Origin: Agelas oroides
Taxonomy: Eukaryota > Porifera > Demospongiae > Agelasida > Agelasidae
Assembly: GCA_949130485.1 (NCBI GenBank)
Contig: OX422197.1
Span: 4,859,693-4,923,692 of the forward strand
DNA length: 64,000 nucleotides
Direction of reading: 5' to 3'
Below are positions 1-64,000 of this stretch, one piece after another. Numbering within the stretch: the stretch's first letter is position 1; each line of letters starts with the position of its first letter. A program made the position numbers and the translations under genes. Under the pieces are notes generated by a model that saw only the letters and a program-made list of their open reading frames with translations, had not been told where the DNA came from and searched no databases.

Positions 1-420
1 CACCAATGAGATACCATAAGCCTAGGAATGATGAGACACCAATGAGATACCATAAGCCTAGGAATGATGAGACACCATGCATGAGTTTCCTTGACACACC
101 ACAAGACACCATGAGATGTCATCACACATTATGAGACACCACAAAACACCTTGAGACACCATGACACACCGGGAGACACTATTAGACACCCAGCTTAAAA
201 GACATCAGAGATCATGAGACACCAAGAGACACCATGCATGAGACACCACAAGACTCCATGAGACATCATAAAACAACAAGAGACATCTTGAGTTGGTAAG
301 CAATGCGACGCAAAGAGACACCAACTGACATCAGACAGCACAACCACACAACCACACAATACGACACCATGAGATACTAGGAGACACCATGGCATGAGAC
401 TGCCAAAAAAAAAAGTCTTG
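1..420. repeat. Degenerate short tandem repeat (gacaccatgaga-like)
   Basis: The stretch is built from loosely repeated 9-12 bp words of the type gacaccatga and gacaccacaa. At the very start there are two nearly identical copies of a unit of about 36 bp containing ataccataagcctaggaatg. No credible coding sequence is seen. It lies downstream of the minus-strand gene ending at 539 and looks like a decayed satellite running off the left edge. Confidence 0.7.
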
Positions 421-538
421 TGTTTCAACTCACCCAATCGAATTACCACTGTGCCAGCATGCATGCGTGGGAACAGCACTACATAATTATACAAAATTAA
501 TGGTACACATGTACAGTATTTGGAATCGCAAAAGTACA

Positions 539-3500
539 TCAGTTTGCTACATCCCTTGAGTGTGTATTGATCAAGGTTGCATTGTAGTATGTTGCAGGGG
601 AGCCGGGGGAGAGGAAAACCCTCAAGTCTTCAACCTTTTCTGGAGACTTTTTGCTGTTCTCTCTAAATTTATCTAGCAGTTTCTGAATGCGGTGTTCGCT
701 ACCAGCAGTATCGTCAAGCAAGTCCTTTACAGAGGATGGTAATATTTCTCCACCGATCTTAGGATTGCGCTGCTTTGTTGAAGGCTTAATGTTTTCAGGC
801 CTATCTTTGAAGAAGTAGTTGACCAATTCTCTGATGTTTGACTCTTTTAGAGCTGGTGCTGGTCCCACATTAGCTGATCGCTTTCTTCTATTTGTTACAG
901 GGGGTCCCTGGCAGCTTCTTTTGGGGGGTGGGGCTTGATTATGTGGGAATTTGGGTACTACTGTCATGATGTATCCAACCAGCTGGGCCCCAGGTAGAGT
1001 CACTAGAATCCCTCCATTCTTTCTCTCAACACGAAAATTGTGTGGATCTGTTCTTGCCTGGCCCACTGGCGCAAGAGTAAACGGACCATAACCACCTGTT
1101 AGAGTATTAGCGTATGCATATTTCATCAAAATGTTCAGGATACTCTCTGTTCCATTTGAATCAATCTCAAACTCAGTAAAGAATATTTTGATGTTGCTGG
1201 CAATGACAAAGGCTGATGGATATTCAGGCAGAAGGTATTTTCCCTTAGATACCACCTCATGAAAATAGTTCTCTGGTGTTAGTGGTCCTGGAGATACTAA
1301 ACCACTTCCATTGACCTGCAGAAAGACAGGTAACAGCTCTATCAACAGTTGGTACTTTGGATGTCTATTTATCCATACAATGTTGTGTAAACTGTTAGAT
1401 GAGAGATTATACATTTACAACTGACCATATACTCTAAACCCATATTCCAATCAATTAGCTACACCTAAAGCTGTGAAAACGCATGGCCTAACCGATGTAC
1501 AAAAGGGAGTGCCTTAATTGGAACAGTAGTTGAAGTTTTGCTTGTGATCCATTGAGTTCAGTCCAGAGGATGAAAATCCACATAGGAAAAATAGTAATGC
1601 TCTAATGAACAATAACTATTTTGTTGCTTGGGCCATTGAGTTCCCAAGGCTGATGTTACACCTTCACAGTTTGGTTACTAGCTACATACGTACGTAAACA
1701 GAGTCAAGGAACTCATTCCCAGTATCCACACTTTTTATATACCTAACTTGAGAGTAGCGTGAATGTACTTAAGAATAGCAAAGACCAACCATTTTCATAT
1801 GGGAATCTTCAAATACTGTGATGTCAAACCATGGGCGAAGAATATCCACCTTGAGCAAGGATGCCGTGATTTGTGTATGAGCTTCATTCAGTGCTTTGGT
1901 AAAGTTTTTCAGCAATCCAAATGCTCTCAACTCACTGTCTACAGTACAGGACTCCAAATGCCATAGTTCTCTGTGTGTGACATTAGTAGGAAGTAATAAA
2001 TCATCATTGCAGTAGATTCTATCATTTTCAGGGCTTTCCTGTCTCTGAACACAGTCACTATCAATCAACACCTCTTCTGTTTTGAAATCCAGTTGAACTC
2101 GCCCTTCCTCTGTGGAACATTTTGCTTGCTCCTGTACACTAATTGTTTCACTCAGCTCTGAGGTTTCAGTCTTGTCCAGCTGATGCTGTACTGCTTTCTT
2201 TTGTGCATTAAGTTCACTAACCCTGTCCTGTAGAATGGAGATAAATTTTCTTCTACGATTAAGAATGGAATTGAGGTATTCCACTTGAGCATATTGTTCA
2301 GCAACTTCTTGAAGCAGAAAGTGGAAGGCACTGCGTCCATCAGATATGTTTTGGCAGGCGGCAATATCTAGTTTCATAAAACAAGATATTTCCATTCGTT
2401 GTAGAACACCAACTCCAGTTTCAACCATTTGATTCAATTCCTGAAGTTTTTGAGCTATGTTCTCCATTTCGTTTTGTACTTCCTCATCACTCTGACTATA
2501 AAGGCTTACCATTGTTGCATTCAGAGAAGCTATCTGAGCCTGAATAAGGGATATTTGGTAGCGCAGCTCATCTGCACTTTCTGGCAAGCTGCACAAAGGT
2601 AGATAGGAAGCATAGGTTAACTCTGTGTATGCACAATCGTCTACCCTTGTTCTTTGTTTCAAGTGAGACTCAGGTTGAGGTAATCCGTTGGCAAGATAAT
2701 ATCAAGGGTGAATCAAGCACATTATCAAAGGCTTATCAGATAAGCCTTTGATATTATATAGAGGTGACTTAGATGCAAGATTAGGGGAGTGAGTCATTCC
2801 TAATTGTAAACCATATGACATGTACATGCATAGCCAACTTTTTACCATTCAACCACTACCAGCAAACCTGGCTCAAAATAACTCAATTAATAACTCGTAA
2901 CTACGCAACCACTTTCATCTCTGAACAAGATTCATTTCGTACCAGCAAGTTTATATAAGGGGAAAGCTCTCCAATCTGTGAAAGCACGTTAACACTAAGG
3001 TTACAGGACACCACTTGCACATGAAGTCACCGTAAATTTCAAATTTCCGTTGTATGTCACATTTTCACTTGAAATAGTTGCAATTTGGTTTGTATATTTT
3101 CTTGAAAATAGTAAAATTCAGCTTTCTATGCAAAGCATGAAATGGACAATGCAGGGCATGACAAAAGCTTGATCATCAGCTGTTGTATAGCTATAGAGAG
3201 GTTACATTGTAATTATGTGGCACATGAAGTTCAAGTAAAGCAGAAAACAATTTCGTAAAAAAGCAAGAGGTGCTGTCTGTTACAAAATGTCAGCCTAAAA
3301 TGCTGTTTGTCAGTCCCGCGTCTTGCACAGATGGAATTTGGCTGGAAAGTTAATAAACCTGTTTGACTACTCGTACACAACCAATAGTTTGAGACTGCTC
3401 ATGGCTTCTCACTATACAATAATTTTGCGCAGTGCCTCTTAATTCATCCTCTGTGTTTTACAGCTTTAACCAAACACACACAGCCAACATGAGTGGTACT

Positions 3501-4846
3501 GCTGACTATGCTCCATTTTGGTATTCCAACTAATGTCCTGTTTACACATACTAACCTGGATTAGTTTGGGATCCGGGTTAAAGGCCTCGTGTAAATGGGG
3601 CTTTAGAGTAATCAGTTTGTCTGTCCATCAGTCAATCACTCAAATTTTGAGCAGTTTTCTACACAGAATACTATCAAAAAAGGTAAGGATCGGGGGAGAT
3701 GGCTTTTATAATTACTTCTAGCTGATTAATTAGACATAGTAAAGACCTTTCCAAGGGCCAAACTGTAACAGTGGCACTAGGCCCATATCACTGGGTCAGT
3801 TGTAATAACATCAGAGAGTGTTCTAGAACCATTCACTATCACTCCACATAAATTGAAGTTGAAGATGAACAACGAGATCAATCAAATCGAGATCGAGAAC
3901 ACATCAATCTACTACCATGTGGCTAGACAGATAGCCACCTCCCCCACCAATCCCTATGTGCACACATTAAAGAATAGCCACTAGGAAACATATCCTACCT
4001 TGTTTGTAAGGAAAGGTACCAGTTGGCTGGACTAAATGTCACAGGATAGACCATCTTATCCAGGTTTTGCAAAGAAATTTTAGCCAATGACTTAAACAGT
4101 GCTTTTGTACTCAACAGTTTGTCTTCATGTCTGTCAATTTCTAAATACTCCAGTTGTTTCTCAACTTCGGCTTTGTAGCCAAACAATTGCCATTTCTCAA
4201 ATATAGCATTTATATCACTGTCTTGAAGGGGCAAATTCTTCAAGCTCCACTCCTCAAAATCGCTCGCCTCCATCTTGTTGCGGTTTTGATCAACAGTTTC
4301 CTGCCACTCTTTCTTCTTCTGCAAGTACTGATGTCTGTAGTAGTCATACAGTAGGAATCGAGGTAGTGTGGCTTGACCGTCTCTCACCACACGCTCGGGA
4401 TTTGGAACCTGTTCCTGTAAATAGCATTTCGCTCGTAGGACGACATCTGATGGGAGGTTCTTTGGAGCGACCATCATGTGTTCCAGTACAAACTCATACA
4501 AAGACGATAATGAGTCAAATCGCGACACTTTCTGTGTGGTGGTATTGGCGAAGAGAACCTGACGCGGCAGAGGAACCTTGTTCACCAACGTTTGAGCATT
4601 TTCAATGATGCGAGTAGGTAGGCTTTCTCCGAACCCTGGAAGCGATGGTCCAGGATAAAAGTCATGGTAGGAGAGCGGAATACCCGAATCGAGAAGGGCA
4701 ACATGCTTTGTTCCCGAAGCTATATAAACACAGCTTGAAATAGCTGCGTGGAGAGAGCGATACAATTCGATCTGCTTACATTCGCTGACGTTGCGACCGA
4801 CACACAGTAAGGGGAGGACTAAGACGAACAACAAGATTCCCTTCAT
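539..4846 (-). CDS. Secreted coiled-coil protein, paralog 1 of a divergent pair (family unrecognised)
   Basis: Three exons: 4846-3999, 2651-1790 and 1315-539 (828 aa). Junctions are AG|GTAGGA and ATG|GTTGGT donors; the phases are 2 and 0, and the total length is divisible by three. Residues 1-17 are a signal peptide (MKGILLFVLVLPLLCVG). Exon 1 (to ~282) ends in a YPVTFSPANWY motif. Exon 2 (283-570) is mostly predicted coiled coil and closes with an ILRPWF..VFED motif. Exon 3 holds LLPEY, GPF, PGAQ and VPKFP motifs, then a basic tail of ~165 residues absent from the paralog, with a furin-like RRKRS site. The same three-exon layout and motifs occur in the plus-strand gene at 4925. I do not recognise the family and assign no function. 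The exon 2 acceptor could also be 6 bp further in (2645). Confidence 0.8.
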
Positions 4847-4924
4847 ATTGACTTAACAGTGTAGCTCCAGTTGTCGTACAGACCACGCCTACTAACGTTC
4901 TGTTACTTACAGTGATCGTGCAAA
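4847..4924. promoter_or_regulatory. Compact bidirectional promoter between divergent paralogs
   Basis: Only 78 bp separate the two start codons (4846 minus, 4925 plus). Both genes must share core promoter DNA here, or use start sites inside each other's first exon. No clear TATA box was seen. The arrangement suggests an inverted duplication of an ancestral gene and likely co-expression. Confidence 0.6.
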
Positions 4925-7480
4925 ATGTCGGAGGTCTTGAAGTTGCTGTTAGCCCTGTGGCTATTGGTGTATTTTCCTGACGTCGTGGCTCAGAATCCCC
5001 ACGTTGACGACTCGCAAACCCAAGCAAAGGACTCAGAAAAGAAAGCCAACGATATCATGCAAGGATTATACTTCGCCCTGAAGAGCGCCGCGCTTCCTAA
5101 TTCGCCCAATTCAAACAAGAAAGTGACGCAGCGGTTTGTGCTAATGTCTCCGGGGAAAGTACTCAACTTTTTTGACTACTACCCTGGAGAACAATACGAA
5201 AGTAGCGTGCAGGACATCAATACTTCGACAAGGGAGTACGTCGTCCCTCCGAAAATAATGGAGAACTGGTTCGACCTTGCGGATGTAGTACCTGGTGTGG
5301 ACCCACTCACTGGAGGAGAAAATGGCGAGAGCTTCTCGCAAAAGTACCAGGAAGTACTCGATCAGATTGAGATTGAAGGCTTCGACAAGAAAACTGCCGA
5401 AGAGCAGAAGCGATACAAAAACGCAATAGGCTACTTGAATGGGATCATACCTGATCCAGAAAATCTCACGCAGAAAGTCACTCGACTCGCCCTTTACAAT
5501 CGCTTTCAAGATTTGTACAACGAACGTCGGCTTCAGATGGAGGACATCATTAACGAGAAGAGGCAGTTGATGCCAGCCATTGAATATGAGCTGTGGTTCC
5601 AAAGGAATTACCCATCATTACGGTCATTAGTGGGGAGTGCTTACACGAGATGGTCGGTATTTGGTCAGAAAGAAATTGTCGAGCTGTACAAAGCTTACTT
5701 TGATACTGGTGTAAGTGAACAGAATTTAGAACTGGGACGTATGGCTTTGCAAGCTTCTGGTGTAAGTGCTTTGGATCGCACCCGAACTATTTATCCTGTT
5801 AAATTTGTTCCATCAGACTGGTACAAGTATTTGCTGCCATCAAGGTAAATACACAATGTTATGGTGAAGCACACGTACCAATACCAGTTAGGTTATTTAA
5901 TACCTTGACCGAGGCATGCATGTGAGCAGGGCTAGTCTGCATCACATGCCCATGCATGCAATGCAACATAAGCACCTGAGCATAAGATGAAAAATCTAGA
6001 TACACGCCACAATTTTGTCCAATCTAGTAGCTAGCTGGACTAGACACATAATAAGCATCCCAACTGACTAGTTACAATTTGAAACATGATATTATAGCTG
6101 CATGCACTTTGTGTTCCCCGTGCACAGACATCAGGGTCTCAGTCGTGATCAATTGCAAGCAAAAATCGGAATGATCAAGAGTAAGCTAGCAGTGCTTCAG
6201 AGCATCATGGATCAACAGCAGAAACTTGGAGGGGCACAGGATCTCACTAATATGAGAAACACATACGAGCATTACAAGGAAGCTACAACAAACAATGCTT
6301 CAGTACTGGTCCGATTGAGAGCTCAGTGTATGGAGACAAGGGACCCTAGATCCAGTGCATGCAGTCAATTTCGCAGTGCACAAGAAAGTACCACAAATGC
6401 ACTCTTTCAGCAAGCACAGAGCTACTCCGAGTGGCAGTCACTGGACTTCATCATGAATACTTCAAGTTCATTTCACAATGGTCTGGTAAACCAGATTGAC
6501 CAACTGAACCGGGAACTACAAGAGCTGGAAGACCAGCTGAGGGGCACTCTTGGCTACCTAGGTGATATAGTTGAATCTCAGCAACTTGACTTTTCTAACT
6601 TGACAGACATTGGCAGAGATGATGCATGGTTGCAATTCTACTTTGACTCAAAATCGTCTCAACAAGATACCGAACGAGAATCAAGCTCAGTCAGTTTTGC
6701 TAGCAGCTTTAGCGTTGGAGGACTCTTCTGGTCTGCTAGTGGAAGTTTTGGGTACAGTCGCTCAGAATCAAATTTTGCTGCCAGTGTAGCTGGTTCTCAG
6801 GTCAAAGCATCAGGAGAGCTCCTGCGTGTGCAGATCCTAAGGCCATGGTTTAGGCCAACTCTCTTTGAAGACCCAAATCTGTCCTTTGTGAGTTTGTTTA
6901 ACCTTGTTTAGCTCATAGATAACTATTATGATTGCATCGCCAAAAGCCAACCTCTCACTGGCAAAATCTTAGTCAGTATGTAAGCACAACTTTAAATTTG
7001 TAAACAGCCATGATCTAGGATACCATATTTGCTGTGCATAATTACCAAGACATGCAGTCCTTAACAATGGTGTTGCTGTTTTTATCCCAGTCAATCAACT
7101 CAGGTGGAAAAAGAGGGTACGTTTCACCAGGATACAGCAGTCAGCAGAATTTCGTCAGGGCATTGATGGAGGACAGCACTGTCTCATATCTGCTTCCAGA
7201 GTATGCCACTGGTTTTCTTCTTGCCCGAGAAATCGACTTAGAATTCAGTGGAATTGATGCAAGTACTGCAAGCCACATGGTGCAGACCTCAATACAGTCT
7301 TCTCTGTCCATCGGCATTGGACCTTTCAGTGCCTCAGCATCTTATGGGGAAAATCATCAAAAGTCTAGTTTCCAGGCTAAACGAACTGCCGATGGCCTAA
7401 AGATTTCAATCCCGGGTGCCCAGATTATTGGTTACTTTACTGAGATTGTGCCAAAATTTCCAACTGAACAACCCTTGTGA
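4925..7480 (+). CDS. Secreted coiled-coil protein, paralog 2 of a divergent pair (family unrecognised)
   Basis: Three exons: 4925-5844, 6128-6887 and 7091-7480 (689 aa), in phases 2 and 0 exactly as in the minus-strand paralog. A signal peptide spans about residues 1-22 (ending DVVAQ). Exon 1 carries FVLMSPGKVLNFFDYYPG and ends YPVKFVPSDWY. Exon 2 (307-560) is coiled coil, then a Ser-rich stretch with repeated SFSVGG/SASGSFG character, closing with ILRPWFRPTLFED. Exon 3 has VSPGYSS, LLPEYATGF, GPFSAS, PGAQIIGY and VPKFP and stops at once, lacking paralog 1's basic tail. It has no TM segment or GPI signal, so it is probably secreted. Family unknown. The polyadenylation signal is at 7749. An alternative is that GTGAGA at 7476 acts as a donor and the protein continues, but I see no acceptor to support that. 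Confidence 0.85.
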
Positions 7481-7748
7481 GAATGAATGGGCTCTAACAT
7501 AACACACAACAATGTGTAACTGCTAAATTGTGTGTACGAACTCAAGACTTTTGTATTATGCTTTGTATACTCTATGTAGCAGGTTTTTGCTCACTTGCAT
7601 TACTATCAAACAAATTATGCCCTTGTTTACTCAAGGCACTCAGAACATCACCAAGTTTTGCACAAGCATTAACATGATTTTCATTCTAAGTTCCACCCCT
7701 TCATCCAGCTTGCCAGTTAACAAGAGCAATCTGTAGAATTGCAACATG

Positions 7749-7754
7749 AATAAA
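7749..7754 (+). terminator. Polyadenylation signal AATAAA
   Basis: A canonical AATAAA precedes an A-rich run, 269 bp after the stop of the upstream gene. The convergent sushi-receptor gene stops at 7831, so two 3' ends meet in about 80 bp. Confidence 0.6.
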
Positions 7755-7830
7755 AAAAAAAAACTTTCAGAAATAGTGTATTACTAACACAGTACAGCAC
7801 ACTTAAGAAATAGTCGATGACTATCCATTG

Positions 7831-13676
<5,846 letters not shown>

Positions 13677-14012
13677 TTCTTGCGTAAGCTTACTGTACTG
13701 AGGCGTGGTTATCCACACCTATGAGTGGGCGGGACTGGCTTTTAATTACAGTATTACATTCAGAAAGATATTAGTGTATATTTTACTGCAGACGTGGGAA
13801 AGTAGGGACCCAGAAAATAATCTAGACTGGCGCGAGGATTGGTGTCTACTAGTACACGCGTGGCGTCGTCTGTACGCGTGGCGTCTAAACGCGTTCTTTA
13901 AAAACCTGGCACCTGTAAGCGCTCGTTTTAAAATTGCGTTTTGCACTTAACTGCTTCACTGTTGCGACAGCTACATACAGTACTTCTGCAGATTTCGAGC
14001 TTGTTTCGAAAT
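13677..14012. promoter_or_regulatory. Shared promoter / orphaned 5'UTR of CBM21 copy 1
   Basis: This segment lies between the sushi-receptor start codon (13676, minus) and the left end of the MULE at 14013. It contains a CpG-rich block (acgcgtggcg words around 13855-13890). Its last ~35 bp (cttctgca...tcgaaat) align with the 5'UTR of the intact CBM21 paralog at 30598-30627 (cttctgca...gcgaaa). I infer that it was the bidirectional promoter and 5'UTR of the CBM21 gene whose coding part now starts at 24084, 10 kb away. Confidence 0.65.
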
Positions 14013-14053
14013 GGGATTCGCTTTTTTCACAGCGGTTCATGTGGTCACGTGCG
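14013..14053. repeat. MULE left terminal inverted repeat (41 bp)
   Basis: Matches the right TIR (24035-24075) at 41 of 41 positions after reverse complementing. With the last two bases of the flanking duplication it forms an ATG at 14011 that opens a 16-codon ORF (MGFAFFTAVHVVTCEE) closing at 14061. Confidence 0.9.
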
Positions 14054-14346
14054 AAGAATAACCCCTATAGCACTACGCTAGCGCTAGAAATAAACAGGAT
14101 CTGAGTGCGAATTTACAATGACTGAAAGAGTGGTCACGCAGGACGACGGTGGTAGGAATACCTTGAATGCCAATAGTAAGGTACAAATAAGTCTTTTTAT
14201 AACACAAACAATATAAAAGTCTATAACACAAACAATATAAAAGATGTACAGACAAACTATATAATGGGCTATTCCATTTAATAAGCATACACCCCCTGTG
14301 GATGGACAGTTTGGGTAATGTGGCCCCCTAGACATAATTAGTAGCC

Positions 14347-15415
14347 AATACCCCCCCTGGACAGCTAATCAAATGGGTTGTAATGCCCCCCTGACACAAT
14401 TAACTCCATGTCCATCCCCCTGGACAGCTAATCAAATGGGTTGTAATGCCCCCCTGACACAATTAACTCCATGTCCATCCCCCTGGACAGCTAATCAAAT
14501 GGGTTGTGATGCCCCCCTGACACAATTAACTCCATGTCCACCCCCCTGGACAGCTAATCAAATGGGTTGTAATGCCCCCCTGACACAATTAACTCCATGT
14601 CCATCCCCCTGGACAGCTAATCAAATGGGTTGTAATGCCCCCCTGACACAATTAACTCCATGTCCATCCCCCTGGACAGCTAATCAAATGGGTTGTGATG
14701 CCCCCCTGACACAATTAACTCCATGTCCACCCCCCTGGACAGCTAATCAAATGGGTTGTAATGCCCCCCTGACACAATTAACTCCATGTCCATCCCCCTG
14801 GACAGCTAATCAAATGGGTTGTGATGCCCCCCTGACACAATTAACTCCATGTCCACCCCCCTGGACAGCTAATCGAATGGTTTGTAATGCCCCCCTGACA
14901 CAATTAACTCCATGTCCATCCCCCTGGACAGCTAATCAAATGGGTTGTGATGCCCCCCTGACACAATTAACTCCATGTCCACCCCCCTGGACAGCTAATC
15001 GAATGGTTTGTAATGCCCCCCTGACACAATTAACTCCATGTCCATCCCCCTGGACAGCTAATCAAATGGTTTGTAATGCCCCCCTGACACAATTAACTGC
15101 ATGTCCACCCCCCTGGACAGCTAATCGAATGGTTTGTAATGCCCCCCTGACACAATTAACTGCATGTCCACCCCCCTGGACAGCTAATCGAATGGTTTGT
15201 AATGCCCCCCTGACACAATTAACTGCATGTCCACCCCCCTGGACAGCTAATCAAATGGGTTGTAATGCCCCCCCCTGACACAATTAACTACATGTCCACC
15301 CCCCTGGACAGCTAATCAAATGGTTTGTAATGCCCCCCTGACATAATTAACTGTATGACCACCCCCCTGGACAGCCGATCAGATGGGATGTAATGTCCAC
15401 CTGACACAATCAAAT
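14347..15415. repeat. 63-bp minisatellite, left arm of the nested element
   Basis: About 17 tandem units of 63 bp contain ccccctggacagctaatcaa and gccccctgacacaattaac. Two unit variants (gggttgtaatg with tccatcc, and gggttgtgatg with tccaccc) partly alternate, a sign of higher-order duplication. Because 63 is a multiple of three, a 301-codon open frame of 21-residue repeats runs through it; I regard that as a by-product. Confidence 0.9.
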
Positions 15416-15939
15416 GCACAAACAATGCACTGTGTATCCCTGAAATATTTAGTGTCACTAGTGGACTGGTGACTCAAGACTACCTATGCCGAACATATAC
15501 AGAAGCCTTAGCATCAACAGCCACAGAGTAATGACACATACTTTTTACAGTTTACAAACTTTGTATATAATATTGAATTTGTGTTCAGTAACTACCCAAG
15601 TTCAAGGAGGACAAATAGGTGAAGTACGCAATGCTGCTAGTTTAAAAAATGCTTTTATATCCACACTTTTGTAAGTTTAACTTCAATATTAGCTTCTTTG
15701 TCATCTTGTTTGTTTATGACTTTGTAACGGGGTGCTTTTCATTAGCTATGCTATCTTAATTGTATCCCTTCAACTTTCATAGAGAAAAAGAAAGATTGGT
15801 TATAGCTAGTAAACTACGTATAAATCCCATGCATGGCTACCAAGCTGTAAGTGCACTGTGTATCCTACTAACCCTTGTATCCTTGGTAATAACCAGTGCA
15901 TTGCTAAGATCTTCCCAGCTTTATTCTTGTTTCCAAGCA

Positions 15940-16225
15940 ACAGATGGGGAACAGCCTGAGTAGAGGATCGAAATGATGTTTTCTTTTTCTATAGTAACAG
16001 TTGGGGAACAGCCTGAATAGAGGATAGAAATGATGTTCTTGTGTCTATGGTTAAAAGGTGGGAACAGGGTAGGAATGATGTTCTTGTGTCTATGGTTAAA
16101 AGGTGGGAACAGGGTAGGAATGATGTTCTTGTGTCTATGGTTAAAAGGTGGGAACAGGGTAGGAATGATGTTCTTGTGTCTATGGTAACAAGTGGGGAAC
16201 AGCCTGTGTGGAGGTAGGAATGATG
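15940..16225. repeat. ~45-bp tandem repeat
   Basis: About six units of the type aggaatgatgttcttgtgtc followed by tatggttaaaaggtgggaac. The central three are nearly identical and the outer ones diverged. It lies inside the nested element. Confidence 0.8.
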
Positions 16226-18429
16226 TTTCATACAAACCACCTTGTTTACAGTGTAAACTATCTTGTATGAATAACAACAAAGACCAATCCTTTGAGGTAT
16301 ATATAGCCACGTAGCTTGCAAACTTGTTCTCAGCTTTGCCCTTGGACTTGGTGATCCTAAATCCTAAGCTACCATGCAATATTTTATACAATCAGTAAAT
16401 CATTGTTTCACTACATGTAGACAGAAAAGAAATCAAAAACCTACAGCTGTATAAAAAAGGCGATAAGAACCTATGATAAGTGAAGTACACAATGCTTAGC
16501 TATAACATGGTAGCCATTAGAGTTGTGCAGCAACCCTTGTCCTCAGATTAAAATGACCATACAATAACTTGACCTGATTTGCCCTTGGTTTTATTAGCAT
16601 ACACACAATTGTATATTGGTCTTTTGATATTGTAAATCTGAATCTAAAATCTTGCAAGACTTGTAAGACTGCAAGTAGCCCCTTGGAAATAGCACATGTA
16701 GCTACAATCCTATACATGCATAGTATAGGGTCATGACCTCTAGTAGCTATAGAAAGAGTACATAAGAATGGCTATATACATCGTACATAAGAATGGTGTA
16801 TATCTGTTGGTTGGGCCTGCACAAAATGTATGTATAGCCAGGTGTATGCTAGACCACTCAAAGGATCCACTAATTGCAAGAAGACTTTCCATGTGGATGA
16901 TGTTGGTGCATCCTTGTTCTGAGGCTTGCGCTATCAATGATGGCATAAAGAACAACATAATACCAAAGATCCGTTGCCAATCCCACCCTGCTCTGTTATC
17001 CATGATGATACCTACTGCATAGACAAGTAACTATAGAGACTTATGCAAGTAGGGCTATATTATCTACACTTATAGCCACTAGGTGTTTATATAACAGATA
17101 TTCTTGATGACAGCTAACAGCTCTGTAGCATGCTTTTGTATGTCTAGCTACCAGTCACTCCAGAGTATAGACATGTACACGACCCTTTTGTGCAAGCAGA
17201 TATGCCAAGTATCAGTCAAATCTTGTACAGTGCTACAGGTACATAACCTGTGAACTATTACTAAATTAGATTTGTACTTGTTAGCATGTAGGCTTGCCGC
17301 CCACATGCCATATATAGACCAGTTGGTTTACTTATCTAAGTGGCTTCAATTATCACTATCCACAATACATGCTTAGGCGCTTGCAATCTCTATGTGGCAA
17401 GTGGCAACTTTACCCCCTCACTGCAGTAAATGCAAGCAGCAAAATCAAAAATCATCCCAAAAAATTAGAATGAGACAGCAGTAATAGATGTAGGTGTAAT
17501 GGGCTTATAAATATGATTGCAAAAAAATGCTGTTGACATACTTTCATTTTGCAAGCTATTGAGCTCAGCAATACGTTGGAAAACTTGGAGATGGTTCAAC
17601 AAGCTTCTGCTGCCTCTTTCAACAAAGTAACTGGCACTTATCCTCAAACACTAATAATTACTGTTGTCTCTGTAATGCATGTGATGACAATAACTGGCAC
17701 ATGAAATAATGTGAGCAAGCCTATTACAGGCTTTAGAGACCATGTTGTGTTGCATGAAGTGCAATGAATACTCAATAAGCTTTGTGCCGTAGGCTATGTT
17801 GAGCTAATAAATGTAGAGTGCCGAAGCTGTTACAGTTCGTATACTGTTGGTGCAGTATAATTGACATTGGCTACCTAAATGACCAAAACAGTGAATATAA
17901 AATAGCTATGAACACAATTTTAACTATTTTTCCACTTCATTCTTGTTTCTGTAGTATCAGGTAAGTAATGAACTCATAGGAAGTTGTAGGTTCTTTATAG
18001 TTAGAGCATGGTAGCCAGGGATTTATGATCCCAAGTCCCAGAGCACAGTCTGAGCTAAAACATAACTCTACTGGTGTGGCTAACATGCATGCTGTGTAAT
18101 CAAATTACTCTTATTGATCGTTGTTGTTATTACAAGTTGTACAGTAACAACCTGACACAGCTGCTCTTCAGAACTGTATTTGTGTTCACTAAACAAAGAT
18201 TACAATTACAAGTCTTCAAGCTTTATTCTGTACTTGGAGTGTGCACAGTGCTAAGTTCCATAGAGCTAATGTGCAATATGCACAGGTAGTGTTAAAATAC
18301 TGTACTGTAAAGCACCGCTCGGTTGTTGGCAACACAGTTTTGTCCATTATTTGAAATAACTAATTTCCGTGCAATGTAAGATACTGCACTCGATGATAAA
18401 AACTGAGCATGTGTCTCGCGCTTTGTGCT

Positions 18430-19340
18430 CGTCACACCCCCCCCCCCCCCCTCCCCCACCTGGACAGCCAATCAAATGGGACTTAGCGCCCCCCTGATAC
18501 AATTAAGGGCATACCTACCCACTTGGATAGCCAATCAAATGGGATATAGTACCCCCTGACATAATTAACAGCTTTTCCAACCCCCTGGACAGCAAATCAA
18601 GTGGGATGTAGTACCCCCTGGCAAAATTAACAGAATTAAGGCATCATGTATAACCAAGTAGCTATTTTCTACTTTTTACAGAAATAGAAACTAGCTACTT
18701 GGTTATATATGATTTAGCTATAGATTTTGAATTTTGAGTGATTTCATTTCATTTATGTAAGTTCCACCACGCCTGCTCACAAGAGTTAACTAACAGTTGC
18801 TGAAAGGCTTTAGCTGTCCACGGAGTTGTATTATAACCCCATGGACATAATTATACTTAAAGAATTTATCCCCCTTGACACAAGTCACAATTCTGGCAAT
18901 ATACCCCCTGAACTAGCCTCGTTCCCAGGCCTCCCCCGTTTTTTGTTCTTCAGTTTGCGTTCAATATATTATACTGAACGCAAACCGAAGAACAAAACAC
19001 GGGGGAGGCCCTGAACCACCTTGACACTAATCATACTTCTGGCAATACACCCCCCTGGACATAATTCCACTTGAAGTTTATCCACTTCAACCCCCCTTGA
19101 CACAAATCATAATTCTGATGATACACCCCCTGTACATAATTAAGCTTGAACCACTTGTACCCCCTTGACACTAATCATAATTCTGACAACACTGGCTCCC
19201 GGACATAATCCTACTTAAAGTTTACCCCCTTTGATCCAAATATCCACCCCCCCCCGTACATGATTAAGATTAACCACTTCTACCCCCCTTGACACAAATC
19301 ACAATTCTGACAATACACCCCCCTTGACATAATTAAAGCT
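18430..19340. repeat. C-rich subterminal repeat array, right arm of the nested element
   Basis: Degenerate units of 60-75 bp with ccccctggacataatt and cccttgacacaaatcac motifs are the counterpart of the left-arm array but much more diverged. A hairpin (gtataaccaagtagct / agctacttggttatat, about 18648-18706) and a fold-back MITE (18914-19010) interrupt it. Confidence 0.75.
18914..19010. mobile_element. TAGCCTCG-type fold-back MITE, nested copy
   Basis: The left arm tagcctcgttcccaggcctc is followed by cccgttttttgttcttcagt; the inverted right arm ends acgggggaggcc. The outermost right bases are missing. It has the same family structure as 41812-41938. Confidence 0.7.
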
Positions 19341-19380
19341 CATCCACAGGGGGTGTATGCTTATTAAATGGAATAGCCCA

Positions 19381-22300
19381 ATACAGTAGTGATGAACACT
19401 TTGGTTGAGAGGAGGCTCATCTAATGGATAATCTCCATGTTGTGATAAAATACAGTCATAGTGGCATCCTCTGACATTAAGAAGCTCAATGTGGTTTAGA
19501 CGAGACAGCTGTTTGGGTGGTGGATCTTAGGATGGAAAAGTAAGCCTATCCCCACGGAGAGGATTATAACGGAACCATTTGTAGGTATTCACATTGGGAA
19601 TTAGGGTGAATACAGGAATTTGAAGGAGCGACGCTGTTGCTAGTATCTCAACTGCTGTGCCCCACACCCTTGTACATCTCATATTAGACAAGTATCTTTC
19701 AAAGTCACCATCAATGTACGGTCTGAAGCTATCTCGGTTCTGCGAGACAAACTGGACCAATAGCTCACGTACTTTCTCATGGCACATTTCATTGCCATAC
19801 AACACAAAAGCAAGGGCACGGAACAAGCAATTTCCATCTCCAGAGATAGGTTTGACTTTGCAATCCCTTGCAGATAGAGAAGCTATTGCTTGCTGAAGAG
19901 GATCCTGTGGATGAATTGAGATCACTCTGTATAATATTAGATCCCATGTTTACTGTATGTTTTACACACCTTATCTCCTATCTGCTGTGTAGCTGGAGCA
20001 GGCCCTGAGGTTACAGCAGGCTTCATCTGATGAGATCCTAAGAAGACGATGTATTCAACACAAATAAAAGTGATTCAGCCAGGTATGTTATATCCTTACC
20101 TTGTGATTCTTCCGCAGATGTTAACCCAAGACATCTACGTTTAGCACAGCACTGCTTCAGTGTACCATGTCCCCCAAACTTTGGCTTGTCGAGGCAATAT
20201 TTGCATTTGCCACAGTCTGTACAAAGGCATCCTTCACAGGTGCCACAGCGCTTCCTCTTCATCCCTATGATCATAGTTACAGAAGTACGTATGATAATTT
20301 GTTGTCTGCTGTCTCTGCTTGCATAAATCATACCTGTGTGTGGTTTAGTGGGCTCACTCTTCCCTTGTACATTGTCACAGGGGCTTGGCAGACAACCAGT
20401 GTCAGACAGAGAGGTTGATTTGCTGGAGACTGCAAGTGCCTATACAAAGGTATGAACAGATATCTTCATGTTGGATGTGAGTGAATCCTTGTTGTTTGTT
20501 GCTTAGCAACTAAAACAAGTGAGTAGATGTGATACTGAACTAGCAAGATACTGGCATGAAATACCAGGCCTAGCAAAAAAAGATTTCACTGTAGATGTAA
20601 GGAAGACTTTAGCCACAAGCATGCACCCAGTGTAGATATACGCATACCTTCCGCAGCTTGCTGGCTCGAATCCCAACATGATTCCTGAACTTGGAGTTCA
20701 TTCTTTTTCGTCCATGTCTCTTGGGATTTGGTAGGGAACCATATCCAAGTTTCAGCTTTGAAGAGATTGACTTGTATTTCTTCTTTGTGCGAAGTGCTTG
20801 TTTTTGTGTTTGGGTAGCTGTCAAAAGGAGTCCATCCTGAGAAGGAAGTTTCTCTTGGAACATCTCAGTGATGTCATGTATCGATGACTGCAAGTTCATC
20901 AACATTTCTGCATCTGTACACACATATGACAATGTTTCAAGTCTTTTGAGCGCAATGCGAACCTTCTGACCGGCTTTCTCCACACTAACAGACCTTGCCT
21001 GGGGTGAAAGGTGAGCACCATACAGACATGTTATCAGCAACATTTTTATGTCATAATAATCATCAAACTATCATAAAGATTGCATTTTCAATCAAACATG
21101 TAAAAGGACATACCTGAACATGACCGGCAATACCAACAATTAAATGTTTGTACTGTTTGCCCACACAAATTACTACCTCCAGCCAGCCCAATTTTAACAT
21201 ACACAAAATCATAATGATGTACATGTACATTATAACACATACTTTAACTTGCAGATTTTGTGTAGACTGTTGTATCAGTTCAGCATTATGGACATCGTTG
21301 TCATCATTCAGATTGAGAACAGGAGATCCATCAAAATGCTTCTTCAGAGCCTCAACATCAGTTGATAAGTATGGGCTGTGAAGATAGCTCGGTGGTAGGT
21401 TACTCCACTGCCATGCTGACCTGTGCTTGAAGATGGCGAAAAAGTGTTTACACGTATGTGCCAATTTGTCCAGTCTTGACATGTGCATGAGGGCATAGAA
21501 TCTGGGTTGTCATTGCCAAAGCTGACTCTGTATTTAGCACCAGATGATTTCATAATTTCAAATATTCCCTTCTCCTGATCATTGTCAATAATGTTACTGG
21601 CTGTGAGCTTGTGGCTTCTTGCCATCCTGTCAAGACAATGCAGAATGATGTTTCTGGGTCTGTCCCGGAGGTAATCAGGCACAAAGTCATTGTAGGTTCG
21701 GTACATAGATGTTTGTTTATAGTTTTGCAGCAAGTATTTTTGATAGGCTGTTGGCAAGTAGTCTTCAACAAGTAGAGTTGTGATGGCAGAGACAGTTGCC
21801 CTCTGTTTGTTGCGAGGAAGGAAGTTGTACTTGAAGAGCTTATTCTGAGCTTCTATGCCGTTGTTTGTATTGACGGCAGCATGGTACACAGAATCACGAT
21901 AGGCATGTGCCCATCTCTGCAACATGAATGGATACAATCAAGGTAGAATTTGGTTTACACTAATGACCATGCATGTCCCTGGGTTTTGTCCACCTATAAG
22001 AAAACCCAAGGAGAGCCCATAGAACCTTGTGCTCTAACACATAACACTAGATATGGAGCTTTTGTCTCCATGGTAACATGTTTACATTGCTACTGGGTTG
22101 CTAATTGGTATGTGGTCAAGAAGCCAGCCACATAATTACATTCATATGCACATCATGTAGGTACCTGTGATATGGAAAGCCATGTTGTTGATAACCACTG
22201 CTGGACACATGGGTGATCTTTCCACACCTTTGAATGTTTGAGGTGCCGTACTGATTCTTCGTAGCAGATGCCAATATTTTCACCCTCTTTTCCAGGTGGT

Positions 22301-23651
22301 GCCCATGCACAAGCCCGCAGCTCAGCCAGGAGTTGGTCCGCTTCCTCTGATGTCAGGCCATGTTTCCCATCTTTGACCCACCTTTCCCATGCCTGTTCAC
22401 GATGGAAGTCACAGAGGTAAACGATTGTGTCTGGAAAACAGCATTCAAGAGCAGATATCTCAGCATCTGAGTAATCACACATCCAAAACTTTGGATTCCA
22501 TTCTGGATTCCAGCAATGTAGAATATGCAGTGCCTCAGAGATGCTTTCTGTACTTTCTGATTCCAGAATAAATTCTGCAACAACAGAGTAGCCAACATTG
22601 GTACGAACGCACACAAAGAATAGTGGAAGCTCATATCTTGTGGTTTTATGTGTAGCATCAATTAGGGAAATGGTGTTCCCATACTTCAAAATTAGGTCTT
22701 TTTGCCATTTTTGCTGGTGAATCCAGAGAAACGAGTTTTCCTGTGACTGTTTAGCTGTAGGGCCATCAACTTCACCTTCTTTTTTACTTTCAGCAGCAGT
22801 GCTGTTGCAGTCACTGTCAATGCAGCGTGGACGGAAGAAGAAGTTTGCATCAGGATGAGTTTTCTTCCAGTTGAGGACCTTTAGTCTGAGGTTTTCTTGG
22901 TCGTATTTTGAATGTTGTAGAGCTTGTTTTGCTCTGTATATATGATTCCTCAAGTCATCATGTGTTGGGAAGTATGCTCGATCATTTGGGTCTGGTGGGG
23001 AATCTTTGCAGAGGTAGTGGTTGATGCGATGTCGAAGTGACTTTTTCACATCATCAATTTCAGTAATACCATCTGCAACTAACTCAGCTATCATTTGAGC
23101 TACAGCTGGGTTAACCTTCTGTGAGAAAACTGCAGCCTGTTTCACTGGGTGTGCTTTCTCATGTGCCTCTACTGTTGGCAAAGATAACCAGTATCTTGTC
23201 GTCTGCTTGATGCATCCAGATTCGATTTCATTCTGCAATTTCTTCAGTGTTTGTTCCTTTAGGAGTCGCAGGTTGTATTTGCTCTTCCCCTCAATATCAT
23301 CAGGGTGTATAGCATACTCTGGGAATAGAGTGTAGTGTTTGACGACAACATGTGCAGGGCATCCAATTTTACGTGTGTTTTGCAAACGTAATTGTTTTCC
23401 TTTCTTTGGTTTGGATTTATAGTACTGAGGACCATACTGGCATTGGAGATGCTGGCTGTCTCCTACAATAAAGGGTGTATTTCCAAACTCCACTGTAGTA
23501 TTCCCTTGTTTGTAACTCCAGTATATTCTGGGCTGAGGTTTCTGTAAAAAATTAACACCATATGTACTGGCTAGTATTCAATCTACATGTACAACTGTAC
23601 CTTTCTGCCATCTTGAGTTTCATCATTCTCCTTGTGCTCTAGCTGTGACAT
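19381..23651 (-). pseudogene. MULE transposase fused to SWIM, CXXC and OTU domains (two lesions)
   Basis: Exon model (minus): 23651-23601, 23541-22165, 21916-21243, a possible 63-bp exon 21176-21114, 20998-20648, 20439-20334, 20264-20100, 20037-19970, 19904-19527. Phases are consistent throughout. Domains by residue: MULE DDE transposase with D312 (LIDATHKT), D376 (CDYSDAE), CDFHREQAW, and the likely third acid E498 (NNGIEAQNK); SWIM finger (SCTCQDW..CKHFF) near 21470-21430; CXXC zinc finger at ~878-920 (RCGTCEGCLCTDCGKC and KFGG); OTU protease fold at ~953 onward with SGDGNC (Cys ~978). Two lesions are seen. One base is missing inside the SWIM motif near 21454. An in-frame TAA at 19527-19529 precedes the rest of the OTU domain, whose catalytic-His motif (NVRGCHYDCI) continues in the same frame to the nested insertion. 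Assembly errors are an alternative explanation for either lesion. Confidence 0.85.
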
Positions 23652-24034
23652 CTCCTGCTGGAATTACGCACACCGAAAGATGTGACTGTCTCCTTGTAGT
23701 ATTCCTCCAAGACTGCTGGTGCATCATTGACAAAGCCTTCAAAGTACAGTCCAACTTGATGCAAACCTGCAGCCCACCTTGGAGCCATCTCTGATACTTG
23801 TGCACACATGCCACTTCATACCAAAGAATTTTAATCAATTGTATGCCCAGACGAATGTTTGCATTACATGTTATAGTGTCATTGATGCTATTTACGTTCC
23901 ACATGTAAGAGAATGATTTCTAGTCTGTCCATCAATACATACCTGGTGGTCAACTTAACAGTCAGCGAGCACACCGGATCTGTTGGAACTTGCCGCCAGT
24001 GCAGTGTTACATACCGGGTTAAACTTGGTAAGTG

Positions 24035-24075
24035 CGCACGTGACCACATGAACCGCTGTGAAAAAAGCGAATCCC
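24035..24075. repeat. MULE right terminal inverted repeat (41 bp)
   Basis: Reverse complement of the left TIR. It lies 8 bp upstream of the CBM21 copy 1 start codon at 24084, so any promoter activity in the TIR would drive that gene. Confidence 0.9.
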
Positions 24076-24083
24076 GTTTAGAA

Positions 24084-24724
24084 ATGGGATCTACGACAAA
24101 GGCGATCAAAAGGCTACTTCGATTCATGGTGTACCGGAGGCGTACACGCCGTTCGAAAACTCGATCCGACAAGATCCCCTTAGAAGAAGTCCCCCAAGTG
24201 TGATCGCCTTAAACAGCAATGACAATGGCATCCTAGTACAGCCAGAAAAGCATGACACATGTAAGGAAAAATCCAACTTGGACAGCATTGATTGTGAGAG
24301 TTCAGATTTATCTATTAACAAAGAACATTGGGAGGGTCTTGGCTGCTCTTCTGATGACTTGCTATGCCATTTGAGTGAAGAGGACACAGTTCCGAAGACC
24401 AACAACAATGGACCTGTTGCCCTCAATCTAGAGTCTCTGCACTTCCAGGATGGGGGGATAAAAGGCATCATCCAGGTAGCAAACATGGCATATGAAAAAC
24501 ATGTGACTGTGCGGTGGTCAGCGGATGGATGGAAGACATGGATTGACACAGATGCAACATTTCACAGCAGCCTCAGCAAAGACAGTGATCTGTTCGAATT
24601 CATCATACCCTCACAGACAAAAACTGAGTTTGCTGTGAGGTATCACGCAGCTGGACAGGAAGTGTGGGATAACAACTCTGGATGGAACTATCACACTGAC
24701 TTGATTCCAATATTTAAATTGTGA
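24084..24724 (+). CDS. CBM21 protein, PPP1R3-like glycogen-targeting subunit, copy 1
   Basis: Proposed exons are 24084-24197 and 24242-24724 (198 aa), with a 44-bp GT..AG intron. Without that splice the frame stops at 24203. The N-terminus MGSTTKAIKRLLRFMV is basic. The C-terminal ~100 residues are a CBM21 domain: NMAYEKHVTVRWSADGWKTW, FEFIIPSQTKTEFAVRYH, and WDNNSGWNY, the hallmark of PPP1R3 regulatory subunits that tether protein phosphatase 1 to glycogen. No convincing RVxF PP1-docking motif is seen. The start codon directly follows the MULE right TIR and target duplication, so the original promoter and 5'UTR are on the far side of a 10-kb insertion. The gene may be silent or driven from the TIR. 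Its paralog is at 30628. Confidence 0.75.
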
Positions 24725-25085
24725 AGACAGTATTGCAACGCTGAAGCAACATGTATTAATGGAACATTCAATGCCTAACAGAGTTGATTCTCCCAATGCT
24801 TTTGCAGCACTGTGTTTTCCTTAAGAGTTTACTATATACTTGGATTGATATACTTATAAAGATTGTATAGAATTTCATTAAATATGTGCTCTGTACTAAG
24901 ATGTCTCTGGTGAATTACTTTTGTTAGCCATATCACTTCTCATCTTTTTGTCTGTTTGTATAAAGAGATGCAGCTTAGTTTCTATTCTTGTACCCTGCAT
25001 TATGTAAAACTCAAACTTTTAGTGACCGTTAATTCCATCCTGAATCTGAGTTGGTAGAGAGAGGAAGTAGGATATGCACTGTTCA
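24725..25085. other. 3' flank of CBM21 copy 1; nothing else seen
   Basis: AT-rich 3'UTR-like sequence with no ORF, repeat or RNA gene that I can support. Confidence 0.5.
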
Positions 25086-25228
25086 GAAAAGCTTTTGATA
25101 GTATCCCCCATAACCATGCAGCTTCTGTGCCAGTATAACAGGGAGATGGTCTATATACGGCCACTCCATCCTTCACTAAATGAAGGATGGAGTGGCCGTA
25201 TGGGGGATACTATCAAAAGCTTTTCTAA
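25086..25228. repeat. Inverted duplication around the RT KAFDSIPH motif
   Basis: gaaaagcttttgatagtatc and its reverse complement occur at 25087-25113 and 25199-25226. Between them is a second palindrome, ccactccatccttca / tgaaggatggagtgg. The same RT codons are therefore readable on both strands. Confidence 0.8.
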
Positions 25229-25292
25229 AATCCAGATACACGACATCCATTGAGTAGGCAGTTGCATACACTTAATGTTAGAAAAATCAGAA

Positions 25293-25580
25293 ATTGTTGC
25301 AGGCATATAATGGGGGAACAAAAACTTAAGAAAGCGGCAAACAACAATACAGCAGGTCTTGGCTGTTCGAGGATCTACCATAACAAAAGTTGTTGCAGGC
25401 ATATAATGGGGGAACAAAAACTTAAGAAAGCGACAAACAACAATACAGCAGGTCTTGGCTGTTCGAGGATCTACCATAACAAAAGTTGTTACAGGCATAT
25501 AATGGGGGAACAAAAACTTGAAAGCGGCAACAATACAATAGGTCTTGGCTGTTTGAGGATCTACCATAACAGAAGTTGTT
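25293..25580. repeat. ~105-bp tandem repeat (3 copies) inside the LINE remnant
   Basis: Three head-to-tail units of gttgcaggcatataatgggg ... ggatctaccataacaaaa. The third has small deletions. Each unit reads as a piece of RT protein (QQLLLW...) on the minus strand. Confidence 0.85.
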
Positions 25581-26413
25581 GCAGGGTTGAGTGCTTCTGT
25601 ACAAATCTGAACTGGGATTTTGAAATGTATCTGGAAATAAAGTCAATGGTTTTGTTGTACACTTGAGGGTTTTGGACATGATACACAACAAAAAATAAGT
25701 CAGTTGTTTTTCACTGCAGTTTTGTCACCATGCAGATTTGTAGATCGGGATAATCAAGTATACATGTACCATTGTCCAGGTAAACGAGAGAGTGAAAGCA
25801 AACAGATAGGGAAAGTGGTTCATACAAGTCTAGAGCACAGGATTCAAAGACTTTGGGCCCAATACCATCTATTCCCATGGCTTTGGTAGTGCTGAATGCA
25901 TTGAAGATATAAATTGCTGATAAAGAGATGTGCATGCAGAAGAGAATGGTATAGGTGGTACTACATAATCACAGCTAGTGGGCACTCCAGGTTACCCAAG
26001 CATCCACACATGTGTTTCAACCATTTAACCGATCTTGCCCCCTCTTCGTGCAGGTTTGGTCTTCACGAAAGTCAGTGCTAACACATTACTCCCATCATAC
26101 ATCAATACTTATTTCAACCCCTTTTGGATATGTGAAAAAAGCATTCCTATTGTTGTAAGGGTTGTTTCCCTTAGTAGGACCAAAGACCTTTGGACTTACT
26201 GTGATCGATATAGGTTGTCTACAGTAGATACATTTGACAGTTGACATTCCACACCCATACATTTTTCTTGTTGCTATATCTAACTCTTAGCTAGTACATA
26301 CACTGTCTGTCAACCTTAGTTTGTATTGACAGCACTGTTCACTGTGTGTTCAGTATCTAACATTTGGTTGGTAGCTACTGCATATACGGTTTTATCTGCT
26401 GCTAAACGGGAGC

Positions 26414-26505
26414 CATGTTTCCAGGCCTCTCCCAGCTCCAGCTTTTGCAGCCAGCATGATCAGTCAAAAACTGGAGCTGGAAAAGACCTAGGAACAAGAC
26501 TACCG
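26414..26505. mobile_element. Fold-back MITE fragment
   Basis: The arms ccaggcctctcccagctcca and tggagctggaaaagacctagg are inverted around a short centre. It is related in layout to the TAGCCTCG fold-back family. Confidence 0.55.
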
Positions 26506-26609
26506 CATGATGAAGCCCACTGGCATGATCATTAGGCATTAGAAAAGCCATTGTGGAGATACTGCAAAACAACCACATTTATAGGCAAAAAAAAGGGGCT
26601 AGCTACAGC

Positions 26610-27179
26610 CAGTGGCGTAGGAACCGTAGCGGCCGTAGCGGCTTTGGCCGCTACACTTTTTTGGCCGTAAATTAATATTCATAACCTGCATGCTATAAGT
26701 TAGCTCATGCAAGCTAGCCTCGTTCTCTGGGAGCGAGGCTAAGGTCAAGCAGCGACTGCTGCAGCGTCTTTATTGCATCAGTCTCGTATGCAGTTACATG
26801 CGTACATTTCCGATTAAAGTACACTATAAGATGATCGAAATCTTGGCAGTGAGATGGCTCGGCATACGAAGCTAATCGGCAGATTTTCAGAGAGACTACA
26901 TGTACTACAAGCGACGAAAGCTAGCTGGGCGGTCTCCTGGGTCAGGTTTTCCACATAAATTGAATATTGATTATTGTACTGGAGGGATGGTAAGGTCTGA
27001 GAACGAGGCTAGATTATTATACACCGTTGAAAAATGGCTTTATTTTGCAGTCTAAAGGTGCACACTTAAAAAAATTCGCCGCCGCGCTACGCGCGGCGAA
27101 ATAAATTTCCATTCTCTTAGCAGCGCTTCGCGCGACACAGCATGGCCTCTGCACTTCAAATTTGCTTCCTACGCCTATG
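26610..27179. mobile_element. Non-autonomous DNA element with CAGTGGCGTAGGAA termini
   Basis: The left end is CAGTGGCGTAGGAA. The right end, reverse complemented, is CATAGGCGTAGGAA. A 5-bp direct repeat ACAGC flanks it. The interior holds a gcctcgttctctgggagcgaggc hairpin and an attcgccgcc/ggcggcgaa-type palindrome (~27073-27100) but no transposase. The hAT-like affinity is a guess from the CAG...CTG-type ends. Confidence 0.55.
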
Positions 27180-27282
27180 ACAGCATAATGCCTCATCGTT
27201 TACACTGTATTGCTTCCTCAGTGGAGATAATTTTGGGGATGTCTTCATTGAGACAGCTATGTAACTGAACATACATTTAGCG

Positions 27283-27322
27283 TCGAGTTATAGCGTATAG
27301 CGTCGCGTATAGCGTCGCGTAC
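27283..27322. repeat. GC-rich ~12-bp satellite (gcgtcgcgtata), left block
   Basis: Three to four units of gcgtcgcgtata. The same repeat in the same orientation lies at 28877-28906 and 30460-30510, i.e. outside and between the two 1.55-kb elements. The insertion targets were therefore within this repeat. Confidence 0.75.
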
Positions 27323-28876
27323 GGGACTTCACTTTGTTCACCGACTCTGAGGACAGAAGGCACATGATTACCACGTGACAGAACATGCTGATGCGCTATG
27401 CGCGCATTCGCGCGCGCCGAACTGAACTTATGCTGGCACTGGCAGTGTACAGGCTACGCATGCCAATATGTAGGGTTTGGCTTTGCAGAATGAAGTCTTC
27501 ATGCAAGCTAAAACAAATGGAAAGCACAGCCAATGTAGAAGAAAAGTACTAAACTCTCTGATAAAGTACAAGATTCACTGAAATGAAATCATGCAAAATT
27601 TTAGATGCATATCTAGCTGAAGATGAGAACAGTGACACAAGCAAGGTGCTACTGTGTCTGAAAATTTGGTAGAGATCTGTGACAGTCTCGGAAACTTGGA
27701 TCTTTGTGTCCTGCATCTAAAGAGAACAATGGGAATAGTAAACATCGGATTAATGAGAATGAAACTCCTAGCATTCAGCAATGACATAATACACACTGCC
27801 ACACCGGCCCATGGTATTGACAACGTGCTGTACGATATTCCAAGAGCAACAACCATGAATACAAGCTACAACTATATGGACGAAGTCAATGTGGGCACAT
27901 GGAGTTTTCAACAAAACTGAAGCCGCCTGGCTAGTCAAAATTGCTTCTCATGAACAACCGACTATTAAACTAGCAATGTACAGGTCTAGCCTGTCAGATG
28001 GCTTCAGCACAGTGAATGCACTCATCATGACTTCATTCATAGAATCACTCTTGTTTGTAGCACTAATTCACAATTCTTGCCATTGGAATGTTATCACAGC
28101 ACATTAATTGCCACTATGATGTGACGTCATGTCTCCCTCCTGTTCACAGATAAGGGTCTGGTGACTTGATGAGCTTTCGTACCAATTTTAAGTTCTCTTT
28201 CAAAAGCTAGCAATCAGCTTCTCCGCTGAGTGCATTCCACAAACACACAAACCCTCTGAGAAGCCACCTGACCCTTCCCTGTGCATGACACCGAACACAA
28301 TCTGTGCTGTGGTTGGTTTGGTCTGGCTTACATGATCATCAGCCAAGGCATAAAGTTAATGACACCCACCATGGAGTTACTCCAGCTCCTTGGGGAGAAA
28401 ATGGCAATCCCAACAAACTCTGCATTGTTGATAAACAATTTGGTAGCTTCCATGTAGCTTCTTCCGATCTAAGGCCATACTTCATCCAAACATCATCCCA
28501 AACAACGATAAATGGAAAAATCACTTCAATTCTGATGATCTGTTGTCATCAAAGTTTGCATGGCCAAGATGCTTGAGCACTTCAAGCTGGGGTGTCATCA
28601 AGAGTATGTAGCCTGCTAGTCTCACACATGTAACTTATATAAATCATTGTACATACATGTGTGCCACTGGCAGGCACAGATCCCATATTTCTACCTCAAC
28701 TATCAGACTATCACTTTGCAGGGGCATTTTAGACTAGCTTTACATAAATTTCGCCCTCATCTTGCTTTTCTGTGTTTCGGACACACCAACTTTCCCTCTT
28801 ACATACACTCGAGTAATGCATTACGTAATCACAGCGCACGTGCCTGACCTCAGAATCGGTGAACAAAGTGAATCCC
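27323..28876 (+). mobile_element. 1554-bp non-autonomous MULE-like element, copy 1
   Basis: The ends GGGACTTCACTTTGTTCACC and (inverted) GGGATTCACTTTGTTCACC share the GGGATTC-CTTT-TTCAC plan of the 10-kb MULE. The left flank is GTCGCGTAC; the right flank is GTCGCGGGA. No transposase domain. The small open frames in it are mirrored exactly in copy 2. Confidence 0.8.
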
Positions 28877-28906
28877 GTCGCGGGAGTCGCGTACAGCGTC
28901 GCGTAC
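28877..28906. repeat. Palindrome spacer made of the 12-bp satellite
   Basis: 30 bp of gtcgcg-type repeat separate the two mirror-image elements. Its last nine bases, GTCGCGTAC, recur immediately after the second element. Confidence 0.8.
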
Positions 28907-30459
28907 GGGATTCACTTTGTTCACCGATTCTGAGGTCAGGCACGTGCGCTGTGATTACGTAATGCATTACTCGAGTGTATGTAAGAGGGAAAGTTGGTGT
29001 GTCCGAAACACAGAAAAGCAAGATGAGGGCGAAATTTATGTAAAGCTAGTCTAAAATGCCCCTGCAAAGTGATAGTCTGATAGTTGAGGTAGAAATATGG
29101 GATCTGTGCCTGCCAGTGGCACACATGTATGTACAATGATTTATATAAGTTACATGTGTGAGACTAGCAGGCTACATACTCTTGATGACACCCCAGCTTG
29201 AAGTGCTCAAGCATCTTGGCCATGCAAACTTTGATGACAACAGATCATCAGAATTGAAGTGATTTTTCCATTTATCGTTGTTTGGGATGATGTTTGGATG
29301 AAGTATGGCCTTAGATCGGAAGAAGCTACATGGAAGCTACCAAATTGTTTATCAACAATGCAGAGTTTGTTGGGATTGCCATTTTCTCCCCAAGGAGCTG
29401 GAGTAACTCCATGGTGGGTGTCATTAACTTTATGCCTTGGCTGATGATCATGTAAGCCAGACCAAACCAACCACAGCACAGATTGTGTTCGGTGTCATGC
29501 ACAGGGAAGGGTCAGGTGGCTTCTCAGAGGGTTTGTGTGTTTGTGGAATGCACTCAGCGGAGAAGCTGATTGCTAGCTTTTGAAAGAGAACTTAAAATTG
29601 GTACGAAAGCTCATCAAGTCACCAGACCCTTATCTGTGAACAGGAGGGAGACATGACGTCACATCATAGTGGCAATTAATGTGCTGTGATAACATTCCAA
29701 TGGCAAGAATTGTGAATTAGTGCTACAAACAAGAGTGATTCTATGAATGAAGTCATGATGAGTGCATTCACTGTGCTGAAGCCATCTGACAGGCTAGACC
29801 TGTACATTGCTAGTTTAATAGTCGGTTGTTCATGAGAAGCAATTTTGACTAGCCAGGCGGCTTCAGTTTTGTTGAAAACTCCATGTGCCCACATTGACTT
29901 CGTCCATATAGTTGTAGCTTGTATTCATGGTTGTTGCTCTTGGAATATCGTACAGCACGTTGTCAATACCATGGGCCGGTGTGGCAGTGTGTATTATGTC
30001 ATTGCTGAATGCTAGGAGTTTCATTCTCATTAATCCGATGTTTACTATTCCCATTGTTCTCTTTAGATGCAGGACACAAAGATCCAAGTTTCCGAGACTG
30101 TCACAGATCTCTACCAAATTTTCAGACACAGTAGCACCTTGCTTGTGTCACTGTTCTCATCTTCAGCTAGATATGCATCTAAAATTTTGCATGATTTCAT
30201 TTCAGTGAATCTTGTACTTTATCAGAGAGTTTAGTACTTTTCTTCTACATTGGCTGTGCTTTCCATTTGTTTTAGCTTGCATGAAGACTTCATTCTGCAA
30301 AGCCAAACCCTACATATTGGCATGCGTAGCCTGTACACTGCCAGTGCCAGCATAAGTTCAGTTCGGCGCGCGCGAATGCGCGCATAGCGCATCAGCATGT
30401 TCTGTCACGTGGTAATCATGTGCCTTCTGTCCTCAGAGTCGGTGAACAAAGTGAATCCC
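28907..30459 (-). mobile_element. 1553-bp non-autonomous MULE-like element, copy 2 (inverted)
   Basis: A mirror image of copy 1 about position 28891.5. Every small ORF from 27575 to 30208 has an identical counterpart with coordinates summing to 57783, so there is no net indel over at least 2.6 kb. One base differs in length near the outer ends (gggactt versus gggatt). It is flanked by perfect 9-bp GTCGCGTAC repeats (28898-28906 and 30460-30468), consistent with a MULE target duplication, though this 9-mer is also part of the local satellite. Confidence 0.8.
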
Positions 30460-30510
30460 GTCGCGTACAGCGTAGCGTATAGCGTCGCGTATAGTGTCGC
30501 GTTCATAAGC
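30460..30510. repeat. GC-rich ~12-bp satellite, right block
   Basis: gtcgcgtacagcgtagcgta-type repeats continue the left block (27283-27322) beyond the palindrome. They lie about 120 bp upstream of the CBM21 copy 2 start codon. Confidence 0.7.
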
Positions 30511-30627
30511 GTCTGAATGCGTACATAAATTACACGAATACGCTTTCGCACTCACTGTTAGCATATTGTACCGTTCTCACGGCCACGCATATCTCTTCTG
30601 CAATTCAGAACTAGAGTTTTGGCGAAA

Positions 30628-31453
30628 ATGGGATCTGCAACAAAAGCGTTGAAAAGGCTACTTCGATTCATGGTGCGCCGACGTACATGCCGTTCGAAGA
30701 CTCAATCCAACAAGATCCCTTTAGGAGAAGTTCCTCAAGTCCTCTCAGAGACGTCAACAACAACCGACTCGCGAAGTGAGTACCAACCTTTGGAGACAGT
30801 AGACTCGCACGTGTACACAGAAGTGAGCCCCGCCCACACCATGGCTAGCCCCACCCCTCAATGCCCCTTCGATGACTGATATTGGCGTCCTTTTACAGCC
30901 AGAAAAGCACGACGCGTGTAAGGAGGAACCCAACATAGACGTCGCCTTCGATGACATTGATATTGGCGTCCTTTTACAGCCAGAAAAGCACGACGCGTGT
31001 AAGGAGGAACCCAACATAGACAGGATTGACTGTGAGAGTTCAAGTTCAACTACTGACAAAAAATCTTGGAGGCGTTTTGGCTCCCCATCTGATGACTTGC
31101 TATGCGATTTAAGTGAAGACGACGCATTTCCTGAGGCAAATAGCAACGGACCTGTTGCCCTCGATGTAGAATCTCTGCACTTCCAGGATGGACGGATAAA
31201 AGGCGTCATCCAGGTGACAAACATGGCATATGAGAAATATGTGACTGTGCGCTGGTCAGTAGATGGGTGGAAGACATGGATTGACACAGATGCGACATTC
31301 CACAGCAGACTCAGCAAAGACAGTGATCTGTTCGAATTCATCATACCCTCACAGACAAAAACTGACTTTGCTGTGAGGTATCACGCAGCTGGACAGGAAG
31401 TGTGGGATAACAACTCTGGATGGAATTATCAGTTTTACCCCAACATGCATTGA
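30628..31453 (+). CDS. CBM21 protein, PPP1R3-like glycogen-targeting subunit, copy 2
   Basis: Exons are 30628-30822 and 30899-31453, both phase 0 (249 aa). The 76-bp intron runs from gtgagc to cttttacag. The second exon could instead start at 30980, because its first 81 bp, including the splice acceptor, are tandemly duplicated; that choice gives 222 aa. The N-terminus MGSATKALKRLLRFMV matches copy 1. The CBM21 domain has NMAYEKYVTVRWSVDGWKTW, TDFAVRYHAAGQEVWDNN and SGWNY. CBM21/PPP1R3 proteins bring PP1 to glycogen and promote its synthesis. A clear RVxF motif was not found. It has a normal 5'UTR, whereas copy 1 has been cut off from its own by the MULE. This is probably the functional copy. 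Confidence 0.8.
30865..31029 (+). repeat. 81-bp tandem duplication spanning a 3' splice site
   Basis: Two units of gatattggcgtccttttacag plus exon sequence to caacatagac. The two acceptor AGs are 81 bp apart, an exact multiple of three. A 2-bp indel lies in the intronic part. Confidence 0.85.
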
Positions 31454-32720
31454 CTACATTACCCGGTATTCCAGAGTAAACTATGATGACACACTAACGT
31501 AGCATCATCTATATTGTATTGAATAACTACACTGTACAAGTACCAGTATTTATCACTTATTGTACCAGTCCAACATGCATGCACTGACTGTATTACCCAT
31601 TCAAGAGTGTGTATCTTATGATTCCAATACTGTATAATTATGCATTATATGACAAGGATTTCACAAGCAACACTGTTTAGCTTACCTATAGCTAGCCGTC
31701 AGTCTAGAGATCTAGATTTCTTAGTCTCCTTACATCAATAAATGGGGTTGGTAACTACACTGTACAAGTACTATCACAATTTATTTTATTGTACCATTGA
31801 CTACATTACCCACGCAGCTTTCCAGCTAAACTAGAGACACTACTAGTATCATTTATATGCATTATTCTGATCTATATTGTATTGTATGACTAAAATAGTA
31901 TATTAACTTACCCAGTATTCAGTCAACATTCTGCGCAGACGGCATGTCATGAACTAAATGCATGAACAACCAACGAACCACATCTCCCTCATTTTTACCA
32001 CATTTTCATCCACCCTGGTGGTACTGCTCCACACTGTATATAGCATTCAGTCTACTTCAATCTTAATTATTTTGGTCATCTCAGTAACACACCATGCATG
32101 TATCATGTGACACACCATGAAGTTCAAGGGGTGCATGGTTCCAAACAGTAGGATTCAAAACATAGCTTCTTCTTTCAGAATACAAATCAGCATTCTGGTA
32201 AAAAGTTTGATGTTGTTCTCATCTTGCACAACTGCCCGTAGATTTTTGATTCCATCCCCAGCCTTGGTTGCACGGTTATGGTACATAATTAAGAAGCTGC
32301 TCATAGATCTAAAAACAGCATTCTTTGGATATGCATCCCACAGATGCACATCCCAACAATGCAACGTACTGAGATGATCTAAACTAAATTAAGGTAACTC
32401 AAATTCTTTTACTGTTGCGTGCATGCATGTATGTAATATGTTCGTATATATTACATGCATGAGGCTTGGTATTGGCCATGGATATAGCAGTTACTTTGTA
32501 ACAACATCTGGGCCAGCAAAGTCAAGTTCAATAATTTTGATTCCATCCCTATAAGTGTGACTGGTCTAGGATGGAATGGCTTGCATGTGACAATACATTA
32601 TACTATTCTACTTTATTGAATCACATTGGGAAAATGCACATATACAAAATAAGACTCAGTATCTCATGGTATGAATAAAATGTTGCAGATTATGATGGGA
32701 CACAAAGGGATTGTAAATAA
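31454..32720. other. Intergenic, with a degenerate duplicated 3' segment
   Basis: Text around 31435-31610 (cattgactacattaccc, actacactgtacaagtac, ttgtaccag) reappears around 31750-31900. This looks like a diverged tandem duplication of the CBM21 copy 2 3' flank. The rest is AT-rich with no gene seen. Confidence 0.5.
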
Positions 32721-35700
32721 TCAAGTCTCAATGTCATCATTTTCAAGTTCCTTCAGCTTTGAGTACGTTTCTCCAACATCAAGATCAGCTTTGTTCTTAC
32801 TCTCCCTAAACAGGTAAAAGAAGCACACAATAACAATTAAAGTAACATATTTTGTGCTGACATAACTGCCTCCTCAAACACACTTCAGACTAGTGTGAGT
32901 TCCTTCAACACATCATATTCCAACTTGGCTGTACTCAGGCTATCTATAGAGCAAGAAACTTAAACCAACAGTACTATCAGCCAGTCTGTGCAGATTCATG
33001 CCCTTAACTAAACCAAACTTTTAACAGTCAGGGCTCTCAAACAGTGAATGCCTGAAACTGCATAATTATACACAAAATCTAAGCTCGATTGTGTGACACT
33101 GACCCATCCAGTGATGATCAAGGGCTCTCTGTTTCCAGTCACAGCAGCCATCATGTCTTTTTCATTCCTTGCCTAAACCCATCTACCTCCCCAAAATCAC
33201 ACTCTTTCTGCTTGCGCAGAAGCTATCTCCATTATGGCAAGTGACATCAGTAATGAAATCTGATGGTGGTCATAGGAACCAGTGTCTATTTTCAATATGC
33301 TTTCTTTGAACAACTGAACATAAGACCATGTGTTCAGCCGCAGTGGCCACTCAGTATTATGTGTCTGGAAGGAGCAATCCCACTGAGTATATCAGGCTAG
33401 ATGTTAACTTGAGCTACCTAACCTATGTGAACATGTGAAGCTATATAGTACATGAACTATGCTCACCCATCATCTGGTGAAATTGCAGGTTTGGTCATCC
33501 TCCTCCTCGCAATAATAAGATACACCATGAGGGCAGCAAATACCACTGTAGTTATACCAATTAGCAGAAGTGTTATGGTAATACCAGCTATGGCTCCATC
33601 TGTGAGTCCTCCACGCAGTCTTGGAGCATCAACTGCATAAGACAAAATAATAAGTTATGATGTAGAACCTCTCAATGAGATCCACTTAGAGGTGTTTCTA
33701 TCCATCCATTGGACCATTTCCTACTAATAATTATAATTAGCATCCCACCCATAGTTTTAGGGGGCTTAGTACAAGACTACCCACTGATCAGACTCGCTTG
33801 CCTGCTGAATTTGTATCCGGGGTACTAGCCTAGAAATTGGCTTTCTTGCTATACATGTATATATACACAGACCCATTTTGCTCAAGCACTCTAGTAAGAT
33901 CACTGTTTTGAATCAAGCTAGATATAGTGAGCATGATTAATCTGAATAATCTTTAATGTCAGTCCAGTAGTCATCCAATGAATAGAGACACCTTTCATCT
34001 GGGTACATTCTTACCCACAGAGACTTCTGTGATATCCACATTGAGTATATTAGAGTTTTCTGCAATCAGGCTAGCCAGATTACTGCCACTCTCAGAGGTT
34101 ATACCACCACCACTGACCTGAATCACAACCCTATAGTAGAGAAACATAATGTATGACTACAGTTCCTTAATCAACATCTAGCAGCTACTCAGCACACGCA
34201 ATGCATGGTTTTATGACAACTTCCAATGCAAGGCAGATATTTTGTGCTATCTAAATGATAGCAAGAGTATTTTTGACAAGATTGAGTTGGTTAATCACTC
34301 ACTGCAGCTGTTTGCGTGCAGTGAACACAGCATGTACAGTCACTATCACACCAGGATAGCCCCTCTGATGCAGTAGCTGCTGGACAGATGCAGCAAGAGC
34401 TTGCTGCAAACTCCTGTTAAAGTCACCCCGTGTGATGCCAGAGATATTCAGTTGGACCATTACAGTATTAGCAGCCTGGAGAGAACAATCAGTCGTGGAG
34501 TACACTTCAAAACACTATCATTCGATCATACATCCATGACATGTACTTACAAGAGGTAGTGGGTTAGCAGCAGGAGGATCTGTGTATAAGAAAGCAGAAT
34601 TCAGAGTTCAGCACACTACGAAAAAGATATGTTTTGAGGGACAAACATAAATTGCATGAGGGACTGGGGTTTAAACTCAGACCTCCTAAACACCAAAGAT
34701 CAAACCATAAGAAGTTACCTCCAGGGGACACCTCTAACTATTCTTCACATGCGTAGATAAAATGGGCTGGAGGTTAGCACTAGCCCCAATGCAAGACCTG
34801 ATTCCTAGCTTTTAATGGTATGTATAAGGAAGGGGGAAGAGTATAGTGTAGCAAATACCTTCAAGCAACGAGGGGCACTCCTGAGCAACCACACATCTGT
34901 CTCTGAACCTGAGAAGTCCCTGGGGACAGAAGCAGCCTTCAATACAGACAGCAGCACAGGCAATGTTACTTGCCACTGGATAATCATCACATGAAAAGTT
35001 GGTGCAAGGGCTGCCACAGGTTTGGTACTCAAACCCTGGAGGACAGTTACCCTGCACATCTGTCAGAAGGGACACAGATGTCACTACATAATTATGTCAT
35101 AGACTGACATGCTAAATATTTCATGGGAATCATAACACATGGTAGAAGACCAGATCACAACAGTTCCTATTACATTATTGGCTAAAGCTTATCTACCAAT
35201 GTGTAGCCAAGCGATATAGCTATAGATCAAAGTAGCAAACTATGCAGCACAATCTCCAGTTTCTGTAATTGCAAAAACCTACATGTGCCTAGAGTTTAAT
35301 AGGTGCATTTACAATATTGCTACAGTTTAGCAAATGTAGTGCATTGCAGGAGGTAAGGTCTGAGCTCACTTGATATGTCTGTGCATTGCGCAGATGAGGA
35401 GCACTGAGGTTGGCCCAGCTGAGAGGTGGGGGTGCATCCTTCACTGATTGCATTGGTGCACACCTGGTCTTCCCTGCACCCTCCGTTACCTAGGAAACAA
35501 GAGGGCAGGCAGAAGCTCCCTCTAGTGGTGTTGACAGTGAGGCAGCGGGAGTTGGAGGGACAGGACAGTCTAGTGTCTGGGGAACAGGCACCTGTGAGTG
35601 TGCAAATGTGTATAAAGAAAATACTTTATTAGATGTAGTTGTTAACAATGTGTACTCTGACATGTAAAGTATTACCGTACACTGGTAGCAGGTGTGGGCA

Positions 35701-38700
35701 TGGAAGTACTCACATAAATGCATGAAAAATGGGGTTATACAATTTGCAGAACTAGCCACTTACGTGCAGCGTAAATAATGCCAAAGTATACACACACTAT
35801 ATCCACTACTGCAAATACATGACATGATTTATGAGGCAAAATTCAACACTAATGAATAGACTAAGTGTAGCATTCCTGAAAGGACACACACTTACATAAT
35901 TATACCCCCACCAAGAGCACATGACATGCATGTTTATGCAGCTGCTACTTGTTTTTGCAGTGACGTACATGGCAACAATGTTCTCAGTATTACCCCCATC
36001 CTCATTTTCAATTGCAACAGAGAAGTAGCTATCTTGTGTTCTCAGAATGACACTGGTGTTTGGGTTGTCATTATTACAGTAGAAAGTCACTTACCCTGGA
36101 CCAAAGTTGGTTAAGATTGTTTAATAATGCTAGATGATGCAAAGCAGTTTACTTTCCTTTTAATGCACAGCAAAACACTTGGGGGGGGGGCTCAGATAAG
36201 TGGAAAAGTGAAGTTTGGATAAGTGACTTCATACTGTATACACATACATGTAGATAATGATAATTGTCGGATCCATGAACTCTATGAGAACATATACACA
36301 GTACTGTGGATACACACATACAGTAGAGTTACATACGTGGAACAGGCTGTGTATTTAAGCATTGCACTTGTAGGGGGCAGGGCTGGGTGTTGGGGTCACA
36401 TGTTGTGTCATTCGCCAGCACACATGTATCTTCTCCACAGTGGAAGGCACCATGGGGTGGGTCACAGGATGGCTCACACCCTGTAGACGACCCTGGCTTA
36501 CAAACATACCCAGTAGCACAGCGCACCACGGCACAGATATCTGGAGGAAAGGGGGTTAAATGACACTATGTGTATATCTGGCAAATATACTGCAACTGGA
36601 AGTACACTATGTTAGTAGTGCAGTGCACTGCTGCATATGGATGTTGGAAAAGGTTAAATTGCATTATGGGTAAATGTTACACTAGCAAATATTCAGTATG
36701 CAACAAGAGTACAAAGTACCATAGGCAATGGCATATTTTCCAATCCAAGTATCTTTATAAAAATACTATATGCTGTTAATGTGAGCGTACTTTCATTGAA
36801 ATATGTTATGTTCTCTAGGTGTTACTGCAAGCCTGTATGTATACCAAAGCATATGCATTGGACTGGTGTGGGTATGGCTGTAAGGTGAAGTAGAGTAGTA
36901 TTTGGTTACTACAGCTGTGTGGCCATCTTTCCCATGCTAATTCAAAGAATGTATAGTGCTTGTATTGCAGAGCTAGTGGTTTATACAAGTATCATCTCCC
37001 ACTAAATTCTTCTCCAGCACTGCACATGGATTAATGATAGTCACGTTTTGATAAAATAATTTTGTACATGTGTGTATTTGCAGCGGTATGGATGTATGCA
37101 TGCATGCATGGCACTATCTTCATTCCTAGGAGCTAGTGATGGATTTACCAAATTGCAGCTTACAGACTGCATGCTGACTCCTATATGTCTAGTCAGACAT
37201 GATATGCTACAATCCAATATGACTATACACACATGCATGGTCCTCTTACTAAAATTTCATTCATATACTACAGCAACCATGCACTAATATTAAATTGATA
37301 TGGCTGGCAGCCCCCCTGCACGTGTGCAGTGCCGTAATGCCTATGTGATGATGATTCTTGGTGTTCAAATTGTATGAAGTATGTAAATTATTGAAGTGAG
37401 AAGTATTGTGTTTGTGCAGCAATAGAAGCAGCACTAGATTTGTTAGTCATAACAGCAGGATGTTGTGCTGAGCATAATACACTTAAACACTTGGGTGAGC
37501 ACACACATAAGTGGGTAGTACTATGAAAGTACATAGACTGAACTATAATATCATACATCTAGATGAATGCATGACATTGTGGGGGTGAGTTTGCTGCAAT
37601 ATCTTCAGTGTACACGTAAGTGTTGATCAACAACACTTGGTATACACCCAGGCTGTAACTAAAGATAGATATTACGATTGGCCAGTCACCTGTGTACAGT
37701 TATAATATATAGCCAGGCTGCAACTATACAGAAATTATTACGTCTGGCTCAATTGTCACCTGCATGTGTACAGTTACATTAGCCGGGCTGCAACTGTACA
37801 CAGATATGTCCTGCTCAGTGGTCATCTACGTACAGTCATCTAGCCAGGCTGCAACTGTACACAGATATGTCCTGCTCAGTGGTCATCTACGTACAGTCAT
37901 CTAGCCAGGCTGCAACTGTACACAGATATGTCCTGCTCAGTGGTCATCTACGTACAGTCATCTAGCCAGGCTGCAACTGTACACAGATATGTCCTGCTCA
38001 GTGGTCATCTACGTACAGTCATCTAGCCAGGCTGCAACTGTACACAGATATGTCCTGCTCAGTGGTCATCTACATACAGTCATCTAGCCATGCTGCAACT
38101 GTACACAGATATGTCCTGCTCAGTGGTCATCTACGTACAGTCATCTAGCCAGGCTGCAACTGTACACAGATATGTCCTGCTCAGTGGTCATCTACGTACA
38201 GTCATCTAGCCAGGCTGCAACTGTACACAGATATGTCCTGCTCAGTGGTCATCTACGTACAGTCATCTAGCCAGGCTGCAACTGTACACAGATATGTCCT
38301 GCTCAGTGGTCATCTACGTACAGTCATCTAGCCAGGCTGCAACTGTACACAGATATGTCCTGCTCAGTGGTCATCTACATACAGTCATCTAGCCATGCTG
38401 CAACTGTACACAGATATGTCCTGCTCAGTGGTCATCTACGTACAGTCATCTAGCCAGGCTGCAACTGTACACAGATATGTCCTGCTCAGTGGTCATCTAC
38501 GTACAGTCATCTAGCCAGGCTGCAACTGTACACAGATATGTCCTGCTCAGTGGTCATCTACGTACAGTCATCTAGCCAGGCTGCAACTGTACACAGATAT
38601 GTCCTGCTCAGTGGTCATCTACGTACAGTCATCTAGCCAGGCTGCAACTGTACACAGATATGTCCTGCTCAGTGGTCATCTACGTACAGTCATCTAGCCA

Positions 38701-41700
38701 GGCTGCAACTGTACACAGATATGTCCTGCTCAGTGGTCATCTACGTACAGTCATCTAGCCAGGCTGCAACTGTACACAGATATGTCCTGCTCAGTGGTCA
38801 TCTACGTACAGTCATCTAGCCATGCTGCAACTGTACACAGATATGTCCTGCTCAGTGGTCATCTACGTACAGTCATCTAGCCAGGCTGCAACTGTACACA
38901 GATATGTCCTGCTCAGTGGTCATCTACGTACAGTCATCTAGCCAGGCTGCAACTGTACACAGATATGTCCTGCTCAGTGGTCATCTACGTACAGTCATCT
39001 AGCCAGGCTGCAACTGTACACAGATATGTCCTGCTCAGTAGTCATCTACGTACAGTCATCTAGCCATGCTGCAACTGTACACAGATATGTCCTGCTCAGT
39101 GGTCATCTACGTACAGTCATCTAGCCAGGCTGCAACTGTACACAGATATGTCCTGCTCAGTGGTCATCTACGTACAGTCATCTAGCCAGGCTGCAACTGT
39201 ACACAGATATGTCCTGCTCAGTGGTCATCTACGTACAGTCATCTAGCCAGGCTGCAACTGTACACAGATATGTCCTGCTCAGTGGTCATCTACATACAGT
39301 CATCTAGCCATGCTGCAACTGTACACAGATATGTCCTGCTCAGTGGTCATCTACGTACAGTCATCTAGCCAGGCTGCAACTGTACACAGATATGTCCTGC
39401 TCAGTGGTCATCTACGTACAGTCATCTAGCCAGGCTGCAACTGTACACAGATATGTCCTGCTCAGTGGTCATCTACGTACAGTCATCTAGCCAGGCTGCA
39501 ACTGTACACAGATATGTCCTGCTCAGTGGTCATCTACGTACAGTCATCTAGCTGGGCTGCAACTGTACACAGGTGAGTAATTCAGTACACAGATGACTGG
39601 CAAACCACAACAAAAGACATACAGTTTTGTTACAGCCTGGGTGTACACCAAGTGTTGCTATACACTGAAGACAATGCAACTAATGATGTGCTGTTGCAGC
39701 CTGTTTCACTGACTGGTCATCTGTACACAGATGACCAGTCAGTGAAACACATATGTGTTTACAGTTGCAGCCTGGCTGTATTACTGTACACAGATGACGA
39801 GTGAGCCATGCAGACACGTCTATTTACAGCTGCAGCCATGCTATATATTTGTACACAGATGACCAGTCAGTGAGACGACACATGTGTTTACAGTTATAGC
39901 CAGGCCATACAATTGTGCACAAATAACCAGCCAGAGAGACACATCAGGATTCAAGACATGAAGGTAGTCATATTAAGATGTAAACAGCTCAGTCATGGAC
40001 CATACGACTCTTTTTATCACTAATACTCAATTTCAAAGTAACACAAAACACTTGTATGGATTAATAACATGTTTACAATGACACATTTATGTGTAATTCA
40101 ATTACCAATAGGTGGAATTTATAACAAGGTATGGTAATTAATCTAGTTAATATTACCACACCTACACACACACACACACACCTGTCGTAGAGGGGCACTG
40201 TGATAGATTCACACACCTCCCCTGATGCTCAACCGTGCCTTTCGGACAGAAGCAACCTGACACACACTGCTGTGTGCAGACCACAGGACGGTTGTAGTTG
40301 TCACACGTGGGTGGACAGGCAGAACCACAGTCAGTGTACTCCTTGCCAGCAGGACAGGTTGTATTGACACCTGCAGTGAGGAGAAAAGGCAGCAGGAAAA
40401 ATGAAAAATTGAAGACTTTGAGTGGTTTTACTTTTTATTTTTTTGCATGCTTTCCAAGATTGTATCCCTTAGATTGAAGCTCCCAGGTCCTTCATTTTGC
40501 CATGCATGAACAATCAATAAACCACATTCCCCCCCTCAAAATAAATAGTAAAATGAAAAACAAAAAGGCAGGCCTAGATGTTACGCAAAGTCACCCACTA
40601 CGCAGGACACATTTCAGACAATACCAGGCCTCATCAGCATATGTTCAGAACTCATTAATGTAATGCAATTATAGTTGCTGTTCTACTATAACGGCCAAGC
40701 ACTTAGGAATCACAGGGTCCGTCTAGGAGACAAAGTGATATGAAGTATAACAATCTTCTGTCAGCTTAACAATACACACCTGTCGTAGAGGGGCACTGCG
40801 ATGGATTCACACACCTCCCCTGATGCTCAACCATGCCTTGTGGACAGAAGCAACCTGACACACACTGCAGTGTGCAGACCACAGGACGGTTGTAGTTGTC
40901 ACATGTGGGTGGACAAGCAGAACCACAGTCGGTGTACTCCTTGCCAGCAGGACAGGTTGTATTGACACCTGCAGTGAGGGAAAAAAGACCTAGAAATCAA
41001 TTTCTTCTCTGAAGCATAAAACAAGGAAAATTGACAAAACAAAAAATTGTGTTAGCCAAGTTCCCAGGCTCCATTGTAATTCTCAACTGTTCTGCCATAA
41101 CTGTAAGCAATCAAGAATTGGTGGTGGGGTGATAACTGTTAGTTCCCTCACTAGGGCACTGTGATGGCAGCACACACTCTCCCTCCAGCTCCACCATGTC
41201 ATCGGGGCAAAAGCAGCCCTGCAAACAACGCCGAGAGCAGGAGGGTGGGTCGTGATAGTTGGCACAGGTGATGGGACACAGAGGGCCGCATGACTTGTAC
41301 TGCCTCCCACTGGGACAGACATCTAGAGGGGTTAAGAATTGAGAAATGCTGAGTGTGAGAGGAGTGTTGAATGGTTAAAAAGGGGACCATAGGAGAGAAT
41401 GGGGTCGAGTTTGTGGACAGGAGGGAGTAAGATCTGCCAGGCACTGAGATTAGATGTTCCTTAGACATGCAGTTATAGCTACGTCTTAAGAGCCCGGGTG
41501 TGAGTTCATGGTATGTCACATGATTGCCGCACTCACATGAAGTATTGAAACCACATGACTGACTGGAAGTATTGAATTGGCACAATCCAGGCTCAGGAGG
41601 GGAAGTGTAGTTGGCAGGGAGGCGAGGGCAAGGAGGAGAGTACCCAGCAAAGTACTGCTGGTGCTCATAGTTGGTTCCACACAGCCAATGAGTCTGGCAC

Positions 41701-43462
41701 CAATCCACCCATGACCTGCAGGCTGTGGAGACAGGGTGAGCTGTGTAGCAAGCAGACCACTGAAACAAATACTTGTCCCACTCTACCCTTTCTTCAAGCA
41801 TACCTTTCCACTAGCCTCGTTCCCAGGCCTCCTCCATTTTTGTCATTCGGTTTGCTATTAATACACAGAAGCGGAAGAGCGGCGAGTATTAATAGCAAAC
41901 TGAAGAACAAAAACGGGGGAGGCCTGGGAACGAGGCTACCTTTCCACCATAACTACAATGTACCTGGAGGTGAAAAGTGCCTGAATGCAAAGTAACTAGC
42001 TACTACTGACTCACTTGACCAGCTGCACTGTCCATTCTGGACGATACACTTTCCTGCTGGAGGCGGGGTCTGCAAGCCAAAAGGGGGGAGACCACAATGA
42101 GGCTGGGGACCAAAGTAAAAAGCCCAATAGTCAGATTCACTGCCACACTGGTAGCCTGACCAGCAGTGACCCTGCCAAGTCCGACAAGGATTGTACCACT
42201 GGCATGAGCCATTTATGGCCACACAGAGCGAATCAGGAGAAGGCACTTGAGTACTCAGTGAGCAGTTTGACATGGTGGAAGCTTCACTCATGTACTCCTC
42301 CACAGTGGTACAGCGGTATTGACGCTCACATGGTGACAGCCAAGAAGTACAGTTGGGTGCATCCTCAGTGAACGTGCAATTCCCATCAACAACAGCACAT
42401 TCACCAGAGGGAGGGGAGGGTGTAGTACCTCCACTGGAACAGGGAGTGTGACGGGTAAGGGACCTCTGGTATAGCTTCTCAGGAGTGCAAAGGAGCTGGT
42501 TACAGGAACTCCAGGACCTTTGGGGGGAAGATCCCATTGACACATTCAGTAAGGGGTAATGACTCCCACAAATTTTTCACTTGTGGCTGTGAACCAGGTA
42601 AAAATAATGATCTTGGCGACGTATTCCCACTCCTTTGACCTTTGCGAAATGACAAAAATTCCTTTTTACATTTTAAAGCCTTCCCTTAAGGTTTCTCTCA
42701 TTAAACAAATTATTCGGCTGCAATGTACAGTTTAGTTCACATAGCATGCTCAAATGCATCAGATGCACATGCTTTTATCTGACCACCTGACCTGTCACTC
42801 TTACTGAATGTAACTTAACAGTACAAACTCACTCAGTAGATAATGCTGCATCAGTACTACTCTATTTATGTAGCAGCCCAGAAAAAAAAAAAAAAGAAAT
42901 TTTATATTCTACTGTTCCGGTCTGTGACTTTCTGACACTGAGATTCATTTCTTGCCATTATGTCAACCTCTTACAAACAATAAAACGCTTGTGGAAAACT
43001 GACAACCTAAAGATAAACAGTGAGAGAATTTAATGAGCAGAATTGACAACAGCAATTACCCAGAACACATTTGGTAGAACTACCACTTAAACCTCTCCAA
43101 CTCCTGTAGCAGTATCCATTGAGCGAGTTTTGTATATTAATAAATTTAAACAACCAGGGTGCACTGGTGTACACCTGCCGAACAATTGCACACACAAGCT
43201 TCCACTGATCTCCCCAAGTCATGCTCATCCCAACTGATAATCTTCACAAGTTCCAACAGTAATAAGTGAGTCATATTTCCATTTGGAGGAGCTGGAGCTC
43301 ACATGGATTCCTCTGCTCTACACATGACACCCATACAGTAAACGCATCCATGCGTACGAACTGCTTGTAGTGAACTTACCTGCATGGTTTAGGGAGTCCA
43401 CCGGTTGCCCCAGCCTCCAGAGAGAACCACACGAGCAGAAGAAACAGCGCTTTCCCCGTCAT
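32721..43462 (-). CDS. Mosaic receptor A: Cys/Trp repeats, four TIL domains, SEA-like region, TM
   Basis: Fourteen exons (minus): 43462-43380, 42517-42015, 41722-41537, 41322-41152, 40968-40780, 40370-40182, 36540-36337, 35591-35370, 35059-34859, 34579-34551, 34475-34303, 34130-34015, 33632-33467, 32805-32721; 838 aa with all phases consistent, mostly 1-1. Signal peptide 1-~20 (MTGKALFLLLVWFSLEAGA). Residues 28-257 are a Cys/Trp-rich repeat region of unknown type. TIL (trypsin-inhibitor-like) modules lie at ~258-314, 315-377, 378-440 and 583-649, each with about ten Cys. Two other Cys-rich modules lie at 441-582, and a SEA-like segment at 660-755. One TM (~768-795) is followed by ARRRM and a 40-residue acidic tail ending KELENDDIET. 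It is a type I surface or mucin-like protein; the ligand is unknown. Its paralog is gene B. Confidence 0.8.
37590..39700. mobile_element. ~2.1-kb transposon-like unit whose body is a minisatellite
   Basis: Left flank tatcttcagtgtacac ... caacacttggtatacaccca and right flank gggtgtacaccaagtgttg ... acactgaagacaatgc are imperfect inverted repeats of about 60 bp. Between them lie diverged, then perfect, copies of the 61-bp repeat. No coding capacity. It sits in intron 6 of receptor A. Confidence 0.65.
37782..39571. repeat. 61-bp minisatellite, 29 full units
   Basis: The unit begins gccaggctgcaactgtacac and ends acgtacagtcatcta. The distance from the first unit (37782) to the start of the partial thirtieth (39551) is 1769 bp, exactly 29 x 61, so there is no net length change in the array. 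A gccatg variant marks units 5, 10, 17, 21 and 25 (counting from 0); units 5, 10 and 25 also follow a ctacata variant, showing five-unit block duplication. Confidence 0.95.
39704..39748. repeat. Perfect short palindrome (tttcactgactggtcatctg arms)
   Basis: Two ~21-bp arms are separated by about one base. Arm words (actggtcatctgtacac) match the adjacent 61-bp repeat family in inverted orientation. Confidence 0.8.
40182..40970 (-). repeat. Tandemly duplicated TIL exon
   Basis: Exons 40968-40780 and 40370-40182 of receptor A are both 189 bp and differ at only a handful of positions. Both begin VNTTCPAGKEYTDCGSACPP. This is a recent exon duplication. The second copy's donor abuts a (CA)n tract. 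Confidence 0.85.
41812..41938. mobile_element. TAGCCTCG fold-back MITE with 9-bp target duplication
   Basis: Starts TAGCCTCGTTCCCAGGCCTC and ends with the inverted GAGGCCTGGGAACGAGGCTA. Flanked by perfect CCTTTCCAC direct repeats (41803-41811 and 41939-41947). It lies in an intron of receptor A. This is the best-preserved member of a dispersed family in this window. Confidence 0.9.
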
Positions 43463-43862
43463 GGTCAGTTGACAAGTTGTAAACAAAACGGCTATTTATA
43501 CCCAAAACCTTGTGGGGGAGGGACAATTCGGGGTTCCCGGATAAATTTGGCCCCGAGCCAAATTTTTTACGACAGACCCCACGGGAACGGAACGGAGATC
43601 GAGACCGGTGAAACAAGAAGAATGGGGACGTCATTCCTTCATACTCAACCTATAATGCTAGCTGGTTACACTCATTGTTATGCTCACAGTTATACTGCAA
43701 GCGATCAAAAACTGGATAGTAGGAAGGCCTGAGAACGAGGCTAGCTGTGTCATACCGCATACGTCCCACCTGAGAAATATCATTCCAGTAATGCGGGGTG
43801 TGACTTTCACGGATCCGCCCACAAAGCGTGCACCCATTTCAGTTCTCAGACCTTGTAGCAAG
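43463..43862. promoter_or_regulatory. Divergent promoter between receptor A and SGSH
   Basis: 400 bp separate the two start codons. A TATAAATAG box on the minus strand (43492-43500) lies 30 bp upstream of receptor A's start codon. A fragment of the TAGCCTCG fold-back family (aggcctgagaacgaggctag, ~43727-43746) lies closer to SGSH. Confidence 0.65.
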
Positions 43863-45410
43863 ATGATGGAGATGAAGGCGACTAGCTTGATGCTCTTCTG
43901 CATACTGTTCGGTCTTTCCGTCACAGCATTTGCAGCGGCGTCAGCCGAAGTGAAGAACGTCCTGGTGATGATCTCAGACGACTGCGGATTTGAGACGCAG
44001 TTCTACGGAAACTCGTACTGCAAGACGCCCAATCTCGATGCTCTGGCAAAACGCAGTGTCATATTTAAGAACGCCTTTACTTCAGTGAGTAGCTGCTCAC
44101 CAAGTCGATCCACCATCATGACGGGCCTCCCCCAACATGAGAACGGTATGTACGGTCTGCACCACACTGTTCACAACTTCCAGAGTTTCGAAGGTGTTCG
44201 GAGCCTGCCCTACATTCTCAATCAGACAGGGAAGTATTGGACTGGAATAATAGGTAAAAAGCACGTTGGACCTGACACAGTGTACCCCTTTCCCTTCTCG
44301 TATACTGAAGAGAATTACAACCTTCTGCAAGTTGGCAGGAATATAACACTAATGAATGAACTGGCGAGAAAGTTTTTGTCTGCAGTCAACAATCGCCCAT
44401 TCTTTCTGTACATTGGATTCTTTGACCCACATCGCTGCACTTTGTCAAAGTATGGACAATTCTGTGAAAAGTTTGGAGATGGCAGTCCAGGCATGGGTAC
44501 AATCCCAGACTGGAAACCGATTAACTATACTGTTGATGATGTACTTGTTCCTCCATTTATGCAAGACACCCCAGCAGCTAGGCAAGATCTTGCTGCTCAG
44601 TACCGCAGTATTAGCAGGTTGGATCAGGGTGTTGGATTGATATTGCAAGCATTAAAGGACTTTGGCTACGAAGACAACACTCTTGTTATCTACACATCAG
44701 ATAACGGTATACCCTTTCCAAATGCCAAGACTAACCTCTACGACCCTGGTATGGGAGAACCCATGCTGATCTCTAACCCATACACCACACAGCGGTGGGG
44801 GCAGGAAAGTGAAGCAATGGTGAGTCTGCTGGATATCGTACCAACTATTCTGGACTGGCTCAATATCTCTTATCCTAGCTATTCTCTTTTTGGTCCCAAC
44901 CCCGTAACCCTTCAAGGGAGCTCGCTGCTCCCAATTCTTGAAAAGGAACCATCAAGTGGCTGGGATACAGTGTTTGCAAGTCACAATTTGCATGAGGTCA
45001 CCATGTACTATCCCATGCGTGTCGTCCGAAACAAGCAGTATAAACTGATAGAGAACATAAACTTTGGAATGCCTTATCCAATTGCCGAAGATATCTACAT
45101 GTCTCCAACATTTCGCGACCTCCTAAATCGCACAATGAAAGGAGAGGAGACAAAGTGGTTCAAGACACTCAAGCAATACTACAACCGCAGTCAGTGGGAG
45201 CTTTATGATACTCAGCAGGACCCTATGGAGACTAAAAACCTTGCCTACAATCCTGACCATGCAGCAGTCTTGGCTGAGCTAAAGAACCAGTTGAATGATT
45301 GGCGTAACAAAACAAATGATCCATGGATCTGTGCCCCATCTGGAGTGTTTGAATCAGGAGGATATCTTCCTCATCATGGGGTCTGCCTGCCTCTTGATAA
45401 TGGAACTTAA
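43863..45410 (+). CDS. SGSH: N-sulfoglucosamine sulfohydrolase (heparan N-sulfatase, sulfamidase), intronless
   Basis: 515 aa, close to the vertebrate length (~502). The enzyme removes the N-linked sulfate from glucosamine at the non-reducing end of heparan sulfate in the lysosome. A signal peptide covers ~1-27 ([18 protein letters not shown]). Metal ligands D39 and D40 lie in MISDDCGFE. The sulfatase signature [20 protein letters not shown] places the formylglycine cysteine at C78 and R82 beside it. [34 protein letters not shown] and [10 protein letters not shown] are diagnostic of SGSH rather than other sulfatases. The frame opens upstream of 43863, but the Met-Met at 43863 directly precedes the signal peptide and is the natural start. 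There are no introns, unlike the multi-exon vertebrate gene. It is divergent from receptor A. Confidence 0.95.
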
Positions 45411-46228
45411 GCTTAGTGGCCCAATAAGTACAATTGACTGCATGTGTTCCGTTTAGCCATGTAGCAAGTTGTATGAATGCCTTTTGAGTTAATGTTCAAA
45501 TGAACACAAAGCTTGAATTGTTATAGGACTGAGTTTCAAGTTGTCAACTCCCATGTTTACACTTTAATTTGACAGTATAACATGCATGCATGCATGTATA
45601 ATCATTAATGAAACTTTCAACCACACAGGAACCACTAATATACTTCAAGATCCAGAAGCCTGTATGAGTCAACTGTAGTCAAATCATGGACAGTGAAAGT
45701 AATGCCACTAAAATGGGAGTGGTTCACCATAGTTGTTTTGTAATTTTTCTGGGTCCTCCCATCCATTCTTTATATCCTTCTCATTTTATCTTTTTAGTAC
45801 ACATGCACACATTGAGATGATAGTGCATGCACTTCTCAATACACTCCAGACCTCCCACCTAATATACACTCGGGCATACATCCATTGCAGCACAGTCACA
45901 GATTAGTCTCATTCCCAGATCCTCAGTACGGTGCATGCACTGCACCAATGGTCTGGGAACAAGACCAAGTCACAGATCTGAAAGTGACACTCATGTGTGC
46001 AGTGTGATAATGCATGGCTGAATTAGCCTCGTACCCAGGCTCCTCCCCTACGAGGCTATGGCTGAATGTACGTGAGTATGCTATGTGTACTTCTTCTGCC
46101 GCAGTACGTAGAATAATGTTGTTATTGGAAACATCACATGTAATGTGCCAGCACAAAAACTTTGTTGTTTAGCATATAAAGACAGACATATACATGTAAA
46201 ATAATAATTATTGTTATGAAATGAAGAA
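45411..46228. other. SGSH 3' flank with fold-back MITE fragments
   Basis: AT-rich. It contains a fold-back ttagtctcattcccagatcc / ggtctgggaacaagac (~45904-45965) and a short tagcctcgtacccaggc ... cctacgaggcta hairpin (~46024-46060), both of the TAGCCTCG family. No gene seen. Confidence 0.6.
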
Positions 46229-49200
46229 TCATGTCTCATTGTCAAGTTCCTTCAGCTTTGAGTAAATTTTTCCAGGAGTGTCAAGATCAGTGTTATTGTT
46301 TCTCTCCCTAAGAAGAGTCAGAAAAGAAGCACACAAATGCCAGGTAGCTATACAGCACAGTCAATCATGATGAACTCATGGTTGGTTATATATGTGAGAC
46401 TATACACAGCCATATCTCCTACAACCTAACTATAAACAGTGCTATTTATGCAGGATGACATCTAGATACAGAAACTGTTCACAATTGAGCGAACAATTTT
46501 GGAATAGTCTCTCCTTAAGATTTTCATGACTGAAGAACTAATATGTGAATCCGTATAATGCACCATACCTCCTCTGCTAGATTTTAACATAGCTTCTCAG
46601 TCTATGTGAACCTATGGAGCTGTGTTTAACAAACACTTACCCAACATCTGCAGTGTTGGCCATTCTCCTCCTTGCAATAATGTGGTACACCATAAGGCCA
46701 GCAACTACCACTACGGTCGTACCAATCAGGATAACTGCTATGGAAACCCCAGCTATGGCTCCATCAGGGAATCCTCCAGGCAGCCTTGGAGCATCATCTG
46801 CAAATGAGTTAAGAAATGTCTCAAACTTGTAGGCATCACCATCATGACTGCAACCCTTGGGCAGCTCCTATATAGAGGCCCTCATAAGTGGTTAATAAGT
46901 GTTGGCTGTTAACTAATGCAGAGCCTGAACACTTTTCATAATATACACTAAATTGTAGGAATGATAACTATTTTAAGGCCATCCTTAACACTGCTGTCTG
47001 ATGGTATGTGTAAGCAACTACCATGCTAACTGTCTTTGGCTATTGAAGTTCATGCACTGCAATACACAGTGTTACTTCAACCCATGTTATCAGTCTTCAC
47101 AAAGTGAAGATAATTAATATATCAGCGGAACTAATTAAAAACAGAAGAACCTCCCACATAATTGTTTCCCAAAGACCAAAAATTGATGTTATACCAAGAC
47201 GATTCAACAACTGACAAAAAGCTATCAACAGGACAATACACCCCATGATGCAAACTGACGCACTGCACATGCGTGAAAAATTGAAAAATCGATGTCTCCA
47301 ATTTATCAATTATGTAAGTACACATCCATAATTGCTGAAAATGCAAAATCGATGTTGATAATCGATTTTTCGACATATCGGTCCCAGGCTATGTACACAA
47401 ATGTACACGCAATCCACATATACTATGACATTCAGACACCTAAATTAATGCATATATTAGCCTAGCCTTGTCCCCAGGACCCGCCCAAAAATCAGGCAAA
47501 GGGCCTGATCACATTTGTATGATATGTCTAACTCGTGCAAATGTGCAGAATGGGGAAGCCTTGTAGGTACACGCAGTTACTTTTTTTTATGTATATTTAT
47601 CAGGTACTACACATCACGCTATGTTTGAATGTGCAATGAAATCAAATGTTCATATGATAAAGTCATTACCAGAGGTATTATCATAGTACCATGCTATATC
47701 AAAAAATATATCACTCATTTGTTGCTGCTGGCATTGTTACTCATTGCTGCGCACTCATAACCATATAGACGGCAACAAACTCATGATTTTTTCAGTATAC
47801 CTTTATACTATGGTGATACGTATAATTTATCAGACATCTAACTCACGCAAATGTATGGGAGTCAATGGGAAGCTTTGCAGCTGTATGCAGTTTATAAAAC
47901 TACTACAAGTTACGCGAGAGTCCATATCAGTACTACAAGTCATACAAGAATCCGTATCAGGTTCTACAAGTCACGTGCACTGCGTCTGAACGTGCAATGA
48001 AATCGAAGGTTCGTATGATAAAACACCATAGTACCAAGCTATACCGGAAAAAAATATCACTCGTTTGTTGCCGTTCTCGTAACAACACAGACTGCAACAA
48101 ACTCGTGATATTTTCCTGTATAGCTTTGTACTATGGTGATACTTATATAATAGTATAATGATAGGCTTGTTAAAACAGTCAGCAAATGCCCCTGAAAACT
48201 CAGGCTATGAGGTAAATGCGCTCACATGTGAAGTCACAAGACAGACTGGAGTCATTAAATTGGCATGATCCAGGCTCAGGAGGGGGTGTGTGAATGTCAA
48301 GGGGGCAGGGAGGAGTGCGCCCTGCAAAGTATTGCTGGTGCTCATAGTTGGTTCCACACAGCCAGTACCTCTGGCACCAGTCCAGCCATGACCTGCAGGC
48401 TGTTGGGGAGAGAGATCAGGGTAGCCAGCAGACCACTGACGGTACAAGGTTGCTATTTGTCCCACTCTACCCTGTCTCCAACTCTATCACATACCTGGAG
48501 ATGTCACATAGCAAACAGACAATTTAAAAATCAAATTAGCAACTAAATTGGAGGGCTACAATTACATAGTCTAACATCCACAAGGTCAGTTACCTTGTAG
48601 TATATCAAGAAAATGTACCAAAGTAGTAGGGAGGGCCTGATAGAGGGCTAAAGGAAGGTCCTGTTTACATTCATACTGTATTTGGAGCTACTCAGAATTT
48701 AAAATTAAATTTCCAAATCAGTATGACAATTGTAAGTTGCTTATGTAGTTCCATTTATAGTTATCAGCTAGTTTTGATCTACCTAAGCATTCTTCTGCAC
48801 TGAGTAATGAACTGGACACTTACAGACTCGGCCACCAGCTATGAATCTTTAACTCACATGTCCAGTTACAGAGTCCATTTTGAATGGTACACTCTCCTGG
48901 TGGAACTGGGACCTGCCAGCCAGGAGGGCGTGCGGCACAAAGGGGGTGGGGACCATAGATGAAAGCCCAATAGTCAGATTCACTGCCACATCGGTAACCA
49001 GACCAGCAGTGACCCCACCACTTTCGACAAGGATTGTACCACTGGCATGAGCCATTTATGGCCACACAGAGCGAATCAGGAGAAGGCACTTGAGTACTCA
49101 GTGAGCAGCTTGGCATGGTGGAAGCCTCACTCATGTACTCCTCCACAGTGGTACAGCGGTATTGACGTTCACATGGTGACAGCCAAGAGGTACAGTTGGG

Positions 49201-49679
49201 TGCATCCTCAGTGAACGTGCAGTTCCCATCAACAACAGCACATTCACTAGAAGAGGAAGAGGAGGAGGAGGGGACACAGGGAATGAGAGAGATGAGGGAG
49301 AACTGGTATTGCTGTTCAGAAGTGCAACGAGGCTGGTTGCAGGAACTCCAGGATCTTTGGGGGGAAGGAGAGATCATGTGTTCATTCGCTATAAATATCA
49401 TTCAAAGCTGTCAACTGTGGGCAAACAGCTTTCAGTAGAGAACTTCTGTGATGCAGAAAAGGACCAGAAACCCAGTCCAGTGATTAGTATTACTAGAGAC
49501 AACAAATGCAAGGGTACTAAGGCAGTAGTCTCGCGGAGCCAGTCACTACACATATCAACAGTAGACACGCACGATCACGAGTTTCAAGCGCTGGCAGTGA
49601 AGTGGTACACATACCTGCATGGTTTAGGAAGCCCACCGATTGCCCCAGTCTCCAGAGCAAGCAGCAGAAAGAACAGCAT
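46229..49679 (-). CDS. Receptor B: short paralog of receptor A without TIL/SEA modules
   Basis: Five exons (minus): 49679-49615, 49354-48858, 48399-48226, 46797-46641, 46307-46229; 323 aa, phases 2-1-1-2 as in receptor A. Signal peptide [13 protein letters not shown], then a GLPKPC(R)SWSSCNQ start shared with A. Residues 22-245 are the Cys/Trp-rich repeats, with long stretches identical to A (e.g. [20 protein letters not shown]). One TM lies at ~258-282, then HIIARRRM and a short tail ending [11 protein letters not shown]. In A, eight to nine extra phase-1 exons sit between repeats and TM; here exon 3 splices straight to the TM exon in phase. The 1.4-kb intron 46798-48225 holds repeats but no TIL exon that I could find. 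Confidence 0.8.
47460..48160. repeat. Decayed inverted and direct repeat cluster
   Basis: Blocks gtgcaatgaaatc..aatgttcatatgataaa and tatcactcatttgttgc occur twice in one direction (47630-47725, 47990-48080). Their inverse, ggcaacaaactcatgat ... tactatggtgatac, also occurs twice (~47770-47820, 48090-48145). Three short tandem copies of ctacaagtca..c..gtatcag lie between. It is probably two nested MITEs in a receptor B intron. Confidence 0.6.
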
Positions 49680-49763
49680 CGTCCATTCGTGTCTTTGTTT
49701 TCTATAATGGCCACACCCCTACGAGCCACACCCTTGCATAACGGGGTGTGGCCAGCAAGAACT
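49680..49763. promoter_or_regulatory. 84-bp bidirectional promoter of receptor B and MAN2C1
   Basis: An inverted repeat, GGCCACACCCC (49709-49719) and GGGGTGTGGCC (49743-49753), brackets the middle of the interval; a third ccacaccc lies between. CACCC/GGGTG boxes are classical KLF/Sp-type sites, so a symmetrical pair may serve the two genes. This is an inference from motif shape only. Confidence 0.6.
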
Positions 49764-51366
49764 ATGGCGGTTGTAGTGCAAAAGCACTGGAGAGCCACAC
49801 AGGAGCGAGTGGAGAAGTTTCTTTCCGACACTTACTTCACTGATGCCAACCTGAGGGGAAGGTAGACTGCATGCATTTAGTCTTACCAAAGCAGCTGCAA
49901 AACAAGTAGTAACTGGAATACACAGTCGATTTCAAGTGCGCCATAAATTTATTTATATCCAGACAGTACGTTGGCCTCGACACTCTTACAGGGGTTTATA
50001 CATATGGTTCAGGATGAGGTTAGGGCTGGGTTAGGGCTGTTGTGAAGACTGTATAACTTGTGGAGGCACAGTGTATGTGTACTGTCATGACTCACTCGCA
50101 CGAGACAGGTCTCCTGTCAGCAAGTATTTTTGCACTTTTCTACCCACAACATGCTTACTCATTTTCTGCACAGTTTCAAGTACACATAATGATGGCCAAG
50201 CACACCGTGCTGACAGTGGACTAAAATATATACCTACAGTATGTGCTAGCCACAGCAAACGTGTGGGATTTTTTCTTGTTTTTACTCTTATTCTACTCAT
50301 CTTTTCCATTGCTCTTTCAAGTTCTCTTCGTTCTCCTCTTCTCCTCCTCCCCCTCTACTTCCTATCTTCTTGTCCTTCTTCACTTCTTCTCCCTGCTCCT
50401 CTTCCTACTTCCGTTTCTACTCATCCTCTCTAGGCTGTATCCCCAGAGGGCTTCTCTGCTGAGTTTGAAGTGGTACCGTGCCACTGGCGTAATCAGCTTT
50501 CATGAGGCAGCCAGGGCTCTGGAGGGGATAGAGGAAGAAGTCAATGGGACCAGCATTTCAATTGGACCCACGTGAGTACTACACACTTGCAGTATGTGCA
50601 TGCAATAACCTCTTTCAATCAGGCATTTAACACAGACAGGAATGGGTCTCTCGGCATGAGTCCATGCATGTACATTAGTAGCCAATAAGCCAACCTAACA
50701 ATCAAAAGTTTCACTTAACCAACCTAACAATTAATAATTAACTGCTTTGAAGTGCAGTATCACTGCACATTTTTTGAAACAGCTCAAAAATTAAAGTGAC
50801 ATCACACTTTCTTCTCCTGGGCAGCTGGTCCACCCACTGGTTCAGATGTGAGATGCAGATCCCAGAAGAGTGGACTGGAAAGCATGTGCGCTTCAGATGG
50901 GACTCCAACAGTGAGGCAATGGTAATGCCTGACCTGAAGACTTTCATAAGTATTTGTTTGTTGTTTTGTTTTGCTTTGCTCATGTGCCTTCAATAGTAAA
51001 GGGCACCCAGGATATTCATGTACACTTGTACACGTAGACCAGTGCTCTAGCTGCCAGGCAACCATTGAATATATCTGGTATGTACAAATGTTGTACACAT
51101 GTGGCACATTAAAATCATGAAGCTAGCAGAGAAACTTTGCTTGGCAGGAGAAAAAGCACCTAGTCTCAGTTGTATATAGTACCTTTTGTATCTCTTCACC
51201 CTCAATTGCACTTGTTTAGTTCATGTAAGACCCATGCACTTCATGGGGCTAAATGTGAACAGCCAGCACCTATATATGCTTTTGCACAGCACGTGTGTAT
51301 GTGTATATTCATTCATCATTTTAATTGCTGTTGGCAGATATGGAAAGATGGAGATCCACTTCAGGT

Positions 51367-51459
<93 letters not shown>

Positions 51460-54400
51460 ATGCATGCATGCATGTCTGCGTGTGTGCGTGCGTGCGTGCG
51501 TGTGTGTATATGTGCGTGCATGCATGCACGTGTGTGTAAGGCATGCAATGCCACAAGTGTATGCACATATAGCAGAAGCCCATGCAATGGAACTGTGGGT
51601 TTAGCAAAGGTTCCAATACTGCAGGAGTCGAGAAGGTAAGTCAGATCATGTGGAAACAAGTAGAGCTGAATTGATGCAAAGGCAAGGGTGGGTGTGGCTA
51701 TAATAGAAACAATGCTGTTTTAGTATATACAAAAGTCAGGAACAACCAATTTGTGAATCTTACGATGTACACATTACTTCTGTTCAGAGGGAATTGAAAA
51801 GCTCACTACGTATCCCAATGCACATATGCAGGGTTTGACTGGCAGCAGTGATACCAGTCAGTTGAGGACTGACTTTATTCTCACCAGACATGCAACGGGA
51901 GGAGAGAGGTATGTGTTATACATGGTTGGTCCAGGTACACGGGCAGTACCATATAAGGCCAGATGCATTAATTAATGTACTTTTTACATGCACTTTTGAT
52001 CTACTGCAATGCTGTGGTGCTCAGATTTGTGCTGTATGTGGAGGTAGCTGTGAATGGGATGTTTGGTGCTGGTCAGGGGGGAATGATCAACCCTCCCGAC
52101 CCAGACCGACACTGCTCCCTCTCCCTCTCTGAGATTGCTGTCTTTGACCAGGAGGTCTACGACCTTATCATGGATCTCACCATCCTCTATGACATGACTA
52201 AGGTACACGGGTTGCCTTAATCTGTATCACAAACAAGTACTTCCAATGATTTTGATATCCAAACGAATTGTAATCTGTAAAGAGTTAGAGGATTTGACAG
52301 TCTTAGTTGCTTTTTCTCTCGGTCAAGTATGTGAATATACCTGTTTCTCCAGCACTTACCTCGTGAGTCTCCAAGAGCATATGAGGCTCTCTACACTGCC
52401 AACGAGATTGTCACCGTCTGTGATCCTTTTGACAAATCCACCTTCCAAAGGTGAGGATGGCTGCAGCCTTACCCTCTTGCGATGACAACTTCACTCGCTT
52501 GTGTAATGTACTTCACACATTTATACAGTTTCATCATGTTATAGTTACGTTTTTGAAACTAAAGTTTCCCAAGTTTTAATATCCAACTGGGAAGGCCTGG
52601 TATATTTGATCAGAACGGTTGGCTAAAGCAACAAGTCTACACAACTTGCTGGAAATTGCAGATATGGCAGGCCTGGGAATTGCTTCATTTCCCCATTGTT
52701 GGCAGGTGTCGTGCTATTGCTGCCAAGTTTCTGAGTGAGAAGAATGGAGACTCGCAGCACACCATCCATGCCATGGGACACTGCCACATTGACTCAGGTG
52801 CTTCATACTGTTTCATTTAGTTGTTGAAAAAGGCCGTGGCACTGCTTTCGCCTTACAGCCAACTGGAAGAACTTATTACACTCATGTGGAATGTGTCCAA
52901 AGTCATCTGTATCATCTCCTCTGCCATGCAGCCTGGCTGTGGCCCTACTCAGAGTCCATCAGGAAATGTGCTCGCAGCTGGTCCTCTGTTATAGCCCTGA
53001 TGGAGGACAACCCCCACTTCACCTTCACCTGCTCACAGGTGAGACTTTAATCAGGCTCCTGAAAGTATGTATTCCCACACTCTAATATAGACTCCCCGCC
53101 ACTAAATTTCATTGCCCATTAGCATATTTATAATGCTGCAGATGATCTGGGCTGGAGTGAATAATTTTTCTATCCTTAATCTTAAGCATTAAGCGTATTG
53201 TAACCAACAAAATTATAGGTAGATTTGGGGGGCATTAAACTAGATTGGTGTAATTTGGATGGTATTATGGTCTTCCTACTGCAGGCACAGCAGTTGGAGT
53301 GGGTGAAGGTACACTACCCCAGTCTCTATGAGAAGGTCAAAGTGAAGGTAGCAACAGGGCAGTTCATTCCAGTAGGAGGGACTTGGGTGGAGATGGTATG
53401 CAGATAGATAGCTAATGGCATAGCTTGTGTACTGTCTGAAGAAGATCCTTATGCTGTAACATGTCCCAGTGGCAGCACTGGTCAGTGAATGTCTCATATC
53501 TGTATCTCAACCTTCATTTTCGATGACCATTCTGGGGGCTTGACTAACATGAAAACATGTAAAAAGTAAAAAAATTTCAATAGTCCTGCTGTGTAACATG
53601 GCTACCTGCAGGATGGTAACGTTCCTAGTGGTGAGTCATTTGTCCGACAGTTCCTGGTTGGTCAGAGGTTCTTCAAGCAGGAATTTGGTCATTACTGCAA
53701 AGAGGTTAGCAACACAACTCGTGCAGCAACCAGGGTACACTGCCCACATCATTCAGGTTTATTTTCTCTACACTACGCAGTTCTGGCTGCCGGACACATT
53801 TGGCTACTCTGCTCAGCTGCCCCAGATTATGAATGGGGCAGGAATCCATTACTTTCTCACACAGAAACTCAGCTGGAACCTCACCAACACCTTCCCTGTA
53901 AGTTCATCACAGTGAGACCACTACTTCATGCTACTTGGTATTGTGTTGCTGGAGAAAAAGTCCTGTAGCCTGACAAAGAGGATCAGGCCTGTCACCTGTC
54001 TGTTTCCCATTTTGATTAAGAATACATTAACCATTCTCTTTTAGCACAACTCCTTCATATGGGAGGGCATTGATGGATCGAGGTAAGCTGTAGTTTTGTT
54101 GTTTTACAACCCCCTGTACAACTGGATGTGACACACGACAGTGATCAAGTGCACTGTTACTCTCTGTCAGGACTCTGGTTCACTTCCCGCCTGCTGACAC
54201 TTATGAATCTCGTGCAAATGTGGAAGATGTAAGTTACAGTATATCAGTTGTACAATATTTTTTTTTTATTAATCCCATCTCTGCTGCCTCTTCAGTGCTT
54301 TTGACATAACCAACTCAACTTATATAGGCAGATGTACCAAACAAAAGGCTTGTACTTATTCTAATGCTTATTTTTGTGGGTGGGGTTATTTTTGGACCAA

Positions 54401-55390
54401 AATCTATGATCAAATTGGGGAGCCCTACAACTAGCTCATTTTTTTTTGTACTGATACTGTGTATTCTTCACTCTACTCATAGCTGCTCAAGTCAGTGGAG
54501 CAGTTTAAGGACAAGGGTAGAAGTCGACAGAGTATGCTTCTCTATGGCCATGGAGATGGGGGAGGAGGACCCACGTTAGTAGACAGACTAATAGATACCT
54601 ACTCCTGCATACGTCTATGAAAAGTGTTCGTTGTAACTGTACAGTAGCTGTACCGCATACTGTGTTGTAGGAGACAAAAAATGTGTATATGTGCATGTGT
54701 GCTGCGTTTCACTTGTGGGGTGGGGGGAGCATTCACCTCCCTTGAAGCCAGTTGCCACCATTAAAAGTCTCTCCCATCACTACAAGCTATTGGTCAATAA
54801 ATGCGTAAAACACAGGTAGTAAATGCATAATTGTTTATCCAGTCAATGTATTTTTCTGTTCCATGTGCTAAAAATCACCTCAAGATCATTATCAGGCATG
54901 ATATATTGTGCTTTTCTTTGACTTTGACAACTTGAGCTCCCCTCTATAAACTTACGTACTAAACTAATCACTGGGACTCTGAGATGCTAAACACCACTCA
55001 GATATCCGTGTTCCTACAGAGGACCATCTTACTTCCTTGCCCACCCCTTACTTTGGTCAGGGTTTTATCCACAAAGGAGGGGGGGGGGGGGGGGAAGGAG
55101 GGAAGCTTCTCACCCAAAGAGATTGACTGTATCATTACATCATAGATTGGATACTGCATAGAAATTTGTTTAATCAAAGATTTATCTATGCTATTAATTA
55201 ATAAGCAAAGAACTAACTTCAACCACATCCCACTAGAAGCTTTGTGTTTACTAATTAGCAAAATGCAGTGAACCACACCCTCCAAAAAGTCACAAGGTGC
55301 TTCATGACATGCAATTTCCAAATACTTCCCCCCAAACATTTTGTCTAGATGAAACCCTGTTGGTATACTCTGCTTATGTCCCCCTTGAAG

Positions 55391-55433
<43 letters not shown>

Positions 55434-56500
55434 TGTGTGTGTGTGTGTGTACATGTATTTACTTGGTCATGTGTATGTATTCATACTAGCATATGTATAC
55501 AATACAACCCAAGGAATACTTCTATTACACACAATACAAGTCATTACTTAGATGTGTATATACATGTTAGTCTCATTGTGTGTGTGCAGGGATGATATGC
55601 TCGAGTTTCTGAAGAGAATGCAGAATGTCGATGGGCTCCCAAGGTATATACATACGAGCTTGAAACATGTTTTTGCAATCATCTTTAATCCAAATGCACA
55701 CTCTCTCTCCCCTAGAGTGGAGCACTCCACCCCTGAGAAGTTCTTCTCCTCTCTGGAGTCTCATGATAGCCCCCATCTCTGCAAGTGGGTGGGAGAGCTC
55801 TACCTTGAATTGCACAGGGGAACATACACCACACAGGCAAAGGTAAAGCCTTGGAGTATACAAGCTGATGATCACTCTTAGGCTAATGCACAAACTGCCC
55901 TTCTGAGATTAGTTTCAAATCACACTCTATTGATAGGGTTGCCTGATTGCTTCTTAATGTGGTAATCCATGCTAAAGTCTCCAGCACAAATATGTATTAT
56001 CTTTGCCTGTGTAGCTCAAGCAAGAGAACAGAGCAGGAGAGTTTCTGCTCCATGATGTGGACTTTGTGACTGCAGTCCATTTCGCAAGTGTGTAGAACCT
56101 AGGATATATATTATGAAGTCATTTTACTTGTTATGGGGTTTTGAGTTACCTGGGGTTGAATGTTTTAAAGTTGTGAAAGCATCTGACTGATGTAGCAATT
56201 TTGAGAGCTATTGGATTTGAATGTGCATTCACTATTTCTAATGGTATATAAGAAACAACCTTTAAACGCACTAAAGGAGGCTATATACTCAATTTTCAGT
56301 TAACAGCTTCACCTCTGACCATCATAGAAAACTTTGCCCACTTCTTCCTGAACTCATTGTTCTGCATGCCCTTTCTTGTATGACCAGCATTTCAGGACAC
56401 GAGTCATGCAGCAGAACTGAAGGCCAGGATGTTACCACTGTGGAAGCTTTTCCTTCTGAATCAGTTTCATGATGTTCTACCTGGCACCTGCATTGAGATG
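49764..56500 (+). CDS. MAN2C1: Cytosolic alpha-mannosidase 2C1 (GH38), N-terminal 596 codons
   Basis: Nineteen exons: 49764-49861, 50434-50571, 50825-50921, 51338-51364, 51832-51908, 52025-52202, 52353-52450, 52706-52797, 52932-53038, 53285-53395, 53612-53704, 53781-53897, 54045-54082, 54171-54228, 54483-54574, 55590-55643, 55716-55842, 56015-56087, 56388-56500; every phase agrees. The start [20 protein letters not shown] matches the family, with no signal peptide, as expected for the cytosolic enzyme that trims free oligomannose glycans. Zinc-site GHCHIDSAWLWP has H265 and D267. The nucleophile is D377 in [21 protein letters not shown] includes H586. [10 protein letters not shown] and [10 protein letters not shown] are also conserved. 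The C-terminal ~440 residues (beta domains) expected for the family are not found downstream. A possible next exon at ~56659 (VQGDSLAQN) runs into a MITE. Confidence 0.9.
51368..51460. repeat. (GT)n microsatellite beside MAN2C1 microexon 4
   Basis: About 90 bp of GT start directly after the 27-bp exon's donor (gtattttgtgtg), followed by gcatgcatgc and gcgtgcgtgc runs to ~51535. Confidence 0.95.
55391..55450. repeat. (GT)n microsatellite
   Basis: About 60 bp of GT in the long MAN2C1 intron 15. Confidence 0.9.
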
Positions 56501-56698
56501 GTAACTATAGCTCTACAGGCTACGCTAGACGTGACCCCAGCCAATGGCTACTTTATATAGCTAAAAACTATGGTTAATTTGCACCTAGTATCAGTTGGAA
56601 AAATTCCTATCATAATCTTCTGAAAATAAGCCCAACCTCAAGAATAAAGTTATTGCAGGTACAAGGTGACTCTTTGGCTCAAAACATGCCCACGTACT

Positions 56699-57103
56699 TA
56701 CCGTATAGCCGGAAAATTTGATGGGGATTTAAATTTGGCGGTTTGGTGGTTGGGGTTGAAACTGCCAAATTAAAATCCGCCAATATTATTTTCGCTCGCA
56801 ACGCGCAATGACGTAATGCATGCAGTAATGCTCTTGGCCCCGCCCGGTGCCTCTCTACACAAGCTGTACATATAGCTAACTTGTCGCTAGCACGCTGCCA
56901 GCTATATTTCTTGTAAATTTGCGAACTCACGGCTTTGTTCAAGTACCTCAAGCGAGAAGACGGCAACGCTCCCTGATAAATGAGCTCACAATGTTTATAA
57001 TGACGTAATACGCTGCAAGGCGCCACCGCCAATTTAAATTCTGCCAATATTTTTTACGGTCGGTTTGGGGCCAAACTGCCCAATTTAAGGCTATACTGTA
57101 TGC
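56699..57103. mobile_element. MITE with (TA)C-GTATAGCC termini
   Basis: The left end taccgtatagccggaaaa and the right end, reverse complemented, catacagtatagccttaaatt share a GTATAGCC core. Inner words ggatttaaatttggcgg / ccgccaatttaaatt are also inverted. This looks like a Tc1/mariner-type MITE. It sits directly after the last recognisable MAN2C1 coding sequence. Confidence 0.75.
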
Positions 57104-57527
57104 TCTTATACATGGAATTATGACATCATTGTATAGCAAAAGGTGGAACTGACAAATGAAGGCTGTCACTATTTTCGTAGTCAGTTGTATAACAAGTCAG
57201 ACTGCACACAACAATGTTGAGTCATTCCACATGTGCAGCTATAGTGGCTAGAATGTTATGTACAGTGAGTGAGTGGTATTGAATACACCCTAACCCCAGC
57301 TTCTTTGAAGAGCCACTCAAGTTCATTGTCAGTTTCAATTTCCTCTTATTTGCGTCATAATCGTTTATTGGCGCATGCAGTTATAACTAAGCAACTATTA
57401 GATTGCATGACTTGTGGTATGCAAAAAGTTGCAAAATTAGTGTTTGACTGTACAGAAGCTATAGAGAAACAATTTTCTTGTAACCTCCTAATATACAGTC
57501 ATTATGTCAAGTCTACGGATATAGTTG

Positions 57528-59531
57528 TCAGTATGCTGTTTCAATCGCATTAGAGTTAGAAGAATGACAACTCAAGTTGTCCTCAACTTGATCAGCTACT
57601 GGACTTGTGAGGTCTTCCTCGTATTCCTCAGGGTTGATTAGCCTGTCAGGAAGGGGCTCCTCTGGACCAGTAGCACCCATTTGCCTACGGTTTTCTCCAA
57701 TCAAGCCACAGACTCTTCCTAGCATCCTCTGCCCAAATTGCCTTTGAGAACACATCCAGTGAAGTGTAACAAAGGATATGTAGAAGAGGGGTAGTATTGC
57801 CACAATATACAGAATTAGAGCAAAACAGATTTTCCACTTGTGAGCTTTCTGTGTTGATATATTAAAACACAAAATACCAGCACACCACAAAGCCAATAAA
57901 AGCACTAGCACTGACCCTACAACATTGTATGTAGAGAATCTTGGTTTGTAGGGTTGCAGAACGAGTATTGCTATTACTAGAGGTATTAGCAAAAACAGTG
58001 CTGCACCGTAAAACAGTTCTGTTTGAGTGAAAGCAAGAATAACAAAGACCAAAATTCGGGCAAAAAGAAAGGCAGCTGCAAAGTACCGGCAGTCTCGAGT
58101 CCCATTGGTCCCATCCTTGTAGCAGCCCTGAAATGCATCGATAAAGATGGGAAGAGCATGCCACCTTATTCCACAGCAGCCAAGACACCGCTGAAAGCAC
58201 CGCATTGGATACAGTAGCAGAAGCAGTAGAGGAAAGAGGATGAAGACCAGCATGACAAACACAGCTAGGACACCATAAGGCAGGTGTTCATCACCAAAGT
58301 ACTCAATTGTTGCATCATAGTACAGATACAGTCCCAGTGAGCTACCATTTACATTGTACACGTGTGTTGGGATGAGGAGATCAGATGAAACACCGAGAAG
58401 CTTCAGGTATGAAAGGAGAAGAAAGGTGGCAAAAGCTTCAACGATGGAGGTCCTCACATCCAACTGCTTTCTGAAACAGTTTACACACCTGTGGAATGGT
58501 CTGCACATACAACTAAAAGTGTAGGTGTTAACGTGAATGAGTACATGTGTGAATACAAGCAAAATCAGGGGGTAGAAGGCTATAGCATAGTCAAGTGCCA
58601 AAGTTTGCACTGTATTTATTCTAACACAAATGTGAGGCAGTAGAGTACGAAAGAAGTCCAAGTTCCAAAACCCATAAAATGTAAATAAGATCTTTGCTAA
58701 ACTTGTAGGAAGGGGGTAGCCGTGTAGTCCTACTAACAGAATGCGCACATTTGCTCCTATTGCAAAAGACTGACTAAAGAAGACAAATGCAAACAGTTTT
58801 GGTGAAGTAGCACTAAGCCTGCAACTCACAGCCAGAACAAAGAACACCGTGAGTGGTAGAAAAGCAGCTAGGATGTACTTCACCCAGTTGAAGGGACTAG
58901 TAGAGCACCGCACACACTTCAAATCATAAGAGTAAACTGGTACGCTATAGTTCTCCTTGCATTTTCCACAGAGTTGTCCTTCTCGATTAAGATGCCCACA
59001 CATATAGTGATTGAGTTCTGTGATATTGGATGGTAGCAAATAATACAATTGCATTTTCAGTTTGAGATTTAGATTTAGGAAATTATAGAAGCAAGAACCA
59101 ACAACTGGCCCAGTTGATTCATTGTACGTCATGCAGTAGCAGTCAAGTATAGATGACTCTTTTGTTGAGTTATTACATCTGACAGCATCATTAATGCTAT
59201 CTCCACATCTGCATGTGCCATTTGAGGAGGAATCCGGGATAAACCAGGTGGGACATAGTGGATGATGAGGTTCATCACCTGCAGACTCCTGGAGCTCCTC
59301 ACACTTACGTTCGTGCTTCACAACTACTAGAGTAGAATTGTACAGTTTCACACCATCAACAGTCACTTCTACACTATTGCTTGAGGATTGTACACTGTTC
59401 TTCCAGGAACTTGGATCTAGTGTCCCATTTACTTCATCAATATAACTGATCTGCTTTGGCTGAACACTTATACTTCCAACAGCAGTCAACAACTGCGAGA
59501 AAATTACCATTTTGTATACCACCTTGATCAT
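57528..59531 (-). CDS. Cys-rich ectodomain multi-pass membrane protein (about ten TM), unknown function
   Basis: 667 aa in one exon. A signal peptide lies near residues 8-25 (MVIFSQLLTAVGSISVQ). A glycosylated, Cys-rich ectodomain (~25-210) contains CRCGDS, MCGHLNREGQLCGKCKENY and SYDLKCVRCS. About ten hydrophobic segments follow, from WVKYILAAFLPLTVFFVLAV (~215) to LYIVAILPLFYISFVTLHW (~600). Signature stretches are FWNLDFFRTLLPHICVR, LDYAIAFYPLILLV and VLQPYKPRFSTYN. The tail is acidic with DLTSPVADQVEDNL. I recognise the pattern from expanded, uncharacterised invertebrate families (my recollection is mainly sponge), but assign no transport or receptor role. Two damaged relatives lie downstream at 60430 and 61630, so the locus expanded in tandem. 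Confidence 0.85.
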   Translation of the reverse strand: MIKVVYKMVIFSQLLTAVGSISVQPKQISYIDEVNGTLDPSSWKNSVQSSSNSVEVTVDGVKLYNSTLVVVKHERKCEELQESAGDEPHHPLCPTWFIPDSSSNGTCRCGDSINDAVRCNNSTKESSILDCYCMTYNESTGPVVGSCFYNFLNLNLKLKMQLYYLLPSNITELNHYMCGHLNREGQLCGKCKENYSVPVYSYDLKCVRCSTSPFNWVKYILAAFLPLTVFFVLAVSCRLSATSPKLFAFVFFSQSFAIGANVRILLVGLHGYPLPTSLAKILFTFYGFWNLDFFRTLLPHICVRINTVQTLALDYAIAFYPLILLVFTHVLIHVNTYTFSCMCRPFHRCVNCFRKQLDVRTSIVEAFATFLLLSYLKLLGVSSDLLIPTHVYNVNGSSLGLYLYYDATIEYFGDEHLPYGVLAVFVMLVFILFPLLLLLLYPMRCFQRCLGCCGIRWHALPIFIDAFQGCYKDGTNGTRDCRYFAAAFLFARILVFVILAFTQTELFYGAALFLLIPLVIAILVLQPYKPRFSTYNVVGSVLVLLLALWCAGILCFNISTQKAHKWKICFALILYIVAILPLFYISFVTLHWMCSQRQFGQRMLGRVCGLIGENRRQMGATGPEEPLPDRLINPEEYEEDLTSPVADQVEDNLSCHSSNSNAIETAY

Positions 59532-60429
59532 GGCTGCTTATGCGTAGCCCTAGCTGTTTCACTATTAAACATTCAGACAATGCTTGCCGCTGGAATATAC
59601 TACAAAAGATGATTTCATCATATTCAAACACACAACTCTGTAGTTTTGAAAACATTTCTCCAACTTCTGACCTTGATCACACAACTTAAAAATGGAATAT
59701 CAAGGAGGATGATCGACATTTTTTTATAGCTATCAACAACAGCAAACAAGCTACTATATTTTTTACACTAGATGGCTGCCTGTAACATACATGTACTGCA
59801 TTGTGGAATTGTCCAGATGCTACGTAAGCATACTTGACAGCAATTTTGGACTGATAAGTGGTTGCTGTTATTGGCTGATTTGGGAAGTGTGTTCATATGC
59901 TAAAAAGCATTTTACTGTCTTGATTTAACTGCTAAAAGCAGTACCAAAAACATAACATTTGAAAGGAAGTAAAAAAAAAAACTCCCCTCCTGGCTGTAAC
60001 ACACAACTACAAAATAACAGACAGGCTTACTGCATCTATGTGGTCATGGCAGTCTGTGATGTACAATATAGCACAAAAAGGAACAACATTAGTACTGATT
60101 GGTCTTCCACAAAGTGTTGTGGAGTTACTTTACACTTGGCTATCCCACTGAAAACCACACTGGGTACAGTAGCACAGACACAACTGGGAGAATCACAGAG
60201 ATTAATAAAAGCAGCAAAGCAAAGACATCATATTGTAGATATAGCCTCATCCCCAGCCCACCCAAGGAGAGGGAGGGGGCGGGGGGTGAGGCTAATTGTA
60301 GATACTGTTTGCCAGAATATGCAATCAATGTATCATACAACAAGAATATATACCAACAAGCCAAAAACACTTCCATTAATGTTGTGAACTTCAGTTGGAG
60401 CGAGAAAGCAAGGTACACACTCAGAAACC
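59532..60429. other. Intergenic; duplicated 5' flank and a fold-back fragment
   Basis: Sequence at ~59695-59790 (aaggaggatga, caacaacagca, tagatggctg) parallels ~63510-63620 upstream of the pseudogene, so the tandem duplication included 5' flank. A hairpin tagcctcatccccagccc ... ggggggtgaggcta (60242-60296) is a TAGCCTCG-type fold-back. No gene seen. Confidence 0.6.
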
Positions 60430-60930
60430 TACTTTGATAAGAGAAAAGTAGCCAATACTTCAACAATAGAAGTCGTTATATCCCCCTGCTTTTGAATAAA
60501 CACCCTACGAAATGGCCTCCGAAGGTGCACAAGGAGTCTGAAGTTGTGAGCATGAAGCTCAATGAACAACAACAATCAAAAGTAGAGGGTAGCATGCAAT
60601 GCCATAGTCTAGCGCTAGTGCTTGTAAGGTCTTCACCTCAAGACAAATGTGTGGAATGAGAGTACGGAAAAAATCCAAATTCCAGATGCCATATATGACT
60701 TTACTAAACTTCCAAACGTTTGCTAAGTTGGATGGCTTAATCAAAATGATATTGCACATCAGCATATACTATTTAGCTAAAAACAGTGAAAGCATGCATA
60801 CTAAGGTTTACCCCTACAGCATAAAATGTACTGTGAGGGGAAAAACTGCTGCAGTGACACACTTGACTAACTATCAGAGTATTTAAAGTGCTGCAAATCA
60901 TATGAGTAAACTATTAGGCTGTATCGTATA
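60430..60930 (-). pseudogene. Fragment of the multi-pass membrane protein family
   Basis: Minus-strand pieces match the gene at 57528: VYSYDL (~60910), GIWNLDFFRTLIPHICLE with LALDYGIACYPLLLIVV (60765-60559), then LRRPFRR and DITTSIVEVLATFLLS (~60540-60430). Frames are broken and most of the gene is missing. Confidence 0.75.
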
Positions 60931-61629
60931 CCCCACACCCAACTGTCACTTCTATGAAACTGCCCAAGCCATTGCACTATTTACGATTTATCTGTCCCTG
61001 TAGAAGTGCATGTTTACCAACTCAGTATCAATAGTTTGTTGGTGTCAGAGTTTCCATCGAGTTCTCTCCAATGTGACATCACCAAGTTCTACAAGCATAT
61101 TAATACTTGTGCCACACTATAGCTATACCTCAGTAAATGTTCATTCCTTTGGTTTTCACATACACAATTCAGCTCCAACAGTGAAGTGCATTGGCAATCG
61201 TCAATTGTGTTATCAACACTATGATGATAGTAGTAGTTACAGTTTGTTGACGTAGATAGTTCAATACCAGGCAATTAGACCACTCAAAGCACCCCAGGGC
61301 AACTGGGAGTAGTGTTTTACAAAACTTCCTACCTCTCCAGAACCATGAGTGGTGTAAGTGAGTTAGGCACCTCGTACAGGGTTCCCCAGTTCTGACAGTT
61401 TCATAATTCTTTTCTGTGAAGAATTCAACAAAAACTTGTAAACACAAATCATTAGATTACTACACAGGTGTACAGTACAGTAATGATGTCTTTTAACACT
61501 CTAAGGATCAAATATCTAAACTGTAGTAACAGCTACAAACTTGAACTATAGTAATGTTCTGTATGCAGTTTCAATTGTTTGTGTTCAAGCTAAGGAAAAG
61601 GCCACTTAAATTATGTTCAACTCAAACAG

Positions 61630-63487
61630 CTACTGGAGCTCTTCCACATGTTCCTCAGGGTTGATTAGCCTGTCGGGAAGGGATTCTTCTGAACCAGCAG
61701 CAACCATTTGCCTTTGATTCTCGGCAATCCACCCGTGCACTCTTCCTAACATCCTCTGTCCAAACGGCCTTCGAGAACACATCCAATGCAGAGTAACAGC
61801 AGATATGTAGAAAAGAGGTAGCAATGCCACTATGAATGCAAGTGAGATGGAAAACTTGAGCCATCTGTGAGCTTCCCATCCTGCAATAGTGATACACACA
61901 GCAGTAGCACACCACAAAGCCATTAGAAGAAATAGCACTGAATCTACAGCATTATATGTTGAAAATCTAGGTTTGTAGGGTTGCACAATAACTATTGCCA
62001 TTACCAAAGCTATAAAAACTAGCAATGCTGCACCACAGAACAATCCTGTTGGACTGAGAGCAATAACGATGAATAATAAAATTCGAACAAAAAAAAAACA
62101 CAGCTGCAAAATACCGGCAATCCCGAGTCCCATTAGTTCCATCTTTGTAGCAGCCCTGGAATGCATCAATGAAGATCGGAAGAGCATGCCACCTTATTCC
62201 ACAGTAGCCAAGACACTGCTGAAAGCACCGCATTGGATACAGTAGCATAAGCAGTAGAGGAAAGATGATGAAGACTAGCATCACAAACACAGCTAGGACA
62301 CCATAAGGCAGGTGTTCTTCACCAAAGTACTCAATGGTTGCATCATAGTACAGATACACTCCCAGTGAGCTACCATTTACATTGTACACATGTGTTGGGA
62401 TGAGGAGGTCAGATGAAACGTTTAGAAGCTTCACATATGAAAGGAGAAGAAAGGTGGCAAAAGCATCAACAATGGAAGTCCTCACATCCAACTGGTTTCT
62501 GAGGCAATTTGCACATCTGTGGAATGGTCTGCACATAAAATTAATGACCCTGAAATTGCAGGTGTGAACCTGAATGAGTATATATGTTACTACAAGCAAA
62601 ATCAGGGGATAGAAGGCTACAGCATAGTCAAGTGCCAAAGCTTGCAGTGTACCTAAATTAACACAAATGTGTGGCAGTAGAGTGCGAAAGAAGTCCAAGT
62701 TCCAGATCCCATAAAGTGTAAATAGGACTTTTGCTAAACTTGCAGCAATGGGGTAAGGTACTGTTTCTTCTAACACAGCACGCACGTTAGCCCCTGCTGA
62801 AACAAACTGACTAAGGAGACAAATGTAAGTAATTTTGGTGAAGTAGCACTAAGTCTGCAACTCACCACGACAACAAAGAACACTGTAAGTGGAAGGAAAG
62901 CAGCTAGGATGTACTTCACCCAGTTGAAGGGACTAGTAGAGCACTGCACACACTTTAAATCATAAGAGTAAACTGGTACGCTATAATTCTCCTTGCATCT
63001 TCCACAGAGTTGTCCTTCTCGATTAAGATGCCCACACATATAGTTATTAAGCTCCGTGATATTGGATGGCACCAAATCATATAATGTATGTGTTAGTGTG
63101 GGAGGTGGTAAATTATAGAAGCAAGAACCAACAACTGGCCCTGTTGATTCGTTGTACGTCATGGTATAAATGCCTGCTTTTTGAGTCATTACACCTAATA
63201 GTACCATGAACATCATTTCCACATCTACATGTGCCATTTGAGGAGGGATCAGGGAAGAACCAGGTGGGACATGGTGGATGATGGGGTGCATTAGCTGCTG
63301 ATTCGTAGAGCTCCTTGCACTTGCAATTGGGCTTCACAACTACTAGAGTAGAATTGTACGGTTCCACACCATTTAGTGCCATTTCTACTCCACTGTATGG
63401 TGGTTTTGCTTTATCCTCCCAGCAACTAAGGTATAGCGTCATATAAAACTTCACACAGTTATGAAAACAGATTCCTGACCTCAACAC
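61630..63487 (-). pseudogene. Second multi-pass membrane protein copy, frameshifted
   Basis: Closely related to the intact gene at 57528 over almost its full length but split among at least three frames. The first break is a short deletion near 63180, where the intact copy has CNNSTKESSILDCYC and this one goes from CNDSK into another frame. The second is a 1-bp loss near 62800, after TFVS. The third is a length change in a poly-A run at ~62090, after YFAAVFF. The N-terminal signal region is also altered. It ends LINPEEHVEELQ. Either it is a recent pseudogene or some breaks are homopolymer errors; the combination makes a pseudogene more likely. Confidence 0.8.
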
Positions 63488-64000
63488 ACATACACATGAT
63501 CATGAAAATGTAAAAACAAGGAGGATGACGTACTTAATATTTTTTAGTCAACAACAGCAGTTGCATCAGCTACTATTTCATGCACTATATTTATCATGGC
63601 TGTCTAACATACAGCAGAGGGGGGAAATTTTAGCTGCTACATATAAGTGCATTCACCAGCAATTGCAATCACTAAGACAGGACTGCATGTTCTTACTATT
63701 GACCCTTTGGGCTGACTTGCATGGGAAGTAGTTTTGGTCATGCATATGTAAGCCCCATATGTACAAAGTAACATATTCTCTGTAAAATGAAGAGAAGGTT
63801 ATCTGTTACCAACTTGAGCTCGGAAAATAACTTGCCGACGTTTCGACTGAATGCTCCAGTCGTCATCATCAAAAAAAGTGGTCACTTCAGTTTCAAGACT
63901 GCTTGGATTCGTGAATACTATCAATTGAGGAGTATCTTAAGAGAATTCACAAACACCATCTCCTCACAACCTTCATTGGGCATGTTTAGGCAGTGAGACA
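63488..64000. other. Right-edge intergenic sequence
   Basis: It contains the duplicated 5' flank described above and, at ~63829-63867, cgacgtttcgactg ... cagtcgtcatcatc, a short imperfect hairpin of a type often seen near invertebrate repeats. No gene seen. Confidence 0.4.

Follow-up and report, generated by a model that had tools for sequence, protein, structure and literature searches.

A MULE that carries an OTU domain is already in print. MuDR-6_HM of Hydra is given with an 'Ovarian Tumour Gene' in Table 1 of PMC6446971, where Rehavkus is also listed, with PHD and a minisatellite. MuDR-6_HM shares MULE and OTU with the sponge element described here and, as far as its description in that paper goes, differs from it in that no zinc finger and no terminal inverted repeat (TIR) are listed and the target-site duplication (TSD) is not indicated. 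Ginger1 transposases likewise have an OTU or Ulp1 domain at the C-terminus, in one case also PHD, but their core is of the Gypsy-integrase type, and CXXC goes unmentioned in the available portions of the source (PMC2836005). Helitrons and Helentrons with OTU or VTD domains resemble the present element in their deubiquitinase-type domain, which belongs to a rolling-circle RepHel protein rather than to a DDE transposase (PMC9741609, PMC6431247). A CXXC finger with KFGG is found in KMT2A/B, DNMT1 and KDM2A/B; these are, however, host chromatin proteins and not transposases. Neither CXXC nor Porifera occurs in the main text of PMC6446971 (0 occurrences each), CXXC has 0 occurrences in the available text of PMC10027918, and the titles and abstract openings listed from the openly licensed literature indicate no transposase with CXXC. 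An earlier note on this DNA knew of no described element that combines MULE, SWIM, CXXC and OTU. Within the reach of those literature listings this stands for the full set, whereas MULE with OTU has its precedent in MuDR-6_HM.

The element lies in a window of 64,000 nucleotides from Agelas oroides (C15:4859693-4923692 in an assembly of 259 Mb and 141 contigs). Its minus-strand gene has eight exons, which encode in turn an ALS2CR8/CaRF domain, the MULE core, a SWIM finger, a basic region, the CXXC finger and the OTU domain (Table 1). The gene model was built from sequence, and its exon borders were set at GT/AG sites in the window. The last codons of exon 8 lie past a nested insert, near 14262. 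A Pfam scan of the spliced read-through returned ALS2CR8 (1.1e-28), an additional N-terminal domain that the earlier note had overlooked, together with OTU (PF02338, 2.4e-14), zf-CXXC (PF02008, 4.9e-12), MULE (PF10551, 6.3e-10; DDE core at 39.8 bits versus a cut-off of 27.6) and the RNaseH-like domain of ZSWIM1-3 (5e-10). The frameshifted window copy gave no Pfam SWIM match, perhaps because the frameshift crosses the finger, and the pattern CxCx(n)CxH is present, reading CTCQDWTNWHIPCKH in open copies. A SWIM zinc finger is common but not universal in MULEs. Even at E up to 1 the same scan matched no integrase family, and Ginger1 was rejected as an assignment, the core being of the MULE and not the Gypsy-integrase type.

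Table 1. Features of the element and its surroundings, in window positions (strand "." where none is assigned).
Feature	Positions	Strand	Remarks
Whole MULE element	14013..24075	(-)	10,063 bp in window copy
Left TSD, GTTTCGAAAT	14003..14012	.	
Left TIR, 41 bp	14013..14053	(+)	inverted arms in window
Right TIR, 41 bp	24035..24075	(-)	
Right TSD, GTTTAGAAAT	24076..24085	.	its last two letters, AT, begin the presumed host start codon
Exon 1: N-terminal segment, frameshifted in window copy	23601..23789	(-)	
Exon 2: ALS2CR8/CaRF domain and MULE core with D312, D373	22165..23541	(-)	
Exon 3: catalytic E498 and SWIM finger, frameshifted in window copy	21243..21916	(-)	
Exon 4: transposase C-terminal region, basic at end	20648..20998	(-)	matched by 13/72 relatives, best P0001
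Exon 5: linker	20334..20439	(-)	
Exon 6: CXXC zinc finger with KFGG, KQCC	20100..20264	(-)	
Exon 7: linker	19970..20037	(-)	
Exon 8: OTU protease domain, GDGNC and HYD motifs, premature TAA	19380..19904	(-)	
Nested second transposon	14266..19379	.	TIR GGGCTATTCC..., internal 63-bp minisatellite
Presumed host gene start (MGSTTKAIKRLLRFMV...)	24084..24203	(+)	conserved in second copy 30626-30740

The catalytic triad had been proposed as D312, D376 and E498. The outer two residues are confirmed by alignment A1 (36 rows), in which the corresponding columns D356 and E544 of P0001 are invariant. Conversely, D376 is not conserved (E in P0019 and P0024, T in P0005), and the second aspartate is D373, which corresponds to column D417 of P0001 and is at least 90% conserved. 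The window copy itself is a relic. It is broken by a frameshift near the start, a second frameshift in the SWIM finger, an in-frame TAA that falls between the Cys and His of the OTU domain, and the nested transposon, which severs the final codons from the rest of the gene.

A TIR search of the whole assembly gave 117 matches, compared with 0 for the reversed-pattern control. Of the 100 places listed among these, 21 belong to long copies and the remaining 79 to 53 further loci. Ten further long copies with the same exons were retrieved, and the CXXC and OTU exons are present in 11/11 copies including that in the window, at approximately 98-100% identity to it; the earlier note would have given up its reading had other copies consistently lacked both domains. 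As the selection of the long copies relied on OTU matches together with the TIRs, the presence of OTU is partly a matter of choice while that of CXXC is not. A later CXXC search returned 12 near-identical CXXC exons, i.e. the 11 of the long copies and one fragment at C6:2038975. Three of the 11 copies (L031, L033 and L037) have an open frame over the same eight exons, of 1,153-1,154 aa, with a stop codon after the OTU domain; the other eight, the window copy among them, are not open. The individual lesions include a split OTU exon (L035), the loss of exon 7 and the replacement of one finger Cys (L038), a longer intron (L034), an insert in exon 4 (L040/L041) and a 5' part absent within the retrieved stretch (L039). 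The protein database additionally holds deletion copies, with transposase joined to OTU in P0097 and P0099 and to CXXC in P0104; P0097 continues into the element's own end, bypassing the nested element.

The borders given in the earlier note were correct, being marked by the 41-bp TIRs and by a 10-bp TSD with one mismatch (GTTTCGAAAT / GTTTAGAAAT). Likewise, 9/9 long copies with both ends carry 10-bp TSDs with 0-2 mismatches, and the element measures 4.8-5.6 kb in eight other long copies with both ends located. The DDE core, the 10-bp TSD (about 8-11 bp is expected), the 41-bp TIRs and the SWIM pattern place it in the MULE superfamily. Because the same exon borders are open in three of 11 copies, the exons lie inside the TIRs, and the element is multicopy and flanked by TSDs, we regard it as virtually certain that this is one mobile MULE gene of eight exons that includes CXXC and OTU, which agrees with the single exon chain originally proposed.

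The transposase was compared with its 72 closest proteins, retrieved with search words from the first 500 residues; several of the closest look cut short. Many are named animal proteins, e.g. from Hydra, oyster, sea urchin and fish. Of the 72, 61 have ALS2CR8, 68 have MULE and 46 have Pfam SWIM. The layout of ALS2CR8, MULE core and SWIM followed by a variable C-terminal part is that of the window element. The additional modules differ: Ulp1 C48 occurs in 16/72, PHD in 11/72 and USP in 1/72, unlike the CXXC and OTU of the sponge element, which were present in 0/72 by domain and motif scans of this set obtained with the first 500 residues. The C-terminus of CaRF-type MULEs may be a position where readers and ubiquitin/SUMO proteases can be swapped in and out.

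The association of the two domains was further followed through all 119 MULE, 80 CXXC and 51 OTU matches in the genome, two of the latter being halves of one split OTU. A CXXC match lies no more than 3 kb upstream on the same strand in 39/51 OTU matches (1 with strands flipped), a MULE core within 12 kb of OTU in 27/51 (1 flipped), and MULE core and CXXC both in 25/51; upstream MULE cores were likewise found for 28/80 CXXC matches (3 flipped). Outside the family of the window element, all three domains accompany 14/38 OTU matches. By this test 12/51 OTU matches have no CXXC and 26/51 do not have MULE core and CXXC together, the latter shortfall arising in part because the searches score best candidates only. 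CXXC stands beside OTU in four of the five divergent loci retrieved, the fifth (L117) having MULE and OTU and no CXXC in the 1.5 kb retrieved nor within 3 kb. In the database search, OTU and CXXC occur together in 5/44 proteins. Scans of viral contigs, genome contigs, phages and Rfam yielded no further finding. Between families, both domains gave pN of 0.23-0.48 versus pS of 0.66-1.07, the latter near saturation, a pattern as expected if both domains were under purifying selection.

The CXXC finger is closest to those of KMT2B, MLL1 and DNMT1 (9.9e-13 to 7.1e-12). It has the cysteine pattern of the family with KFGG, and KQCC is retained; the KFGG and KQCC residues of CXXC domains contact CpG. 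The finger is a probable reader of unmethylated CpG. A structure model of the OTU domain of P0075 (pLDDT 88) has OTUD1, OTUD3 and OTUD5 as its best fold matches, with which the sequence profile agrees, and the predicted fold and the catalytic Cys and His motifs assign it to the OTU family, with the stop between Cys and His in the window copy. Among the 24 aligned relatives (of 44 proteins from the database search), DGN is invariant and Cys, His and Asp are at least 90% conserved. The domain is somewhat more likely than not an active deubiquitinase in intact copies. The suggestion of the earlier note that it could counter ubiquitin-dependent host control would build on this fold and the conserved Cys and His. 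That it is catalytically dead, or serves target binding only, would fit P0076, in which the Cys is lost, and is unlikely in view of this conservation.

The window has a CpG o/e of 0.36 and a TpG+CpA of 1.42, and the low CpG content is what a methylated genome would be expected to have. Insertion sites were studied at 41 loci, comprising the 11 long copies and 30 others (30 of the 53 further loci), in which two pairs share flank sequence (L034/L066 and L046/L058). Pooled flank CpG o/e was 1.14 within 100 bp and then, with distance, 0.80, 0.78, 0.68, 0.68 and, at 700-1000 bp, 0.54, as compared with 0.50 for a random control of 20 stretches of 500 bp. Values of at least 0.75 were found at 34/41 loci versus 4/20 random stretches (rank test p = 3.5e-6), and the near flank exceeded the far flank at 34/41 loci (p about 1e-6). 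The median within 200 bp was 1.08 for long and 0.96 for other copies. Both ends were available at 31 loci, with a clear 10-bp TSD at 21 and no recognisable TSD at 10. At the 21 clear-TSD loci the CpG o/e fell from 1.09 to 0.44 (p = 3.1e-5 versus random), the medians were 0.96 at the 10 loci with no TSD and 1.05 at the 10 one-end loci, and the result thus holds in each group. The transposon family to which the nested insert belongs, which is not established as a MULE, gave 0.66 (20 left flanks versus 36 MULE left flanks, p = 5.6e-4). A MULE family lacking CXXC gave 0.14-0.87 in a small sample of four loci and five sides, seven of 12 sides (L005-L008, L014, L015 and L017, all 0.0) having been left out as near-identical loci. 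The insertion sites are CpG-rich, which we state with high confidence for surviving copies, which may not mirror the original insertion sites, and with CpG o/e as a proxy. Because the flanks are CpG-rich relative to both random DNA and another transposon family, the earlier idea of promoter targeting gains correlational support; we put the odds that the CXXC finger is the cause at about even.

The landing site in the window had been described as a CpG-containing gene start, and it does coincide with a presumed host start codon. A second copy of this host sequence, which lacks the element, is 85% identical to 24082-24199, and the presumed start codon is present in both (ATGGGATC..., MGS.TKA.KRLLRFMV). 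The reconstructed empty site ranks in the top 0.6% of 200-bp positions for CpG o/e; for lengths of 400, 600 and 1000 bp the ranks are 1.1%, 4.4% and 5.5%. The flank cuts used for the ranking and for the alignment of the host copies miss the true ends by 1-3 bases. As the left flank aligns only weakly with the second copy (local score 17, against a mean of 15.6 and a maximum of 24 over 500 shuffles), the empty site is defined by the right flank and the TSD.

In combination, we read these data, with a probability of roughly 0.6, as a Mutator-like family of the ALS2CR8/CaRF type whose C-terminal CXXC-OTU module guides insertion and removes ubiquitin. The SWIM and basic regions would then act in DNA binding, and the CXXC finger would bias insertion by keeping the transposase at CpG-rich promoters that are unmethylated. 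The OTU domain would strip ubiquitin locally, from the transposase, from repair factors or from promoter chromatin, and this could let transposition finish or be tolerated. More tentatively, and at less than even odds, CXXC may act as an address label for CpG islands. In a genome that is depleted in CpG and presumably methylated, it would read unmethylated CpG and steer the transposase to promoters, where OTU would strip ubiquitin (e.g. H2A ubiquitin from CpG-island-bound PRC1) or protect the transposase. The element would then exemplify a wider rule for CaRF-type MULEs, in which a module that reads chromatin, such as CXXC or PHD, can be joined to a protease of the OTU, Ulp1 or USP type that acts on ubiquitin or SUMO.

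Since MULE insertion into genes or their vicinity has been reported (PMC6446971), the CpG bias may need no CXXC. The module could be functional and the targeting still come from a preference, shared by MULEs at large, for open 5' gene ends, with CXXC employed elsewhere, e.g. in shielding the element's CpGs or binding its own ends, the left terminal 249 bp of which have a CpG o/e of 1.11 versus 0.33 in the coding part. The lower bias of the nested-type family, though it is not established as a MULE, and the values of the MULE family lacking CXXC, on five sides only, speak against this explanation, which we consider somewhat unlikely. MULEs also capture gene fragments (PMC6431247, PMC6446971), and CXXC and OTU might be host fragments carried as passengers with no function. 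A Pack-MULE, with captured fragments and no transposase frame, does not correspond to what was found: in the open copies the cargo shares one frame with the transposase, it is present in 11/11 long copies, and its change between families is as under purifying selection, making a passenger very improbable. The remaining explanation, in which CXXC and OTU are exons of a host gene next to the MULE, could draw on the difference between the 39/51 OTU matches with CXXC and the only 25/51 that have the MULE core as well. Yet copies that differ in their TSDs enclose both exons within their TIRs, the reading frame is unbroken, and we give this explanation practically no credence. Host gene and passenger were both rejected on the 11/11 copies, the open frames, the four of five divergent loci and the pN/pS values.

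To our knowledge, the origin of the MULE preference for genes is an open question, which a transposase containing its own reader of unmethylated CpG would make directly testable. Such a transposase may bring along the means of finding gene promoters and so give a starting point for transposon tools aimed at CpG islands, and the relatives suggest that a reader with a ubiquitin/SUMO protease is a recurrent add-on of animal MULEs.

The stretch from 14.3 to 19.4 kb was considered as part of the MULE and rejected. It is a transposon of about 5.1 kb from a second family with 136 TIR matches, and its spot is empty in nine of the ten other long copies. The copy L039 has an insert of approximately 4.1 kb some 50 bp from that spot. 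On the opposite side of the element, the reading frame of the presumed host start ends at 24203, and a CBM21 frame (24062-24724) runs there in a different frame. The host genes (CBM21, sushi, sulfatase) are those of an animal.

Of the 26 short loci with paired ends recovered in the genome search with the terminal inverted repeats (TIRs) of the MULE, 20 are about 360–480 bp in length and bear these TIRs; they probably represent a MITE family mobilised by the MULE's transposase. A different element with a MULE core and the TIR GAGTCATTCCCAGAATGTCTAATCC (42 matches) is found at four loci (L012, L013, L016 and L026), and the genome-wide CXXC search returned no match near it. This element is a good control for insertion-site preference. 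A second CXXC finger lies about 660 bp from a further MULE copy (locus L038), and apparently belongs to a host gene.

The TIR of the transposon nested in the window's MULE copy has 136 matches genome-wide, with paired ends often spaced 3.5–11 kb apart, and inspection by eye indicates a probable 3-bp duplication, AAT. Another long MULE copy (L039) likewise carries an insert, ~50 bp away from the corresponding site; the two inserts share short matches only.

The MULE is present in just the first of the two CBM21 gene copies, which we take to be of the PP1 glycogen-targeting type. Pfam searches gave no match for the mutually similar genes or for the first of the two long ORFs, both groups having been recognised by eye.

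Features in the window and at related loci
Feature	Position	Strand	Remarks
Nested transposon	14266–19379		TIR GGGCTATTCCATTTAATAAGCATACACCCCC; minisatellite, 63-bp unit
Second CXXC finger	L038, about 6520–6640; C20:3771810 (contig:position)	minus	GKRSRCGECEGC...
Insert in MULE copy L039	L039, about 1182–5269		about 4.1 kb
CBM21 gene, first copy	24084–24724
CBM21 gene, second copy	30626–31453
Mutually similar genes	539–7480	both
Two long ORFs	57528–63333	minus	related, membrane-protein-like
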